Translations under genes and position numbers: made by a program
In this document: positions 1-64,000 of the stretch, in pieces
How positions within the stretch are numbered: position 1 is the first letter of the stretch
Layout of the letters: each line of letters opens with the position of its first letter
Notes under the pieces: model-generated
What the model was told of the DNA's origin: nothing
The model's input: only the letters and a program-made list of their open reading frames with translations
Database searches by the model: none
NCBI GenBank assembly: GCA_902800905.1
Contig: CADCGC010000001.1
Coordinates: 124,001-188,000 of the forward strand
Direction of reading: 5' to 3'
Length of the DNA stretch: 64,000 nt
Source of the DNA: an uncultured Erysipelotrichaceae bacterium
GTDB lineage: Bacteria > Bacillota_I > Bacilli_A > RFN20 > CAG-826

Positions 1-296
1 TATTCCTTCATCCTTTTGATGATTGTGTCCACAGCCTTCTTATCTCCACCTTTGTTATAGAGTTTTTCTCTCATTTTGTATTCGGAGTAGATAGCTTTAG
101 AACGTAACGCTAAAGCGTATTTCATTAAAGAAGCAATTTGATTGTATTCTTTGATACTTTGATATTCCTTTTTAGTTAACTCTTTTCCTTCGTATAGATA
201 AAAGTTTGGATAGACATCTTTGTCTAATTCCAACTTTTCATCATCAATATAAATATTGACTTTATTCTTGAGGATTTTGATTTTCGTGATTTTCAT
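1..296 (-). CDS. recX: Regulatory protein RecX, N-terminal part (cut by window edge)
   Basis: About 98 residues are visible, starting at an ATG at 296 and running off the left edge. The N-terminus reads MKITKIKILKNKVNIYIDDE, followed by a YPNFYLYEGKEL segment and then the helical stretch YALALRSKAIYSEYKMREKL with YNKGGD. This is the usual RecX start: a beta-rich lead, then three-helix repeats of the type L..R.rSe.el..KL...G. RecX binds RecA filaments and limits RecA activity. The start overlaps the 3' end of the upstream membrane-protein gene by 35 bp, so the two are probably co-transcribed. The C-terminal two thirds lie outside the window. Confidence 0.8.
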   Translation of the reverse strand, partial: MKITKIKILKNKVNIYIDDEKLELDKDVYPNFYLYEGKELTKKEYQSIKEYNQIASLMKYALALRSKAIYSEYKMREKLYNKGGDKKAVDTIIKRMKE

Positions 297-1392
297 GTTG
301 TTTTCTTGGTCGATAAATAAGGGCTACTAAGCAAGCAATAATAAGTGGGAAGATGAACATCAAACTTCTCCAAAGTAGAAGCGCCGCTCTAGCAATTTGC
401 TCAGTGTCATAAAATTGTGGTCCAGTTGTTGGATAGAATAAACGTAAGAAGAATAATTCAGAAACAACTGAACTACCTGGAATAGGGATAATACAAGTCA
501 CCATTTGATGGAAATTGGATAATAAAACTGAATCCCAGAAGTTCGCATTAGCGGATGTATTTCCTAAAGAAAGTCCACAGAAATATGGAACTGAATATGA
601 GATAGTAATATATGCAAAAAAGGCGACAAAACATATCAAGAAAGTCGGTATATGCTTAAAGATAGTCTTTAAATTGCCTCTAAAATTAATTACCGCTGCG
701 TCTAATTTCAATTGGCTTTGTTCTAAGCCTTTTAAGATTCTGATTTTCACTAACAACTTAATAATTGGGCCCCTAATAAAACGGAAGAAACCATTCCAAT
801 AAGAGATAAGAAGAATAAATCCAATTGATAAGGTGTTAAACGCAAAACCAATCGCCACTAGTAACCATAATGGTACTTGAGCAGCGTTATCGTTATTAAA
901 CGAAATAGAAATATAGCCAATCTCATTAATGAGATCATGTTTCACAATAATAGTGATAACACCGTAAGCGATTAAGACAATTTGATAAATGATGGAATAC
1001 ATCGCTAAAACGCTTAAAGCGTTAGAGATACTAACTCTTTGTTTGTTATAGGTATATGTCTCCATGATGTGACTACCGATACCCGCTGGAGTGACCATAC
1101 GATATAATGAGCCAATCTGGTCAATCATAATAGCGCGATGGAAATAATAATCTTTTTCAAATAAACGAGTTAATGTGAAGATAGAAATCGATCTTAAAAC
1201 AATGCAAACGATAACGATAGCTAATATGGCAAATATAAACCATATATTAGCGGTACTCAAAACATCAAAAATATCATTAATCTTATTCCCAATAGTGAGA
1301 TAGAACGCTAAAGCGGTCAAACCTAAAACGATAATGAGATAGATAACATATCTAATAACTTGTTTAATAATTTCGTTATTCTTTATAGACAT
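262..1392 (-). CDS. Flippase-like / lysylphosphatidylglycerol synthase transmembrane-domain protein (UPF0104)
   Basis: A 376-residue polytopic membrane protein with about eight hydrophobic segments. It carries the family features RMVTPAGIGSHIMETY near residue 97 and a second hydrophilic hairpin ending SSVVSELFFLRLFYP near residue 310. This matches the integral-membrane domain (PF03706 type) of MprF and of YbhN/AglD-like proteins. There is no C-terminal aminoacyltransferase domain, so it is not a full MprF. Members of the family move or modify lipid-linked substrates, but the substrate here cannot be told from sequence. It overlaps recX by 35 bp and is probably the first gene of that transcript. 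Confidence 0.7.
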   Translation of the reverse strand: MSIKNNEIIKQVIRYVIYLIIVLGLTALAFYLTIGNKINDIFDVLSTANIWFIFAILAIVIVCIVLRSISIFTLTRLFEKDYYFHRAIMIDQIGSLYRMVTPAGIGSHIMETYTYNKQRVSISNALSVLAMYSIIYQIVLIAYGVITIIVKHDLINEIGYISISFNNDNAAQVPLWLLVAIGFAFNTLSIGFILLISYWNGFFRFIRGPIIKLLVKIRILKGLEQSQLKLDAAVINFRGNLKTIFKHIPTFLICFVAFFAYITISYSVPYFCGLSLGNTSANANFWDSVLLSNFHQMVTCIIPIPGSSVVSELFFLRLFYPTTGPQFYDTEQIARAALLLWRSLMFIFPLIIACLVALIYRPRKQHENHENQNPQE

Positions 1393-1498
1393 CGCAAGAC
1401 ATTATAACATAGTCAAAGATTTTTTTATGAGATTTTCCATAAAAAAAATCAAAAATGGGTTTCTTGCTTAAATATGTAAAACATTATTTAATTATTAT

Positions 1499-2503
1499 AT
1501 GGGTAAAGATGACTTTGAGTTCATTAAACTAAGCGACGCTAATCTTGATGAAGTAATAAAATACAATGGACGCTTCTTTTATCGAGCAGAAGGAAACATT
1601 TACTGTGAAGATTACATTCTAAGAATAACTTTGATGTACGACAAAAACATTGATGAATGGCTCGAATGTACTAAAGAGATCCCTTGGGAAATTAAAGAAG
1701 AATATGATTTCAAAAAGGCTGTAAGAGATTTTGAAGATAATCCACCATGGCCGCATTTTGATGAAGTTCTTGCTCATAGAGCAAAAGAAAATGAAAAAGT
1801 CATGAAAGAAGAAATCAAAAAAACTCCAAAAAGAGTTATTGGGTGGGTCGATGACTCCGCTATATTCAACTTGCACGCTGATGAATCAGATGAAGGTTTT
1901 TACGCTGTTGTAAACGATATCATCAGGCATGGATATGAATGTACAGGCATGGAATTTGATAACCAATGGATTTATGCCCTATTAAATACCCATGAATATG
2001 TTACGTTATCAGTTAGAGGATGGGGAGCCGCTATGGCGGCAGCTCATGGAGAATATGGCCAAATGGATTACGCCCACTATGCTTTTGGTTTCTCTGATGA
2101 AGTATTCGACAGCGAACCAACATTCCCAGAAGTTGGAATGTATGAAGAAGTTTCAATAAAAAATTCGGTACATGTAAGTGATTCATTAATTGAATCAATG
2201 GATGAAATAGACTATAAGTCACTAGAAAGCAAAGGAATTGAAAGCGTCTATGTTTTAGTGACAGATCCCTATGTTGATAAAGTCTATTACGATAGATTTG
2301 GTTCAGTTAAGCTCATATCAAACAAGCACAAAGAAATATCTTGTATGGTCGATGATATAGAGTATTTTGATAACACTGAACAATTTGATAAATATATGTC
2401 AGACTTTGATGAAAGTAACATAATAATAATTCGTGAAGAAAACACGATTAAAGAAATGCTTAAGAATGGTCCAATATACTTAATAAGAGTAATGGTCTAT
2501 TAA
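1499..2503 (+). CDS. Hypothetical acidic protein, 334 aa, no family recognised
   Basis: A soluble, strongly acidic protein with no signal peptide or membrane segment. Distinctive stretches are GWVDDSAIFNLHADESDEGF (about residue 115) and GWGAAMAAAHGEYGQMDYAH (about 174), an Ala/Gly/His-rich segment that may line an active or binding site. No Shine-Dalgarno is visible upstream. A weak TTGCTT-17 bp-TTTAAT promoter at 1464-1492 would start transcription almost at the ATG, so the mRNA may be leaderless. It stands alone, convergent with the serC-serA operon and separated from it by a strong terminator. It is a real gene by length and codon pattern. I do not assign a function. Confidence 0.6.
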   Translation: MGKDDFEFIKLSDANLDEVIKYNGRFFYRAEGNIYCEDYILRITLMYDKNIDEWLECTKEIPWEIKEEYDFKKAVRDFEDNPPWPHFDEVLAHRAKENEKVMKEEIKKTPKRVIGWVDDSAIFNLHADESDEGFYAVVNDIIRHGYECTGMEFDNQWIYALLNTHEYVTLSVRGWGAAMAAAHGEYGQMDYAHYAFGFSDEVFDSEPTFPEVGMYEEVSIKNSVHVSDSLIESMDEIDYKSLESKGIESVYVLVTDPYVDKVYYDRFGSVKLISNKHKEISCMVDDIEYFDNTEQFDKYMSDFDESNIIIIREENTIKEMLKNGPIYLIRVMVY

Positions 2504-2544
2504 AAAAGAAGGCAAATTTCATATAAGAAACGCCTTCTTTTTTT
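2502..2544. terminator. Bidirectional rho-independent terminator
   Basis: A run of A and GAAGGC (2508-2513) pairs with GCCTTC and a run of T (2532-2544) across an 18-nt loop. The A and T runs on both flanks let it stop both the plus-strand hypothetical gene ending at 2503 and the minus-strand serA ending at 2553. Confidence 0.85.
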
Positions 2545-2552
2545 ATTTTGAG

Positions 2553-3713
2553 TTATTTCATTACTCTAACTCGAATTACTCCAGGAAGATTCATAACTTC
2601 TTGTTTTGCACAGCCCTTATGTTCTTCCTTATGAGAGAATTCAATTAATGTAGCGGAGTATTCGCCTTTAGTTGCGGTAACACTCTTAGAGACATTAACA
2701 ACATTCATCACTCTCTTAATAACTTCATTACCATCGAGTTCTTTTTTATGGAGAACAAGAATTCTCTTGTCAACTCTCTTACCTAAATCAATGTTTGGAT
2801 AGTTAACAGAATTGACAATATTACCATTATTAACAAAGTTAAGGATTTCTGAGGCCGCCATCGCAGCGCAGTTATCTTCAGCTTCTTCAGTAGAGGCACC
2901 TAAATGACTAATCGCCACTACTCCATCCATATTTGCAGTCTTGTAGTTAGGGAAGTCAGTAACATATCTTCTGACTTTTCCACTTTCAAGAGCTTCTTTC
3001 ATATCATCATCATTAACAAGGGCGTCTCTAGCTGCATTAATAACGATAACGCCAGTCTTTGCTTTGGCTAAGAAGTCTTTATTAACCATACCTTTTGTTG
3101 CATCTAATAATGGGACGTGAATTGTAATATAGTCGGCTTCTTGTAGCATTTCATCCATTGAAACGACTTTTGTATCTTTAAGAAGTTCCTTATTTCTTTC
3201 AATTGTGGCTTGAGATGGTTCGACGCCTAACACTCTCATACCAAGTTTACTGGCAGAGTCCGCTACTAAGGCACCAATCGCTCCTAAACCAATAACACCT
3301 AAGGTTTTTCCTAAGATCTCAGTTCCAGCGTAAGCACCTTTAGCCTTTTCCATGGATTTATTGATGAGTTCATCTTCTTTATTAGCTCTAACCCATTCCA
3401 TGGAGCCTCTAATGTCTCTAGCGGCGAGTAACATCATGGCGATTGTTAATTCCTTAACCGCATTCGCATTTGCGCCAGGTGTATTAAAAACCACAACACC
3501 AGTAGAAGCATATTTGTCGAGTGGAATGTTATTAACACCAGCACCCGCTCTAGCGACACATAAAACATTTTCCGCTAAATCCATTTCGTGCATTGCAGCA
3601 CTTCTGACCATTATCGCATCAGCGTTATCAATTGATTCGGTTGAAATCTCAACATCACTTGGAAATACTTTTAATCCAACCGGAGAGATTTTGTTTAAAC
3701 AATATACTTTCAT
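2553..3713 (-). CDS. serA: D-3-phosphoglycerate dehydrogenase with C-terminal ACT domain
   Basis: A 386-residue enzyme that oxidises 3-phosphoglycerate to 3-phosphohydroxypyruvate with NAD, the first step of serine synthesis. An N-terminal substrate domain contains ARAGAGVNNIPLDK near residue 54. The NAD-binding Rossmann motif GVIGLGAIG is at about 139-147. The substrate Arg motif appears as INAARDALV, where NxARG is commoner, and the catalytic His sits in ISHLGAST near 268. The last 70 residues, with GEYSATLIEFSHKEE and NLPGVIRVRVM, look like an ACT regulatory domain. The ATG directly follows the serC stop codon, so translation is coupled. The short form (about 390 aa) is common in Firmicutes. 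Confidence 0.93.
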   Translation of the reverse strand: MKVYCLNKISPVGLKVFPSDVEISTESIDNADAIMVRSAAMHEMDLAENVLCVARAGAGVNNIPLDKYASTGVVVFNTPGANANAVKELTIAMMLLAARDIRGSMEWVRANKEDELINKSMEKAKGAYAGTEILGKTLGVIGLGAIGALVADSASKLGMRVLGVEPSQATIERNKELLKDTKVVSMDEMLQEADYITIHVPLLDATKGMVNKDFLAKAKTGVIVINAARDALVNDDDMKEALESGKVRRYVTDFPNYKTANMDGVVAISHLGASTEEAEDNCAAMAASEILNFVNNGNIVNSVNYPNIDLGKRVDKRILVLHKKELDGNEVIKRVMNVVNVSKSVTATKGEYSATLIEFSHKEEHKGCAKQEVMNLPGVIRVRVMK

Positions 3714-4802
3714 TTATTTATGGGCCTCTTCAAATTCTTTCATGTATTTCACGAGTGCTTCAACACCTTCAATTGGCATTGCGTTATAAATAGACGCTCT
3801 TAAGCCACCAACAGAACGGTGTCCTTTTAAGTTAGTGAAGCGATATTTTTTAGCACCTTCTAAGAACTCAGCGTCAAGTTCATCGCTTGGTGTTCTAAAG
3901 GTGACGTTCATTAATGAACGTGAATCTTTATCAACATATGGTTTAAAGAACTTACTTTGATCTAAATAATCATATAAGATCTTGGCTTTCTTTTCGTTAA
4001 TTTCTTTTCTCTTTTCGAGTCCACCAGTCTTAAGTAACCACTTGAAGACTAAGCCACAAACATAGATGGCAAATGTTGGTGGGGTGTTATACATCGAACC
4101 ATTTTCAGCGTGCACTCTAAAGTCTAAATAAACTGGAAGAGGAACTCTTGGCGCTCTCGCTAACAAGTCTTCTCTAATAATGTAGATAGTAACACCAGCA
4201 GGACCAACATTCTTTTGTGCTCCAGCGTAGATAATGCCAAACTTAGAAACGTCAATTGGCTCGCTTAAGAAACAAGATGACATATCACACACGAGTGGGA
4301 TATCTCCGGTATCTGGATATTCTTTATATTTAGAGCCATAAATTGTGTTGTTATCGCAAATATAGACATAGTCTGCATCTTCTCTAAATTTCAAACCTTT
4401 TAGGTTTGGAATATGTTTAAATCCATCTTCTTCACTAGTCGCTACAACGTTAACATCAGCGAATAACTTGGTGTCTTTAATGACTTTCTTTGTCCAAACA
4501 CCAGTGTTAATGATATCAACCTTTCCGTTAGTGGCGAAATTCATTGGAATCATTGAGAATCCTAATGTCGCTCCACCTTGGAGGAATAGCACTTTGTAGT
4601 TATCTGGAATTCCAATAAGTTTTCTTAAATCAGCTTCTGCGGTGTCGATGATATTTTGATAGACCTTCGATCTATGGCTCATCTCCATCACTGACATTCC
4701 AGAACCATCTTTGTCGAGCATTTCTTCCGCAACTTGTTCTAGTACTTCCTCTGGTAGCATCGCTGGACCAGCAGAGAAGTTATAAATTCTATTTCCTTTC
4801 AT
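3714..4802 (-). CDS. serC: Phosphoserine aminotransferase
   Basis: A PLP enzyme that converts phosphohydroxypyruvate and glutamate to O-phosphoserine and 2-oxoglutarate. The start is placed at 4802 (MKGNRIYNFSAGPAMLPEEV) because AGGAG at 4814-4818 precedes it. An in-frame ATG at 4823 lies upstream of that site and has no ribosome-binding site of its own. The family signature NFSAGPAMLP opens the protein, FLQGGATLGFSMIPMN follows near residue 70, and the PLP lysine lies in YAGAQKNVGPAG near 195. HRSVGGLRASIYNAMP near the C-terminus is the typical phosphate-binding end. It forms one operon with gdhA, the DUF1015 gene and serA. Confidence 0.95.
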   Translation of the reverse strand: MKGNRIYNFSAGPAMLPEEVLEQVAEEMLDKDGSGMSVMEMSHRSKVYQNIIDTAEADLRKLIGIPDNYKVLFLQGGATLGFSMIPMNFATNGKVDIINTGVWTKKVIKDTKLFADVNVVATSEEDGFKHIPNLKGLKFREDADYVYICDNNTIYGSKYKEYPDTGDIPLVCDMSSCFLSEPIDVSKFGIIYAGAQKNVGPAGVTIYIIREDLLARAPRVPLPVYLDFRVHAENGSMYNTPPTFAIYVCGLVFKWLLKTGGLEKRKEINEKKAKILYDYLDQSKFFKPYVDKDSRSLMNVTFRTPSDELDAEFLEGAKKYRFTNLKGHRSVGGLRASIYNAMPIEGVEALVKYMKEFEEAHK

Positions 4803-4832
4803 TATTAATCTTTCTCCTTTCATGAATAATAA

Positions 4833-6047
4833 TTAGGCAATCTTTTTAGCTTCTAAGTAATATCGCTTTTCAGAGGCATGTCCCATAGAAAAACTCTTTC
4901 TTGGTAATACCTTATCTAAAGCGACAAATTCAAAGATGTCACTTTTACCTAAAGCAGGCATTAAAATAGCAAGAGACCCGCTATTTTTGTTAGCGACATC
5001 AATTAAAGATGATTCATCATGAATGAAATCAACTTTGCTTTCTTTATGATTTTGTAGATATTCATCAATATATTTTTGAATGATTTGATAAGTCTCGGCA
5101 GCGTTCCCCGGAACCTTAAATTCAACTTTACCTAATTCTTTAGAATAAGCATAAGTTGTCTTTGCCCCATTCGAGCACAATCCTTTAAGTCCCGCTAGTA
5201 ATTCTTTATCTGCGTTAAAGATAATTCTATGAATTGGTTCAAAGATAATTCCTTCATCATAGATGTTATTAGCCTCCACTAAAGCGAAACGAGCAGGATG
5301 AGTTTTTCTTTCTTCTTCACTTAGTGTTTGTTTAACATTTTCCCAGTGTGCTTTCGCGGTTGCTAAAGAATGGTTACCATCTCCAACAATAAACATCAAA
5401 CCATTGTTGTTCTTTTTATATAAAGAATCAAATAGTCTAATAACATTTTGAGTATCTTTAATGAGATAGCCTCTAATATGTCCACCATTTTGATTTAAAT
5501 CAAAATCATATAGACATTCTAATTTGTCTCTATCTTTGTAGATAGGTTCCACGATTGTTTTATCTTTGTCATCAAATAGTAAAAGCGTGTGAGGTAATTC
5601 AATTGGAGCGTCTTTTCTAATCTTAAGACGAGGAGGAATTCTTTCCACAATTGTTGCTTCACTCGCTTTAATGGAACAAGGAACACCTCTAAGATAAGAA
5701 TATTCTTCTAAATCGATAGAGATGATTAACCCTAATCTTCTCACTCCATAAGAAGTCACTCTTTCCACCAATACGAAAGATTCCCCTTTATCAAGGAGAT
5801 CTCCGTTAGAGAGATATCTATTAATATTTATATTAATATTATTGATGTATTCTTCTTGGTTTGTGCTTTCTAAATACGCTTCTGGGTAAATCATATGGAA
5901 GGTTGATACTGAATTACCAATGTCTTCCTTTAATTCATCCCAATATTCTTTTTGACTAGTGAATTGATCACAAGCAACGACCGCATATTTAGTCATATCA
6001 ACGCCTTCTTTTGGAAGGTAGATATGAGGAGCATGAACAACACTCAT
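4833..6047 (-). CDS. DUF1015 family protein, serine-pathway associated
   Basis: About 404 residues, recognised as DUF1015 by the opening VHAPHIYLPKEGVDMTKYAVVACDQ and the later block FIVGDGNHSLATAKAHWE near residue 225. Its biochemical role is not established. The family is often found beside serA and serC in Firmicutes and Thermotoga-like genomes, as here. The start is taken as the ATG at 6047, whose A is the last base of the gdhA stop codon (TAATG overlap). An in-frame GTG at 6053 is the alternative. It sits 30 bp before serC. The link to serine metabolism is inferred from position only. Confidence 0.82.
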   Translation of the reverse strand: MSVVHAPHIYLPKEGVDMTKYAVVACDQFTSQKEYWDELKEDIGNSVSTFHMIYPEAYLESTNQEEYINNINININRYLSNGDLLDKGESFVLVERVTSYGVRRLGLIISIDLEEYSYLRGVPCSIKASEATIVERIPPRLKIRKDAPIELPHTLLLFDDKDKTIVEPIYKDRDKLECLYDFDLNQNGGHIRGYLIKDTQNVIRLFDSLYKKNNNGLMFIVGDGNHSLATAKAHWENVKQTLSEEERKTHPARFALVEANNIYDEGIIFEPIHRIIFNADKELLAGLKGLCSNGAKTTYAYSKELGKVEFKVPGNAAETYQIIQKYIDEYLQNHKESKVDFIHDESSLIDVANKNSGSLAILMPALGKSDIFEFVALDKVLPRKSFSMGHASEKRYYLEAKKIA

Positions 6048-7393
6048 TAGCACACACCTTGAGCAAGCATTGCGTCGTATACTTTGAGGAAACCAGCGAT
6101 ATTTGCGCCTAAAGCAAGATTACGTGGTTGCCCGAATTTAACTGCTGTTTCATGACATTGTTTAAAGATATTCTTCATAATACCCTTAAGCTTTTCGTCA
6201 ACTTCTTCAAACGTCCAAGATAAGTGCATCGCGTTTTGACTCATTTCTAAGCCAGATACTGCCACTCCACCAGCGTTACTAGCTTTTCCTGGTGAGAATA
6301 AAACTTCATTCTCATTGAAGTATCTAATAGCCTCTAAGTCACATGGCATATTCGCACCTTCAGCGACCATATAACAGCCATTTTGTTTGAGTTCTTTCGC
6401 GTTTTCTAGATTAATTTCGCCTTGAGTTGCACATGGCATTGCGATATCACAAGGAACTTTCCATAAGTCTCTAGAAACATCACTATGTTTAACGCCTGGA
6501 TGTTTAGCGACATAGTCTTTAGTGAATTCACCTTTTGCTTTTGCAAGTTCAACGATTTCATCAACATCTAAGCCATTTGGGTCAGCGACATAACCATTAA
6601 TGTCACTCATTCCAACAATTGTTGCTCCTAGTTCAGCGGCTTTACGTAACGCCATTGAACCAACTTTACCACTACCAGAGATAATAACTTTCTTACCTTT
6701 GAAGTCAGTGTTGAAATATGTCTTTAACATTTCTTCAGCGAAATAGCATAAGCCATATCCTGTAGCCTCTGGTCTACCTAAAGAACCACCATAAGAGAAG
6801 TTCTTACCAGTAAAGACTCCACTCCACTCATCAACGATTCTCTTATATTGACCAAACATATAGCCAATTTCTCTAGCTCCAAATCCTAAGTCTCCAGCAG
6901 GAACGTCAGTGTTTGGTCCGATATGACGATAGAATTCAGTCATAAATGACTGACAGAATCTCATCACTTCTCCATCACTCTTTCCACGAGGATTGAAATC
7001 GGAGCCACCTTTGCCTCCACCCATTGGGAGTCCGGTTAAGCTATTTTTAAATGTTTGTTCAAATCCTAAGAATTTAAGAATTGATAAGTTAACTGATTTA
7101 TCAAATCTCATTCCACCTTTATATGGTCCAATCGCAGAGTTAAATTGGACTCTATATCCAGTATTAACTTGAATCTTTCCGTTATCATCCACCCAAGGAA
7201 CTCTAAACTCTATGATTCTTTCTGGGACAACTAATCTTTCTAAGATTGAGTACTGTTCAATCTTTGGATCTTTTTCCACTAAGAAATCCATAGAATCAAA
7301 GAATTCTTCCACTGCTTGAATGAATTCAGTTTCGTTAGAATATCTTCTTCTAACATCTTCTAACAAGTTGTTTAAATATTGACTTTTGTACAT
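6047..7393 (-). CDS. gdhA: NADP-type glutamate dehydrogenase
   Basis: A 448-residue hexameric-type GDH making glutamate from 2-oxoglutarate and ammonia. Visible motifs are YKGGMRFDKSVNLSILKFLG, then GLPMGGGKGGSDFNPRGKSD with the catalytic Lys region, DVPAGDLGFGAREIGYM with the catalytic Asp, and the Rossmann GSGKVGSMA near residue 240. The start at 7393 (MYKSQYLNNLL) has AAGGAG ten bases upstream. A longer frame reaching 7441 has no ribosome-binding site. Leading the operon, it supplies glutamate to SerC, the next enzyme but one. A 9-7-9 inverted repeat upstream may control it. Confidence 0.95.
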   Translation of the reverse strand: MYKSQYLNNLLEDVRRRYSNETEFIQAVEEFFDSMDFLVEKDPKIEQYSILERLVVPERIIEFRVPWVDDNGKIQVNTGYRVQFNSAIGPYKGGMRFDKSVNLSILKFLGFEQTFKNSLTGLPMGGGKGGSDFNPRGKSDGEVMRFCQSFMTEFYRHIGPNTDVPAGDLGFGAREIGYMFGQYKRIVDEWSGVFTGKNFSYGGSLGRPEATGYGLCYFAEEMLKTYFNTDFKGKKVIISGSGKVGSMALRKAAELGATIVGMSDINGYVADPNGLDVDEIVELAKAKGEFTKDYVAKHPGVKHSDVSRDLWKVPCDIAMPCATQGEINLENAKELKQNGCYMVAEGANMPCDLEAIRYFNENEVLFSPGKASNAGGVAVSGLEMSQNAMHLSWTFEEVDEKLKGIMKNIFKQCHETAVKFGQPRNLALGANIAGFLKVYDAMLAQGVC

Positions 7394-7476
7394 GTCATTA
7401 AGTCTCCTTAAATAAAAATATCCCCTATAAGTAAAAAACACGAATAGAGGAAATATAGTAAGTCATATCTTGCTTT

Positions 7477-7501
7477 AATAGATTAACATATCTAATCTAT
7501 T
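7477..7501 (-). promoter_or_regulatory. Perfect 9-bp inverted repeat upstream of gdhA
   Basis: AATAGATTA and TAATCTATT are separated by 7 bp, 84 bp before the gdhA start and 37 bp after the HTH gene ends. There is no following T-run on the minus strand, so it is more likely an operator for gdhA than a terminator. The regulator is unknown. Confidence 0.4.
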
Positions 7502-7537
7502 GATTTCAACAAATGAGAAAAAAGCGGGCTAATATTA

Positions 7538-7768
7538 TCATAGGTATGGCTTGTTTTGATTATTCCTAGGAATCTCAACCGGACCTAATTCGCAATTAAA
7601 CATTATTAAAACACGATTGACATTTTTAACATTAAGAGTGGCCTTGCCTTGTTCAAGCGCTCTCAAAAAGGCCAAACCAACTCCAGCTAAAACAGCAAAC
7701 TGTTTTTGAGTTAGCCCATGTTTTTTTCTTTGTTCTTTTACAAATTCTGCAATTTTATTACTTTTCAT
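7538..7768 (-). CDS. XRE-type helix-turn-helix regulator, HipB/y4mF-like, orphan
   Basis: A 76-residue Cro/C1-type DNA-binding protein: EFVKEQRKKHGLTQKQFAVLAGVGLAFLRALEQG is a canonical HTH, and VLIMFNCELGPVEIP resembles the C-terminal strand of HipB/y4mF antitoxin-like proteins. No intact HipA-type kinase or other toxin gene adjoins it. The upstream 300 bp holds near-palindromic AT-rich elements around 7800-7862 (likely self-operators) and a decayed reading frame. It may be an orphaned antitoxin or a free-standing regulator. Confidence 0.7.
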   Translation of the reverse strand: MKSNKIAEFVKEQRKKHGLTQKQFAVLAGVGLAFLRALEQGKATLNVKNVNRVLIMFNCELGPVEIPRNNQNKPYL

Positions 7769-7869
7769 ATTTTTGTGAGATTAAAAATTGATAAGAAAAT
7801 TATATCCTGCAGCATATAATCGATATATGTTGTAGGTCAATTTATATCGTATAGCGTATAATTTGTTTG

Positions 7870-8083
7870 TTATTTTTTACGTGTTTGTAAATCCTTTAAT
7901 ACCTCAATAAATATCTTTAGTTTTTCCATATTAGCAGCGTAGCTCACTGTGAACTTACTCGGCAATTGAATAACCGAGGATTCCCGTTCGATATCCTAAA
8001 AGAATATAGAAACTCTTTCGACATCATCGAATTTGCAATCTATTGTTCACCATACGAAATAGAGAATTATGATGTTTTTAAAG
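7870..8083 (-). pseudogene. Decayed reading frame of unknown origin, two in-frame stops
   Basis: Read leftwards from about 8083, one frame shows IDCKFDDVERVSIFF, a TAG, then DIERESSVIQLPSKFTVSYA and a tail LKIFIEVLKDLQTRKK ending at TAA 7870-7872. A TGA lies further upstream. The composition looks coding, but the two stops and the missing start suggest the C-terminal remnant of a gene that once preceded the HTH gene. I do not recognise the family. This is the main content of the 7769-8126 interval. Confidence 0.3.
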
Positions 8084-8126
8084 AAATAATTTGCTAAATT
8101 ATTATAGTTAAAAGGATAAATTTGTT

Positions 8127-9941
8127 ATGCAAGCATTAATGTTAGCAGCGGGTCTAGGAAAAAGACTAGCGAAATACACAAAAAACAACACCAAGTGTAT
8201 GGTGGAAGTCGCTGGAGAAAAATTAATTGATCGAGCGATTAAATCAATCAAGAAAGCAGGAATCAAACGTTTTGTTCTTGTTACTGGATATAAAGGAAAG
8301 GAATTACAAGAATATATTCTTTCTCACCATAAGGGTGAACTTGATTTTGTGTTTATTGATAACGATGTCTATAGCACCACTAACAATATCTATTCTTTTT
8401 ATCTCGCTAAAGATGAACTCGTGAAAGACGACACAATCCTACTCGAAAGCGATATCATCTTTGATGAAGACTTAATCAAAGAAGTTAAAGAAAGCGAAGA
8501 AAGTAACACAGTTGTCGTTGCTAAATATGAAAGCTGGATGGATGGCACGGTTGTGACATTAACTGAAGATAACCACATCCATAAATTTGTTGAAAAACAA
8601 AATATGAAGATTGGTCGCTTAGATCAATATTACAAGACCGTTAACGTTTATAAGTTCTCAAAAGAATTCCTCGCTAACGTATATCTTCCATTCTTAAAGA
8701 CATATATGGATATTCAAGGTTTCAATGCTTACTATGAAACCTCATTAAAATATATTTGTCAGTTACCAAATATTTCTATGAAAGCATTCTTAATGGATGA
8801 AAGACCATGGTATGAAATTGATGACGCTCAAGATTTAAATATCGCAAATATCTTATTCTCTAAAGGAGAAGAAAAATATAATCTTCTTACCTCCACCTAT
8901 GGAGGATTCTGGAGATATCCTGGATATATTGATTTCTGCTACTTAGTGAATCCATATTTCCCAAAACAAAATATGATTGAGAAAATGCAAAACGAATTCC
9001 CAATTCTTTTAAGACAATATCCTTCAGGATTAAAAACTCAAAACATGAATGCTTCTAGAACCTTTAATGTTAACGAAGAATATCTTCTTGTTGGTAATGG
9101 AGCGGCAGAGCTCATTAACGCTTTAGGGAGAGTGTTTAAAGGAAAGAAAGTGGCAGTCAACTTACCAACATTCAATGAATATGTTAGATGTTTCAAAGAA
9201 TGTCAAATAAGTGAAATTGATAATTCTTATAATGATTATGCATTAAGTAAATGCGATATAAGAAATGCCTTAAATAACAATGATGCGGTAATTATCGTCA
9301 ATCCTGAAAACCCATCAGGATATATGTTTGATAAAGATGAAATCATTGAGTTATGTGACTACGCGAAAGAAGTAGATAAAGTTCTTGTTATCGATGAGTC
9401 ATTTGAAGACTTTGCTAAAAAAGAAAGAAGATATACTTTACTTGATGATTCATTCTTAGAAAAATATCCAAACGTCATTGTCGTTAAATCAATCTCTAAA
9501 TCATTTGGAGTTCCAGGACTCCGTTTAGGTGTGCTTGCCAGTAGTGATAAATCACTCTTAAAAGATCTCAAAGAAGAGATGCAAGTGTGGAATATCAACT
9601 CCTTTGGAGAATATTACCTTCAAGTCTATAATCTCTACTCCAAAGACTATCTAGCAAGCTGTGACTTAATTGCTGAGCAAAGAGAATATATGATTTCTGA
9701 ACTTAGAAAGATCAAAGGCATCAAAGTCTACGACTCTGAAGCTAACTATGTTATGGTGGATCTTGGTAACACTAATTCAAAAGAATTATGTATCAATCTC
9801 TTAGACAACAAAAAAATCATCATCAAGGATTTGTCCACTAAGAACAAGTTTAATGGAAGAAACTTCATTAGGCTTGCAGTCAGAGATCAAAATGATAATG
9901 ATTTGCTACTAAACGAATTAAGAAAATATTTAATTAAATAA
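8127..9941 (+). CDS. Bifunctional nucleotidyltransferase (LicC/PntC-like) - CobD/HisC-like PLP enzyme
   Basis: A 604-residue fusion. Residues 1-245 are a sugar-phosphate/choline-phosphate type nucleotidyltransferase: MLAAGLGKRL, NTKCMVEV, the acidic LLESDIIFDED, and WYEIDDAQDL at its end. Residues 275-604 are a fold-type I PLP enzyme: LLVGNGAAELINALG, NPENPSG, VIDESFEDF, the PLP lysine in SISKSFGVPGLRLG, and FIRLAVRDQNDN near the C-terminus. The last motif and DESFEDF are closer to CobD-type phosphothreonine/phosphoserine decarboxylases than to HisC. Comparable fusions are known in PntC-type 2-aminoethylphosphonate cytidylyltransferases, but no pepM or ppd is nearby. AAGGAT lies nine bases before the ATG. 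Its 3' end overlaps the convergent glycosylase gene by 12 bp. Confidence 0.8.
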   Translation: MQALMLAAGLGKRLAKYTKNNTKCMVEVAGEKLIDRAIKSIKKAGIKRFVLVTGYKGKELQEYILSHHKGELDFVFIDNDVYSTTNNIYSFYLAKDELVKDDTILLESDIIFDEDLIKEVKESEESNTVVVAKYESWMDGTVVTLTEDNHIHKFVEKQNMKIGRLDQYYKTVNVYKFSKEFLANVYLPFLKTYMDIQGFNAYYETSLKYICQLPNISMKAFLMDERPWYEIDDAQDLNIANILFSKGEEKYNLLTSTYGGFWRYPGYIDFCYLVNPYFPKQNMIEKMQNEFPILLRQYPSGLKTQNMNASRTFNVNEEYLLVGNGAAELINALGRVFKGKKVAVNLPTFNEYVRCFKECQISEIDNSYNDYALSKCDIRNALNNNDAVIIVNPENPSGYMFDKDEIIELCDYAKEVDKVLVIDESFEDFAKKERRYTLLDDSFLEKYPNVIVVKSISKSFGVPGLRLGVLASSDKSLLKDLKEEMQVWNINSFGEYYLQVYNLYSKDYLASCDLIAEQREYMISELRKIKGIKVYDSEANYVMVDLGNTNSKELCINLLDNKKIIIKDLSTKNKFNGRNFIRLAVRDQNDNDLLLNELRKYLIK

Positions 9942-10415
9942 AATAGAATAAGATTCCACTAAGTCACTTAACTTCATCTTCGCATTAGCTGGAGAAGAAG
10001 ATGGTAGATAAAAAGTAGGAATATTAACAAGTTGTTTCAAATATTTTTCAAATAAAGAAGAGGCCTTACCACCGGTGACGCCGATTCTTTTTATATTTGG
10101 GTATCTTGTTAATATAGAAACAATATCAATAGGAGTAACGTTCTTAATTGAAGAATCACTACTATTATTAATCTCACATCTTTCAATCACATCATATAAA
10201 GCGATGTGGTGTCGTCTTAAGAATTCTTTTCTTTCGCTCGTGGTCTTAGGCTCATCTTCTAAAAATATCTTACTTAATGTAAGAAAGAATCTATTTTGTT
10301 TATGAGCATAATAAAATCCTTCTTCTCGACTTTTGATGCTTGGAAAAGAACCAAGGATAAGTATAGAAGAATCTTCATCAATAAATATTGGTAAAGAAGA
10401 ATGATCCACTAGCAT
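9930..10415 (-). CDS. DNA-deoxyinosine (hypoxanthine) glycosylase, UDG superfamily family 6
   Basis: A 161-residue glycosylase that excises deaminated adenine (hypoxanthine) from DNA. The family pattern is clear: ILGSFPSIKSREEGFYYAHKQNRFF, then LYDVIERCEINNSSDSSI, GVTGGKASSLFEKY and the C-terminal LPSSSPANAKM. The usual form of the last motif is PSTSPANA, so this copy differs slightly. It is the last gene of a tight three-gene operon (7-bp overlap with the membrane protein upstream), and its end overlaps the convergent fusion gene. Confidence 0.85.
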   Translation of the reverse strand: MLVDHSSLPIFIDEDSSILILGSFPSIKSREEGFYYAHKQNRFFLTLSKIFLEDEPKTTSERKEFLRRHHIALYDVIERCEINNSSDSSIKNVTPIDIVSILTRYPNIKRIGVTGGKASSLFEKYLKQLVNIPTFYLPSSSPANAKMKLSDLVESYSILFN

Positions 10416-11155
10416 GATTTCTTTTTGTTTAAGACTTTAACAACAGTACCAGCTAAGAATAAGACAAAGCTTAAAGAAATAAAGATAAGAACAAAGACAT
10501 TAATCTCTTCTTCCCATCTCATAATAATTAAAGTGACATCAAAGAAGATTGCAGCGAATATTGCCCAAGAGATAAATAAGTCATCTCTTTCATTAAATAA
10601 AAGAAGCAAGAGATATGTAAATACACCTACTAATATAAAAGAGGCAACTCCTTCAATAATATGGAAATAAACATGAGCCTCAATCAAAGATTGATACATC
10701 ACTGGTATCGCCATCGAAAAAGAGACAAGATAGCTAAAAGATAACCACTTTAGTAAAGCATTGCCTTTATTCATAATCACTTTAAGAAGAATGCCCACTA
10801 TTAAGATTCCATAGGAAATAAACTGCACTACCGAGATTGTGTAATGAGTGTGAACCATCCCAGAAAGTAGAAGTATCCCACTAGCGAAGCATAAGTAATT
10901 GAAATTGATATTCTCATTAAAAATGAATAACGCTTTTAATGAGTCTCGACATTTTAATAATAGGAACACTAACCAACCGACGATAGATAGGAACACCAAA
11001 GTATAGACATATCCATCAAAAGCGTTCCCATAGATATTGATTCCATTAGCAAAAGAAAGAGAAACACTAACAACTCTTTCAACAAGCAAAATGATGAAAT
11101 ATAAATAGAAAGATAAATTAATTAAATATGTAAGAACTCGATTATTTTTACTCAT
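10409..11155 (-). CDS. Polytopic membrane protein, unknown function
   Basis: 248 residues with about seven strongly hydrophobic helices, a short Lys/Arg-rich cytoplasmic tail (VVKVLNKKKSC) and no enzymatic motif. A histidine-containing segment MVHTHYTISVVQF lies in the third or fourth helix. It overlaps the alpha/beta hydrolase gene by 4 bp upstream and the deoxyinosine glycosylase by 7 bp downstream, so the three are one translational unit. Function unknown. Confidence 0.65.
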   Translation of the reverse strand: MSKNNRVLTYLINLSFYLYFIILLVERVVSVSLSFANGINIYGNAFDGYVYTLVFLSIVGWLVFLLLKCRDSLKALFIFNENINFNYLCFASGILLLSGMVHTHYTISVVQFISYGILIVGILLKVIMNKGNALLKWLSFSYLVSFSMAIPVMYQSLIEAHVYFHIIEGVASFILVGVFTYLLLLLFNERDDLFISWAIFAAIFFDVTLIIMRWEEEINVFVLIFISLSFVLFLAGTVVKVLNKKKSC

Positions 11156-11898
11156 CTGTGTTTTCTCCTTTCAATCCATTTAATGATTTCTTTAACAAAC
11201 GGATATTCATTGTCTTTATCCTTATGAGCGCTCCCCTCACAGTGACCTCCATGTAGTAATACTTGGTCTAATACTAAGTTGTTATTAAATGATAAAACAC
11301 TCTTAATAAGAAGTTGATTTTGCTCATATCGATTAGGTAAATCATTGTCATAAAGAATGAATAAAGATGAAGCGATATTAACATGCTCATCAACGTAATA
11401 TAAAGGGGCTAATTCATCAATACGTTGTAATAATGGATTTAATCCCTTTTCAATTCTCATGATATTGAAATGAGATGTTGGTTGTCCACTTTCAAATATC
11501 CAGCCTTTGATTCTTGAAGCATCAACACCTTCATTAATGAAATATTCTTTGTTAAAACAAAGCATCATTGCTAAATAAGCACCCGCACTAGTGCCACTAA
11601 TATAGATGTCTTGTTCTTTAAATTCATTTAAGACATATTTAATAGCTTTCGCTCCTTCAATTAGATATGAAGGAAATTTAGTGTTTGGATATAAAGAATA
11701 ATTAACATTAACAAATGTATATTCTTTACTAGCAAACGATTCTGATATCTCCACTAGGTGAGGATCATATTTATCTCCACACTCAAAACCACCGCCATGG
11801 AAATAGACAATTACTGCCTTTTCTTTTTCAGCGTAATAGATGTCTAGTTTGTCTAATGGAGAAATATTTGAATAAACAATATCTTTTTTGGTTTTCAT
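11152..11898 (-). CDS. Alpha/beta hydrolase, esterase/lipase of the HSL type
   Basis: 248 residues with the oxyanion-hole motif YFHGGGFECG near residue 32 and the nucleophile elbow ISGTSAGAYLAMML near 100. A likely catalytic Asp is in LYDNDLPN and a His in LHGGHCEGSAH near the end. There is no signal peptide, so it is cytoplasmic. The fold and HGGG motif match small esterases and carboxylesterases, and the substrate is unknown. First gene of the overlapping triplet with the membrane protein and the glycosylase. Confidence 0.8.
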   Translation of the reverse strand: MKTKKDIVYSNISPLDKLDIYYAEKEKAVIVYFHGGGFECGDKYDPHLVEISESFASKEYTFVNVNYSLYPNTKFPSYLIEGAKAIKYVLNEFKEQDIYISGTSAGAYLAMMLCFNKEYFINEGVDASRIKGWIFESGQPTSHFNIMRIEKGLNPLLQRIDELAPLYYVDEHVNIASSLFILYDNDLPNRYEQNQLLIKSVLSFNNNLVLDQVLLHGGHCEGSAHKDKDNEYPFVKEIIKWIERRKHR

Positions 11899-11918
11899 CA
11901 GTTAATACCTATATTTAA

Positions 11919-12767
11919 TTAATTCAAATAATTAGAGGTAATTGAAACAAAGAAATCTTTGTTCCAAAGTGATAATTTGTTTTCATTTTTAATAAAAGAC
12001 GAACAATCTTTTTTTGCCTCTTCAAAATCAACAGAATCAAGTCTATTAATTAAATCGGCTTTAAGATTATCAATGTTGTAATCACAATCGCTTTTTAAAA
12101 ACCCTGTTTGAATTAATGAGTTTTTCAAAAGGTCCATATTTGGTTTTGTCCCCCTATTTAAATAGAAGACATAATCATAATAGTCTCTACCTTTTGTCCA
12201 GTTTCTGCATAATAACGCATGTAACTTTCCGGCAAGTAAAGATGATTCATCATAAATAAGGACTCGATAAGGAGATGGAAACAATCCATATTTATATTCA
12301 AACGTCGCTCCTGAAGGAGGATTGGTATCAATTTCAATTTTTACTTTGATCGAAGATATATGTCCTAGTCTTTTTGATAATTCTTCGTTAAGGCCAATAT
12401 TTATTAAATTTGTAATTGTATCTCCTTTAACAAACGCACTCTGAACTGCTCCAATCGATTTTTTGCTTTGAACAGAGACAGCTAATCCAAAAGCGTTCAT
12501 ATTCTTTTCAATAGCAGGTAAATAATCATCCAAGGAAAAATTCTTATCTTTCTTGATAAGAGAGAAGTCTAAATCTTCGCTAGCGCGATCTAAATCATAA
12601 AAAATTCTTAATGCGGTTCCACCCAAAAAAGCTACTTTTGTAAAAAAATCGGTTTTACTTAGTGAAAATAGCGTGAGCTCTTGAATCACTTCTCTAATCG
12701 CATTTATATATTCTTTGTTGGTGGTTGCTTTATATTGATTAATTCTATTTAACAAAATGTTTTCCAT
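11919..12767 (-). CDS. AbiEii-type nucleotidyltransferase toxin (copy 1)
   Basis: About 282 residues of the AbiEii/COG2253 nucleotidyltransferase family. The polymerase-beta-like core GGTALRIFYDLDRASEDLDF is at about 52-71, and the second family motif LLAGKLHALLCRNWTKGRDYYDY is near 200. AbiE toxins modify RNA with nucleotides and are held in check by AbiEi. The start at 12767 is fixed by GGAGG nine bases upstream. The frame open to 12791 has no such site. It overlaps the antitoxin gene by 23 bp. A second AbiE pair occurs near 25 kb. Confidence 0.87.
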   Translation of the reverse strand: MENILLNRINQYKATTNKEYINAIREVIQELTLFSLSKTDFFTKVAFLGGTALRIFYDLDRASEDLDFSLIKKDKNFSLDDYLPAIEKNMNAFGLAVSVQSKKSIGAVQSAFVKGDTITNLINIGLNEELSKRLGHISSIKVKIEIDTNPPSGATFEYKYGLFPSPYRVLIYDESSLLAGKLHALLCRNWTKGRDYYDYVFYLNRGTKPNMDLLKNSLIQTGFLKSDCDYNIDNLKADLINRLDSVDFEEAKKDCSSFIKNENKLSLWNKDFFVSITSNYLN

Positions 12768-13350
12768 TTTTAATGTCCTCCAATAGTGCAATAAAGTATT
12801 TGTGATTAACTGTTTTATATTTTTTTGATAGCTCGATTAGTTTGTCAAAATCTAACGAAAGAAATTCATCAATATCAATTCTTAAAGAATCAAATAAAAG
12901 ACTTTGTATTTTCTTTTTACTATGAATAGGAGAAAGAATATATAAATAATCGCAAATGGCTTTTTCTTTCGTTGCAATTAAATAAGAATAGCCCGATTCT
13001 TGAATCCATTTGGTTTCTAAATAGAAAACAGAAGATGGAACATCGCGATATGAATATCTCCCAAATTGATTCGTGTATTTTGTAATATGTTTTTGACCAG
13101 TTGTTGCGTTTGTAAACTCAACAGCAAATTCAGGAATTAAACCATAAATTGATAAAGCATATTCAAAAGATAAATATGATGGAGATTTAATATATTGAGA
13201 CAAAAGATATCCAGGGACATCTTTTTCTGTTTCATATAAACCTTTTTTAATTAAAAAATAATTACCTTTTTCTATTTCTCTTTTAATTTTCATTTTAGGG
13301 ACTTTATAGTCACCATATTTATTCATTAATTCTTGAGTAGAAATTACCAT
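12745..13350 (-). CDS. AbiEi-type antitoxin / transcriptional regulator (copy 1)
   Basis: 201 residues. The N-terminal winged HTH (TQELMNKYGDYKVPKMKIKR) is followed by the AbiEi-type block KGLYETEKDVPGYLLSQYIK, then SYLSFEYALSIYGLIPE and a later ATKEKAICDYLYIL. This is the layout of type IV AbiEi antitoxins. GGTGAG lies just before the ATG. An inverted repeat at 13363-13383 lies within 15-35 bp of the start and is a natural site for autoregulation. Paired with AbiEii immediately downstream. Confidence 0.83.
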   Translation of the reverse strand: MVISTQELMNKYGDYKVPKMKIKREIEKGNYFLIKKGLYETEKDVPGYLLSQYIKSPSYLSFEYALSIYGLIPEFAVEFTNATTGQKHITKYTNQFGRYSYRDVPSSVFYLETKWIQESGYSYLIATKEKAICDYLYILSPIHSKKKIQSLLFDSLRIDIDEFLSLDFDKLIELSKKYKTVNHKYFIALLEDIKNGKHFVK

Positions 13351-13362
13351 ATTTGCTCACCT

Positions 13363-13383
13363 AAGTATAAAATTACTATACTT
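13363..13383 (-). promoter_or_regulatory. Inverted repeat operator of the first AbiE pair
   Basis: AAGTATA and TATACTT are separated by 7 bp. The minus strand also offers TATAGT and TATACT as -10 hexamers inside the repeat, so repressor binding would block the promoter. AbiEi proteins are known to bind inverted repeats in their own promoters. Confidence 0.45.
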
Positions 13384-13412
13384 TCATGAGTAAAACAATA
13401 TATTTTTGATTA

Positions 13413-13736
13413 TTATTGTCTTTTGTGTAACCTTTTTAGCGCAAATTTCGCTGTTTCTAAATCAATGTCGCCACGTTTATATAGCCTAAATATTTTCTTA
13501 GCTTCTTCACTTGGAGGAACTCCATCAACTGTCGCAATCGCTGTTGCAAAGGCTAAGTCTTCATCTTCTTTTGAAGGAATAGATAATTCAAAAGGAAAGC
13601 CATTATGATTAACTGTTGCTGTTAAAAACAGCGTAATAGCCTGACTAGTTGTTAAACCTAGTCTAGAAAAAATATAATCAGCTTGCTCTTTAATGTCTTG
13701 TGTCACTCTTGTGTGAACTGTTTCTGTTTTTGCCAT
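13413..13736 (-). CDS. RelB/DinJ family antitoxin, orphan
   Basis: 107 residues from the ATG at 13736. GGTGAG lies five bases upstream, and the longer open frame to 13844 is not used. The N-terminal RHH sequence TVHTRVTQDIKEQADYIFSRLGL, followed by TTSQAITLFLTATVNHNGFPF, is diagnostic for RelB/DinJ. The C-terminus, with VDGVPPSEEAKKIFRLYKRG, is longer than in short DinJ proteins. No RelE/YafQ toxin gene lies on either side, so it is an orphan. Its promoter region carries one copy of a 42-bp repeat also found before the DUF234 ATPase gene. Confidence 0.82.
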   Translation of the reverse strand: MAKTETVHTRVTQDIKEQADYIFSRLGLTTSQAITLFLTATVNHNGFPFELSIPSKEDEDLAFATAIATVDGVPPSEEAKKIFRLYKRGDIDLETAKFALKRLHKRQ

Positions 13737-13798
13737 ATTTCTCACCCAGTAATATTGTATCACGATTGCGACACAAAGGCATTTTATATTTGATAAAT

Positions 13799-13840
13799 TT
13801 TCTATGAATTCAAATTCAATGAAAATAAATTCATTAAAAA
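13799..13840 (-). repeat. 42-bp direct repeat, copy 1 (upstream of relB-like gene)
   Basis: Identical over 42 bp to 15240-15281. On the minus strand it contains two consecutive TTGAAT hexamers usable as -35 boxes and an AATGAA/TTCATT hairpin. It lies 63 bp before the RelB-like start, and the stop codon of the DUF234 ATPase gene (13834-13836) is inside it. Confidence 0.85.
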
Positions 13841-15204
13841 TCAAAACTATATAAATCGTTTGGATCTATACAAGATTCGTCTTTCTTTTCATAACCAGAA
13901 ATAGAGAGGAAATGAACACTATTGACGTCTAGTTCAGTAATGCGTTTCACTTGTTCTTTTTCTTTAAACATCTCTATTTTGGTAAGTAAATGATCAGGTT
14001 TATAATATTTCACTTCAACAATATCATAGGTGTTATTGCTTAATTTCAAAGCAACATCAAACTCTCCGTTTTTCCTATTAACTTTATCGTTATAGTGATA
14101 TCTTCCAATATTGATGATGTCGTTTCTTTTCCCACTTAATGATAATAAAGAATAATATTGCCTAACTTGTTCCTCAAATCTAAATGAAATGAATTTGTTA
14201 ATCGTATTAGCAATATAGTTATCATAAATAGTGTCTTTATTAATAACTTCTAAAAGTGAAATATTAGAGTACACAAATGTGTAGAAAAATCTAATCGCAT
14301 TATCTTTTAATTCATAGGTTGATAATTTTGGGTTATCCAATTTATTTATAGGGTTAGTCTTATCAAGGAGCCCCATTTCAATAAGGGTTTTGAGTCTTTT
14401 GAACATATTCCCGTTCTTTTGAACTCCAAGTCCAGTTTCAATCTCCGTAAGAGTGTTCTTGCCATTTTTCAAAAAAGAACATAGTTCTTTAATTGATAAC
14501 GCTGGAGAGAGATCAGTAAACAATATTTTGTTCGCGTAATTAAAGACATCGTTATCAATTGTTAAAAAGGTATTCATGATATTCTCTTTTAACGATAAAG
14601 ATGGGTCAATCTCCTTTAACACAAATGGAGAACCGCCAAAAATAGAATAAAACGCTACTTTGTTATATAAGTCCTTATTTGGATAAAAATATGAAGCTTC
14701 AACATAATTAAGCTCTTCGAGCAATAAAGAATGATGAATCCTGCCATATAAAGGATTTCCTTCATTTAATAAAGAAGACATAATTCTAATTTGTGATCCA
14801 CATAAAATAAGATGGATATTAGTTAAATAGTTATCACAGACATTTTGAAAATCAGAATCGATGATTTTTGAATCAGTATAGGTAGATAAATAACAATATT
14901 CATCAATAACAATATATAAAGGCTTGTTAAGTAAGTTTAAGATATAAAAAATTTGGCTAAAACTTGTTGCATTAATTCTTTCTTTGATCACTCCAAAATA
15001 AATTAGAGCGTTTTCAAATTGGAGAAGATTAAATTCAAGACTATTTTCATAACATTGAAAATATAAGAACGAATGATTCTTTAGCGATTCTTTAATCAAA
15101 GCAGTCTTTCCCACTCTTCTTTTACCATATAGTAAAAAAGCACCTGAAGGACCATCAACATATTTTTTAAGAACTTCTAATTCTTTTTTTCTTCCAACAA
15201 ACAT
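13834..15204 (-). CDS. ATP-binding protein of the ATPase_2 / DUF234 family
   Basis: 456 residues. The Walker A motif is in YGKRRVGKTALIKE near residue 30 and Walker B in LYIVIDEYCYL near 115. HLILCGSQIRIM and EGNPLYGRIHHS follow, as usual in archaeal-type STAND-like ATPases. The C-terminal DUF234 part contains GEFDVALKL and YDIVEVKYYKP, an E..D...ExK arrangement resembling a PD-(D/E)xK nuclease core. Function in cells is not established. Start at 15204 from GGAG nine bases upstream. It is bracketed by the 42-bp direct repeat, one copy at its promoter and one across its stop codon. Confidence 0.8.
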   Translation of the reverse strand: MFVGRKKELEVLKKYVDGPSGAFLLYGKRRVGKTALIKESLKNHSFLYFQCYENSLEFNLLQFENALIYFGVIKERINATSFSQIFYILNLLNKPLYIVIDEYCYLSTYTDSKIIDSDFQNVCDNYLTNIHLILCGSQIRIMSSLLNEGNPLYGRIHHSLLLEELNYVEASYFYPNKDLYNKVAFYSIFGGSPFVLKEIDPSLSLKENIMNTFLTIDNDVFNYANKILFTDLSPALSIKELCSFLKNGKNTLTEIETGLGVQKNGNMFKRLKTLIEMGLLDKTNPINKLDNPKLSTYELKDNAIRFFYTFVYSNISLLEVINKDTIYDNYIANTINKFISFRFEEQVRQYYSLLSLSGKRNDIINIGRYHYNDKVNRKNGEFDVALKLSNNTYDIVEVKYYKPDHLLTKIEMFKEKEQVKRITELDVNSVHFLSISGYEKKDESCIDPNDLYSFDF

Positions 15205-15239
15205 ACATAACATCTCCAATCTTTCAATATCATTATAAA

Positions 15240-15281
15240 TTTCTATGAATTCAAATTCAATGAAAATAAATTCATTAAAAA
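15240..15281 (-). repeat. 42-bp direct repeat, copy 2 (promoter of DUF234 ATPase gene)
   Basis: Identical to 13799-13840. Read on the minus strand, the first TTGAAT in the repeat is followed after 17 bp by TATAAT just outside it (about 15231-15236), giving a good promoter for the ATPase gene starting at 15204. Confidence 0.8.
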
Positions 15282-15296
15282 ATAAATGATTAATTC

Positions 15297-15327
15297 AAAT
15301 AAAAAGAGGCTCAATAATGAAACCTCT
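15297..15327 (-). terminator. Rho-independent terminator after the RHH-nucleotidyltransferase gene
   Basis: AGAGG (minus strand, 15327-15323) pairs with CCTCT (15309-15305) and is followed by TTTTTATTT. The rest of 15282-15414 holds a short open stretch reading NTTLNDINQLLNYCDYILGD on the minus strand without a credible start. No gene is called there. Confidence 0.55.
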
Positions 15328-15414
15328 ATTGTTCGTCACCTAAGATATAATCACAATAATTCAAAAGCTGGTTTATATCATTGAGTGTAGTATTCCACAC
15401 TCTATGTTCCGCGC

Positions 15415-15870
15415 TTAATGTATTTTGATCTTGTCTTCTTCCAATTGTTCTTTAAAATAATCATCCATCTTAGATCCTATGAAAACAATATCAACTTCTT
15501 TTCCTAGCGCTTCAATTAATTCGTCTTCTAAGAAACCTTGATCAATAAATGTTTTTATATTTCCAGCTTCACAATAAATATCAACATCACTATCTCTATT
15601 AGCGTCTCCTCTCGCGTAGCTACCAAACAAATACACTTCGTTAATATTATGTTTTTTTAATATTGGAAGGATTCTATCTTTGATTTGTTTAATTGTGAGA
15701 ACACCTGGATTGATATCACTTTCAATTAAAGAATGAATATAAGCGTTCATACTAGGAACAGACATCAATTTGTCGATAATCTCAACATCATCTTTTCTCA
15801 CTCTAAAAGGAAACATCTTGTAGGTGTTTTTATTGTAATTGCCAATATATTCTTTTTGATTGAATGACAT
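15415..15870 (-). CDS. Ribbon-helix-helix plus MNT nucleotidyltransferase protein (antitoxin-like)
   Basis: 151 residues from the ATG at 15870. AAGGAT lies eight bases upstream, and the longer frame from 15903 crosses the operator. Residues 1-60, with FPFRVRKDDVEIIDKLMSVPSMNAYIHSL, look like an RHH/MetJ-type DNA-binding segment. Residues 75-150 form a minimal nucleotidyltransferase with VYLFGSYARGDANRDSDVDI, the GSxARG...SDxD core. Such MNT proteins are usually antitoxins of HEPN ribonucleases, but no HEPN gene adjoins. An 18-bp perfect palindrome directly upstream suggests autoregulation. Confidence 0.78.
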   Translation of the reverse strand: MSFNQKEYIGNYNKNTYKMFPFRVRKDDVEIIDKLMSVPSMNAYIHSLIESDINPGVLTIKQIKDRILPILKKHNINEVYLFGSYARGDANRDSDVDIYCEAGNIKTFIDQGFLEDELIEALGKEVDIVFIGSKMDDYFKEQLEEDKIKIH

Positions 15871-15889
15871 ATAGAAATATCCTTTTCGT

Positions 15890-15907
15890 ACATATGATAT
15901 CATATGT
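15890..15907 (-). promoter_or_regulatory. Perfect 18-bp palindrome, operator candidate
   Basis: ACATATGATATCATATGT is its own reverse complement. It lies 20 bp upstream of the RHH-nucleotidyltransferase start and includes TATGAT as a possible -10 hexamer. RHH repressors bind short palindromes of this kind. Confidence 0.6.
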
Positions 15908-15954
15908 TAATTAGAATATCAAAACATATCTCTATGATATTCAATATATCGAAT

Positions 15955-17550
15955 TTATTTGTTAAGTAATTCTAATAGCTCTTCCGCTGCTAATTTTGGA
16001 TTATCTTTTCCATTTGGTAAAGCTAAGCCAGTAAATAATTCACCAACACCAATGTGGTGATTATATAAATTAGAGAAATATAAATCTAACAATACATCAG
16101 TCTTGTCTTTAAGCTGTAATGGTCCAAATGGATTAGCGAAATAAGTCGCCACCATTCCTTCTTCACTTGTTGTGCCTAACGCGATACGTCTACCTTCTTT
16201 AAAGATATCTAAAGCTTTAGATGAATCACTAATAAAGACAATCTTCTTATCATGTTCTTTATAGTTATTCGCATAGAAGACATAATCAACTTTATATTTC
16301 TTAATCACATCGTGATATGGAGTGATAGGTAACACTAGTCTCGCGTTCTTTCCATTTGGATTAAGGAAGATCGCTCGATCAAAGACTTTATAGACATAGT
16401 CATGGGCTAAATCATCAGTTCTAACAAACGCACCTATTTCTGTTCCATAGGTAACTACTTGTCCATCTTCAATTTCAAATGTTCCCATATCATCATAGAT
16501 TGTTAGTATGTCTAATATCTCTCCATTAGATATTTCTCTAAGAGCCTCTAGGGTTTCGGATTTACCCGCTCCTGAATCTCCAATTAAAACAATATTTTTT
16601 CTTTTTCCGTTTTTTAGTAAAATTGACACTCCCGCTCCATGGATTGGTAATCTACTAGAATTAATCATTCTAATATTATGTGTAGTTAATATGATTTTTT
16701 TCATATAACCAAAATAATCAATCTTATCTGACTCTACTAAAGAGGCAATATAAATATCATTATCTTTATCGTAATAAATGCCGTCTAATGTATTAGAACC
16801 AAATAATATAATCGCATCTGGTTTATTAATCTTATATTCATCATCTAATTGGAATAAATTAGATAATGACACTCCTAAAGATATATATCTTCTTTTGAAA
16901 TATACAAATATTCTACTAGTGCCCACTAGTAACGGAATCATCATCCAATCACTATCAGAAAACTTTAATCCTTCAATTGGATTAGTGGTAATAATAGGAA
17001 ATACACCTGTTCTTTTATTGGAAATGGAGTAAGACACAAAAGGAGTTCTAAAAGCAATCTTAGAAATAACTTTCGAAGGTTTTAAAGTATCATAAGGAAC
17101 CTTCTTAGTTTTATCCAATAACATAAAAGCATCTGCAAAAGCAGGTAATTGTCGATATACAGAAAACTTCTTTCCTGTTAATCGATAACATAAATCACGA
17201 TATGTCTTAAGTAATGTTTCATTAAAAGAATCAAATTGAGTTAAGAAATTATCTTCATTAATGAAATATGATTTATTGATATCAGAAAGAATATATCTTT
17301 TACTACTTCTCCAATAGTCATATATCTTTTCTAATGTGTCATATAACATGGAAGGATTTTTAATATGTTTAGTGTTATTACCTAATACTTCATAAAATCC
17401 TTTAGCTAAATCATCTCCATATATCATTTCTTTAACTTTAATAGATGGATTATCTAATAGAAAATCATTAACAACACTCTCAAAAATATCATTATTCAAA
17501 TAATTGAAATTCTTTTTAGTTATATCAATAAAATAGACTCGATCTTTCAT
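15955..17550 (-). CDS. PEP carboxykinase (ATP)-like / HPr-kinase-like P-loop protein
   Basis: 531 residues, about the length of ATP-dependent PEP carboxykinase (about 540). Residues 300-480 carry the PEPCK/HPr-kinase core: LPIHGAGVSI, P-loop IGDSGAGKSETLEALR at 323-338, IYDDMGTFEI at 351-360 (kinase-2 like), and FDRAIFLNPNG. The N-terminal 290 residues are poorly conserved to my eye, and canonical PckA strings such as GLSGTGKTTLS are absent, so it is a divergent member and carboxykinase activity is unproven. It overlaps the aspartate aminotransferase gene by 4 bp, which would fit aspartate to oxaloacetate to PEP. A decayed copy of its last 75 codons lies at 34506-34722. Confidence 0.68.
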   Translation of the reverse strand: MKDRVYFIDITKKNFNYLNNDIFESVVNDFLLDNPSIKVKEMIYGDDLAKGFYEVLGNNTKHIKNPSMLYDTLEKIYDYWRSSKRYILSDINKSYFINEDNFLTQFDSFNETLLKTYRDLCYRLTGKKFSVYRQLPAFADAFMLLDKTKKVPYDTLKPSKVISKIAFRTPFVSYSISNKRTGVFPIITTNPIEGLKFSDSDWMMIPLLVGTSRIFVYFKRRYISLGVSLSNLFQLDDEYKINKPDAIILFGSNTLDGIYYDKDNDIYIASLVESDKIDYFGYMKKIILTTHNIRMINSSRLPIHGAGVSILLKNGKRKNIVLIGDSGAGKSETLEALREISNGEILDILTIYDDMGTFEIEDGQVVTYGTEIGAFVRTDDLAHDYVYKVFDRAIFLNPNGKNARLVLPITPYHDVIKKYKVDYVFYANNYKEHDKKIVFISDSSKALDIFKEGRRIALGTTSEEGMVATYFANPFGPLQLKDKTDVLLDLYFSNLYNHHIGVGELFTGLALPNGKDNPKLAAEELLELLNK

Positions 17551-18710
17551 TTGCTTAATTCCTTAATAACATCACATAATATATTAATCGCTTCTTTTAA
17601 TTTTTCTATATCTAAATAAGAAGGGGCAATTCTAATATTAGAATTAGTTGGATCATTATGATATGGATATGTCGCTCCCGCATCAGTAAGAATAACTCCT
17701 CTACTCTTACAAAGTTCCACCACTTCTTTAGCGATACCTTTAACATTTAAAGATATAAAATATCCTCCTAAAGGTTTAGTCCAAGTAGCGAGTCCTTTTA
17801 ATTCTTTATCAAATATTGATTCCACTAATTCAAATTTTGGTCTAAGAATATCCGCATGTTTTTTCATATGGAGCTTAACTCCATTAATATCTTTAAAATA
17901 TTTAACATGTCTTAACTGATTAATCTTATCATGAGATATAGTCTGATATTTCATTTGATTTAAAATATCTAAGATATTATTAGAAGAGGCCGCTAAAGCG
18001 GCTACTCCCGCTCCTGGGAAAGTAATCTTACTAGTAGAAGTAAAGATATATACTAAATCACTATTATTTACTTTACTTGCTTCAGTAAATATATTTAATA
18101 ATTCATCTTTTGATTCATTATATAAATCATGAATGATATAAGCGTTATCCCAATATATTCTAAAATCTTTAGCTTTAGGTTTTAGTCTAGCAAATCTTCT
18201 TACTACTTCGTCACTATATGTAACTCCGGTAGGATTAGAATATTTAGGAACACACCAAATGCCTTTAACATATTCATCTTTAATATATTCTTCAATTAAA
18301 TCCATATCTGGACCATCATCGTTAAGAGGAATATTAATCATTTCAATATTAAAATATTCAGTTATAGCAAAATGTCTATCATATCCTGGAACAGGACATA
18401 ACCATTTGATCTTAGGCAGTTTACACCAAGGAGTACATCCATTCACTCCATGAGAATAACTCTTAGATATCAAATCATACATGATATTTAATGATGAATT
18501 ACCATATATAATGACATTATCTTTAGATACACCTAAAATATCTCCAAATAATGATTTACATTCTTCAATACCGGATAATATTCCATAATTACGATAATCA
18601 ATATCGTTATTAATCAAATCATCACTATTGAGTACATTTAAAATATCATTAGATAAATCTAATTGATCTTTATTTGGTTTTCCTCTTGCTAGATTAATTA
18701 CTTTAGTCAT
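17547..18710 (-). CDS. Aspartate aminotransferase, class Ic (PF12897 type)
   Basis: 387 residues that interconvert aspartate and oxaloacetate with PLP. Diagnostic strings are NLARGKPNKDQLDLS, YGNSSLNIMYDL, PVPGYDRHFAI, DDGPDMDLIE, VKGIWCVPKYSNPTGVTYSD and YWDNAYIIHDL. The PLP lysine is in TSTSKITFPGAG near residue 230. This is the distinct aspartate aminotransferase subgroup first defined in Corynebacterium-like and Firmicute genomes. Its TGA stop overlaps the ATG of the PEPCK-like gene, so the two proteins are made from one message. Confidence 0.9.
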   Translation of the reverse strand: MTKVINLARGKPNKDQLDLSNDILNVLNSDDLINNDIDYRNYGILSGIEECKSLFGDILGVSKDNVIIYGNSSLNIMYDLISKSYSHGVNGCTPWCKLPKIKWLCPVPGYDRHFAITEYFNIEMINIPLNDDGPDMDLIEEYIKDEYVKGIWCVPKYSNPTGVTYSDEVVRRFARLKPKAKDFRIYWDNAYIIHDLYNESKDELLNIFTEASKVNNSDLVYIFTSTSKITFPGAGVAALAASSNNILDILNQMKYQTISHDKINQLRHVKYFKDINGVKLHMKKHADILRPKFELVESIFDKELKGLATWTKPLGGYFISLNVKGIAKEVVELCKSRGVILTDAGATYPYHNDPTNSNIRIAPSYLDIEKLKEAINILCDVIKELSK

Positions 18711-18801
18711 TTGTAGTATTGTAATACTAATTCCAATTATTTACACTCTTAAGATTCTTTTCACATCATCTATAAACATCAAAGATATAATGAAAGATGG
18801 A

Positions 18802-19548
18802 TTATAGTTCAATTATTCCTAAATCCACAAAAGACAAGAAAACCAACGAAAGAGTGATATATGCTCCACTTTGTTTATAGTAATTGTCTTGAGATGAGAG
18901 AATACAGCAATTCATTTCTTCCATATCATCAAGCACGCTATTATCAAAACGTTGTTCTTGTAGAATTCTCAAAATGGTTTTTATCATTGATTCGGCGCCA
19001 GTTAGCAATTCTTTTTCTTTTATGTCACAAACATCATATTTTTTCGCGTAACATTTCATTGAATCACTAGTCGCACAATTTACATCATCTCCAAAACACT
19101 CACAAAGTAATGACTGAACACATGGGTAACTTACTAAAAGCAAACCGTTAATTTCTAGATTGTTATCTAAGGAATTCTTAAATGTTTTAAATAGTGATTT
19201 AAATTTTTTATAAGAGTTGCTTCCTATATCTCTATCGAATATCAAATATCTAGCGCACTCATCTTTTTCTAATCCATAGCCTTTTAACTTTGAATATATG
19301 TATTCTACATAACCAACAGAATCCTCAATTTTGCTTATTGCAGAATATTTCATAGGAACTATAAACGCTTTTGAATATTTATCGTTTGGGTTAAATAAGT
19401 ATGTGACATTATCATTTCTTTTATCGTAAGTTACAACTGAATAATGCAGAACATCACTAAATATATGTCGTAAAATGAGCACTTCGTCGACATCGCCTTC
19501 TACCAAATATAAAACCTTTCCAATTCTTTTATTTGGTTTTAGCTTCAT
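18802..19548 (-). CDS. TOPRIM-like partner of AAA ATPase, module A (RloB/DUF4435-like)
   Basis: About 248 residues from the ATG at 19548. A GTG at 19575 is the alternative. The start KVLYLVEGDVDEVLILRHIF has the hydrophobic strand plus Glu of a TOPRIM domain, and YLIFDRDIGSNSYKKF near residue 105 supplies the DxD. The C-terminal part is helical. Proteins of this shape (RloB, AbiLii, AriB) are nucleases or effectors that work with the adjacent AAA-15/21 ATPase in phage defence. I cannot tell which subtype. It overlaps the ATPase gene by 20 bp. Confidence 0.6.
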   Translation of the reverse strand: MKLKPNKRIGKVLYLVEGDVDEVLILRHIFSDVLHYSVVTYDKRNDNVTYLFNPNDKYSKAFIVPMKYSAISKIEDSVGYVEYIYSKLKGYGLEKDECARYLIFDRDIGSNSYKKFKSLFKTFKNSLDNNLEINGLLLVSYPCVQSLLCECFGDDVNCATSDSMKCYAKKYDVCDIKEKELLTGAESMIKTILRILQEQRFDNSVLDDMEEMNCCILSSQDNYYKQSGAYITLSLVFLSFVDLGIIEL

Positions 19549-20689
19549 ATAAAGGAATGCCCCCAAATGCACCACTTAGATACATTTTTTCCATATTTTG
19601 TGATTCCCTCATTCCGTGCGAAGAAAACTTTGTGATAACTGAACTGTTGTTTTCGAAATCAACAGCATAGACTTGATCTGGTCTAATAATGCTGGTCTTT
19701 AAGATATTTGTTGAATGCGAGACAAAAAACATCTGACCATCACTACATTTTTCAAAGAAGTAACGCACCAACAATTCCTCCAAATCATTATGAAAACCGC
19801 TAGAAAACTCATCAATTGCTAGCATTCCACCGCCATTAACTACTGTTAAATACGATGGAAGGAAAGATAATAATATTTGATTGCCAACTGATTCCATATA
19901 AAACGGAATTGGAGCCAAATCTTTTCTTTGAAAAAAGATTCTATACTCCGCAGGTATTAGCTGGACAGTTGGAAAAGCACCAGCATTATATTTTCTTGAT
20001 TGATAAGAAATAGTGAAAGGGAAATCAAAGTATTGCAAAAAATCATTGATATCTTTTTCACCATGGAGTTCTAAATATTGTTCTAAAAACAACTCTTGGC
20101 CTTTCTTTTGGTCAAAAGAAACGAATTTAAATACATCTCTAATTGGATTAAAGAAGATTGATTTTTTTAGGTAATCAAACCACTTATTTAGCACAGGTCT
20201 CCCGGTGAATTTAGTGTTAAAATAAATATTTCTTAAGAATAAGGTGTTTCTGTCTACTTCATCATAATCTGTGTTTTCAGTTATAAACGATTTTGCCGAT
20301 CCAATTTGTCTGTCTAATAGCAAGTCATCATCTTGATATAATTTTTCATCGGTAATGCCTTTTACTCTATCAAACCCAAAAGAATAGACAACCTTGTGGC
20401 CATCAATCCTAAAACCATATTCAAACCACATCTTTTTTTCTTCGTTGAATCTAGTGAAACAATCAGGGGATACCGAATAAGGTTTAAAAAGAAGATCTAA
20501 GAGAATTGTTATGGCGTTTAAAGCATTAGTTTTCCCAGACGCGTTTGATCCATAAAAAGCACAACCCTTTAATACACCTTCTTTTGAAATGTTTGTTTCG
20601 TTTAGATACTCAATTTTAGATGGCCTGAGGTCAACAAAAGTCTCATTAGTAAATGATTTAAAATTTTTAAATTTAACTGTTTCCAACAT
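19529..20689 (-). CDS. AAA family ATPase (AAA_15/AAA_21), module A sensor
   Basis: 386 residues of the SMC/OLD-like ATPase group. Walker A FYGSNASGKTNALN is at 46-59, a signature-like ESVGNQILLSFLP near 266, Walker B MLAIDEFSSGFH at 289-300 and the H-loop FVSHSTNIL near 322. The C-terminal NMEKMYLSGAFGGIP is typical of AbiLi/RloA ATPases. With the TOPRIM-like gene downstream it forms a two-gene module like AbiL, RloAB or PARIS, where the ATPase senses phage and the partner acts. It has its own strong promoter and is divergent from the HNH gene. Confidence 0.78.
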   Translation of the reverse strand: MLETVKFKNFKSFTNETFVDLRPSKIEYLNETNISKEGVLKGCAFYGSNASGKTNALNAITILLDLLFKPYSVSPDCFTRFNEEKKMWFEYGFRIDGHKVVYSFGFDRVKGITDEKLYQDDDLLLDRQIGSAKSFITENTDYDEVDRNTLFLRNIYFNTKFTGRPVLNKWFDYLKKSIFFNPIRDVFKFVSFDQKKGQELFLEQYLELHGEKDINDFLQYFDFPFTISYQSRKYNAGAFPTVQLIPAEYRIFFQRKDLAPIPFYMESVGNQILLSFLPSYLTVVNGGGMLAIDEFSSGFHNDLEELLVRYFFEKCSDGQMFFVSHSTNILKTSIIRPDQVYAVDFENNSSVITKFSSHGMRESQNMEKMYLSGAFGGIPLYEAKTK

Positions 20690-20711
20690 ATTTTTTACAC
20701 TTTCTGACTAC

Positions 20712-20740
20712 ATTGTAGTATTTTTTTTACATATCGTCAA
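20712..20740 (-). promoter_or_regulatory. Promoter of AAA/TOPRIM module A
   Basis: On the minus strand TTGACG (20740-20735), a 17-bp spacer and TACAAT (20717-20712) place the start site about 15-20 bp before the ATPase ATG. Three TGTAAAAAA-type runs (around 20692-20702, 20727 and 20755) surround it and could be regulator sites. Confidence 0.7.
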
Positions 20741-20766
20741 CTTTCTAATGTAATTTTTTTACACTT

Positions 20767-20795
20767 TTGCTTGATAATTCATGCATTCTTATATA
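20767..20795 (+). promoter_or_regulatory. Promoter of the HNH endonuclease gene
   Basis: TTGCTT (20767-20772), a 17-bp spacer and TATATA (20790-20795). A small hairpin, AGTGG-CGAAT-CCACT near 20815-20829, lies in the leader before GGAGAG and the ATG. Confidence 0.5.
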
Positions 20796-20858
20796 TCTTA
20801 AATATGGTAAACCAAGTGGCGAATCCACTATAAAATTCAAACAAAAGGAGAGGCGCAA

Positions 20859-21263
20859 ATGACAATTAATAAGGACTTAGCGATGAAGCTATGGAACGAC
20901 ATCTATGGGGATAAGCGATTTGTTCAAGATTGTTTTGGAACCTGGATGTGCAGAGATGCATATAGCAACGAAGTTGTTTCTATGAAGGATCACCTAGGCG
21001 GACCAAACTATTATGATTATAGTTGGAACGTTGATCATATTAGGCCTAAATCAAGTTTTGTGAATGAACAAGAAGCCGATTCATACAACAACTTCGAATT
21101 GATTCACCGACAAAACAATCTTCAAAAAAGCGATGATTATCCTCATTTCCAAGTAAATCACAAACAATATCGAGTCGTTAAAAATTTAAACGGTGGATAT
21201 GGGATTGTAGATTCAAACGGAATAAGAGTTGATTGGAAAAAAGACGGAAGATACTATCGCTAA
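20859..21263 (+). CDS. HNH endonuclease, small
   Basis: 134 residues. The HNH core reads YSWNVDHIRPKSSF, then ADSYNNFELIHRQNNLQKSD: the first His is in VDHI, the Asn in NNFELIH and the last His in LIHR. The C-terminal WKKDGRYYR tail is basic. It has a clear GGAGAG ribosome-binding site, its own promoter and a strong terminator, so it is an independent unit, divergent from AAA/TOPRIM module A. It could be a nicking or restriction-type nuclease. No methylase or intron context is visible. Confidence 0.82.
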   Translation: MTINKDLAMKLWNDIYGDKRFVQDCFGTWMCRDAYSNEVVSMKDHLGGPNYYDYSWNVDHIRPKSSFVNEQEADSYNNFELIHRQNNLQKSDDYPHFQVNHKQYRVVKNLNGGYGIVDSNGIRVDWKKDGRYYR

Positions 21264-21265
21264 AT

Positions 21266-21319
21266 AAAAAGCATCCAAATAAAATCATCTGTCAGCGAGA
21301 TTATAGGAGGATGCTTTTT
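21266..21319 (+). terminator. Rho-independent terminator after HNH gene
   Basis: AAAAAGCATCC (21266-21276) pairs with GGATGCTTTTT (21309-21319), with a 32-nt loop that may hold smaller pairings. The T-run follows on the plus strand. Confidence 0.75.
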
Positions 21320-21402
21320 TAATTCTATCCAAAACAAGTGGTAATGTAAATAATGATTAAATACGTATTCAAACTTAAAAGAATCGCGCAAAAGAGTGTA
21401 TA

Positions 21403-21468
21403 TAACAGAAAAGCTTTGTAGGAAAACATCGGTTGAAAATACTAGTTTTCTGCGATGTTATTCTGTTA
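21403..21468. other. Three-tier inverted repeat / possible structured RNA
   Basis: Nested perfect stems: TAACAGAA/TTCTGTTA (21403-21410 with 21461-21468), AACATCG/CGATGTT (21425-21431 with 21453-21459) and GAAAA/TTTTC (21435-21439 with 21446-21450). No T-run follows on either strand. It lies between the HNH terminator and the end of the convergent helicase gene, in a 360-bp stretch that otherwise holds no gene. Confidence 0.5.
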
Positions 21469-21625
21469 AATACAAATATAAAAGATTATAACGCTATTAT
21501 TAATTTGCAAATATATATAAGGTGATTATCCGACTATAAAATCACACCACTGAATGGCGAGATTAACAAATAATCATTAAATCATGAACAAAAGTTTGCA
21601 AAACACAAAAATGTCCGTGATTGAT

Positions 21626-24289
21626 TTATTTTTTAGCTTCTTTAATTATAGTTTCGCAAATAGATTTGTCATTTATTCTCATTATAGAGTCATTATATGC
21701 AATTGTTTTAAAGGGATTAATACCTCCATACCACAATATTTTTTGATCTATTATAACCGCATTTATTTCAAGATTTGTCTTTAACAAGCCAGAAATATTT
21801 TTATGCTCAATTGTTTTATTGCTATGGGTAAATATCTTTACATTGCCACATGTGTTCAACAATTCATTTATCACTTCATCGTTATAATCGTTAATGATAA
21901 AAACAACTTCTTTTTTTGAATCTATTAAGTCCTCAAATAATTTTGCTTTATAGTCATAAGTTGAATATATTTTTCTTTCAAAAATAACTTCATCGCCGCT
22001 GATAACGTATCCAAGTTTTTTATATGCTCTTAATCGATTGTGATACATACTTTCAAACATCTTTACATTGATATCAACATAATCATGTACTTCTACATCG
22101 TTTTTATCTTCATTTTCACGGTGCAAGCGTCCTACATATTGTTCTAATGTTCCATTCCATCTAAATGGTGAAACAATAAATAGTGTATCTAATTTCTTTT
22201 CATCAAAACCTTCACCAATATATTTTCCAGTAGAAATAATAACAAACCCCTTTTTAGCTTTTTTAATATTCTCGAAAAATGTTTTCTTTTCACTGTTTGA
22301 TAATTGCCCACTAATTACAAAAACATCATTAATATTGTTAAGCTTATTTTTTAATATACTTATATGCTCAATCCTATCTGTTAGAACGATAATATTTCTT
22401 TTTGCTTTGTATGCATTTTTTATGTCATTAACAATTCTTTCATTTCTTTCTTCATCAAACAACAAACATGAAAGCATATTAGAATATGATGTTGTTTTTT
22501 CCAAGGATGTATATGTAAAAGATGTAAATTCAGGCTTTAGGATTTTATCAAAATTGCTATCTTCGTCTTTATATTGATATCTGATATCGCCAATAGTTTT
22601 ATAAATAATCTTTTCGTTTTTATCACTTCTTTTTGGAGTTGCAGTAAAACCATATAAATATTTGCTGTAGCACTTTCTGACAATCTGTTCATACGTCGAA
22701 GCAGCAATATGATGAACTTCATCAAAAATAATGACACCATATTGCTTTAATATTTCTCCACTTTCTTCACTTAATAGCGAGTCAATACAAGCGATATCAA
22801 TCATATTTGTTAACTTCTTTTTATTACCACTATATTGACCAAATTTATCTTTTTCTTTTTTAAACTCGTATCCAACATCTAAAAAAGTATTTAATCTATC
22901 TTTCCATTGTTTCAATAATGTTAAATTTGGAACAATAATAAGCGTGTTTAACTTTAATTCAGCTATAAGTGCAATAGCGGTAACTGTTTTACCATATGAT
23001 GGTCGAGCAACAAATAAACCATTATCATATTTTAATAATTTATCAAGACCGTCTTTTTGATAATCCTTAAGTTTGCCATTAAAGGAAACCATTATCATAT
23101 CTCCCAAAGTTTGCTTATCTTTAATAACTATCTCAACGCTAAAAAAGTTAAGCACCTTAACCAAGTCTTCAAAACATCCTCTTGGAAGATAAATGAAAGA
23201 TTCATCTTCGTGATAAAGTTTTTGAATTCTTGGAATTGTATAGACTGATATGCGATTCTTTTGCGCCTCATAATATTTAGGGTTAGGTAAACTCGCTAAC
23301 CTATAAATAAATTTAACACTCCTATCATTTAATGCTGCTTTAGGAACAAGTATTTCGTTTTGTTTTATTAATATGATTTGTTTAGCAAAATCATCTCTAT
23401 TGAGTTTAATATTTTTAAGAACGTTTTTGTTTAACAAAGGGAAAAAGTCAGCTTCTTTATATTCACTCAACAAAGCATCTACTTCTTCCTCAAAAACCTT
23501 CTTTGTGCTCGCTAAAACGTTAATTTGATTTTTCATATCATATGGAATAAAGTTTTCATCGACAAAAACTGTCTTTCCCTCGATTGCTTTCCTCCCTTGA
23601 AGCGGTAAAACAATTAGGCTGCCATATCCTCTTATAGGCACGTAATCTTGTGATGGAAACATTCTATCAAGAGAAGAAAAATTAATTCCTTTTGATGAAT
23701 CCATAGCCTCATAAATAAGATAAGTTCCTAGCCTTCTAACTTTAGAAGCTTTTATTGGCTTGTCAAAAAATAGCCAAACATGAGCGCCGCATCCTGATGA
23801 AGATATTTCTATTAGATTGTCTAGATGATGGTTATTGCAAACATTAGAAAATGCTTTGGCACTTTCTTTATAATCTTCGTCATCAAAATCTACCGCTAGT
23901 AGTCGACAGTAGTCTCCTTTTAACAGTGGATATATTCCGAATGTATCATTACCAATTAAATGACGTTTTATTTCCTTTTCTGTTATACCGATATATTGTT
24001 TGTTAACGCATTCACTACATGTATTCGGACAATAACCTGTTAAATTGTTTCTACCCAGACAAGCTGGAGAAAAGCCTCTTTTACCTTCTTTTGAATAATA
24101 TTCATACGCAAAGATATCGTCTCTACCAGCAAAGTAAGATATGTATGTTTTTATTTTTTCATTGTCTGAAAAACCAAATTGTTTTATTTCCTTTGGTTTT
24201 TCAAATGAGATATTGTGCATTCGTAAAAGATTTTTAAGATATTCATTCTCTTCTTCAAGCTTTGCAATTATTTCATCTTTGTCATTCAT
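21626..24289 (-). CDS. TOTE-type primase-helicase with C-terminal PLD-like remnant
   Basis: 887 residues. Residues 1-25 are coiled coil. Residues 40-250 form an archaeo-eukaryotic-primase-like domain with a Cys cluster (CLGRNN..CPNTCSEC, 77-94), VDFDDED at 133-139 and ISSSGCGAHVWLFF at 162-175. Residues 405-770 are an SF2 helicase: Walker A variant ARPSYGKTV at 428-436, DEVHH 523-527, FTATP 548-552 and motif VI QYVGRLHRENE. The C-terminus, with VIIDQKILWYGGINPF, resembles a phospholipase-D nuclease end but lacks a clear HxK, so it is probably inactive. TOTE conflict elements combine such primases and helicases with nucleases. Start without obvious ribosome-binding site. Confidence 0.8.
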   Translation of the reverse strand: MNDKDEIIAKLEEENEYLKNLLRMHNISFEKPKEIKQFGFSDNEKIKTYISYFAGRDDIFAYEYYSKEGKRGFSPACLGRNNLTGYCPNTCSECVNKQYIGITEKEIKRHLIGNDTFGIYPLLKGDYCRLLAVDFDDEDYKESAKAFSNVCNNHHLDNLIEISSSGCGAHVWLFFDKPIKASKVRRLGTYLIYEAMDSSKGINFSSLDRMFPSQDYVPIRGYGSLIVLPLQGRKAIEGKTVFVDENFIPYDMKNQINVLASTKKVFEEEVDALLSEYKEADFFPLLNKNVLKNIKLNRDDFAKQIILIKQNEILVPKAALNDRSVKFIYRLASLPNPKYYEAQKNRISVYTIPRIQKLYHEDESFIYLPRGCFEDLVKVLNFFSVEIVIKDKQTLGDMIMVSFNGKLKDYQKDGLDKLLKYDNGLFVARPSYGKTVTAIALIAELKLNTLIIVPNLTLLKQWKDRLNTFLDVGYEFKKEKDKFGQYSGNKKKLTNMIDIACIDSLLSEESGEILKQYGVIIFDEVHHIAASTYEQIVRKCYSKYLYGFTATPKRSDKNEKIIYKTIGDIRYQYKDEDSNFDKILKPEFTSFTYTSLEKTTSYSNMLSCLLFDEERNERIVNDIKNAYKAKRNIIVLTDRIEHISILKNKLNNINDVFVISGQLSNSEKKTFFENIKKAKKGFVIISTGKYIGEGFDEKKLDTLFIVSPFRWNGTLEQYVGRLHRENEDKNDVEVHDYVDINVKMFESMYHNRLRAYKKLGYVISGDEVIFERKIYSTYDYKAKLFEDLIDSKKEVVFIINDYNDEVINELLNTCGNVKIFTHSNKTIEHKNISGLLKTNLEINAVIIDQKILWYGGINPFKTIAYNDSIMRINDKSICETIIKEAKK

Positions 24290-24298
24290 TTTTTAAAA

Positions 24299-24328
24299 TG
24301 CACCAAAATTTACACCAAAATACACCAA
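24299..24328 (-). repeat. 30-bp direct repeat, copy 1
   Basis: Matches 24457-24486 with one mismatch. It is itself built from CACCAAAAT-type 12-bp units. It lies immediately before the start codon of the primase-helicase gene and just after the stop of the small wHTH ORF. Confidence 0.8.
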
Positions 24329-24586
24329 CTATTTTAGATGGTATTTTTTGTTAACTTCAATAACTTGATTATCAATGATAAGTTTTGTTAATTGATGTGA
24401 TACAGAATTAACCACCCTTGCATAGCCTAAATAGCGACATAGTTCAGTTTTTTTCTTGCACCAAAATTTACACCAAAATGCACCAAGAATTCGAAACGGT
24501 GCTTTTGCCACAACTTTTTTATCATAAGCGCCAGTTAAGGACACTATTTTTGATATTTTCTTAATTTTGGCGTCGTTAACCGCCAT
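24329..24586 (-). CDS. Small winged-helix protein, probable C-terminal remnant of an AlbA_2/Fic-type regulator
   Basis: 85 residues. A central FWCKFWCKKK linker, encoded by the CACCAAAAT repeats, is followed by ELCRYLGYARVVNSVSHQLTKLIIDNQVIEV, a wHTH pattern seen at the C-terminus of AlbA_2-domain and Fic-like proteins. Those proteins often have short tandem-repeat linkers before the wHTH. No N-terminal catalytic domain is present, so it is either a fossil or a stand-alone DNA-binding protein for the downstream primase-helicase. The ATG at 24586 lacks a good ribosome-binding site. Confidence 0.45.
   Translation of the reverse strand: MAVNDAKIKKISKIVSLTGAYDKKVVAKAPFRILGAFWCKFWCKKKTELCRYLGYARVVNSVSHQLTKLIIDNQVIEVNKKYHLK
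24457..24486 (-). repeat. 30-bp direct repeat, copy 2
   Basis: Second copy of the CACCAAAAT-type repeat (see 24299-24328), inside the small wHTH ORF where it encodes the Trp/Cys/Lys linker. Repeat units of 12 bp keep the reading frame. Confidence 0.8.
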
Positions 24587-24705
24587 TTATCTCTTCTTTT
24601 TGAATATTGTGTCATCGAGACTTTGACCAATATTATTTTTAATTCCGAGAATATTTATTGTTTCACGGAATCTCACTATAACTTTCATTCCATATTGATA
24701 TCAAC

Positions 24706-25578
24706 TTAATTTACTGAAGATAGTTCATTAAGTGTTGAAATAAAAAGTTCTTTTTTCCAAAATTTTAAACTTTCCTTGTCAATAATGAAGTTGGAAACAT
24801 CCGCTTTGGCGGATTCATAATCAATAGATTCAAATTTTGCTCTAAGCAATTCTTTGACTTTATCCAATGTTAAGGTTTCATCATAATCTATAATTCCACC
24901 AGTATTTTTCAACTTGCTTTCAAGATATTTGAGATTGAATTTGCTTCCCTTGCCAATATAGAAAAGATAATCATAATAATCTCTTCCTTTGACATGGTTT
25001 TTATAACTTCTACACAAAATAGCGTGTATCTTTCCTGAAAACAAAGTTGCTTCATCAAATATTCTAACCTCATATGGAGCGGGTAACATTTTGTATTTAT
25101 ATTCAGTGACTCCACCAATAGGATTATCAGTATCTACTTCAAACTTAATTTTTATCTTTTGATTAGACACTACTCTTTTTGCATCTTCGCTTTTCGGGAA
25201 GAAAGACATCATAAGCATTAATGTGTTTCCTTTTAGGAACGCGCTTTGGACATCATTATTTTCATCTTTCTTTTTAGGCTCAATAATCATATCTATGCCA
25301 TATGATTCAAATTCTTTTTTAAGAACAGAAAAGTAATCCTCTATCTTAAAATTAGAATCTTTTTCTAATAAAGCAAAATCAAGATCCTCGCTAAAGCGAT
25401 TTAAGCCATGGAATATTCTTAAACACGTTCCACCATAAAAAGCTGCTTTTTTAAAGAAACCACCACGCGATAAACCCGCTAAAGCAATTTCTTGAATTAT
25501 TTCTTTAATTGCATTTTCTCTTTCCTCGTTATTTTGAGGATTATACTTTGCAAGCATTGTTTCGATAACACTATTCAT
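24706..25578 (-). CDS. AbiEii-type nucleotidyltransferase toxin (copy 2)
   Basis: 290 residues. The core YGGTCLRIFHGLNRFSEDLD (about 48-67) and LFSGKIHAILCR..KGRDYYDYLFY near 185 match AbiEii. It has the same layout as the copy at 11919-12767 but is clearly diverged, with many substitutions and an extra Lys-rich insert (PKKKDENND), so it is not a recent duplicate. It overlaps its antitoxin gene by 8 bp. Expected role: RNA-modifying toxin released on antitoxin loss. Confidence 0.87.
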   Translation of the reverse strand: MNSVIETMLAKYNPQNNEERENAIKEIIQEIALAGLSRGGFFKKAAFYGGTCLRIFHGLNRFSEDLDFALLEKDSNFKIEDYFSVLKKEFESYGIDMIIEPKKKDENNDVQSAFLKGNTLMLMMSFFPKSEDAKRVVSNQKIKIKFEVDTDNPIGGVTEYKYKMLPAPYEVRIFDEATLFSGKIHAILCRSYKNHVKGRDYYDYLFYIGKGSKFNLKYLESKLKNTGGIIDYDETLTLDKVKELLRAKFESIDYESAKADVSNFIIDKESLKFWKKELFISTLNELSSVN

Positions 25579-26164
25579 GGCTATATTCCTTTCTAATTAG
25601 TTTAATTAACATATCTAAATTCGTTTTCTTATATAAAGATGCTAGTCTCATCATCAACATAAAATCACATGTTGAGAATTCTTTTTCATCAATTCTTTTG
25701 TCTACGAATAGTAATTCCTTAAGAGATTTAACACTATTAACTACTCTCCACTTGCTTAAAGAATCACAAATTGCCTTCTCCTTAGTAGCAATCTTTACAG
25801 CGTATTCACCTTTTTCTAAATAAGTTAATCCTTCTGAAAAAGCTAAAGATGGAACATCGCTATATTCAAATCTTCCAAACTTATTTATAAATGTCTTATT
25901 CTTTCTAATATTTAATGACGCTGAAGTAATTGAAAAAACTTTCTCTGGTATTAATCCATAATAAGATAAAGCCCAATCAAAACTAAGATATGATGGAGAT
26001 AATATAGAGGAGGCTAAAAAACATGGTTCAACTCCACCATCAGTTTCATAAATTCCCCTAGTAAGTCTAAAAAGTATACCGCTATCTGTATCTCTTTTAA
26101 TCTTGTCTAGTGGATTAGAATAATCACTATATCTATTTCTAAGCATTGATGCTGTAATTATCAT
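25571..26164 (-). CDS. AbiEi-type antitoxin / regulator (copy 2)
   Basis: 197 residues starting MIITASMLRNRYSDYSNPLD at 26164, with GGAGGAG five bases upstream. An open frame extending to 26233 crosses the promoter and is rejected. The winged HTH is followed by TRGIYETDGGVEPCFLASSI, SYLSFDWALSYYGLIPEKV and YAVKIATKEKAICDSLSKW, paralleling copy 1. It probably represses its own promoter, TTGATA-16 bp-TATAAT, located 20-47 bp upstream. Confidence 0.85.
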   Translation of the reverse strand: MIITASMLRNRYSDYSNPLDKIKRDTDSGILFRLTRGIYETDGGVEPCFLASSILSPSYLSFDWALSYYGLIPEKVFSITSASLNIRKNKTFINKFGRFEYSDVPSLAFSEGLTYLEKGEYAVKIATKEKAICDSLSKWRVVNSVKSLKELLFVDKRIDEKEFSTCDFMLMMRLASLYKKTNLDMLIKLIRKEYSHE

Positions 26165-26183
26165 ATTTGCTCCTCCAAATACA

Positions 26184-26211
26184 ATTATATTGGATTTAAT
26201 GGAGATATCAA
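26184..26211 (-). promoter_or_regulatory. Promoter of the second AbiE pair
   Basis: TTGATA (26211-26206), a 16-bp spacer and TATAAT (26189-26184) on the minus strand, 20 bp before the start codon. The rest of 26212-26631 is AT-rich and I see no gene in it. It includes a pair of near-repeats, GTAACCCCTACA and GTAACTCCTACA, around 26528-26564. Confidence 0.7.
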
Positions 26212-26631
26212 GTGTATTTTTATAGATAAACAATCAAAATATTGTTGCGATAAAGTTCGATTTTGCTTTTAGACAAATTATCAACACTCACAGTCGAGAA
26301 TTTATCATTTCTTAAAAATTCCTTTACTGCTCATTTATATGCAAACTGTTTATACTCACTAAACACTTTTGTGATATTTAATAAAACTGTTTAGTAGAAA
26401 AGTGTCGTTAAATCTAAGTTATGGCGTAACTTTTACATTTTTTCAAATTATTACGCTTTAACGCCCATTTTTCGTGATTGACATGAACAATCTAAAAACA
26501 TAACAAAACTGCAAATTATGCATTTTTGTAACCCCTACACATTCAAAATTAGTAACTCCTACAATTAAAAAACTGCTTGAATAACTTTTTATCTTGATGG
26601 ATTTATAGACACATAAGGAACAGGCACCACT

Positions 26632-26748
26632 ATGCATAATAAAGACAAGGTTATCTTAGATAAGAAATCTCCATACGACTATAACATCTGTCTTTATATC
26701 TTAGAAGCGGTTACCAGTGAACATTGTTCCGGGATAAGCGACATTTAA
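26632..26748 (+). pseudogene. Truncated 38-codon ORF, N-terminal fragment of a regulator-like protein
   Basis: ATG to TAA gives 38 codons, with KKSPYDYNICLYILEAVTSE and then HCSGISDI. The ILEAVTSEH..SISDI pattern resembles the first helix-turn of WYL-type and related HTH regulators (typically ILE.L...T.E.HPLS...I), but the protein stops there. A shorter, more decayed copy of the same block is at 34924-34972. Function and family are uncertain. Confidence 0.35.
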
Positions 26749-26754
26749 ATATCG

Positions 26755-27399
26755 CTAATTCTCGGGATTGCTGTTATCATCAATTGTCCCGCCGATTTTA
26801 TTTAAGTCTTCCAATATTTGTTTAACGCTTTCTTTGTTTCGCGAACAAACGATAAATTCAAATACATCGTCATCTATTTCAATCGCTGATTTACAAATAT
26901 TAACCAATTCATTTCTTTCTTCTTCATTCATCTTTGTTATTAAACTTGTATATTGTTCTTCGGCTTTTTTCTCTTTTTCAATTGTTTTACTAATTCCTAT
27001 TTTTAATCCATACAAAACCATAAAAACCAAAAAACAAAAATCAACAACAAAAATAGGGATTGATTTTCTAATGACGTCTTCGTCAAAGTTACTAATTAAA
27101 TCATATTGAATACAATTACTTAAAAAGGTCGAAACAATAAAAGAAACTCCAATAAATATGTATCTGTGTTTCTTAAAGAAAACAACTTTAGATAAAAGAA
27201 TATCAAACAACATGTAAACAAGAAAAGAAGTAGCGAACGATCCTGCCCACGCATTGATATTTGTTATTCCATTAATATCAAATGTTTTAGTTGTTATGTT
27301 ATTTACAAATATTAAAAACGCTGCAACAAGAGGAAACACAATTAAATCTGTGTTTACTGATGCAGCTGCTTTATATAAAGAAAGGTCTTTGTTAATCAT
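26755..27399 (-). CDS. Membrane protein with cytoplasmic C-terminus, third gene of module B
   Basis: 214 residues from the ATG at 27399, fixed by GGAGGTGA five bases upstream. The longer frame to 27465 has no such site. About four hydrophobic helices (residues 15-140) are followed by a charged, helical C-terminal region, EKEKKAEEQYTSLITKMNEE. No enzymatic motif is seen. It follows the AAA and TOPRIM-like genes in the same direction with 89 bp spacing, so it may be an accessory or membrane effector of that module. This is inference from position. Confidence 0.55.
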   Translation of the reverse strand: MINKDLSLYKAAASVNTDLIVFPLVAAFLIFVNNITTKTFDINGITNINAWAGSFATSFLVYMLFDILLSKVVFFKKHRYIFIGVSFIVSTFLSNCIQYDLISNFDEDVIRKSIPIFVVDFCFLVFMVLYGLKIGISKTIEKEKKAEEQYTSLITKMNEEERNELVNICKSAIEIDDDVFEFIVCSRNKESVKQILEDLNKIGGTIDDNSNPEN

Positions 27400-27488
27400 A
27401 TAAGTCACCTCCACAATTAAAAAACAGCTTCGCAAAAAAGAATCAGTGATAATAAATCGCAACACTCAAAATAGTGTGCTTAGATGCA

Positions 27489-28280
27489 TCATTTATTTGA
27501 TAAGCGACTTTCAAAAAACGAAATAACTTCACCAGCATTATCAATATCTTTTGTTAAACCATTTATATAAGCGATAGAAACATATATAACAGTTGTGAAA
27601 TATCGATAAATAACATATGACTCATCTTTGTTTTCACAATTTACTCTCTCGTTAAACTTGTTAATCCATTCAACAACCAACCTTGGATGTTCCATTATGT
27701 TGTTTTCTTTAAAATCTTCGCAGTTTTTTCTTATAAAATAAATGGCGCTTTTTTCAAAATTATTAACAATATAATCAATTGTATTTGTCTTCAAAGACGA
27801 ATAATAATTATTGAGGTCAACTTTATATTCGTTTATTCTATGATATTTTTCTTCTTTTCTATCTAAATCATAATCGCCAAGAACCTCGATACAAGGCGAA
27901 CTTAATAAGAGCATCCCACTAGATTCATCATTAAACTTCGCAAACATTTCACTAACATCGTCACAATCGTTGTGATCGACATCGTAAATCAAAAATATTC
28001 CTTTAAAGTAGGCATATTCGTAATGAAACGCTCTTTCAACCGAATAGCAGTTATCGTTGTAGTATTTCAGAAAATCATGAATTCTATTTCTTGGCCCTTG
28101 AATAATTACAATATTATTTGTATCAAGGGAATACTCAAGTTTGGACAACTGTCCAACATTCTCGAGATCGAGTTTTTCTCCACAAACAATTGCGTTGAAC
28201 CCATATCTTTCTAAAACACGGCTAAAAAGAGTCTTTTCATCTATTTCTCCTTCAACAATAAAAAGGAAGTTTTTAGCCAT
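27489..28280 (-). CDS. TOPRIM-like partner of AAA ATPase, module B
   Basis: 263 residues. It opens MAKNFLFIVEGEIDEKTLFSRVL, the Glu-bearing first strand of a TOPRIM fold, and FLIYDVDHNDCDDV near residue 95 gives the DxD acidic pair. The C-terminal half is helical. It overlaps the ATPase gene by 8 bp, a stable two-gene unit like RloAB, AbiL or PARIS. Apart from the two motifs it has little obvious likeness to the module A partner, so the two modules are not recent copies. Confidence 0.6.
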   Translation of the reverse strand: MAKNFLFIVEGEIDEKTLFSRVLERYGFNAIVCGEKLDLENVGQLSKLEYSLDTNNIVIIQGPRNRIHDFLKYYNDNCYSVERAFHYEYAYFKGIFLIYDVDHNDCDDVSEMFAKFNDESSGMLLLSSPCIEVLGDYDLDRKEEKYHRINEYKVDLNNYYSSLKTNTIDYIVNNFEKSAIYFIRKNCEDFKENNIMEHPRLVVEWINKFNERVNCENKDESYVIYRYFTTVIYVSIAYINGLTKDIDNAGEVISFFESRLSNK

Positions 28281-29424
28281 TATCTATTGCCTCATCAAAA
28301 ACAGAAGATAAATACATTTTTTCAATGTTATTAACTTCTCTTATATTTGGATAAATCTTAGACAACCTGTAATATTTCGAATAGCCGTTTGACCATTTTG
28401 AAAAATAAATTTGATCAGGTCTAAGCATTTGAAGAATGAATGTATTATGAGATGAAAAAACCAACTGCACATTCTTCTTTTTCAAAACGCTTAAGAACGA
28501 TTTTATTGCTGATGGATGAAGAGCTTGCTCTAATTCATCAACAAAAAGCACACTATGATCTGGCATCGATACCAGAATTGAAAGTAAAGCGCTTTGGTTT
28601 TTCATACCTGACGACATCATTGAAAGAGGCAATTTTCCTTTAAAGCCTTTTCCTTCAAGTATTAAAGAATATTGCTCAGTCGGAATATTTAAAGAATCAG
28701 AATTATTGTTTCTAACAATACTATAGATAGGGAATTCATCATATCCTTTCAAAATATCCTTAACTTTTTCAGAATGATTAACAAGCAAATCAAAATAATT
28801 GTAGTTTTTATATATTTTTGAAGTAACAAAGCCCCTATTTGAATTAATTAGTGGAAGATTAACGAAAACAAACGAGCAAATATAAGAATAAACTTGTTGG
28901 ATTATTTTATCTTCAATTTTTATCGATGCAAGTATTCTTAAAGCCGGGACGAGTTTTGATACGTTATCATAAACATAGTTTTCTTTAATATAATTATAGG
29001 CGTTTGTGGTTCTATTAAAATATACCTCTCCGTCTTTCTTTAAATATTCTTTATCGATTCTCATAAAAGGAGCGGCTGTAGTAGAAATGTAATAATCGTA
29101 ATCTGAGCCATCCAAATCAAAGAACAATTCAATAGAACCAATAAGTAAGTTCTTGTCTTTTTTCTCTTTTTGGTACTTTTCAAAATCAAAATTATTAACA
29201 ACAAACGGAAACAATGTTTCTGCTGGCTCAACCATAAGGTTGATCAAAGTGTGAATACCATTAAAAAATGATGATTTTCCACTACCATTGTGTCCATAAA
29301 AGGCAATCGGATTTACAATGTCACCTTTGACATTATCATCCAAGAACTTGTAACTTCCCTTTTTAAAATCAATTTCACACGTTTCAATTGAACTGATGTT
29401 TGTCATAACAATCTTCTTAAGCAT
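28273..29424 (-). CDS. AAA family ATPase (AAA_15/AAA_21), module B sensor
   Basis: 383 residues. Walker A FYGHNGSGKSSFFN is at 42-55, the signature-like MMSSGMKNQSALLSIL near 267, Walker B VLFVDELEQALHPSAI near 292 and the H-loop LVFSSHNTFIL near 318. NIEKMYLSSVFDEA at the C-terminus parallels module A. An OLD/AbiLi-like ATPase expected to sense phage and gate its TOPRIM-like partner. Its upstream region holds two identical 20-bp palindrome-containing sites. Start ATG at 29424 follows a GGGGAT-like weak site. Confidence 0.78.
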   Translation of the reverse strand: MLKKIVMTNISSIETCEIDFKKGSYKFLDDNVKGDIVNPIAFYGHNGSGKSSFFNGIHTLINLMVEPAETLFPFVVNNFDFEKYQKEKKDKNLLIGSIELFFDLDGSDYDYYISTTAAPFMRIDKEYLKKDGEVYFNRTTNAYNYIKENYVYDNVSKLVPALRILASIKIEDKIIQQVYSYICSFVFVNLPLINSNRGFVTSKIYKNYNYFDLLVNHSEKVKDILKGYDEFPIYSIVRNNNSDSLNIPTEQYSLILEGKGFKGKLPLSMMSSGMKNQSALLSILVSMPDHSVLFVDELEQALHPSAIKSFLSVLKKKNVQLVFSSHNTFILQMLRPDQIYFSKWSNGYSKYYRLSKIYPNIREVNNIEKMYLSSVFDEAIDNG

Positions 29425-29436
29425 ATTTTTATCCCC

Positions 29437-29456
29437 AACTGTATATTTTCTACAGT
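29437..29456 (-). promoter_or_regulatory. Palindromic site, copy 1 (module B operator candidate)
   Basis: AACTGTATATTTTCTACAGT contains ACTGTA and TACAGT as inverted arms around 7 bp. It lies 13 bp before the start codon of the module B ATPase. An identical site is at 29494-29513. Confidence 0.65.
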
Positions 29457-29468
29457 AATACTTTATTA

Positions 29469-29545
29469 CAAAAAAGAGGGATAATCAACAACAAACTGTA
29501 TATTTTCTACAGTTTTTAAAAATCTGCTGTTTGCGAATTATCCCT
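29469..29545 (-). terminator. Branched terminator enclosing the second palindrome
   Basis: On the minus strand AGGGATAAT (29545-29537) pairs with ATTATCCCT (29485-29477) and is followed by CTTTTTTG. The 51-nt interior contains the ACTGTA/TACAGT hairpin of 29494-29513. It would end the helicase-TIR transcript. Because it is also just upstream of module B, folding could be coupled to expression of that module. Confidence 0.55.
29494..29513 (-). promoter_or_regulatory. Palindromic site, copy 2 (module B operator candidate)
   Basis: Second identical AACTGTATATTTTCTACAGT, 57 bp from the first copy. It sits in the loop of the terminator at 29469-29545. Confidence 0.65.
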
Positions 29546-29583
29546 TTAAAATATAATTATTAAAGTGTGACGAATATAAACTT

Positions 29584-31866
29584 TTATTCGTTGTCTTTGA
29601 ACCTCTCATTAATCCATTTAATTAAATCATTATCATTCATAAAACAACAATTTGAATTTCCTTGAGTAAGTATCGGAATGTATCTATTTAAGAATGGATA
29701 AATTGTAAATTTATTGAGTTGCTTTCCAATATAATAGAATCTAACATCTGTCTTGGCCTTTCTAATACCAAGAGTTATTTTTTCACCAAACAAATCGAGT
29801 TCTTGGTAAATCCTACTTGCCTCACCATTGCTTGTTTTTCTTTTTATTAAACCAGAAGAATCTTTTTCAACAAACTCATTAAACACAAATACAAGGGTTT
29901 TACTTCTAGAAATAACATGCCAAGTTTCATTAAATTTAAGATCTTTATCTTCGTCATTATATGAATAATTGTATAGAAAAACATTAATGCCTTGTTTTTT
30001 TAAAATATCACAAACGCGTTTTGCATCGGAATATGTGCCATCTTCTCTATTTGTTCCAAAATACGAAATAAAGACATCATAATCAAATTCTAATTGTTGA
30101 ATTTCTTCATCTTCTTCTTTTGCGGGCTCATTTTTTATTGCATCAATTTTTTCACTTAATAATTCGCCAAGTTTTTCATCCTCGCAACAAATATATAGAT
30201 TCATTGTTGACCTTGTCATTATTGTGTATAAATGATTTATTAGAAAAGTATTATCAGAATAACCAGAAATACATATTTGATTATCGTCATCCAAGTGAAT
30301 CATTTTTGGTAAGTATAAGTAAACAGATTCTATTTCGCGAGAAATAACGGAATATGCAGTTAAGAAATAATTATTTTGAACATCACTATCAAATAAAAGG
30401 AAAGGGTTGTCCTTATTTTTAATATTTTTGAACAAATGATTGCCTATAGTAATCCCATCATGCAATTCGTCTGCGATGACTGGTATGACAAGATGCCTCT
30501 TACGCTGCATATCATTTAAATAAGAATCTATGAATTTAGTCTCATCTTTCTGTATTGAAATGGAAAACTGGTTAATTGGGTGTGGTGATGAGTTATCAAA
30601 GCCTAATAAAAAACGGACATTCTTAATTATTTCCGGAGGGACACCTAGAGGTGTTGAGAAATAATATTCTCGATAATCTTTGTCACCGATTGATGCTTTA
30701 ATTGCGTCAAATCCTTGATCGTATCTCGGATTTAATCTTTGAGAATTATCGCCAAAGAATAGTGTTTGAGCGTGGTTTTTACAATTAATTATATCGTTAA
30801 TTTCATCCAGCTCAGAAAGGACTCCATATTGTATTCCTCTTTCTTCAACAAGAGCAAGTCTTTGTGCTTCATCTACAATCAAATGAGATAAATCCAATTT
30901 ATAATGTTTGCTTATCGATCCAGAAACCCAACAGCCATTGCTTTTGTGTTTCAAATCGTGATGAAATATCCTATCAGATGGGAATTTAGCATTTAAAACT
31001 CCAAAAGCATCTTTTAGCGATAAATAGAAATTGTAATTCATTAATAGCAAATTGTAATCTGGGAAGTCATGAAGGAATCTCATGGCAAGTATTGTTTTGC
31101 CTGTGCGAGCAGCACCTTGACACAAAATGTACTTAATGCCACTATCAATGTCGTTTTTAATGTCTACATATGCTTCCTCGTTTTCTGGAAAGAAATCAAT
31201 TCTTCCATAGAATGCTTTTACACAATCAATTGAATCCTTATTTTCGTTTTCGATTAGACTCAATTCCCCAGCAACATCTTCAACAAATATATTAGATTTG
31301 CTTTTGCCAAAAAGTGGTTTTTTATTTGCTTTTGCAAATCTATATTTGGAATTCCAATAATGAATATGAAAATCTTTGAAACTAATTTCAGAATCATCAT
31401 CACATATAATCAAAACAAAATATATAAACGATCTAACAAACCAAGAAGATTTTGCTTTTTTAAAATAGCTAAAAACATGATGGTTAACAGTATCTAAATT
31501 AGCAATATTAATTTTGCTACTAGGAAATCCGTTTGTGCTATCCCAACGAATGTTTTCATCGTTAGGCGTAAAACGATAGTTCTCTTTATTAGAGTCACTT
31601 AAATATTCATAAGCGTCTTGTTTATTTATAAAATAAAAAATGCAAGTTCTCCAATTTCGCTCGATATATTTATTTCCAAGATGGCTTTTCTTTTCTTGAG
31701 AATTTCTAACAATTGCAATATCAAAAGGATTATTAATCAGAACGTTGTCTTGTCCAATGCATGGTTTTTGATCAGTACAAACGATATTTTTAAAAAAATA
31801 ATCAATATATTGGTCCTTCCTTTTGCAGTAAGACCTTTTTATCAATTCCTTATAATTCATTTCCAT
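29584..31866 (-). CDS. DUF2075/Schlafen-like P-loop helicase fused to C-terminal TIR domain
   Basis: 760 residues. Residues 1-230 are unassigned. Residues 240-565 form a DUF2075-type NTPase: Walker A GAARTGKT 251-258, LIVDEAQRL 329-337, FFGDNSQRL 370-378, and MTRSTMNLYI 550-559. An acidic linker (KNEPAKEEDEEIQQLE) leads to a TIR domain from 595: DYDVFISYFGTN, then SRSKTLVFVFNEF and a Glu-containing SNGEASRIYQELDLF (679-693) where TIR NADases carry the catalytic Glu. TIR effectors typically destroy NAD or make signal nucleotides, and the helicase part would be the sensor. Alternative start at 31860. Transcribed alone, ended by the terminator at 29469-29545. Confidence 0.8.
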   Translation of the reverse strand: MEMNYKELIKRSYCKRKDQYIDYFFKNIVCTDQKPCIGQDNVLINNPFDIAIVRNSQEKKSHLGNKYIERNWRTCIFYFINKQDAYEYLSDSNKENYRFTPNDENIRWDSTNGFPSSKINIANLDTVNHHVFSYFKKAKSSWFVRSFIYFVLIICDDDSEISFKDFHIHYWNSKYRFAKANKKPLFGKSKSNIFVEDVAGELSLIENENKDSIDCVKAFYGRIDFFPENEEAYVDIKNDIDSGIKYILCQGAARTGKTILAMRFLHDFPDYNLLLMNYNFYLSLKDAFGVLNAKFPSDRIFHHDLKHKSNGCWVSGSISKHYKLDLSHLIVDEAQRLALVEERGIQYGVLSELDEINDIINCKNHAQTLFFGDNSQRLNPRYDQGFDAIKASIGDKDYREYYFSTPLGVPPEIIKNVRFLLGFDNSSPHPINQFSISIQKDETKFIDSYLNDMQRKRHLVIPVIADELHDGITIGNHLFKNIKNKDNPFLLFDSDVQNNYFLTAYSVISREIESVYLYLPKMIHLDDDNQICISGYSDNTFLINHLYTIMTRSTMNLYICCEDEKLGELLSEKIDAIKNEPAKEEDEEIQQLEFDYDVFISYFGTNREDGTYSDAKRVCDILKKQGINVFLYNYSYNDEDKDLKFNETWHVISRSKTLVFVFNEFVEKDSSGLIKRKTSNGEASRIYQELDLFGEKITLGIRKAKTDVRFYYIGKQLNKFTIYPFLNRYIPILTQGNSNCCFMNDNDLIKWINERFKDNE

Positions 31867-32314
31867 GCCTTTATTTTAATCTTATAGATGTCTAATTAAA
31901 ACAACATTCTCTAGAGAATAATTTTGAAAAAAGAGTTAAAGAATTATTTGAAATCACTATTCGTTTACTCTTTTTTTATCCTCGTATGTATCTAGTAAGA
32001 AATTTATGTATGCTGACACACAATCCACCGCTAAAAGCCAATATCTTCTTTGGAGATTAGTGAAAGCTCTTTATTTTCTTTGACCATCGCCATGCTTATT
32101 CCTCGGCGAGTTCAAAAAGACTTGCTTACTGGTCCCTTATTAGCAGCGTAGTCAGCAATATTTAATTAAGAATTTTATCAATAATAAGAATAAGGCGGTT
32201 AAAACGTTTTATTGTGTTTTAATTTAGCGAAGTTTTTATTCGCCTTCATCGTTTAATATCGTTAATGTCTTTTTTTAATGTGGCATGCTCTATTAAAAGA
32301 TTATAAAGTTAGCA
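31867..32314. other. 448-bp gene-poor stretch with decayed coding traces
   Basis: No intact gene is seen. On the minus strand around 31957-32070 one frame reads RAFTNLQRRYWLLAVDCVSA, continuing YINFLLDTYEDKKRVNE to a stop, without a start codon. A different frame just upstream shows SFELAEE before a stop. These look like frameshifted C-terminal remains of a lost gene. The rest is AT-rich spacer. Confidence 0.35.
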
Positions 32315-34291
32315 TTATTCAATGCCAAGTTTTTTAAAAAATACTCTATTTCTCAACTCAGAATCACTTATCATTTTATCAAAAGATATCAATTCAATAT
32401 AGGCGTTATAGTTTTTTGAGAATAAAAACGCCCCCTTTTCATTATCAAAATAGGTAAAACCTAGCATTTTGATAACATTCTTAAGAGTTGGGGTTATGTC
32501 ACAAACAGCATAAAGAAAATATTGAGTGTTATTGCCGACTCTTATTGGCCTTCCTTTTTTATCTAAAGCATCTCCTTTTTGGATTTTTTCAAGATACTTA
32601 ATCAATTGTGTGTATGGATTATCTTCTATTGTGTAATCATCTCGTTGGGGACGTTTAATTTCAAATATCGAAATTGTGTTATAAAAAGTTGATTCATCAT
32701 CATCGCAAATAACAACCGGACTATCACAAACAAGAATATCCGGCCTATTATTATCCGGATCGTTGCCTAATGCTATATCAGAAGCAACATAAATCGAATA
32801 TGATAGCTTTTCGTCAATTAACCATAGGTTATGGCTCTCATAATTGCACGATTCGTTTGTGGATTTCATCGGAAATACCAAATTATGGATAACTTTTTCA
32901 AGCTCATATTTTCCATTTTCTCTTTTTCTAAGCGCTCTCTTAAAGATATCAAGAATAATTTTTCTTTTAGCAATATAATTTGTTAGAGCCGATTTATTCA
33001 TTTCCGAAACTTTGTTGATTGTTTCAACAAGCTCTTGCTCAAAAGAATCATCTAAACCATCAGCATCGATTTTTTCAAGCACAGTATCACAATCTTTTTT
33101 TACTTCTTTTTCTAAATCTCTTTTAATTCTAAACAAAGAATCGTCAAGCTCTTCATCGCTAAGTCCAGGTTTCAATTTACTAATTTCTTCTTTTCTTCTA
33201 TCGAGCAAATATCTATATTCAGGAGCCTGTTTAGTTGTATATTCTGCAACTCTTTGCATTTTTTCTACACTTGCTTTCTCTAAATATTTAGATAAAAACA
33301 CCTTAGTCTTAGATACAGCTTCTCTTGTTATTCTGTTTATGGAAATCTCATATTCACTATCTTCATCAATTGAAAAAGATTGCCTATTATAATCGACATT
33401 TAGGTCTAAATAATCACCTGTCAAAATTCCAAGATACCAAAAACCTTCTTTAGCAAAAATTGTTTCATCTAAGTCAGTTATATTTTCATCAATTTTTTTG
33501 CTCTTAGCCAATCTATCGTTTGCACAATAATAAAGTTTATTTTGTCCGAACTCTTGGTTTTTAATTTTCATGTGGGTGATGTTGAAAAAATAATTATCTA
33601 TAACAAAAGAGTCCTTTTTAGAATCACCATAATAATCATTTCTAAACATTTCATTTATACAAATGCTATTTTCGCTGTCAATTAGATAAATCTTTGGACA
33701 ACTATCAGACAGCAAACACACTATAAAGTGCTCAATTGTTTTTGTGGCTATTGTAAAGATATTTGTTGGAACGTAATTTTTAAACTTCTCATTTATACCA
33801 ATCATTTTAATGGTAGTAATTAATTCTTGCTCCTCAATATCAGTTACAGAATCTTCTATGTTATCTGAATTTTTGCCAAAAACAAAAGATCTCCTTAAAT
33901 ATTTGTCATTATCTTTATAAACGCTGTCAATTTCGACCAAATTAAAAACTTTAAGCCAAGAAAACCTACCGTTACCTTTCCCACCATATTTTTCTTTTAG
34001 ACGAGAATCGGACGTCATAAATGAATTCATATTTTCGTCAGTAAAACCTATCCCGTTATCCTTGATGATAAACTGGTCGATTGAACTATTATTATAATCT
34101 TCAAATAAATTATTTTCTCTCAACAATTCAATCTCAATCCTTCCATCAAACATAGATCCAGTTTCTTTTCTTTGATTAATTGAAAAAATTGAATTCGCAA
34201 TCGCTTCAAATAAAGGCATAAGTGAATCGTTTTTCGTTAATCGATAATTATTTACTTTGCCTTTTATATTCATTGAATAATCTCTTCTCAT
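32315..34291 (-). CDS. GHKL (Hsp90/MORC-like) ATPase with nuclease-like C-terminal domain
   Basis: 658 residues from the ATG at 34291, with GAGG seven bases upstream. An ATG at 34312 precedes that site. The N-terminal GHKL motifs are LMPLFEAIANSIFSI (N-box), FIIKDNGIGFT (G1) and KYGGKGNGRFSWLKVF (G2-like). The middle is a charged helical region (about 350-450). The C-terminal 180 residues contain DNNRPDILV and ISIFEIKRPQRDDY, a D...ExK arrangement of the PD-(D/E)xK kind. It is not MutL, Hsp90 or a histidine kinase by architecture. Its place in the defence island suggests an ATPase-nuclease defence protein (inference). Confidence 0.7.
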   Translation of the reverse strand: MRRDYSMNIKGKVNNYRLTKNDSLMPLFEAIANSIFSINQRKETGSMFDGRIEIELLRENNLFEDYNNSSIDQFIIKDNGIGFTDENMNSFMTSDSRLKEKYGGKGNGRFSWLKVFNLVEIDSVYKDNDKYLRRSFVFGKNSDNIEDSVTDIEEQELITTIKMIGINEKFKNYVPTNIFTIATKTIEHFIVCLLSDSCPKIYLIDSENSICINEMFRNDYYGDSKKDSFVIDNYFFNITHMKIKNQEFGQNKLYYCANDRLAKSKKIDENITDLDETIFAKEGFWYLGILTGDYLDLNVDYNRQSFSIDEDSEYEISINRITREAVSKTKVFLSKYLEKASVEKMQRVAEYTTKQAPEYRYLLDRRKEEISKLKPGLSDEELDDSLFRIKRDLEKEVKKDCDTVLEKIDADGLDDSFEQELVETINKVSEMNKSALTNYIAKRKIILDIFKRALRKRENGKYELEKVIHNLVFPMKSTNESCNYESHNLWLIDEKLSYSIYVASDIALGNDPDNNRPDILVCDSPVVICDDDESTFYNTISIFEIKRPQRDDYTIEDNPYTQLIKYLEKIQKGDALDKKGRPIRVGNNTQYFLYAVCDITPTLKNVIKMLGFTYFDNEKGAFLFSKNYNAYIELISFDKMISDSELRNRVFFKKLGIE

Positions 34292-34505
34292 TTTTAAACC
34301 TCGCCCCACCATTAGATTAATATCTCATCGAAATGCATATACGTTGTCATAGTTTGATGTGTGATACTTTTTCTTTATTAAATTAAAACACGCAGTTAAC
34401 AAATAAGAGTTAACTATCTTTTGTGCATTGTATAGATCCATATTATCTATTATGGAATATCCACGATATTAATTTTATATCATAAAATATGTTTTAGTTG
34501 ATAAT

Positions 34506-34722
34506 AATATTTAAAAGTGCCAAAAGAGCTTCCGCCACTAGTTTTGGATTATCTTAAGCTAAACCAGTAAATAGTTCACCAACACCAATGTGATGGTTAT
34601 ATAAATTAGAGAAATATAAATCTAATAATTCATCAGCCTTGTCTTTAAGCTGTAAAGGTCCAAATGGATTAGAAAAATATATTTCCACCATTCCTTCTTC
34701 ACTTGTTGCTCCTAAAACGAGA
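34506..34722 (-). pseudogene. Broken copy of the PEPCK-like gene 3' end
   Basis: Aligns with the last 75 or so codons of the gene at 15955-17550: GATSEEGMVEIYFSNPFGPL, LQLKDKADELLDLYFSNLY and HHIGVGELFTGLA match with few changes. A gap of about four to five codons (loss of LPNGK) then brings a stop in frame, and the tail DNPKLVAEALLALLN continues. Nucleotide identity is high and the orientation is the same. No upstream part of the gene is present, so it is non-functional. Confidence 0.85.
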
Positions 34723-34923
34723 CATTATCTAACCAGCGTTGTTATTACCACTATAAGGACTAAATTCATCGCTTATTCTAGATAAATGACCACTGCATTC
34801 AATAAACCACTATCGTTAAATACCTACATTTTCGACCAATGAAAAACTATATTCACTAATTGATAATTACATTAAACAAATAAGTAAAGCAAAAATAAGA
34901 ATCACTCCACTTCTTTCTTTATA

Positions 34924-34972
34924 AAGCGGTTACCAGGGAACATAGTTCTGGGGTAAGCGTGGTCTAGCGACA
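34924..34972 (+). pseudogene. Second decayed copy of the 26.7-kb fragment
   Basis: AAGCGGTTACCAGGGAACAT followed by AGTTCTGGGGTAAGCG matches 26705-26740 with a few substitutions and reads KAVTREHSSGVS against EAVTSEHCSGIS, ending at TAG. No start or remaining domain is present. Between 34723 and 34923 another minus-strand trace, HLSRISDEFSPYSGNNNAG, is visible without a start. The 34.3-35.05 kb stretch is a small gene graveyard. Confidence 0.4.
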
Positions 34973-35051
34973 TTAACTATATTGCATAATGAAAAAGAGA
35001 CTAGTAATAACCCTATGCCTCCTTCTAGTGTTAAATTTGAGAAGAAATAGA

Positions 35052-36077
35052 TTATTTCTTGCAGTAAAAACTATAATACCATTCAGCAAAATGTCTAAGA
35101 CCGTCTCTTAAACTTGTTGATGGTTTATACCCAAAATCTTTTTCTAAATCAATTGTATCAGCATAGGTAATAGGAACATCGCCTTTTTGCATTGGTACGA
35201 GTTTTTTATGAGATTCAAAATCGTAATCTTTTGGAAGAACACCCGCTCTAATGAGTTCTTCCGATAATATTTGAACAAAGTCTAATAAATTCTCTGGATT
35301 GTTATTGCCGATGTTATAAATCTTATATGGAGGAATTGGCAATCCATCTTCTCCATCTTTCTTTTCAGGAACTTTATTCATTACTCTGATAATTCCATCC
35401 ACTATATCATCTACATAAGTAAAATCTCTTTTACAATTACCATAGTTAAATATTTCAATAGTTTCACCTTTAATTAATTTGTTAGTAAATGAGAAATACG
35501 CCATATCAGGTCTTCCCATTGGGCCATAAACCGTAAAGAAACGTAATCCTGTAGTTGGGATGTTATAAAGTTTACTATAAGCATGCGCTAAAAGTTCGTT
35601 ACTCTTCTTTGTTGCGGCATATAAGCTAACTGGATTATCCACTTTATCATCAGTGCTAAAAGGAACTTTAGTGTTTCCACCATAAACAGAAGATGATGAA
35701 GCATACACCAAATGTTTAACTGGATGATATCTACACGCTTCTAAAATATTATAGAATCCAATAATATTTGAATTGATATAGACATCTGGGTGGTCAATAG
35801 AATACCTGACACCAGCTTGGGCTGCTAAATTCACCACTACATCAAATTTGTTCTCATTAAATAATTTATCAATGAATGGTTTGTCTGAAATATCACCTTT
35901 GATAAATTTGAATTTTTTAAAATTAGAAAGCATTTTTAATCTTTCTTCTTTTAAAGAAACATCATAATAATCATTAATGTTGTCTAAACCAATAATTTGA
36001 TTGTTAGTTGTTTCTAATAGTTTTTTGCATAAGAATGCGCCTATAAAACCGGCAGCACCTGTAACTAAAATTTTCAT
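35052..36077 (-). CDS. UDP-glucuronate 4-epimerase-like NAD-dependent epimerase
   Basis: 341 residues of the extended SDR family. The Rossmann motif TGAAGFIGAFL is at 6-16, NINDYYDVSLKEERL is typical of UDP-glucuronate 4-epimerases, and SSSVYGGNTKVPF plus the catalytic YAATKKSNE follow. TVYGPMGRPDMAYFSFT is the usual uronate epimerase string. It turns UDP-glucuronate into UDP-galacturonate. It is the last gene of the capsule locus, 2 bp after the UDP-glucose dehydrogenase gene that makes its substrate. Confidence 0.88.
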   Translation of the reverse strand: MKILVTGAAGFIGAFLCKKLLETTNNQIIGLDNINDYYDVSLKEERLKMLSNFKKFKFIKGDISDKPFIDKLFNENKFDVVVNLAAQAGVRYSIDHPDVYINSNIIGFYNILEACRYHPVKHLVYASSSSVYGGNTKVPFSTDDKVDNPVSLYAATKKSNELLAHAYSKLYNIPTTGLRFFTVYGPMGRPDMAYFSFTNKLIKGETIEIFNYGNCKRDFTYVDDIVDGIIRVMNKVPEKKDGEDGLPIPPYKIYNIGNNNPENLLDFVQILSEELIRAGVLPKDYDFESHKKLVPMQKGDVPITYADTIDLEKDFGYKPSTSLRDGLRHFAEWYYSFYCKK

Positions 36078-36079
36078 TA

Positions 36080-37288
36080 TTAATCTCTTCTTAATAAATC
36101 CCTTGTATAAACTTTATTCTTGACATCATCTAATGATGCATCATATCTATTAGCGATAATCACATCAGACATCTTCTTAAATTCATTAAAGTCTCTAATT
36201 ACTTTACAATTAAAGAATTCTTCATCTTTAAGAGTTGGTTCATATATAACTATCTTTACAGCCTTTGCTTGTAATCTTTTCATAACACCTTGAATAGATG
36301 ATTGTCTGAAGTTATCACTACCGGATTTCATAGTAAGTCTAAATATACCAACAGTAACATCATCATGACCATCATTTCTATATCCTGCTAGTTTTAGGAC
36401 TTGATCACAAATAAACTGTTTTCTTGTTCTATTTGATTCCACTATCGCGGAAATAAGATTTTCTGGTACATCCTCAAAATTTGCTCTTAACTCTTTAGTA
36501 TCTTTTGGCAAACAATATCCACCATAACCAAAAGATGGATTGTTATAGAAATCGCCAATACGTGGATCGCCACATACACCTTTAATGATATCTAATGTAT
36601 CTAATCCTTTTGTTTGAGCAAAAGTATCTAATTCATTGAAATATGCAACTCTAAGAGCAAGGTAAGTATTAGCGAATAATTTAACAGCTTCTGCTTCAGT
36701 GCATCCTAAGATATGCACGTCGATATTTTCTTTAATCGCACCTTGTTGTAATAATTCAGCAAATTCTTTTGCTTTAGATAAGTAAGGTTCTTTTTTCTCT
36801 GGAACACCCACCACAATACGCGATGGATATAAATTGTCAAATAAGGCTTTTCCTTCTCTTAAGAATTCAGGAGAAAAAAGAATCTTGTCATATTTATGTT
36901 TTTCTCTTGCTTGTTTAGTAAAACCAACGCCCACTGTTGATTTAACAATAATCCAGGCATTAGGATTAACTCTCTTAACTTGTTCAATAACTGATTCAAC
37001 GCTAGAAGTATCAAACTTGTTAGTAACACTATCATAGTTGGTTGGAGTAGCAATAATAACTATATCTGAATCTTTATATGCAGAATCTCCATCTAATGTC
37101 GCTACTAAATCTAATTTTTTATTCACCAAATATTCTTCAATTTCTTTATCTACAATTGGAGATTTTTTATTGTTAATTAAATCAACCTTAGACGCTACTA
37201 CGTCTACGGCATATACTTTGTTATTTTGCGATAAAATTATCGCATTTGATAATCCAACATATCCTGTGCCTGCTACCGAAATAATCAT
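36080..37288 (-). CDS. ugd: UDP-glucose 6-dehydrogenase
   Basis: 402 residues. The N-terminal NAD site is [13 protein letters not shown], with the middle [14 protein letters not shown] and [14 protein letters not shown]. The catalytic Cys is in [16 protein letters not shown] near residue 250, and the C-terminal domain contains [18 protein letters not shown]. It oxidises UDP-glucose to UDP-glucuronate, the donor for glucuronosyl units and the substrate of the epimerase encoded next. The family also includes GDP-mannose and UDP-ManNAc dehydrogenases, but the pairing with a UDP-GlcA epimerase favours Ugd. Confidence 0.9.
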
Positions 37289-37324
37289 AAATTAATACCT
37301 CCACAAAAAATAATCAAATCTACT

Positions 37325-40282
37325 TTAATCAAAATATATATTTGAGTCATATACCGAAACATTAGTGCCTTTAAATGTGTTGTTAATCCTTTGAATTAGT
37401 TCTTTTTTATCAACATTCTTTTTAAGAATAACTTGTAAAAAGCCTCCTCCACCAGCACCAACAACCATTCTTCCACAAATCAAATCATCAATAGAATCAA
37501 ATATCTGTTCAATTAAAATATTCGAGCTTCCTTTATCAATCATCTTTGATAAAGTCCAATGATTATCTAACAATTTGCCAAACAATGATATATCACCCAA
37601 TACTAATGCATCTTTCATTTGAATAGCAATATTTTGAATTCTTTCCAAAGCATAAAGAGTATCTTCGTTATTTGTCAAATAATTAGAAATGACGCTTCTT
37701 AAAAGATTTCTTGCCAACCTTCTTTGACCAGTAGATATCAAAACAAGTCTATTGTTAAATTCATCAATCGTTTTTTTAGAAAGGGTTATTTTTTCAACAA
37801 TAAGTTTTTGGACAAGTCCAGGTTTAGATGTAATTACTTTAATTCCTGGATAAAGACCACCAATTTGGTCTTGCCATCCTCCGCCAGTGGACATTATTTG
37901 TTCGACACACAAAACAATTGATGAAATTTTGTCATTGCTTGCTTCGATGCCAAAAAAATCAAAGACGGCCTTTACACAGCAAGCAGCGAGGATTGATGAT
38001 GTTCCTAGCCCACTTCCTTTTGGAACATTTGACACTTCCGATTTCAAAATAAAACCACCACCAACTCTCTTTAAAATTGCCGTAAGATTGCCACCTTTGA
38101 TGGGAATGACACCCGTGGCAACTAAAACGGCTTTCGGCAGAGCAAATTCATCATATGGATTGCCGGTTGATTGCAGTGATTTAGTATCAGAAAATTCACA
38201 GTAAGATTTCATATCATCACTTTTGAAGATAATTTTTCTTTCACTGATTTTTTGAATAGAAACGGAAACAGGCATCTCGTTTTTTAATAAAATAGAAGCA
38301 TTTAATACAGTCCCTCCATGTTCATTACAATAAGGAGGTGTGTCGGACCATCCACCACCAAAATTAATACGCAGTGGCATTTTGATTATGGTTTTCTCTT
38401 TGGAAATTCTTAATTCATCATTGTATGAGATGGTGCTTTTATAGGCATTAATAATGTTTTGATTGATAATTCTATAAGCTTGTCCAATATAATCAACATT
38501 ATCATCAAGTAATTCATTTAAAAAATGATAAATTTTAGCTTGATCAATAAATGAAATAGTTTCACTTTTTTCCTTCAACCACTCTTTTTGGTTTTTGGAT
38601 AAATGCTTCTTGGTTTGAATTTTTTTGATTTCTATTGCTGAGCTCTTATTTTTAACAAGAGAATATAGGTTTTCCATCTTGATTATGTCGATTAACTTGT
38701 TGTTCCACTGGAAAATTGACTCACTATTTGATTTATTAAAACTACTGTTAAGAGATTCTCTTTTTTTAGAAATCCAAACATCAATATGGCCCTGTGAAAT
38801 GAAAATATCGTAAAGATTAAGTGATTGATTTAATGCTTCATCAATAGTGTCACAAACAGGATAAATATTCGCATTCCACAAAGACAAATCGTCATTAAAA
38901 ACATTATCTGAATTAATATTTAATTCTTTCATTTTGTTAACAATGTCAATACCAAATAATTTATTCTCTTTTGGGTTGTCGTTAATTCCAAAAATTCTGA
39001 CTACAAACTTATTGTTGTCTAGTTTTAAACCATGCACAACAACATCGCTTGGAATCTTAACATTTTTAAGTTCTAAAAAAGATACAATGGAATTATTCCC
39101 AATGTTGACATTCTTATGAACATAAGATGATTCAATATAAACATTCTTGCCAGATATTGTTGAATCTTCAACAACACTCAAATAAGAAGAAGAATTGTTT
39201 AAAAGGTTAGAGGAACATATGTTTTTATTCCAACCAAAGTATGAGTAATTATCTAGTTCAATTGTGTGTAATTCAAGCACTTCTTTGCTTGTTCCAAAAT
39301 GAACAAATTTTGCTTGAGTAAACGATTCAAGTATTATTCGATATTTTCTTAACACATTCCAAACCTTTGTCCTTGCATTAAGTAACTCGCTATTAATTGT
39401 TCCTTCTGGTTTTTCTTTATAAAATTGTTCTAATGTTGATTTTTCAGCTAACGGATATAAGAAGTCGCCATAAAAAGATAGGCGAACTTTTTTATTTACT
39501 AATTCACTATATTTATTTTTATCATCGACCAAAGAATACAGGTCATTAAGAATGCATGAGGAAAAGAATACAGCGCCTGTATCTATATTAATTCTTCCAT
39601 TAGTATCGGAAGCATTTTGTTTTAAAAACTCATATGGTTGCTTATGCAAAAATGATGCAATCGGAGAATCTTCTTTACCAACAAAAACACCATGGCTTTC
39701 CCCTGTTTCTGGAGTTTCTTTAAAAGAAATTGCAGCAGCGTTTTGCTTTGGCTGGTAAAAATCAAGATTGTTAAATACCAGCAAAACATCTCCAGATAAA
39801 ATAAGTGATCCTGATTTGATTTTTGTTGGAATATAACTTACCGACATCAACAATTCATCAAATAAAGTTGATGGCTCTCCATCCATTAAAACGTGTGGCA
39901 CGGGAGCAAACAATTTTCCAATAGCACTATATTGAGGTATTCTTTTAGAATCACCACCACTATGGATAATTAGAATTCTTCTTTTATTAAAGTCACAGTT
40001 ATACTTTTCTTTAAGGTCCTTTATTACAGATAAGGTGGCGCCGCCAGAGCCCACTCTTTCATCTAAATAATCAGGGACGACAATAAATTGCGTTTGTGAT
40101 GGAAGGCGATTCCTCCTGCGTTCTATTTCTTTAAGGTATCTATTTGCCTGAGTTTTGTTTGATGCAGTTATACAAACAAAATCCCAACTTAAGGCGTTTT
40201 TATTTTTAATACATTGGTTATAATAGTCTACACAATCTAAATAATAAGTATTAAGAAATGATGAAAACTTTTCCATAAACAT
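37325..40282 (-). CDS. fkp: Bifunctional L-fucokinase / GDP-L-fucose pyrophosphorylase
   Basis: 985 residues. The N-terminal half is a fucose-1-phosphate guanylyltransferase: DERVGSGGATLSVIKDL, IIHSGGDSKRIPQYSAIGK, APVPHVLMDGEPSTLFDE. The C-terminal half is a GHMP kinase: PLRINFGGGWSDTPPYCNEH, the ATP loop VPKGSGLGTSSILAA near residue 760, and MVVGAGGGGFLQVIL. Together they phosphorylate free fucose and make GDP-fucose, the salvage route best known from Bacteroides Fkp. The ATG overlaps the ManC stop by 1 bp, with GGAG five bases upstream. Fkp is uncommon in low-GC Gram-positives, so acquisition by transfer is likely. Confidence 0.9.
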   Translation of the reverse strand: MFMEKFSSFLNTYYLDCVDYYNQCIKNKNALSWDFVCITASNKTQANRYLKEIERRRNRLPSQTQFIVVPDYLDERVGSGGATLSVIKDLKEKYNCDFNKRRILIIHSGGDSKRIPQYSAIGKLFAPVPHVLMDGEPSTLFDELLMSVSYIPTKIKSGSLILSGDVLLVFNNLDFYQPKQNAAAISFKETPETGESHGVFVGKEDSPIASFLHKQPYEFLKQNASDTNGRINIDTGAVFFSSCILNDLYSLVDDKNKYSELVNKKVRLSFYGDFLYPLAEKSTLEQFYKEKPEGTINSELLNARTKVWNVLRKYRIILESFTQAKFVHFGTSKEVLELHTIELDNYSYFGWNKNICSSNLLNNSSSYLSVVEDSTISGKNVYIESSYVHKNVNIGNNSIVSFLELKNVKIPSDVVVHGLKLDNNKFVVRIFGINDNPKENKLFGIDIVNKMKELNINSDNVFNDDLSLWNANIYPVCDTIDEALNQSLNLYDIFISQGHIDVWISKKRESLNSSFNKSNSESIFQWNNKLIDIIKMENLYSLVKNKSSAIEIKKIQTKKHLSKNQKEWLKEKSETISFIDQAKIYHFLNELLDDNVDYIGQAYRIINQNIINAYKSTISYNDELRISKEKTIIKMPLRINFGGGWSDTPPYCNEHGGTVLNASILLKNEMPVSVSIQKISERKIIFKSDDMKSYCEFSDTKSLQSTGNPYDEFALPKAVLVATGVIPIKGGNLTAILKRVGGGFILKSEVSNVPKGSGLGTSSILAACCVKAVFDFFGIEASNDKISSIVLCVEQIMSTGGGWQDQIGGLYPGIKVITSKPGLVQKLIVEKITLSKKTIDEFNNRLVLISTGQRRLARNLLRSVISNYLTNNEDTLYALERIQNIAIQMKDALVLGDISLFGKLLDNHWTLSKMIDKGSSNILIEQIFDSIDDLICGRMVVGAGGGGFLQVILKKNVDKKELIQRINNTFKGTNVSVYDSNIYFD

Positions 40283-41598
40283 TATTTCTCCAATTTATAT
40301 TTTATTTTATCATAAATAGAAATATCTTTTCCTAATTGTATTTCAATTAGTTTTAATTGAGTGTTTGCAATGATAGTATGCTTAACTCCTGCTTCTATTT
40401 CTATAACATCGCCAGGAAAAACCTTCCTTTCAATGGAATCCAAAACAGCAACCCCTTCTCCAGAAACAATTATCCATTTTTCATCTCTTTTTAAATGAGA
40501 GTGGTAATTCATAGAATGCCCTGGGTTAAGAACAACTTTTAACGTTAATGATTCATCTTCTATATTAACTATCTGATAACTGCCCCACGACCTTTCTGCA
40601 AACATTATTCTCTGATCAATACTATCTACATATGGTTTAATTTGAGACGAACATTCTTTACTGGTCACCAAAATACCTTCTGGCGAAGAAGCAACAATAA
40701 CATCTTTCAACCCTATGGCCAAAACAGGGATTGATAATTCATTAATAACACGGGTATCCTCACACGAATCACTAATTAATCCATTTCCTATAATTTCCTC
40801 ATTGATAACATCAACAAGAGAAGACCAAGTTCCTATATCCTTCCATTTACCAGTATATTTTAAAACAATTGGACTTTTCTCTTTTTCAACAAACGCATAA
40901 TCAAAACTAATTTTATTCACTTCATTAAAAATAGAAAAAAGGTGTTTATAATTGCTGAAGCCTATTTCTCTTTTGGCTTTATTTAAAAAATAGCCAATTT
41001 TAAAAGCAAAAACTCCGCCATTCCAAAGAGCACCTTTTCCGATTAATTTTGATGCATAATCAAGCGATGGTTTTTCTTTAAATTCAACAACTTCACTGAT
41101 TGTTTCTTTTGTTTTAGGAACAATGTAACCGTATTTTTCGCTAGGATACGCAGGCACTAACCCCATCAACGCGAGATTGCTTTTATTTTCGTTTATCAAT
41201 TTACATAGTTTTAAACAGTCGCAAAAATAATCATCATCAACAAATGAATCGATTGGACATACTATCACTGGTTCCTCTAAGCCAATCCCACAAGCATCAA
41301 CCAAAAAAGAACACGCTAATGCAATTGCTGGAAATGTGTCTCTTTTATAAGGCTCTATCGAAACTTTTACACCATCTCCAAGTTGATTGTTAATAATAGC
41401 TAATTGACTTTTCGATGTTGCTATAACAATATTAGCTTTTTCGTCAGCTTGTTTGATTTGGCGATAAACTCTTTGAACCATTGATTCATAGGTACCATCA
41501 TTTTTCCGCAAAAACTTTATGAACTGTTTTGATCTAATATCGTTAGATAAAGGCCATAGTCTCTTTCCGGATCCTCCAGACAAAAGTATGATGTTCAT
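40282..41598 (-). CDS. manC: Mannose-1-phosphate guanylyltransferase with C-terminal cupin
   Basis: 438 residues. The nucleotidyltransferase domain opens ILLSGGSGKRLWPLSNDIRS and has EPYKRDTFPAIALA. FKEKPSLDYASKL and GALWNGGVFAFK are the sugar-binding part. The C-terminal cupin (RSWGSYQIVNIEDESLTLKV, NYHSHLKRDEKWIIVSG) is the phosphomannose-isomerase type II-like domain, so it may have both activities. It makes GDP-mannose, the precursor for Gmd and Fcl encoded just upstream in the same operon. Confidence 0.88.
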   Translation of the reverse strand: MNIILLSGGSGKRLWPLSNDIRSKQFIKFLRKNDGTYESMVQRVYRQIKQADEKANIVIATSKSQLAIINNQLGDGVKVSIEPYKRDTFPAIALACSFLVDACGIGLEEPVIVCPIDSFVDDDYFCDCLKLCKLINENKSNLALMGLVPAYPSEKYGYIVPKTKETISEVVEFKEKPSLDYASKLIGKGALWNGGVFAFKIGYFLNKAKREIGFSNYKHLFSIFNEVNKISFDYAFVEKEKSPIVLKYTGKWKDIGTWSSLVDVINEEIIGNGLISDSCEDTRVINELSIPVLAIGLKDVIVASSPEGILVTSKECSSQIKPYVDSIDQRIMFAERSWGSYQIVNIEDESLTLKVVLNPGHSMNYHSHLKRDEKWIIVSGEGVAVLDSIERKVFPGDVIEIEAGVKHTIIANTQLKLIEIQLGKDISIYDKIKYKLEK

Positions 41599-42536
41599 CT
41601 ATTGGCCCTCATTGGGTTAGTTAAAAAGTCTTGATAGGCCTTTATAATTCCATCTCGCAAGGTGGTTTTATGTGTCCAACCCATTTTTTTAATTTTGGAA
41701 ATATCAAGCAATTTCCTCGGTGTTCCGTTTGGCTTGCTATTATCCCAAACGATTTGCCCTTTATATTCAACTATCTCAGCAATCAAATTAGCTAAATCTT
41801 TTATGCTTATTTCTTCACCTGTTCCTGCATTTACGGTTTCGTTTCCTGAATAATTATTCATTAAAAAAACACACAAATTAGCCAAGTCATCAACATACAT
41901 AAATTCTCTAAGTGGTGAGCCATCTCCCCAACACAAAACACTTGCTTGATTATTAATTTTAGCTTCGTGAAATTTCCTTATTAAAGATGGTAAAACATGT
42001 GAATGAGTAGGATGGTAATTGTCGTTTGGACCATATAAATTAGTTGGCATGACAGAGATATAATCTGTCCCATATTGTCTATTTAGATATTCACAATATT
42101 TTAAACCACTTATCTTCGCTAAAGCATATGCTTCATTGGTTTGTTCTAAACTACTTGTTAGAAGACAGTTTTCTTTCATTGGCTGAGGAGCAAGTTTTGG
42201 ATAAATGCAAGACGATCCTAAAAACAAAAGTTTTTTACAATTGTTTTTCCAAGCGGCGTGAATAACATTCATTTCCATAATCATATTATCGTACATAAAA
42301 TCAGCTGGATGGTCGTTGTTAGCAACAATACCACCAACTTTTGCAGCCGCAAGAAAAACGTAATCAGGAGCTTCAACAGCAAAAAAATCATCCACTAGTT
42401 GTTGATTTCTTAAATCTAATTCTTTAGATGTTCTTGTAACAATATTGTTATAGCCTTGTTGTCTTAATTCTCTAACAATGGCAGACCCGACCATACCTCT
42501 ATGGCCAGCTACATATATTTTTGCTTCTTTTTCCAT
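41595..42536 (-). CDS. fcl: GDP-L-fucose synthase
   Basis: 313 residues, SDR family. GHRGMVGSAIVRELRQQGY binds NADPH. The strings SKELDLRNQ, AAAKVGGIVANN and FLGSSCIYPKLAPQPM are GDP-fucose synthase hallmarks, and catalytic Tyr/Lys are in YALAKISGLK. It epimerises and reduces GDP-4-keto-6-deoxymannose to GDP-L-fucose. It overlaps manC by 4 bp and follows gmd by 2 bp, a compact GDP-fucose block. Confidence 0.95.
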   Translation of the reverse strand: MEKEAKIYVAGHRGMVGSAIVRELRQQGYNNIVTRTSKELDLRNQQLVDDFFAVEAPDYVFLAAAKVGGIVANNDHPADFMYDNMIMEMNVIHAAWKNNCKKLLFLGSSCIYPKLAPQPMKENCLLTSSLEQTNEAYALAKISGLKYCEYLNRQYGTDYISVMPTNLYGPNDNYHPTHSHVLPSLIRKFHEAKINNQASVLCWGDGSPLREFMYVDDLANLCVFLMNNYSGNETVNAGTGEEISIKDLANLIAEIVEYKGQIVWDNSKPNGTPRKLLDISKIKKMGWTHKTTLRDGIIKAYQDFLTNPMRANR

Positions 42537-42538
42537 AT

Positions 42539-43573
42539 TTATTGATTTTTCTTTTCTAATTTTGCCAATTGCCTATCGTGTTTTGACATTATTTTAACTA
42601 ACTCTAAATAAGATGTTTTATTTGGATTCCATCCCAAAACAGTTTTTGCTTTGGTTGGATCTCCTAATAAATTATCAACATCAGTTGGTCTAAACCATTT
42701 AGGATTGACTTTAACGACAATTTTACCAGTAGCAACATCTATTCCTTTTTCATCGAGTCCATGGCCTTCCCATTTAATATTGATACCATTATATTCAAAA
42801 ACTCTTTCTATAAAATCCCTAACTGTGTGTTGAATACCAGTAGCAATGACAAAATCATCGGGTTTATCTTGCTGAAGCATCAACCACATGCATTCCACAT
42901 AGTCTTTAGCGTATCCCCAATCTCTTAATGAATCTAGGTTACCAATTTCTAAACAATCTTGAAGCCCTTCAGCAATGCGACCTGCAGCTAAAGTAATTTT
43001 TCGCGTAACAAACGTTTCCCCTCTTCTTTCTGATTCATGGTTAAAAAGGATTCCGTTAACACAAAACATATCATAAGCTTCGCGATATTCTTTAATAATC
43101 CAAAAAGCATATTGTTTGGCCACAGCATAAGGAGAATATGGGTAAAACGGGGTAGTCTCTTTCTGAGGTATTTCCTGAATTTTTCCAAATAGTTCGGATG
43201 TCGAAGCTTGATATATTTTGGTTTTCTTTTCAAGATTTAATATACGAACCGCCTCAAGAATACGCAAAACGCCAATGGCATCAACTTCCCCAGAATATTC
43301 CGGAACATCAAACGACACTTGAACGTGTGATTGAGCTGCAAGATTATATATTTCATCTGGTTGAACTTCTTTAATAATTCTTATCAATGAAGTGGAATCT
43401 GTTAAATCACCATCATGAAGATTTATTTTATCTAAGATGTGCTTAATTCTTCCTGTATTAGAAACAGATGACCTTCTAACTATGCCGTGAACAATGTATC
43501 CTTTTTCTAATAATAGTTCAGCCAAGTAAGATCCATCTTGACCTGTAATGCCTGTAATTAATGCTTTCTTCAT
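42539..43573 (-). CDS. gmd: GDP-mannose 4,6-dehydratase
   Basis: 344 residues. [20 protein letters not shown] is the NADP-binding start, [14 protein letters not shown] the NADP phosphate contact, and STSELFGK (catalytic Thr/Ser/Glu region), [13 protein letters not shown] (Tyr/Lys) and [16 protein letters not shown] follow. It converts GDP-mannose to GDP-4-keto-6-deoxymannose, the substrate of the next enzyme Fcl. A 133-bp AT-rich gap separates it from the fucosyltransferase gene, so the nucleotide-sugar block could have its own promoter. Confidence 0.96.
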
Positions 43574-43706
43574 TTGCCATTCCTCTTATATTATTTTAAA
43601 ATATCATAGATTTGATATTTAAAAAACACTTAATAACTCCATATATCAAAAAAAACAAAAAAGCAATAAGTTGTTTTTACTAAATATATTAATAATTAAT
43701 TTTGAA

Positions 43707-44612
43707 TCAATTTACAATAGAACCATCCCTATAAAACCTTATCCATTCAGGCGGACAAATGTCTATTTCTTTTCCATCTAAAAACCACTCGTTCGGACAA
43801 ATAATTATTTTGTTTGGATTACGATTAAGAAACGCGCCCCACCAGTGAAATGTGCTGTTAACTATTATTGCATGTTTGCAATTCGACATTACAAACAATT
43901 CCTCTAAATCATCTGTTTGTTTATCGTTTTCGCGAAAAACAACTTTATAATTTCCAAAATCTAAATTGCTCCTACACCATTCAATGTCATTTGAAAATAT
44001 ATAAAAAACAGGTGAGTCGCATCTTTTCGCAATATAATTCATGGCATTCAAATAATAATTATTAGAAAAAACACCATAATGATTCATTGCTTTTGTGGTC
44101 TTAACATAATCTCCTCTTCTAATTCCGACAAAAACAGAATTCTCGTTAGAAATCGAATCAATAAATTCCAAATTTTTCTTGCTTATTGGTAATTTTGGTT
44201 TTATTTCATTCAGCAAAATGTTTTCGACCGAAAAAACGTGCCTCCAAGATTGCCAATAACCATCGAAATAACTTATCGATTTTTTGAACTCTTTAATTTC
44301 AATATATTTTCTGTTTTTCTCAAAAAAATATTTTCTATTCAAAAGGTTTTCAATTGCGATTCCAAATTTATATTTCAAAGAGGTCGGGTTAGAATTATGT
44401 GGAAACAAACATACTTTTTTAACATCATTTAAGTTCGCTTCTTTCAAAGAAATATTCAAATCTTTAAGCCTGGGCTTTTGCGTTTTGGAATTGCTCTTAT
44501 AACAGTAGTTAAAATCAAGTTTAACATCATTTCCTTTTGAAGCAAGGCACATAGCAAACGAGTACTGGAAAAGTTGATTGCCAATTCCACCTTTAATTTT
44601 GACTATCTTCAT
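43707..44612 (-). CDS. Alpha-1,2-fucosyltransferase-like, family GT11
   Basis: 301 residues. The GT11 motifs are in order: KIKGGIGNQLFQYSFAM at the N-terminus, FDGYWQSWRHV, FVGIRRGDYV near residue 165 (GDP-fucose binding), FYIFSNDIEWC, and IIVNSTFHWWGAFLN near 255. It would transfer fucose from GDP-fucose, usually in alpha-1,2 linkage, onto the repeat unit. The GDP-fucose genes lie directly downstream. No signal peptide, so it acts at the cytoplasmic face. Confidence 0.9.
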   Translation of the reverse strand: MKIVKIKGGIGNQLFQYSFAMCLASKGNDVKLDFNYCYKSNSKTQKPRLKDLNISLKEANLNDVKKVCLFPHNSNPTSLKYKFGIAIENLLNRKYFFEKNRKYIEIKEFKKSISYFDGYWQSWRHVFSVENILLNEIKPKLPISKKNLEFIDSISNENSVFVGIRRGDYVKTTKAMNHYGVFSNNYYLNAMNYIAKRCDSPVFYIFSNDIEWCRSNLDFGNYKVVFRENDKQTDDLEELFVMSNCKHAIIVNSTFHWWGAFLNRNPNKIIICPNEWFLDGKEIDICPPEWIRFYRDGSIVN

Positions 44613-44630
44613 ATAAGCATTACCTCCTTG

Positions 44631-45716
44631 TTATTCATTACTAAAAATGCTTAAAAAGAGATTACGATTATACTCATACGTAAAACGTTTCCCGTTTTTT
44701 AAAGCGCCTGTTTTCAGTTGAGATAGTTTTTCTTTGTCGCTTATCAATAGTTTTATATCGTTTGTCAATTCTGGCACATCTCCAACTCTATAAATTATAG
44801 AGTCAACACCATCTTTGAGCAGTTCACTGGATTGAACAAAGTTAGAAGAAATAATTGGCAAGCCAACCAATAATGCCTCAACAATTGTTCCAGGGACTCC
44901 TTCCGGATAATGTGTTGTAAAGCACATAAAATCATATTGGCTAAGCAATTCTAAAGAATTGTTTTGATCTACTTGCCCTAAATATTTGACATTATTCATT
45001 TTTTTGAGAAGAGAATTAAAAGAATCCATCTCTTTTTTTGTTAATTGATTCATACCGTATATATCTAAAAAAACATTTTTGTCATGAATAAAGCACATGG
45101 CATTAAGCAAATCAAAAATACCCTTTTTCTTCTCGACTCTAGCAAAATAAACAATCTTTGTAGTTTTTTTGTGAGTAGTTGATATATGTTCACTACTATT
45201 TGAAACATCTTTAAAGTTGGTAAGTGTTATGCAGTTGTTTAACTCAAATAACTTTTCATAACATCGAGAAATAATATCTGTTTCAGGAAGAATAACATCT
45301 ATTTTTTTAAGGTGTTTCTCCATTCTTTTATCCTTATAGCCATCAAATTGATGAAGAACAAAAAAATCATAAGGCTTTTTTATCTTTTTTCTAATAATCA
45401 CACCATTCCCAATTTGTGAATAAATAAATTTTTTCTTATTTTTCCTATTAAGGAAATTTATATACGGAATCAGCGTTCTAGATCCTTTTTGTGCTGCCAT
45501 TAGCAAAATAAAATCACATTTTTTGATATTTCTTTTAATATCCATTAATATTGAAACTATATGTTTTTTCCACCCATCAAGATCGATAAGAGTTACATCA
45601 AATCCCTCTTTTTTTAAGATGTTAAAATATAATCTAGTTTTTCCTCTTTGACCATCAAAAATTGGCTTCCAGTGGCCGTTGTTCCCTATAAGCAACACTT
45701 TTTTTCCTTTGCCCAT
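44631..45716 (-). CDS. Glycosyltransferase family 4-like
   Basis: 361 residues with a GT-B fold. The N-terminal VLLIGNNGHWKPIFDGQRGK is the Rossmann start, KIVYFARVEKKKGIFDLL the hinge and donor-side strand, and HYPEGVPGTIVEALLVGLPI near residue 265 the E..P....EA nucleotide-sugar motif of family 4. Sugar specificity cannot be read. It lies between the fucosyltransferase and the GT2 gene with 5-20 bp spacers. Confidence 0.83.
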   Translation of the reverse strand: MGKGKKVLLIGNNGHWKPIFDGQRGKTRLYFNILKKEGFDVTLIDLDGWKKHIVSILMDIKRNIKKCDFILLMAAQKGSRTLIPYINFLNRKNKKKFIYSQIGNGVIIRKKIKKPYDFFVLHQFDGYKDKRMEKHLKKIDVILPETDIISRCYEKLFELNNCITLTNFKDVSNSSEHISTTHKKTTKIVYFARVEKKKGIFDLLNAMCFIHDKNVFLDIYGMNQLTKKEMDSFNSLLKKMNNVKYLGQVDQNNSLELLSQYDFMCFTTHYPEGVPGTIVEALLVGLPIISSNFVQSSELLKDGVDSIIYRVGDVPELTNDIKLLISDKEKLSQLKTGALKNGKRFTYEYNRNLFLSIFSNE

Positions 45717-45721
45717 AACAG

Positions 45722-46480
45722 CTAATCCTTTTTTGAGCGATATTTAATTGACTTCACTATGTAAAAAAAAGCATTTCTTATGGAAAGAATGGACGAGAAC
45801 AAAAAATTATAACCATAAAGTTTTTGAAACAAAATCCTGTGGTATTTTAATAGTTTGATTTTGCTCCCAGATGAGATTCCATTGTTTTTCCTATAATAGG
45901 CCAAAGTTTCATTTAGTAAATAACAGTCAACTCTTTCTGACAATTTTAGCCAAAGTGCGTAATCATTTCTTTTATATATATCAAAAGGAATTTGCAAGTC
46001 TGGAAATACCTCTTTTTTGTACATTACTGTCAAGCAACCAACATAATCGATTCTCAAAAAATCTTTGTGTTTTATTCTTTTAGGAGCGGTGATGCAGTAG
46101 CCATTAAGCACACCGTTTTCATCAATTTCTTCATAATTAGTGCACGAAAAAGAAATATGGTTTTCCTCCATAAATGAGATTTGCTTTTTTAATTTATCTT
46201 TTTCCCATAAATCATCACCATCAACAAAAGCAATGTATTCTCCTTTGGCATTTTTTAATGCAACATTTCTTGAAAAAGCAGCACCTTTGTTTACATCGTT
46301 CACAAAAATTCTTATTCTTTTATCATTAAATGATTTGACAATCTCAACGGTATTATCTGTTGAGCAATCATCAACGACCAAAACCTCAAAATCTTTATAT
46401 GATTGTGACAAAATAGATTTTAATGTCTCAGCAATAAACTTTGAGCTATTAAATGTTGGGGTTACGATTGAAATTTTCAT
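45722..46480 (-). CDS. Glycosyltransferase family 2
   Basis: 252 residues with a GT-A fold. ISIVTPTFNSSKFIAETLKS opens it, VLVVDDCSTDNT binds the nucleotide, and YIAFVDGDDLWEKDKLKKQ contains the DxD-like metal site. The likely catalytic region is RNDYALWLKLSERVDCY. The C-terminal 40 residues are hydrophobic and basic, possibly membrane-associating. It adds one sugar to the lipid-linked repeat unit; donor unknown. Confidence 0.88.
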   Translation of the reverse strand: MKISIVTPTFNSSKFIAETLKSILSQSYKDFEVLVVDDCSTDNTVEIVKSFNDKRIRIFVNDVNKGAAFSRNVALKNAKGEYIAFVDGDDLWEKDKLKKQISFMEENHISFSCTNYEEIDENGVLNGYCITAPKRIKHKDFLRIDYVGCLTVMYKKEVFPDLQIPFDIYKRNDYALWLKLSERVDCYLLNETLAYYRKNNGISSGSKIKLLKYHRILFQKLYGYNFLFSSILSIRNAFFYIVKSIKYRSKKD

Positions 46481-46483
46481 GAT

Positions 46484-47395
46484 TTAATCTCTTATTTTTT
46501 GAATGGCTTTTTTTAAAAAAGCTTTTCTTTTGTTTTTCCTTTTTGATTCGTAAAGTTTAAACTTTTCACAATAATAATTAAACTTTTCATTTTTAGTATA
46601 CTTGTATAAAACAGAAAGTTGAGCAATGTGCAAGTGATGATAAAAAGGCGACGCTATTGTTTTGTCGTTTCTATACATGCTCCAATACCCATTATCCATT
46701 GCTTCAAGTCTTTTTGTCAAACTAAGTATTGTCTTATCTAAAATAATTTTGTACTTTTTGTCTTTTGTAAAAATAACATAATCCATTAGCCCAAAAATAG
46801 CAAACATCCATCCATTATACACATATGGAAAACATGTAAATTCATATAAAATTATGTCATCGCCAGTGTATTCAGTTGTACCGCCTTCGCTTAAGGGTAA
46901 TAGCATAAAATCCAAAGCTTTTTTTGCGGCTTTTAAATAAGCTTCATTTTTTGTCAAAATATAACCTCTAATCAATAAAGAACACCCTTCGCCCTGCGCC
47001 ATAGCAGAAAAAGGTGAGTCAGGATACGTGTGCGAAAAATTTAGCCAAGAGCCATCCTCATTTTGTGTAGAAAGAGCCCATTCTAATTGAGACATAAATT
47101 TCTTATTCATTAAGTCGCAATCGACTCTTTGCAATAATAAATCATACGCGCCAAGTCCATATTGAAAAACCGCAATTGGAAAATAATACTCTTGGTTTTT
47201 TTCATCGATGCATTTTATAACTTCCCAACTTTCATAATTGTTTTTATCTTTTGTCACCTTTTCGGTAAGGTTGTTATAATAACCAGCAACAGTTAAAAAT
47301 GAGTAATTCTTCCCCTCATCCTGATTGACATGAAGGATACTCTTACCTGTAATCATCTTCCACCATTTTTTAATATTGCCAAATGTCAAAGCCAT
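46484..47395 (-). CDS. D-glucuronyl C5-epimerase-like protein
   Basis: 303 residues resembling the C-terminal catalytic domain of heparan-type glucuronyl C5-epimerases (PF06662). Matching strings are PIAVFQYGLGAYDL, SPFSAMAQGEGCSLLIRGYI near residue 130, YEFTCFPYVYNGWMFAIFGLMDY near 190, and YWSMYRNDKTIASPFYHHLHIAQLSVLYKY near 235. Such enzymes turn polymer-bound glucuronate into iduronate. With ugd in the same operon this predicts a uronic-acid-modified polymer, but activity inside the cytoplasm on a lipid-linked repeat would be unusual. No signal peptide is seen. Confidence 0.78.
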   Translation of the reverse strand: MALTFGNIKKWWKMITGKSILHVNQDEGKNYSFLTVAGYYNNLTEKVTKDKNNYESWEVIKCIDEKNQEYYFPIAVFQYGLGAYDLLLQRVDCDLMNKKFMSQLEWALSTQNEDGSWLNFSHTYPDSPFSAMAQGEGCSLLIRGYILTKNEAYLKAAKKALDFMLLPLSEGGTTEYTGDDIILYEFTCFPYVYNGWMFAIFGLMDYVIFTKDKKYKIILDKTILSLTKRLEAMDNGYWSMYRNDKTIASPFYHHLHIAQLSVLYKYTKNEKFNYYCEKFKLYESKRKNKRKAFLKKAIQKIRD

Positions 47396-47457
47396 AATGT
47401 AAGTATTATACTTAATGTTTTTATTTTAATAAATATATTTTATTTGGAGAAAAGGCA

Positions 47458-48639
47458 TCAATTGTTTTCAATAAATTCTTTAATCTGCTTTGAAAAAACA
47501 GTTTTATCTAAGTAATCAACAGCGGTTTTGCGAGAATTCTTTCTCATTTTTAAGTATTCATCATCACTTAAAGACATAGCACATTTTAAAGCATTTGAAA
47601 AATCAAGTGGAGAATCGCTTTTTGCAACAATTCCGTTATACATATCTTTCATGAACAAATCCATATCGCCAGTAATATTTGCAATTACAGGCGTCGACAG
47701 TGCCCAACTCTCAGAAACTTTTGTAGGAAAGCCGGCTTTAGATAGCCTTTTATTTTCGGGTTTTAATAGCAAAGAGTAATCACTATTAGAATATAGTTCT
47801 ATTACTTTTTCGTGCTTGACCCTTCCTAAATAATGACAATAATTATCACTTTTGATTAATTCGTCGTTTGTTAAACCAAGATCCCTCATTTGCTCTCTTG
47901 TAACACCTGCAAATGTTAATGAGAACTTGCAACGATCTTTATCATCTAGAAGAAGCAATCCTTTAACTGCATTAATGATTGTGTCTCTGGAGCCAAACGG
48001 CGCACCGGCATAAATGATTCTTATCAAATCACTTTTTTTATAATTTGAATTAATCATTGTGTTCACATCAAAAAAGAAAGGAACAAAAATACTTTTTGTT
48101 TGTTGTTTTATAAATAAATCTCTCAAAAATGTTGTAATAGAAATAACAACACCACTCTTACTATATTTTTTTATTATTCGTCTAGCTGGTATGTAATTGC
48201 AAAAAACACCAATTAAATCTCTTTGCTGTGAGAAATTTTGAAATTCAACAATGTCAAATACAATTTTAATGTCGTTCTTTTTGCTTAGCCTAATTATCTT
48301 TCTCATTAAAGAAGACGGTATTACTTGATAGACAAAGATATAATCAATTTGTTTTTTTAGCATAAGCATTTTTATTTTTTTCATAATTCTATGTGTAGGA
48401 AAAATAAAAGCAAAGATTTTTTCAAACACACTATTATTTTTGCTTGTATTATATGTAGGATGAATATCATAACCATTTTTAACGGTATAGACTTCGTTAG
48501 TATTAGCAGGTGCTTGTCCGATGGCATCAAAACAATAGCCCTGATCAATCAAGGCATCGATAATACTGCTTACACGTAAAGCACTAGCGTTTTGATTTGG
48601 TAGGCTTGCTCCAAAAGCTATATAAATACAATTTTTCAT
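47458..48639 (-). CDS. Glycosyltransferase, GT-B fold, family 4-like
   Basis: 393 residues. It begins IYIAFGASLPNQNASALRVS, typical of GT4 proteins with a short N-terminal Rossmann domain. A central IRIIYAGAPFGSRDTIINAVKGL is the start of the donor domain, and LLLKPENKRLSKAGFPTKVSESWALSTPVIAN near residue 315 is the E..A motif region. It lies 63 bp before the epimerase-like gene. Specificity unknown. Confidence 0.8.
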   Translation of the reverse strand: MKNCIYIAFGASLPNQNASALRVSSIIDALIDQGYCFDAIGQAPANTNEVYTVKNGYDIHPTYNTSKNNSVFEKIFAFIFPTHRIMKKIKMLMLKKQIDYIFVYQVIPSSLMRKIIRLSKKNDIKIVFDIVEFQNFSQQRDLIGVFCNYIPARRIIKKYSKSGVVISITTFLRDLFIKQQTKSIFVPFFFDVNTMINSNYKKSDLIRIIYAGAPFGSRDTIINAVKGLLLLDDKDRCKFSLTFAGVTREQMRDLGLTNDELIKSDNYCHYLGRVKHEKVIELYSNSDYSLLLKPENKRLSKAGFPTKVSESWALSTPVIANITGDMDLFMKDMYNGIVAKSDSPLDFSNALKCAMSLSDDEYLKMRKNSRKTAVDYLDKTVFSKQIKEFIENN

Positions 48640-48651
48640 TTTTCTCTCCTA

Positions 48652-50088
48652 TTAAATTTCAATTTCACAATAATTGACATCTTTTTCCTTTTTTATAACC
48701 AAAATATGATAAAAATAGTAAAAAGTAATTATCAAAGATATAACAATAGCCACCCATCCAGAAACATTATTAATTATAAACAAAACAGTATTTTTGATAG
48801 AAAACTTCTTAATTAATATTAATAAACTAAGAGGCAATATTACCCAGCAAGAATATGTTAAAATACTAGCAACAACAGAGGAATGCAAAGCTTTCTTTTT
48901 AAAAATATGTTTTAAAAAGAACATTAGAATAGATAAAGCAATAAATAATATACCAACAAGAATATATAAAGGTGATCTCATCGAATTCAAAAGCACAATA
49001 ATGGATGGATATAATGTTGTTTCGTTTGTAACATTGTTAATCGGCATATTATTAGGGACAGAAAAATCTGTCTTAATAAAAGTTTTTAAATACTGTAAAT
49101 CATCGTACATATTCATATTCACTTTATATTCGTTTCCAACCGATAAGAACAATCTTGCTGGTTCAAAGCAAAAATTACTTAACGAGCACTTAAAATATAT
49201 ATACTCTCCTGTCGAACTCGAATATAAATTGTTTCTAAATAACGTGTCTTTTAATTCAGGATTATAATAACCGCCAACCTTAAACAAGTAACTTATTTCC
49301 CCAAAATCTGCCACAATATTCTCACCAATAGAATTCAAAGGATTACCACTTCCGATTAATGAAGCGAATGTGTCGGGTATAACTATTGGTATAGCGTTTA
49401 CTTTTGTTGTTTTTCCTTCGTCTACAACTTCAATTTGAATTCGAGCTTCAAAGTTTTTATAGGAAGCTATTAATGTAGCAGTACCTGTGCTAAAAGCAGT
49501 AATCACTCCGGCTTCATCAACATTAAAAATGTTAACATCAGTACTTGTCCAAGCAATTAAATTGTTCTCAATATACTCTTCACCATTTCTAACCCGAACC
49601 GAATCAACTTCGCCAACAGGTAGTATCATATGGTCGAATTCAAAATACAAGTTGTCTTTTGATTCAAAAAAAGCTTCTGAAAAAGTTGATGGATATGTCA
49701 ATTTTAAAAGATTAGTAGAAAAAGATGGCCTCTCTTCTAAATATGATAGATCCGAAAATGAATAAGTATAATCAATGTTATCATAACTAATTTTTATAGG
49801 GTTTGTTTCAGACCAAAGACAGCCATAATTATAGTATTTTTGTCCACCATTAAATGAGTTCACAAAATTACTATATTTTTCTATTTTATCCTTGGATAGA
49901 TTCTCTCTAATGTTGTATTCAAAAATCAATGTATTAAACGGAGTATTTTTCTTCGAATAATTATCAGCGTTAGCAAAAGCTATTTTTTCGTAATTTGGTG
50001 ACAAAAGGGAGATACCAATAATCATCAACAAAAATTGAAAAAACAAAACAACTGATTGCAGAATTACAAATAAGGTTTTTTTGTTCAT
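48652..50088 (-). CDS. Capsule-locus membrane protein with a Big_2 (bacterial Ig-like) domain
   Basis: 478 residues. The N-terminal helix (about 8-30) acts as a signal anchor. The extracytoplasmic part of about 330 residues contains a Big_2-like stretch, WTSTDVNIFNVDEAGVITAF followed by STGTATLIASY, near residues 180-215. Three further helices close the protein (about 370-465). No catalytic motif is recognised. Its ATG overlaps the TGA of the polymerase-flippase fusion by 4 bp, so it is made together with the export machinery and may assist polymerisation or surface retention (inference). Confidence 0.65.
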   Translation of the reverse strand: MNKKTLFVILQSVVLFFQFLLMIIGISLLSPNYEKIAFANADNYSKKNTPFNTLIFEYNIRENLSKDKIEKYSNFVNSFNGGQKYYNYGCLWSETNPIKISYDNIDYTYSFSDLSYLEERPSFSTNLLKLTYPSTFSEAFFESKDNLYFEFDHMILPVGEVDSVRVRNGEEYIENNLIAWTSTDVNIFNVDEAGVITAFSTGTATLIASYKNFEARIQIEVVDEGKTTKVNAIPIVIPDTFASLIGSGNPLNSIGENIVADFGEISYLFKVGGYYNPELKDTLFRNNLYSSSTGEYIYFKCSLSNFCFEPARLFLSVGNEYKVNMNMYDDLQYLKTFIKTDFSVPNNMPINNVTNETTLYPSIIVLLNSMRSPLYILVGILFIALSILMFFLKHIFKKKALHSSVVASILTYSCWVILPLSLLILIKKFSIKNTVLFIINNVSGWVAIVISLIITFYYFYHILVIKKEKDVNYCEIEI

Positions 50089-52850
50089 GATAGGTTCCTT
50101 TGTGCTTTAAGCAATTTAATTTTTTTAAGGATGGCAAATGGAAGCAAAATTATCAATGGTAAGTAACAAATAGAGTCAATTATTAAAAAAATGCTCCAAT
50201 TAAAACTTAAACTATTAATATAGTTCTTTATGATGATGATAGAAACAATTTTTAAAACACCATCTATCATTGTTACTAGAGCCTGAATTTTAAGAATTTT
50301 AAGACTATTTGAAACAATAATAAATGCATCTGCAACAAGATAAACAAATGAAAAACAAATGAAGCAAAGAACAATTGTTCTATCAACACTAATAGTATTT
50401 TCTCCTAGCCAAATATCGAATATAAATTGTAGCGCCAGCCCAGAAAGAACGCACATAACAAAAAGGGAAAAAGAAATTCCAACTGTAATAGCAGTAAATT
50501 TTTTGATATCTTCATATTTTCCTTTATTAACGCTAGAAGCAATCGCTGACCAAATTGGCTGCTGAACAACAGCTGCCATTAATCCTATAAAAAATGAGAA
50601 AATTCGATAATATTTTGAATAATCAGCCGCATCAGATGGACCAAATACATTTGAAATAAACAAGGAATCTGTTTGTGAAATAAGCATAAATCCTATTTGT
50701 ATAAGAAAAAACACAACACCAAACGACATAACAGATTTACATGTTGAAATATTAAAACATTTGAGTCTAGGAGCATATATTCTGTTATTCTTTTTTGCAA
50801 AATAAACAAGAGACCCAATCAAAAAAGGCAAATTGGCACACAATAAATAAATAATAGAAGCTGCAATAAGTTTTGAAGAGGCGAAAGAATCTCTAAAGAC
50901 AGAAAAGAATAGCAACAATAGTAAATTAGAAACAAGGGCGAACGATGCTCCTAAAATAGTCTTTTTTTCTGCATAATATATGAAAATGATGTTTTTTAAG
51001 ACAAATTCCAAGCACAATCCAAACGCAAGAATTGTCATCGAGGTTTTTATTATATTTGGCTCAACAACCGATTGCGGAATACCCATAAAAGAATTTAAAT
51101 CCAGGGTCATAATTAATATTTCAAATATAATAAATATAATAATGCTAGCAGCCAGTGACCCAAAATAAGTTGATGATATCAACTTTTTTTTCAATTCATC
51201 ATCGTTATTGTCGATTGCATCTGCTAATTTGGCTCTTAATCCACTGCCAAACCCAAAATCAAGAAGCAAAGTCCAAGACAAAACACTAATAATAACAGAC
51301 CATGTCCCATATAGTTCGTTTGTTTTAAAGAACGAAATATAAACAGGAATGATAAAAATTGCAACAAACATCGAAATTCCTTTAATGATTAAAAGGCCGA
51401 ACATATTTTTATAGGCATGGCCTCGCTCTCCATTATTCAAAAGGGCTTTATGTAATTTTTCAGTTGTTGAACAGGTTTTTTCAAAGCAACAATCACTGCC
51501 ATATAACCCATCTTTAACTAGAAAAGACAAAAGCAATATAACAACAGAGATCATCGCCATATTCTCCAAATTTAAAAGAATAAGCAAAATGATTGAAATC
51601 AACAAATTGGTTAAAAAATTATTATTTTTTAATAAAAACGGAGAAACAACAAATAGTAAAACAAACAGTAAACCAGGAATACCAAAGGCAGCTAAAAACA
51701 AGCCGTATGTAGAAGTTAAGGAGTAATCGGTGGTGCCATCAGGAAAAAGAGCAACATACTGATTTCTTGCCTCGTTGATTCCAAAGCCAAAAAGAGGAGA
51801 CTTAGAAAAAACATTTATCAAGTAAGGGATAGATAAAAATCTTGTATTCTGTGTACTTTGTAAAAATTTACTGAATAATGTCGGAAATGCCTCTGCTAAA
51901 TAAGGGAGGAGTGGGCCCATTATTAACAAAGCACCGCCAAATAAAACAAACAACAAAATAGCAACATATATTGTACGTTTATAAACATCCTTAACTCGAA
52001 TTGAAATAATTAATGGAATGATTAAAATAGCAACAAAATATCCGCCTGTTGAAAAAGTTAAAACCAGAGAAATTAAATAAGCAGCATAATATATTGCCTT
52101 TCTTTTTATGTTAGTAAGCGATATTAACAAAAGCCCAATAACTATAATTGCAGCAAAAATACTCGGTTCCCAAAAAGGACCAGATAGTCTAAGTAGAGAT
52201 GATTGACCTTTGTGATATGTAAGCCACTTATTAACAAAGAAAGAAAGAAAATTGTAAGAATTTACAATCGCGCCACCATCAGTAATGGTAAATTGGCCAG
52301 CCCCTTCAGCGCCAATGCTAGAAGCGACAAGATAAATTGGTAATGAGATAAGGCAAATAACGAGCAAAGCTTTAGAATATATTTTTGCAAAAGTTTCAAA
52401 AGAAATTGAAACAATAATAAAAAGCGAAGAAAAGCAAATAATCAAAAAACGAAAAGTACCATTTATATTATTATTCTTAAAAGCATTTATGCCACAGGAA
52501 ATAAAAAATAATAAAAAACACAATAAAACCAAAATGTTTTTGATAGTGGCTTTAGTTTTGAAAAATTCTTTAATGTTTTTAACTTTTGAACGAATGTCTG
52601 GCAAAGAAAAGAAAAAAAGTATTAAAGAGCAAAAAAACAAACCTAGATATAAAAAAGCGGTTATTTTATTTGAAAAGAAAAACTCGACACCCGAATACCC
52701 ACTTGTTAATAATATGAACGAGGACATCAATATTGCGAAAAACTTTTTCACAGCATTTGATTTGGCACATTCATCATTCTTGAAACAAAAAAATTTCTGC
52801 CTTATTGCGTTTGCTTTGTTTCTTATAGTTCCAACAATTTCCACTTTCAC
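50085..52850 (-). CDS. Fused Wzy-type polymerase and Wzx-type flippase
   Basis: About 921 residues with some 25 hydrophobic helices. Residues 1-450 look like an O-antigen polymerase: SLLRLSGPFWEPSIFAAI and KSPLFGFGINEARNQYV with a large periplasmic loop. After a hydrophilic linker (GSDCCFEKTCSTTEKLHKAL, about 455-475), residues 480-921 are a MOP-family flippase: WSVIISVLSWTLLLDFGFGSGLRAKLADAI and QIGFMLISQTDSLFISNVFG. The two are normally separate proteins. GAGGAA lies nine bases before GTG at 52850; a TTG at 52856 is the alternative. Confidence 0.82.
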   Translation of the reverse strand: MKVEIVGTIRNKANAIRQKFFCFKNDECAKSNAVKKFFAILMSSFILLTSGYSGVEFFFSNKITAFLYLGLFFCSLILFFFSLPDIRSKVKNIKEFFKTKATIKNILVLLCFLLFFISCGINAFKNNNINGTFRFLIICFSSLFIIVSISFETFAKIYSKALLVICLISLPIYLVASSIGAEGAGQFTITDGGAIVNSYNFLSFFVNKWLTYHKGQSSLLRLSGPFWEPSIFAAIIVIGLLLISLTNIKRKAIYYAAYLISLVLTFSTGGYFVAILIIPLIISIRVKDVYKRTIYVAILLFVLFGGALLIMGPLLPYLAEAFPTLFSKFLQSTQNTRFLSIPYLINVFSKSPLFGFGINEARNQYVALFPDGTTDYSLTSTYGLFLAAFGIPGLLFVLLFVVSPFLLKNNNFLTNLLISIILLILLNLENMAMISVVILLLSFLVKDGLYGSDCCFEKTCSTTEKLHKALLNNGERGHAYKNMFGLLIIKGISMFVAIFIIPVYISFFKTNELYGTWSVIISVLSWTLLLDFGFGSGLRAKLADAIDNNDDELKKKLISSTYFGSLAASIIIFIIFEILIMTLDLNSFMGIPQSVVEPNIIKTSMTILAFGLCLEFVLKNIIFIYYAEKKTILGASFALVSNLLLLLFFSVFRDSFASSKLIAASIIYLLCANLPFLIGSLVYFAKKNNRIYAPRLKCFNISTCKSVMSFGVVFFLIQIGFMLISQTDSLFISNVFGPSDAADYSKYYRIFSFFIGLMAAVVQQPIWSAIASSVNKGKYEDIKKFTAITVGISFSLFVMCVLSGLALQFIFDIWLGENTISVDRTIVLCFICFSFVYLVADAFIIVSNSLKILKIQALVTMIDGVLKIVSIIIIKNYINSLSFNWSIFLIIDSICYLPLIILLPFAILKKIKLLKAQRNLS

Positions 52851-52877
52851 AAGCAAATTCCTCGGTAGATGAACTAA

Positions 52878-53501
52878 TTATCTTCCTTTTACGGCGCCAA
52901 AAATTTTCAAAATTGTATATCCAAATATTTTAGCATCGAATCCAAACGAGACTCTTAGAGCATATTTATGATCCCATTCAGCTTTAAATTCAGGATCATG
53001 CTCCCTTTTCATCTTAATTTGAGCATATCCAGAAATACCTGGTTTAACATCATATGCATTAGGAGTATATTTTTCTCTACACTCTCTTAAATATTCTTCA
53101 TTATGGGCACTCCCTGGTCTAGGACCAATAAACGCCATTTGCCCAGCAAAAACATTAAGCAATTGAGGCGTCTCATCGATTGATGTTTTTCTTAGAAAAT
53201 TACCAAAACCAGTTTCGAGAGATTTTTGTGTTTCTGCATCCATATCGCTTGGAGCAAGATTTGGATTGGCAGACATTTTCATAGATCTAAACTTAATCAT
53301 CTTGAATATCTTTTCACCTTTGCCATATCTTTCTTGAACAAAAAATGGGTGCCCCTTAGTAACAATAGCATTCACAGGAATTACCCACCACCAAAGCAAA
53401 GCAAAACACACAATGATTCCAATGATAGAACCAAATATGCCAATTAACCTTTTGAATGGTAGATATATTTTTTGTGATGTTTTGAATTGATACTCTGACA
53501 T
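52878..53501 (-). CDS. Undecaprenyl-phosphate sugar phosphotransferase (small monotopic PGT)
   Basis: 207 residues. One re-entrant or membrane helix (GIFGSIIGIIVCFALLWWWV) is followed by the PGT core: GHPFFVQERYGKGEKIFKM, IKFRSMKM, LRKTSIDETPQLLNVFAGQM (the Asp-Glu catalytic dyad) and FIGPRPGSAHNEEYL. It moves a sugar 1-phosphate to undecaprenyl phosphate and so starts each repeat unit. First gene of the locus, behind a TTGACT-17-TTTAAT promoter. Confidence 0.92.
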   Translation of the reverse strand: MSEYQFKTSQKIYLPFKRLIGIFGSIIGIIVCFALLWWWVIPVNAIVTKGHPFFVQERYGKGEKIFKMIKFRSMKMSANPNLAPSDMDAETQKSLETGFGNFLRKTSIDETPQLLNVFAGQMAFIGPRPGSAHNEEYLRECREKYTPNAYDVKPGISGYAQIKMKREHDPEFKAEWDHKYALRVSFGFDAKIFGYTILKIFGAVKGR

Positions 53502-53539
53502 AAATATATATTTATTTTTCTCATCCTAATTGTCGCTAT

Positions 53540-53568
53540 ATTAAAACACTATATTAAAATATAGTCAA
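53540..53568 (-). promoter_or_regulatory. Promoter of the capsule locus
   Basis: TTGACT (53568-53563), a 17-bp spacer and TTTAAT (53545-53540) on the minus strand. The spacer holds an inverted repeat, ACTATATT..AATATAGT, and the element CTATATTAAAA occurs twice (from 53536 and 53549), so an operator is likely. It precedes the phosphoglycosyl transferase gene by about 40 bp. Confidence 0.65.
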
Positions 53569-53684
53569 GTAATAATATGTTAGAAAGTATCAAACCAATC
53601 TCGTTTTTTTGTTTGTGATTTTGCTCTAACGGCAAAAATAATTAACTACCTACACATAATTGACAAAACTCACAAAAAAACTTT

Positions 53685-53798
53685 TTATCTAGAAACAACA
53701 TAAAAATTCATAACTTTATCCTTATGACAAAAAGGACACTCGTCATATTGATTAGCGTCATATATCTTTCCGCAATAAACACAAAATCGTTTTTTCAA
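53685..53798 (-). CDS. Very small zinc-ribbon protein (candidate)
   Basis: A 37-codon frame from a TTG at 53798 to TAA at 53685. It reads KKRFCVYCGKIYDANQYDEC then PFCHKDK: two CxxC knuckles (C6, C9 and C21, C24) 11 residues apart, a rubredoxin-like zinc ribbon. No Shine-Dalgarno is evident and an upstream TAG limits extension. The plus-strand ORF at 53724-53906 overlaps it antisense and looks random. Could be a real small protein or a fragment of a longer zinc-ribbon protein. Confidence 0.45.
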   Translation of the reverse strand: MKKRFCVYCGKIYDANQYDECPFCHKDKVMNFYVVSR

Positions 53799-54004
53799 AT
53801 TCGTATACCGCTACTATTATTCTTAAGAAATTTTATCAAAGAAAAAGGTGATATATTAATATATTTTTCAGAGGCATTCAAATGCTTTCAATTTCAAAAA
53901 ATATAATCATAAATAATATTTGATCATAATTACTATTCCCAAGCATTTGATCAGTGACCACACAACACTAGGGATTAACTTATAATTTCGATATTAAGTG
54001 TGAC

Positions 54005-54802
54005 CTAATCCTTAAACATGTATTCAATAGAAGCATATGGATGAGTGATGTCCATAATCACTCTTTCCTTATGCTTTAAAACATAATGAATATTACTAGA
54101 AGGACATTCATGAATATATCTAATCATATCTCCTTTAATAGGCGCTTTTAATGGATGCCCACTATTAGGGGGAATATCAATAGAAAGAAGATATTTCCCT
54201 TTTTTAATAACGATATTTTCTTTACTTAATTTTAATATTTTCGCTCCATTATATGTTCCAAAGCGATATTCCTTGTTTTTATATGTGATTAAGGTCGTTA
54301 TCCCTTTAATCACAAATAATTTAAAAGGAATAGTCGCGATGGCAATAGTGATACTAGCCTCTTTATTAATCGCATTGATCCATAAATATTCTTTAGGGAA
54401 ATTAACACCTCTATCTCCTTCAATATATCCACTACCATTATTAAAAGAGATAACTTTGTTATTAAGTGTTATTTCTCCAGATAATGATTGATACATTGAA
54501 TATATTTTATGTTTACATTCAATCGGTAAAAACCGATAGTAAGACATAATATCTTTTTTAGGAATTAATAATTCTCCATAACCAATATATCCAGTTAAAG
54601 ATATATCTTCCTGTTGGACATCAAATCTAATCCCTTTAAAGGAGATGTCCACACTAGATATATCTTTAATGAGATAACTCTTTTCATTAGTGATAACTTG
54701 AATCATATCTCCTTCATTACTCGTAGAAGATATAACCGCTAGAGTGTAGCCGTCCACTGTTTGGTGTTTATAATAAATTCCAAAAAATCTTTTCTTTTTC
54801 AT
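54005..54802 (-). CDS. Tocopherol cyclase-like family protein
   Basis: 265 residues from the ATG at 54802 (MKKKRFFGIYYKHQTVDGYT). The signature GSGYIEGDRGVNFPKEYLWINA near residue 135 and the opening YYKHQ are typical of the PF14249 family, whose bacterial members usually lack any tocopherol pathway. The fold is a lipocalin-like beta barrel. No quinol or isoprenoid genes are nearby, so the ligand is unknown. It is transcribed alone. The upstream region has nested inverted repeats. Confidence 0.78.
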   Translation of the reverse strand: MKKKRFFGIYYKHQTVDGYTLAVISSTSNEGDMIQVITNEKSYLIKDISSVDISFKGIRFDVQQEDISLTGYIGYGELLIPKKDIMSYYRFLPIECKHKIYSMYQSLSGEITLNNKVISFNNGSGYIEGDRGVNFPKEYLWINAINKEASITIAIATIPFKLFVIKGITTLITYKNKEYRFGTYNGAKILKLSKENIVIKKGKYLLSIDIPPNSGHPLKAPIKGDMIRYIHECPSSNIHYVLKHKERVIMDITHPYASIEYMFKD

Positions 54803-54878
54803 ATATATTGATATACACATTATATCGATTACATCTATATATATCAAAATAGATGCATATAGATTTTATTTACTTATA

Positions 54879-54947
54879 TTTTTGGTAGTAGCTTTGTCAA
54901 TATGTGGTAGTACACTACTACAAAATCTATGTTTTTACTACCAAAAA
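54879..54947 (-). promoter_or_regulatory. Nested inverted repeats upstream of the tocopherol cyclase-like gene
   Basis: The outer arms TTTTTGGTAGTA (54879-54890) and TACTACCAAAAA (54936-54947) are a perfect 12-bp match. Inside them GTAGTA-CAC-TACTAC (54907-54921) forms a second palindrome of the same half-site. Four GGTAGTA-type half-sites in 70 bp suggest cooperative binding of a dimeric regulator. Confidence 0.55.
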
Positions 54948-54977
54948 AAGAAAATATAAAATAACACAAACATATAT

Positions 54978-55055
54978 TGTAAGAGAACAAAAATCACTCC
55001 TGTCCAGCGGTCAGCTGGACAATATGGGAGTGATATTCTGTTCCACTCTCTTACA
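54978..55055. other. Long multi-tier hairpin, possible structured RNA or small inverted-repeat element
   Basis: Nested perfect arms: TGTAAGAG/CTCTTACA (54978-54985, 55048-55055), GAACA/TGTTC, ATCACTCC/GGAGTGAT (54993-55000, 55027-55034) and GTCCAGC/GCTGGAC (55002-55008, 55014-55020). The GC-rich inner part contrasts with the AT-rich surroundings. No T-run follows on either strand. It sits 39 bp beyond the end of the HepT gene and before the GGTAGTA sites. Confidence 0.6.
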
Positions 55056-55093
55056 TCAATATATATAAATAATACAAATATATAGTAAGTTTT

Positions 55094-55438
55094 TTATTCT
55101 TTAATCAAAAAGTTGTTGAACAATTCTTTCAGCTCATCTAAATCTTGAGTAGCGGTTTCATAAACAATTGTGTAATCTGTTTTGCCATACTCATGGACAA
55201 TCCCGTTTCTGAAGCCAATTATTTCACCCCATGGTATATAATTATGTTCTTCTTTAAAACTAGTAGATATATTTTTTATATTTTCTATCAATTGAACAAA
55301 CCTAAACATAATGGCATCGATAAGTTCACCATCACTTATAAATTCTTCATATGATTTATCTGATATGTAGTTTTTAATAGCGTCAATATTTTCAACTATT
55401 TTCAAAGCATAATATTTATCATTTTTAACATTATCCAT
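55094..55438 (-). CDS. hepT: HepT-type HEPN ribonuclease toxin
   Basis: 114 residues from the ATG at 55438. The HEPN active-site motif FRNGIVHEYG near residue 87 has the R-x4-H-x-Y pattern of HepT toxins: Arg and His are the RNase residues, and the Tyr is the residue modified by the partner. It overlaps the MntA gene by 8 bp, so both proteins come from one message. The family cleaves RNA and is silenced when MntA adds AMP groups to that Tyr. Confidence 0.85.
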   Translation of the reverse strand: MDNVKNDKYYALKIVENIDAIKNYISDKSYEEFISDGELIDAIMFRFVQLIENIKNISTSFKEEHNYIPWGEIIGFRNGIVHEYGKTDYTIVYETATQDLDELKELFNNFLIKE

Positions 55439-55910
55439 AAATCTTAATACCATCCTTCATTATTTCATTTATCAAATCTAAATTGTTATTTAAATTTGAA
55501 AACCTAATGAGATCAATATTCTTGTGTAGAACTTGTCTTATTGATTCACTTAACCCCGCAAATTTAAGTCCTGTCAAATTGGTAGCAATACATAAATCTA
55601 CATCACTATTCTCTTTGGCGTAACCTTTTGCGTAGCTTCCAAATAAATAACAAAATTCAATTTGATCTTTGTATTCAGAATCAAATAAAGACGCTAAAAG
55701 AGTTTTTATTTGTTCAACACTTAATAATCCTTTTGTTTCGGTAATCTCACATTTCTCGATTAAAGTTTTAATCATCATGGTTCTTTTTAAATCATCACCA
55801 TAATTATTATCTTTTTCGTATCTTATATAAGTTCTCACTGGTAAGCCCAATAACGCTGCTGCATCAATTTGAGATAATCTATATTCTTTCCTAATTTCAA
55901 ATAAAGTCAT
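55431..55910 (-). CDS. mntA: MntA-type antitoxin: XRE HTH plus nucleotidyltransferase
   Basis: 159 residues from the ATG at 55910. The N-terminal HTH is FEIRKEYRLSQIDAAALLGLPVRTYIRYE, and the nucleotidyltransferase core is CYLFGSYAKGYAKENSDVDL near residue 90. The catalytic GSx...DxD set is complete, so it can transfer nucleotides. It is the antitoxin of the HepT gene downstream. The HTH fusion implies autoregulation, probably at the two 17-bp repeats in the promoter. Longer frame to 55955 rejected. Confidence 0.85.
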   Translation of the reverse strand: MTLFEIRKEYRLSQIDAAALLGLPVRTYIRYEKDNNYGDDLKRTMMIKTLIEKCEITETKGLLSVEQIKTLLASLFDSEYKDQIEFCYLFGSYAKGYAKENSDVDLCIATNLTGLKFAGLSESIRQVLHKNIDLIRFSNLNNNLDLINEIMKDGIKIYG

Positions 55911-55961
55911 AACAATCACCAAATATATAATATATGTACTGTCATATTTTTTCAATAAGTA

Positions 55962-56010
55962 TATGCCAATTTGTCATATTAGTAAAATATTATTATGCCA
56001 ATTTGTCATA
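55962..56010 (-). promoter_or_regulatory. Tandem promoter/operator built from a 17-bp repeat (mntA-hepT)
   Basis: TATGCCAATTTGTCATA occurs at 55962-55978 and 55994-56010, 32 bp apart. Read on the minus strand each repeat gives TATGAC as a -10 and TTGGCA as a -35, with 17-bp spacing between the -35 in one repeat and the -10 in the next (a further TATGAC lies at about 55939-55944). The two promoters thus interlock with the operator repeats. Confidence 0.6.
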
Positions 56011-56085
56011 ATGTTGACTTCGTTTAAGTACGTCTTTTTATAAATAAAAAGCCCTGATTTTTTATCAGAGCATTTTCAAGCGTTT

Positions 56086-56170
56086 TGGTGCGACTAGCAG
56101 GAATCGAACCTGTACGAGTTGCCTCACTAGATTCTAAGTCTAGCGCGTCTGCCAGTTCCGCCATAGTCGC
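56086..56170 (-). tRNA. tRNA-Leu (anticodon UAG)
   Basis: 85 nt with encoded CCA. The acceptor GCGACTA pairs with TAGTCGC, the anticodon stem CTAGA/TCTAG encloses CTTAGAA, and the T-loop GGTTCGAATCC is standard. The long variable arm is that of a class II tRNA. Confidence 0.95.
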
Positions 56171-56228
56171 ATATGGATATATTTTTAAAAATAAAGAGCT
56201 GATTTTGTTCAGCTCATATTTTTCAAGG

Positions 56229-56305
56229 TGGTGCCGTCTATCGGAATCGAACCAACAACCTACTGATTACAAATCAGTTGCTCTGCCAATTGAGCTAAGA
56301 CGGCA
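56229..56305 (-). tRNA. tRNA-Thr (anticodon UGU)
   Basis: 77 nt with encoded CCA. The acceptor TGCCGTC/GACGGCA, the anticodon loop TTTGTAA between ACTGA and TCAGT, and the T-loop GGTTCGATTCC are all present. Confidence 0.95.
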
Positions 56306-56309
56306 TTTT

Positions 56310-56384
56310 TGGTGGACACTACAGGGATCGAACCTGTGACCTCTTCCGTGTGAAGGAAGCGTTCTCCCGCTGAACTAAGTGTCC
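56310..56384 (-). tRNA. tRNA-Val (anticodon CAC)
   Basis: 75 nt with encoded CCA. The acceptor GGACACT pairs with AGTGTCC, and the anticodon loop TTCACAC lies between CTTCC and GGAAG. CAC reads only GUG, so another tRNA-Val must exist elsewhere. Confidence 0.9.
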
Positions 56385-56442
56385 CTATAGTGTTTCTTAT
56401 TTAATTAAAGCCCTAATGTTAAGGGCTATATGACGCATTTTC

Positions 56443-56519
<77 letters not shown>

Positions 56520-56581
56520 GAATACGCGCTTAAATAATATATAATAATAGGAAAAATATATCAATAAGAAAATTATAAAAC

Positions 56582-56609
56582 AAAAAAGGAAGCCAGCATC
56601 GACTTCCTT
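56582..56609 (-). terminator. Rho-independent terminator after rpsI
   Basis: AAGGAAG (minus strand, 56609-56603) pairs with CTTCCTT (56592-56586) and runs into TTTTTTG. It ends the rplM-rpsI transcript before the tRNA cluster. Confidence 0.8.
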
Positions 56610-56654
56610 AAATTGTTTTGTCTTAATACTGATATCAAAGATATCAAGCCAAGA

Positions 56655-57053
56655 TTAACGCTTAGAGAATTGTGGAGCTTTTCTCGCAGCTTTAAGACCG
56701 TATTTCTTTCTTTCCTTCTTACGAGAATCTCTAGTAATCATACCTGCTGTCTTTAAAGTTTTGCGATCGCATCCCGCTTCAAGTAAAGCGCGAGTAATGC
56801 CTAATCTGATAGCACCGGCTTGACCTGTGAATCCACCACCCTTGACTTCTGCTCTGACATCATATTTGCTTTCAGTGCCAGTTAAGGTTAATGGTTGTTT
56901 GAGGTCCATGACAAGAGTCGCATATGGCATATATTCATTGACATCACGACCATTGACTGTAATTGTGCCTTTTCCTTCGGTGACATAAACACGTGCAATA
57001 GATGATTTTCTTCTACCAGTACCGTAATATTGGAGATTTTCTTTCTTCGCCAT
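56655..57053 (-). CDS. rpsI: 30S ribosomal protein S9
   Basis: 132 residues, normal length for S9. [21 protein letters not shown] at the start, [21 protein letters not shown], and the C-terminal tail [20 protein letters not shown] ending QFSKR, which reaches the ribosomal P site. Follows rplM by 14 bp with GGAGG before the ATG. Confidence 0.98.
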
Positions 57054-57067
57054 TAGTTATATCCTCC

Positions 57068-57508
57068 TTAGAATTTGAGCTCTAAAACTTCTGGTTTTTG
57101 AGCTTCGTGCTTGTGGTCTGGACCAGCGTAGACAAAGAGTTTCTTTTCAATTTGTCTTCCTAAACGGCCTTTTGGCACCATACCGTGAACACTTCTCTCA
57201 ATCATTTCACATGGGAATTCTTTGAGCATTGTGCCAGCAGTTCTTGTTCTTAAGCCGCCATCATAGCCAGACACGTTGTAATATTTTTTATTGTGGATTT
57301 TATCTCCAGATAAGCTCACTTTTTCAGCGTTGATAATGATGACATAATCACCACAGTCAACATTTGGTGTCCATGTTGGTTTCACCTTTCCTGTTAAAAC
57401 TTGAGCAACTTGGGAGACTAATCTACCTAATGGCTTGTCAGTGGCATCAACGACATACCATTTTCTTTGGATTTCATTTGCTTTTGCAATAGTAGTTTGA
57501 CGTTGCAT
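57068..57508 (-). CDS. rplM: 50S ribosomal protein L13
   Basis: 146 residues, normal length. RKWYVVDATDKPLGRLVSQVAQVLTGK near the start, YVIIINAEKVSLSGDK, and MVPKGRLGRQIEKKLFVYAG. GGAGG precedes the ATG. The upstream leader and promoter match an autonomously transcribed rplM-rpsI operon. In many Bacilli the operon continues from truA, but here other genes lie between. Confidence 0.98.
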   Translation of the reverse strand: MQRQTTIAKANEIQRKWYVVDATDKPLGRLVSQVAQVLTGKVKPTWTPNVDCGDYVIIINAEKVSLSGDKIHNKKYYNVSGYDGGLRTRTAGTMLKEFPCEMIERSVHGMVPKGRLGRQIEKKLFVYAGPDHKHEAQKPEVLELKF

Positions 57509-57580
57509 ACAATTAATCCTCCTTTACCAAACTAACTTATTCCTTACCGGGGACTTCATTATTTTTGGCTTGTGCCGAGT
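57509..57580 (-). promoter_or_regulatory. Candidate ribosomal L13 leader
   Basis: The 70-nt leader between the promoter and the rplM ATG contains ACTCGGCACAAGCC, GTCCCCGGTAAGG and the GGAGG site, with GC-rich blocks in an otherwise AT-rich gap. Firmicutes carry an autoregulatory L13 leader at this position. I identify it by position and base composition only, and did not fold it. Confidence 0.4.
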
Positions 57581-57583
57581 AAA

Positions 57584-57613
57584 ATCATACTATTATTTAT
57601 TCATATAAATCAA
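57584..57613 (-). promoter_or_regulatory. rplM-rpsI promoter
   Basis: TTGATT (57613-57608), an 18-bp spacer and TATGAT (57589-57584) on the minus strand, 76 bp before the rplM start. Confidence 0.6.
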
Positions 57614-57651
57614 TTTAATTTTTATAAATTAATTTGAAAATGGTCTGTAAG

Positions 57652-57676
57652 TTAAAAAAGAACCCTTTGGGTTCTT
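57652..57676 (-). terminator. Rho-independent terminator upstream of rplM
   Basis: AAGAACCC (57676-57669 on the minus strand) pairs with GGGTTCTT (57665-57658) and is followed by TTTTAAC. It isolates rplM from minus-strand transcription coming from further right. Confidence 0.75.
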
Positions 57677-57694
57677 AATTAATTTATTATCATT

Positions 57695-57717
57695 CTATAT
57701 TACCGTTGTGTATATTT
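57695..57717 (+). repeat. 23-bp direct repeat, left copy
   Basis: CTATATTACCGTTGTGTATA plus TTT, repeated at 58265-58287 with one change (A to G). The two copies bracket the small membrane-protein gene. Confidence 0.75.
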
Positions 57718-57845
57718 GTGTATATTTGCAAAAAATCGAATACATCGTATTGAGATTCATAGTGCGAAATAAATAGGTGAATTATATATTTATAAGTTAC
57801 AATTAGTTAAAATAGGAACAGACACATAGTTTATAAAGTATACCT

Positions 57846-58253
57846 ATGAGAAAAAGCGTTATTTGGTGGTTAACTATTATTCTTCATTCAATTACAACGT
57901 TGTTATTTGTTTTCATGCTAGGATACGCAATTTTCTTTATTAAGTATCCATTCCCAATAGCGTTTTTTTCTGTATTCCTGTTTATTCAATTGATTTTTAC
58001 AGTGTTGTTTATTTATTCATCAATACATTATTGTGAGCGTAAAAAGATGTTTCTCTTGCTTTGTGCAATTGATTTATGGTTCTATGTAATGTCTTTCGGA
58101 TTTTTTTTGATTGTCTTTATCGTTTCGTTAACAAAAGGCGTAAGCACTGACTTGTTCCATATGTTTATTGCGATTTTTGCTATTTCCCTGCCTCATGTTG
58201 TTCTAGATATATTATTAATGAAAAAGAAATCAATACGACAAGAGAATAATTAA
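57846..58253 (+). CDS. Small membrane protein, four helices, unknown
   Basis: 135 residues, about four hydrophobic helices (8-33, 38-62, 68-95, 103-125) with a Lys-rich C-terminus (LMKKKSIRQENN). No motif is recognised. It is on the opposite strand to the flanking housekeeping genes and bracketed by a 23-bp direct repeat, so it looks like an inserted unit together with YefM-YoeB. No clear ribosome-binding site before the ATG. Confidence 0.5.
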   Translation: MRKSVIWWLTIILHSITTLLFVFMLGYAIFFIKYPFPIAFFSVFLFIQLIFTVLFIYSSIHYCERKKMFLLLCAIDLWFYVMSFGFFLIVFIVSLTKGVSTDLFHMFIAIFAISLPHVVLDILLMKKKSIRQENN

Positions 58254-58264
58254 TTTATCGACTC

Positions 58265-58287
58265 CTATATTGCCGTTGTGTATATTT
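58265..58287 (+). repeat. 23-bp direct repeat, right copy
   Basis: Second copy of the repeat at 57695-57717, just after the membrane-protein stop codon and 83 bp before the yefM start. Confidence 0.75.
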
Positions 58288-58321
58288 ACATAAACTAGTC
58301 CAATATCGCGTACTATTGTAC

Positions 58322-58349
58322 TTGATTACGTACACATATCGTGTATAAT
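58322..58349 (+). promoter_or_regulatory. yefM-yoeB promoter with operator-like sites
   Basis: TTGATT (58322-58327), a 16-bp spacer and TATAAT (58344-58349). TTGTAC, CGTACAC and GTGTAT elements within 40 bp resemble the TGTACA-type half-sites bound by YefM. Confidence 0.65.
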
Positions 58350-58369
58350 ATAACTAGGAGGAAATACTA

Positions 58370-58621
58370 ATGGCAGTAACAAATATTTCTGTTTTGAGAA
58401 AAAATCTCTTTAGTTCTATTGATAATGTCATTGAGTACAATGACTCTATCACTGTGAGCACCAAAAATGGAAACGCAGTTATTATCTCTGAAGCCGAATA
58501 TAACGCTATGCTAGAAACTATTTATTTAGTTTCTCAAAAAGGTCTTGTTGAAAAAATCAAAGAGGGCGAAAAAGAAGATATTTCTAAAATGTCTACATAT
58601 AATCCAAACGAAGACTGGTAA
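58370..58621 (+). CDS. yefM: YefM/Phd family antitoxin
   Basis: 83 residues: VTNISVLRKNLFSSIDNVIE is the DNA-binding N-terminus, ITVSTKNGNAVIISEAEYNAMLETIYL the Phd/YefM core, and DISKMSTYNPNEDW the toxin-binding tail. A clean AGGAGG lies upstream. Followed after 2 bp by the YoeB gene. The complex represses its own promoter. Confidence 0.93.
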   Translation: MAVTNISVLRKNLFSSIDNVIEYNDSITVSTKNGNAVIISEAEYNAMLETIYLVSQKGLVEKIKEGEKEDISKMSTYNPNEDW

Positions 58622-58623
58622 TT

Positions 58624-58890
58624 ATGTGGACCATCAAGTTCACAAAAAACGCTGAAAAAGACAAAAAATTAGTCAAAAGCGCTGGATTAGAAGACAAGGT
58701 AAAGAAACTATTAAATCTTATCGCTCAAAATCCTTTTCAAAATCCACCAAGTTATGAAAAGCTTGTTGGCGATTTACAAGGCTATTATTCTAGAAGAATC
58801 AATCTTCAACATAGATTGGTTTATAAGGTTCATGAAGATATTAACACAATCGTTATTCATTCCATGTGGTCGCACTACGGAGATAACTAA
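58624..58890 (+). CDS. yoeB: YoeB family mRNA interferase toxin
   Basis: 88 residues: MWTIKFTKNAEKDKKLVKSA start, PPSYEKLVGDLQGYYSRRIN, LQHRLVYKVHE and the C-terminal SMWSHYGDN. The catalytic Glu, Arg and His-Tyr residues of YoeB are all present, so it should be active. It cleaves mRNA at the ribosome. Ends at a strong terminator. Confidence 0.95.
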   Translation: MWTIKFTKNAEKDKKLVKSAGLEDKVKKLLNLIAQNPFQNPPSYEKLVGDLQGYYSRRINLQHRLVYKVHEDINTIVIHSMWSHYGDN

Positions 58891-58926
58891 GAAAAATCCA
58901 AGGTTATTAAGGCCTTGGTTTTTCTT
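58889..58926. terminator. Bidirectional terminator after yoeB
   Basis: CCAAGG (58898-58903) pairs with CCTTGG (58913-58918), flanked by AAGAAAAAT and TTTTTCTT. It overlaps the yoeB stop and also serves the convergent yebC gene. Confidence 0.85.
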
Positions 58927-58975
58927 ATAAAAAGAGGAATAGTTCCCTATTCCCCTATTATTAATAATAGTCTAA

Positions 58976-59683
58976 TTATAACTTAACGTTATGGTAGACG
59001 TTTTGAACGTCTTCAAGTTCATCAAGCATATCAAGAAGTTCTTCAAATTTTCTCTTATCTTCTGGATCATCTAATGTGATTGGATCATTTGGAAGATAAG
59101 TAATTTCAGCGGTTTCAAATTCTGTAATGCCCATACCCGCTAAAATTTCTCTAGCTTGAGCGAACGCTGCTGGTTCAACAAGAACTTCGATGATTCCATC
59201 TTCTTCAGTGACTTCTCTAACATCAACATCACTTAAGATTAATGTTTCTTCTACTTCGTCTCTATTGTTACCAGCGAAATCAAAGACACCGGTTTGAGTG
59301 AAATTGAAGATAACAGAACCCATATGTCCACCTTTTTTGGTAACAGTTGTTCTAACAGAAACTAACGCTCTATTGGTGTTATCAGTTAAGGTATCGATAA
59401 TCAAAAGGCTTCCACCAGGACCAAAGAATTCATATTGTCCTTCTTCGTAGCTTTCAGCAGAACCACCCTTTGCTTTTTGAATAGCTCTTTCAATAACATC
59501 TTTAGTAACGTGCTGTCCTTTCCATTTTTCAATCGCGGAACGTAACGCTAAGTTACTTTCTGGATCTGGGACTCCACTTTTAGCAGCCATATAAATTTCT
59601 TTACTGGCTCTCATAAATAATGCACTTCTTGCAGCGGCAGTAGCTGCCATAGCTTTTGCTCTAACTTCGTGTGCTCTTCCCAT
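58976..59683 (-). CDS. yebC: YebC/PmpR/TACO1 family protein
   Basis: 235 residues, normal length. MGRAHEVRAKAMAATAAARS at the start differs from the more common MAGHSKW opening and matches the second subgroup seen in Firmicutes. NLALRSAIEKWKGQHVTKDVIERAIQKAKGG, YEFFGPGGSLLIIDTLTDNTNR and FEELLDMLDELEDVQNVYHN are conserved family blocks. Family members act as regulators or help translate proline-rich stretches. It lies between truA and the yefM-yoeB insertion. Confidence 0.92.
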   Translation of the reverse strand: MGRAHEVRAKAMAATAAARSALFMRASKEIYMAAKSGVPDPESNLALRSAIEKWKGQHVTKDVIERAIQKAKGGSAESYEEGQYEFFGPGGSLLIIDTLTDNTNRALVSVRTTVTKKGGHMGSVIFNFTQTGVFDFAGNNRDEVEETLILSDVDVREVTEEDGIIEVLVEPAAFAQAREILAGMGITEFETAEITYLPNDPITLDDPEDKRKFEELLDMLDELEDVQNVYHNVKL

Positions 59684-59794
59684 TAATAAACACCTTCTTT
59701 TTTCTATTTTTGCGTAAAAATAATATCACAACACTAATTCTAATAAAATATTTTGTTTCTCGCTCGCGCGTAAATTATATAAAAGGATTAAGGC

Positions 59795-60532
59795 TTAATA
59801 TTCAACATCAATCAAAGTTAATCCGTTTGCAGGAGCCTTATGAGAAACAATTTCTCTAGGTGAATTTTCATCAAGAAGAGAATCCACTAACTCAGGAGAT
59901 AAATCTTTTTCCACAATATGTAACGCTGTTCCAACAATGAAACGAATCATATATCTCATAAATCCATTACCTTTTAAAAGAATATAAATTAATCCAGCGG
60001 ATTCGCTTACTGTAATAGAGTAGATTTCTCTAACAAAATTATCTTTATCCTCTTCCTTAGAAGTGAAATTTTTAAAGTTGTGATTTCCTTCAAAGTGGGT
60101 TAGTACTTTTTTTAATTTTTCTATATCAATCTTCTCAGGATGTAGATAGACAGTTTCATATAAAAACGGATCTTTTGCTTCTTGAAGAATGCAGTATGAA
60201 TAGGTCTTACTTATAGCAGAATATCGGCTATGAAAATCGTTTTCCACTTCTTCAATATCATCAATTTTAATATCAGGCGGAAGCATTTGATTTATTGAAT
60301 ATAAAAGACGATCAATATCGATTTCTTGATCAGGAATATCGAAGTGAAATTTCTGGCCAAAAGCATGCACTCCAGCGTCAGTTCTACCCGCTCCATAAAT
60401 GGTAATTGGAGTGTTACCAAAGAACTTAGAAAGCTCTCTTTCAATAACCTCTTGAACACTTAAAACATTAGGCTGTTTTTGCCACCCCGCATAATTCGTT
60501 CCTTTATAATAACAACTTGCAAATAGTCTCAT
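59795..60532 (-). CDS. truA: tRNA pseudouridine(38-40) synthase
   Basis: 245 residues. Catalytic Asp in YGAGRTDAGVHAFGQKFHFD near residue 52, preceded by YKGTNYAGWQKQPN. SRYSAISKTYSYCI and FLRYMIRFIVGTALHI-like GFMRYMIRFIVG complete the family pattern. It modifies the anticodon stem-loop at positions 38-40. Lies 9 bp after ecfT, as in many Bacilli operons. Confidence 0.96.
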   Translation of the reverse strand: MRLFASCYYKGTNYAGWQKQPNVLSVQEVIERELSKFFGNTPITIYGAGRTDAGVHAFGQKFHFDIPDQEIDIDRLLYSINQMLPPDIKIDDIEEVENDFHSRYSAISKTYSYCILQEAKDPFLYETVYLHPEKIDIEKLKKVLTHFEGNHNFKNFTSKEEDKDNFVREIYSITVSESAGLIYILLKGNGFMRYMIRFIVGTALHIVEKDLSPELVDSLLDENSPREIVSHKAPANGLTLIDVEY

Positions 60533-60541
60533 AATTCTCCA

Positions 60542-61426
60542 TTAAAATAGGGGTTTTGTCCCGAAAATCCAAAATATAAAATCAATTTCCATAAAATTCG
60601 CATCCATGATTTTGAGTGCGAGTACTCCACCAAAAACCATTAACATAAATAGTAACGCTACTAGGTCTAGCCAGCCAAATCTTAGAATACGATATCTACT
60701 TCTTTTGGCGTATGGATCATAGCCTCTAGCTTCCATGGCGTTACTTAGTTCTTCACTACGAGAAATAGAGGACACAAATAAAGGAATGATTAAAGAAGTT
60801 AAAGCACCAATTCTTTTAAAGATCCCGCCTCTATTAAAGTCAACACCTCTACTCGCTTGAGCTTTCATAATACGATTGGTTTCATCTAATAAAGTTGGAA
60901 TGAATCTTAAAGCGATACTTAAAGTCATAGCGACGATATGAGACGGGATTTTAACTAACTTTAGCGGAGTTAGATACCATTCAATTGCATAGGTTAAATC
61001 CATAGGCTTAGTGGTCGCTGTTAAAATCATTGTTATCATAATCATCATAATTATTCTAAGAATAATGTATCCACTTTGATAGAAAGCGTCATAATTAACT
61101 CCATAAGTCCCAATATAAAAGGCAATATGATCAGGATTATAGTTTGGATTAGGAATAAAAATATAGATGATTAATAAGAATAGTATTAATACCCACATTC
61201 CTCCTAAACTCTTAAACAATTGGAGGAAGTTAACTCTAGAAACAATCATCGCTAGAATAAGGATTAATAGTAACGCTCCTGTGATGATTAACGCGCTTGA
61301 CCAAGTATTCACTCTAAGGAAGATGGCAACAATGAAAAGAATCATCAAGAAGATTTTATTTCTTGGATCTAACTTATGTGTAATCGTATTAAATGGAGCG
61401 TATCTACCAAATGTTAAATCGTTCAT
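60542..61426 (-). CDS. ecfT: Energy-coupling factor transporter transmembrane protein EcfT
   Basis: 294 residues with six or so hydrophobic helices. GRYAPFNTITHKLDPRNKIF at the start, and the two coupling motifs MKAQASRGVDFNRGG and NAMEARGYDPYAKRSRY (both AxRG type) that contact the ATPases. It couples EcfA1/EcfA2 to vitamin-binding S components, none of which is in the window. Overlaps ecfA2 by 4 bp. Confidence 0.95.
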   Translation of the reverse strand: MNDLTFGRYAPFNTITHKLDPRNKIFLMILFIVAIFLRVNTWSSALIITGALLLILILAMIVSRVNFLQLFKSLGGMWVLILFLLIIYIFIPNPNYNPDHIAFYIGTYGVNYDAFYQSGYIILRIIMMIMITMILTATTKPMDLTYAIEWYLTPLKLVKIPSHIVAMTLSIALRFIPTLLDETNRIMKAQASRGVDFNRGGIFKRIGALTSLIIPLFVSSISRSEELSNAMEARGYDPYAKRSRYRILRFGWLDLVALLFMLMVFGGVLALKIMDANFMEIDFIFWIFGTKPLF

Positions 61427-62271
61427 TTGTGACGCTCCTTTAATTGGACAAATAAATCATCAATATTACGAATTGTTTTTAAATCAATATCTAATCCTTT
61501 TTCTTTTAACATTTTTGAGAATGTAAAAAGCTTAGGAATTTCAATAGAGTAATTCGATACATCTCCATCAAATAAATCGGCAGGCACTCCATCAAACGCA
61601 ATCTTGCTATCATTAATTACCACAACGTGGTCTGCGTATTTCATAACGATATCCATATCATGTGTAACTAAAATGATGGTCTTACCATTTTTATTTAATT
61701 CAACAATTAAATCTAAAATAATTTTGCTTCCAACTGGATCAAGTCCGGCAGTTGGTTCATCTAACACTAAAACTTCTGGATCAATGGCGATAATACCAGC
61801 AATTGCCACTCTTCTTTTTTCCCCTCCAGATAATTCAAAAGGAGATCTCTTATAGAACGATTCATCCAAACCAACTTTTTTAAGTGCCTCATGTGCTTTT
61901 TCAATGGCCTCTTCTTGTTTATAACCATAATTTTTTAAGCCAAAGGCAACATCTTTTTCTACTGTTTCTTCAAATAACTGATATTCAGGAAATTGGAAAA
62001 CAATAGAGACATATTTTCTTAATTCTTTAATTCTCTTATTCTTTCTCGCTTTACTAGTAACTTTAAATTCTCCGATTGTGACTTCGCCACTATCAGGAGT
62101 TAGTAAACCATTTAATGTTTGAATTAATGTTGATTTCCCACTACCCGTATGGCCAACAATCGCTGTAATTTTCTTTTCAGGTATTTCTAAAGACACATTA
62201 TCTAACGCTTTAACTTCGTTAGGTGTTTTCTTTAAATAGACATAGGAAAGATTCTCTATTTTGATTGACAT
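61423..62271 (-). CDS. ecfA2: ECF transporter ATP-binding protein EcfA2
   Basis: 282 residues. Walker A GHTGSGKSTLIQ, Q-loop FQFPEYQLFEETVEKDVAFG typical of EcfA2, signature LSGGEKRRVAIAG, Walker B VLVLDEPTAGLDP and switch His in VTHDMD. ATPase subunit of the shared group II ECF module for vitamins and metals. Overlaps ecfA1 by 16 bp. Confidence 0.95.
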   Translation of the reverse strand: MSIKIENLSYVYLKKTPNEVKALDNVSLEIPEKKITAIVGHTGSGKSTLIQTLNGLLTPDSGEVTIGEFKVTSKARKNKRIKELRKYVSIVFQFPEYQLFEETVEKDVAFGLKNYGYKQEEAIEKAHEALKKVGLDESFYKRSPFELSGGEKRRVAIAGIIAIDPEVLVLDEPTAGLDPVGSKIILDLIVELNKNGKTIILVTHDMDIVMKYADHVVVINDSKIAFDGVPADLFDGDVSNYSIEIPKLFTFSKMLKEKGLDIDLKTIRNIDDLFVQLKERHK

Positions 62272-63077
62272 AGAAGCTCTCCTATCTCTTCTAAAGAAGT
62301 GTTCTCGTTAACATTTAAGCCGAGTTCTTTACACTTTTGTCTCAATAAAACATCAAAAGGAATATTCAAATTGTATTTTCTAATGACATCGATATTTTTA
62401 AATAATTCACTTGGAGAACATGATAAAACAATCTCTCCTTCGTGGAGAAGAATAATCCTGTCGCTTAAATATGCTTCTTCAATATCATGGGTAATAGAAA
62501 TGATGGTGAGTTTTGGATTTTCCTCTCTCATCTTTTGGACAAGATTAAGAATCTCGCTCTTGCCATTTGGATCAAGCATGCTTGTTGCTTCATCCAATAT
62601 CAAGATTTCTGGCCTTCTTATCAAAGCATCAGCGATTGCCACTCTTTGTTTTTGTCCACCAGAAAGATAAGAAGGCTCTTTAGTGAGGTAATCAATCATT
62701 CCAACTTTCTTTGAATATTCCTTCACTAAAGATTCCATCTCTTCGTGTGGTACATTATCGTTCTCTAAAGAGAACGCGATATCGTCTTCAACGGTTGCGC
62801 CAATAAATTGGTTATCTGGATTTTGAAAAACAATCGCTACTATTTTTCTGATTGCGGATAGATTAGCTTGATTCAAATCTAATCCGTTAATAGAAATAGA
62901 ACCATCTTTCTTCTCTAATAAGCCAATCAATAGTTTGCATAATGTTGACTTTCCACATCCATTATGACCAACGATAGAGACATATTCTCCCTCGTTAATA
63001 GAGAAACTAATGTTCTTTAATACTAATTCGTTATCAGTGTATGAATAATTTAAATTATTAACTTCAACGCTTTTCAC
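62256..63077 (-). CDS. ecfA1: ECF transporter ATP-binding protein EcfA1
   Basis: 273 residues. Walker A GHNGCGKSTLCK, Q-loop FQNPDNQFIGATVEDDIAF typical of EcfA1, signature LSGGQKQRVAIADAL, Walker B ILILDEATSMLDP and ITHDIEEA. Note Glu-Ala-Thr-Ser after the Walker B Asp, the usual EcfA1 form. First gene of the ECF block, 26 bp after the sigma-factor gene. Confidence 0.95.
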   Translation of the reverse strand: MKSVEVNNLNYSYTDNELVLKNISFSINEGEYVSIVGHNGCGKSTLCKLLIGLLEKKDGSISINGLDLNQANLSAIRKIVAIVFQNPDNQFIGATVEDDIAFSLENDNVPHEEMESLVKEYSKKVGMIDYLTKEPSYLSGGQKQRVAIADALIRRPEILILDEATSMLDPNGKSEILNLVQKMREENPKLTIISITHDIEEAYLSDRIILLHEGEIVLSCSPSELFKNIDVIRKYNLNIPFDVLLRQKCKELGLNVNENTSLEEIGELLCQSK

Positions 63078-63103
63078 GACGAATATTATACACGATATTT
63101 TGG

Positions 63104-63700
63104 TTAAACATCAGTTTTACACAAAATATATTTAATTTTCTTTCGTGTTTTCTCTATTCTCCCCCATACTGTGTAGTATTTAATGTTATATAACTTCGCT
63201 ATATCACTATAAGAAAGCAAGTCAAAATAACACAGGCGAAACATATCCGCATCCATTTGTTTGATTCCATATTTGTCATGATTAGACAATATGTTTACAA
63301 TCATTTCGATTTGTAGTTCGTTAGTGATTGAATTTACAACATCATCTCCACTTGAAACAACGCACTCAAACGGATCAAAATCAGACTCGCCTCGCCCAAT
63401 AAAAATCTCATCAGTTGCAAAGCCAACAGATAATTCTTTTATTAAATCTACCATTTCTTGTCTAGCGATGATTTGCCAATAACTAAAAAATCCGCCTTTG
63501 AAAGAGTAACTTTCTAGAGCGGATAATAAAGCCTGCAATCCAACCTGAACCAAATCAGAGAATGTCGCTAATGATTTGTGTTTATTCTCATTCAAGAAAG
63601 CAGCAGCCTCTTTTCTAGAATAACGTTCAAATCTTTTAATTAATTCGTCGGTAGCCTCAATATTATTTTGCCTATGAAGCACTACCAAATCTTCATGCAA
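63104..63700 (-). CDS. RNA polymerase sigma-70 family factor, SigH-like
   Basis: About 198 residues. Region 2 is FSDLVQVGLQALLSALESYSFKGGFFSYW with IIARQEMVDLIKE. A variable linker follows, and region 4 is LLSYSDIAKLYNIKYYTVWGRIEKTRKKI, an HTH. The length and spacing suit a SigH/Spo0H-type or other small alternative sigma. The start is unclear: the best candidate is TTG at 63700 (LHEDLVVLHRQN), with no ribosome-binding site, and the frame stays open further upstream into the terminator without an ATG. Confidence 0.75.
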   Translation of the reverse strand: MHEDLVVLHRQNNIEATDELIKRFERYSRKEAAAFLNENKHKSLATFSDLVQVGLQALLSALESYSFKGGFFSYWQIIARQEMVDLIKELSVGFATDEIFIGRGESDFDPFECVVSSGDDVVNSITNELQIEMIVNILSNHDKYGIKQMDADMFRLCYFDLLSYSDIAKLYNIKYYTVWGRIEKTRKKIKYILCKTDV

Positions 63701-63724
63701 TAGTTTTTTTAAGTTTTCGATAAA

Positions 63725-63757
63725 TAAAAATCTCCAAAAAAAATAATTGGAGGATTT
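63725..63757 (-). terminator. Rho-independent terminator after the rRNA methyltransferase gene
   Basis: AATCCTCCAA (minus strand, from 63756) pairs with TTGGAGATT (to 63729) with a one-base bulge, followed by TTTATTTA. It lies between the methyltransferase stop and the sigma-factor frame. Confidence 0.65.
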
Positions 63758-63782
63758 CTGTTATTAACGTTGGAACAGTTGA

Positions 63783-64000
63783 TTAACTTCTAATTCTAGA
63801 GAGCAATATTCCTGCAGCGACAGATGCGTTAAGTGAATTGACATGTCCATATTGAGGAATCTTAACAACATAATCAGAATTTTTAATTACTAATGATGAA
63901 ACTCCTTTTCCTTCACTTCCAATTACTAAGGCGACCGGAAAGTCGTAAGTAATCTTTGAATAATCGATTGTTGCACTTCCATCCGTGGAAACAACCCAGA
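63783..64000 (-). CDS. TrmH/SpoU family rRNA methyltransferase, C-terminal part (cut by window edge)
   Basis: About 72 residues before TAA at 63783. ALVIGSEGKGVSSLVIKNSD is SpoU motif 2 and IPQYGHVNSLNASVAAGILL is motif 3, forming the trefoil-knot SAM site. This most resembles RlmB (23S rRNA G2251 ribose methylation), a common neighbour of such small sigma factors in Firmicutes. The N-terminus is outside the window. Confidence 0.88.
   Translation of the reverse strand, partial: WVVSTDGSATIDYSKITYDFPVALVIGSEGKGVSSLVIKNSDYVVKIPQYGHVNSLNASVAAGILLSRIRS

Follow-up and report, generated by a model that had tools for sequence, protein, structure and literature searches.

A fused LicC-like cytidylyltransferase and CobD-like PLP enzyme from an uncultured Erysipelotrichaceae bacterium, predicted to make CDP-ethanolamine from phosphoserine

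Ethanolamine-phosphate decorations of bacteria are usually drawn from lipid phosphatidylethanolamine (PE), while phosphocholine decorations usually rely on environmental choline. The enzymes most similar to the protein described below belong to other pathways. SMUL_1544 of Sulfurospirillum (PDB 6oux), which we take to be a serine-O-phosphate decarboxylase from its annotation and the title of 6oux, is a norcobamide enzyme that stands alone in a cobamide operon, without a nucleotidyltransferase. CobD, the L-threonine-O-3-phosphate decarboxylase, is a cobamide pathway enzyme. The PntC-AEPT protein Tde1415 of Treponema denticola (6pd1/6pd2) joins an N-terminal LicC-family cytidylyltransferase to a C-terminal fold-type I PLP domain, in this case a class V 2-aminoethylphosphonate (AEP) transaminase of a phosphonate pathway. 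In Tde-PntC, Glu104 is among the residues placed to contact the primary amine of AEP, and the corresponding residue of LicC is Asp105; LicC prefers phosphocholine over phosphoethanolamine by 2700-fold (PMC6697681).

The protein under study is a fusion of 604 aa, encoded at 8127-9941 (+) of a 64,000-nucleotide stretch of DNA that was analysed as a whole and is termed the window. Its ORF starts with ATG and contains no internal stop, and the gene is present in a single copy in the source genome. In Pfam, the N-terminal half matches NTP_transferase (PF00483, 46.6 bits, residues 3-184) as well as MobA-like PF12804, and the C-terminal half matches Aminotran_1_2 (PF00155, 132 bits, residues 311-596). 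The intact ORF and these domains bear out the preliminary description, in which a LicC/PntC-like nucleotidyltransferase and a fold-type I PLP domain had been recognised in one protein, and the two motifs named there, FIRLAVR and DESFEDF, are both found. The AlphaFold2 model is confident throughout (mean pLDDT 93, pTM 0.85), and the structural match of the PLP domain begins at residue 246-257. About 80 relatives have the same two-domain layout, and 4 of the 18 other genomes of the genus carry the gene at 67-68% identity; the fusion is therefore neither a chance nor a sequencing join. Since only 5 of the 19 genus genomes have it, the source included, it is an accessory gene.

Table 1. Domains of the fusion and selected neighbouring genes, in window positions.
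Feature	Position	Strand	Remarks
LPG_synthase_TM (PF03706) membrane protein	262..1392	-	
serA-like phosphoglycerate dehydrogenase, towards phosphoserine precursor	2553..3713	-	recognised from sequence
serC-like phosphoserine aminotransferase	3714..4823	-	recognised from sequence
DUF1015 (PF06245) protein adjoining serC-serA	4833..6053	-	
N-terminal nucleotidyltransferase domain, LicC/PntC-like	8127..8852	+	residues 1-242; PF00483/PF12804; PDB relatives 1jyk, 6pd1
Short helical linker	8853..8921	+	residues ~243-265; secondary structure of model
C-terminal fold-type I PLP domain, predicted O-phosphoserine decarboxylase	8922..9938	+	residues ~266-604

With a probability of roughly 0.6, the fusion is a bifunctional phosphoserine decarboxylase/CTP:phosphoethanolamine cytidylyltransferase that serves surface glycans. 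The C-terminal PLP domain would convert O-phospho-L-serine to ethanolamine phosphate, using the chemistry of CobD-type O-phospho-amino-acid decarboxylases, and the N-terminal domain would transfer CMP from CTP onto ethanolamine phosphate to give CDP-ethanolamine. The activated group would then reach a cell-surface polysaccharide through a phosphotransferase, for many relatives one of the LicD type. Many relatives may in addition N-methylate the amine, or have it reductively N-alkylated by a dehydrogenase of the opine dehydrogenase or OCD family encoded next door. For the source organism, we infer both substrates, the product and the acceptor from the evidence that follows.

The N-terminal half has the LicC-family nucleotidyltransferase fold, with the LAAGxGxRL motif and metal-binding Asp residues of the LicC/PntC cytidylyltransferases. 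Besides LAAGxGxRL, its motifs are K23, E107-S108-D109 and D232-D233, with conserved residues checked across 54-81 relatives. Its best PDB relatives are LicC (1jyk), the top match, and PntC-AEPT (6pd1, Tde-PntC). LicC shares its fold and motifs, and a LicD partner, as of LicC, is found in many loci of relatives; Tde1415 shares its LLESD motif with the amine-contacting Glu, such that LLESDIIF of the fusion aligns with LLESDLIY of Tde-PntC and Glu107 falls on Glu104. Glu107 is invariant across the fusion family, whereas LicC has Asp105 at this place, and this would favour a small primary amine over choline phosphate. Such a site could accommodate phosphoethanolamine or AEP equally well. The likeness to Tde1415 does not extend to the PLP half, which is of the Aminotran_1_2 family and CobD-like rather than a class V aminotransferase, and the two fusions look independent in origin.

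The match of Glu107 to the AEP-specific Tde-PntC speaks for a phosphonate function, in which the PLP half decarboxylates phosphonoalanine to AEP and the nucleotidyltransferase makes CMP-AEP as a PntC-type tailoring enzyme. We consider this function unlikely. It is consistent with unfused rhizobial homologues, which have similar active sites and lie in operons with aepX (PEP mutase) and a second aminotransferase; the same operons hold a phosphocholine-cytidylyltransferase-like gene and often a CDP-alcohol phosphotransferase. Moreover, at two loci of relatives (L037 and L081), a PEP mutase with the EDKxxxxxNS motif adjoins the fusion or lies one gene off. However, among 50 fusion-bearing genomes, PEP mutase occurs in just 6. 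In at least three of those it is joined to a LicC-like nucleotidyltransferase of its own, and a phosphonopyruvate-decarboxylase-like gene, recognised from sequence, lies close by. A full-genome search for pepM, as the preliminary description had proposed, found no PEP mutase and hence no sign of the PntC pathway in the source genome, which is 94% complete; a phosphonate route is therefore unlikely in the source organism, and this reading was rejected for it. Phosphonoalanine may still be the substrate of some members, given the rhizobial aepX clusters and the pepM genes beside L037 and L081, and the family may thus consist of decarboxylases whose substrate varies with the pathway, being phosphoserine in some cases and its phosphonate analogue, phosphonoalanine, in others. 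On rhizobial plasmids (L120, L122, L123 and L135), aepX, an aminotransferase, a cytidylyltransferase, a CDP-alcohol phosphotransferase and a CobD-like PLP gene are found together, a set that looks like a phosphonoalanine route to AEP.

That the PLP half is decarboxylase-like is well supported by an ML tree and by comparison of active-site residues. In the tree, the fused relatives, the rhizobial homologues and the Sulfurospirillum serine-O-phosphate decarboxylase form one clade of 27 rows (support 100/98), in which the Sulfurospirillum row is a long branch, and CobD and HisC fall outside. SMUL_1544 is also the nearest solved structure in a PDB sequence search, ahead of CobD and HisC. By structure, the ranking is CobD (Z 40.0), SMUL_1544 (Z 38.8, 28% identity over 354 aligned residues) and HisC (Z 36.9), with neighbouring Z values close to one another. 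The PLP lysine is K458, and the family and the Sulfurospirillum enzyme have in common CYLxN (271-275), YPS300, DESF426, W488-N-x-N491, K572 and R582/R586. Tree, residues and fold thus uphold the earlier view that this half lies closer to phospho-amino-acid decarboxylases than to aminotransferases, and, in the comparisons suggested at that time, the predicted structure matches CobD and SMUL_1544 best, while the active-site residues place it with the serine-O-phosphate decarboxylase type.

These residues make it quite improbable that the PLP half is a HisC/AEPT-like aminotransferase that makes or consumes an amino-alkyl phosphate. Pfam does assign it to Aminotran_1_2, its fold is common to HisC, and relatives are annotated in databases as aminotransferases or histidinol-phosphate transaminases, but both the tree and the residues favour decarboxylases (F not Y at 426, R not G at 586, and W488). 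E. coli HisC has Tyr426, Tyr488 and Gly586, and the score for the HisC model TIGR01141 is 164.5 bits, below the cut-off of 276.55. Among eight HisC-like proteins from the phylum, seven have DEAY and the terminal Gly; the eighth (L137) has DESY with Lys and groups with CobD in the tree.

Just as improbable is a threonine-phosphate decarboxylase, whose product, aminopropanol phosphate, would enter cobamide or, after activation to CDP-aminopropanol, surface polymers. CobD TIGR01140 is the top NCBIfam model for the PLP half, above hisC, and CobD is the top structural match, alike in fold and in its DE(S/A)F...R type of motif. The score of 180.4 bits is, however, 110 bits below the curated CobD cut-off of 290.55, the fusion lies outside the CobD clade, and CobD proteins have D/E at position 300 and Phe at 572 and also differ at residues 271-273. 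In addition, the relatives are located in polysaccharide loci. To judge from its sequence, phosphoserine would be a better guess than phosphothreonine as the substrate of the PLP half.

The least probable reading, CDP-ethanolamine for PE lipid by a bacterial Kennedy pathway, would fit a source genome in which no PS decarboxylase was found and distant relatives in Erwinia and Agrobacterium with a CDP-alcohol phosphotransferase directly downstream, but it was rejected, since the sole CDP-alcohol phosphotransferase found in the source genome is PgsA, which with the missing PS decarboxylase makes PE synthesis unlikely, and close relatives sit with polysaccharide genes.

The surroundings of the relatives agree with the predicted role of the fusion in surface decoration. 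Relatives were collected from 80 loci, nearly all of full length and at 40-68% identity, in Bacteroidota, Fibrobacterota, Bacillota, Spirochaetota, Actinomycetota and Saccharimonadota, although many come from MAGs, so that single taxon labels may be wrong; one more relative is found in Fusobacterium. Most of the genes around them encode glycosyltransferases, flippases, sugar transferases or LicD, the last present in 43 of 79 loci. Within the genus, the fusion lies beside capsule-type genes (sugar transferase, UDP-sugar dehydrogenase, epimerase, LPG_synthase_TM), and an LPG_synthase_TM orthologue adjoins it or is one gene off in three genus relatives (G001, G003 and G011). The link to surface polymers, originally proposed from the window, is thereby strengthened.

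In the window itself, gdhA, DUF1015, serC and serA lie upstream of the fusion, all on the opposite strand, and a UDG-like gene lies downstream. The preliminary description had pointed to serC-serA as a nearby source of phosphoserine. The two genes are indeed 3.3 kb upstream of the fusion, but they were rejected as its conserved partner, because no serC-like gene is found in the loci of relatives and they are absent from those of genus relatives. The capsule locus of the window, at 35-53 kb, holds fucose and uronate genes and no LicD. Two LicD genes are present in the source genome, neither of them near the fusion; one is paired with a TagD-like gene, and the other resembles a type that occurs across the genus whether or not the fusion is present. 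LicD is found in all 5 genus genomes that carry the fusion and also in 12 of the 14 that lack the fusion, so its co-occurrence within the genus is uninformative about the role of the fusion.

Several other features of the window were recorded. A 985-aa bifunctional fucokinase/fucose-1-phosphate pyrophosphorylase (Fkp-like; 37325-40282) adjoins de novo GDP-fucose-type genes and a GT11 gene in one capsule locus, and a 923-aa ORF at 50085-52856 encodes both an O-antigen ligase/polymerase domain (Wzy_C) and a flippase domain (Polysacc_synt). Two paralogous gene pairs, about 41-42% identical (11919-13350 and 24706-26233), resemble AbiEi/AbiEii toxin-antitoxin systems.

The DUF1015 protein of the window was considered as a serine kinase and set aside, as no kinase was found by sequence or profile search. 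In Fusobacterium vincentii, the locus contains LicD, the fusion and a divergent DUF1015 gene that overlaps the 3' end of the fusion gene; a formyltransferase-like gene, the fusion and the DUF1015 gene overlap end to end there (L116:8225-11869). The Fusobacterium DUF1015 protein has a DGHHR motif, and its best PDB matches come from archaeal free serine kinase, which produces phosphoserine (PMC5120207), with an E value (0.012) that is marginal. If it is such a kinase, it would supply phosphoserine.

The gene directly 3' of the fusion is of the Octopine_DH family in 26 of 77 cases and of the OCD/mu-crystallin family in 11 of 77 (37/77 together), and the ends of the dehydrogenase and fusion genes usually overlap or nearly touch. 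The two kinds of gene alternate in one slot even among close relatives, such as Fibrobacter MAGs; on the fusion tree, the opine dehydrogenase and OCD labels require 21 and 11 changes and are as scattered as shuffled labels. The exchange of two unrelated NAD(P)H dehydrogenase families in one slot suggests a common reaction, and the simplest would be reductive alkylation of the ethanolamine nitrogen by a keto acid. This suggests that the relatives often end up with a decoration other than unmodified ethanolamine phosphate; the clade of the source fusion has no such neighbour. No relevant account of an N-carboxyethyl-ethanolamine phosphate structure turned up in a search of the open-access literature. 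A group of this type is known from a Proteus O-antigen.

Methyltransferases form another kind of neighbour, adjoining the fusion in six loci of relatives; in Gloeothece, a methyltransferase lies beside the fusion together with LicD. Three near-identical loci from differently labelled MAGs (L063, L067 and L079) combine the fusion with a methyltransferase, a fused nucleotidyltransferase-kinase (LicC-LicA-like) and a possible transporter, which points to a combined choline/ethanolamine decoration. On plasmid pBM700 of Priestia megaterium (L117:4534-12638), a relative of the fusion occurs with two ATP-grasp genes, an AAC(3)-like gene and a DXP reductoisomerase homologue, in what looks like a natural-product cluster.

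The component parts of the fusion are already known, as is the PntC-AEPT fusion with another PLP class. No description of a fused phosphoserine decarboxylase/cytidylyltransferase, or of a route from phosphoserine to CDP-ethanolamine, was found in the open-access literature, outside of which most subscription journals lie. It is possible, if more tentative than the activity itself, that many bacteria of the gut and rumen decorate their surfaces through a hub of this kind, a single fused enzyme that leads de novo from phosphoserine to CDP-ethanolamine by a route not previously described. Swappable tailoring genes may then diversify the product before LicD attaches it to the glycan: opine dehydrogenase or OCD would yield N-carboxyalkyl phosphoethanolamine, and methyltransferases would produce N-methylated forms and perhaps even phosphocholine, with no need for choline from the host.

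If this is true, CDP-ethanolamine from central metabolism would give bacteria without PE and choline uptake a supply of their own. From the swappable dehydrogenase neighbours one would expect common genera of the gut and rumen to carry unusual N-substituted groups on their capsules, a testable prediction. A new name would also be needed for many genes at present annotated as aminotransferase or histidinol-phosphate transaminase.
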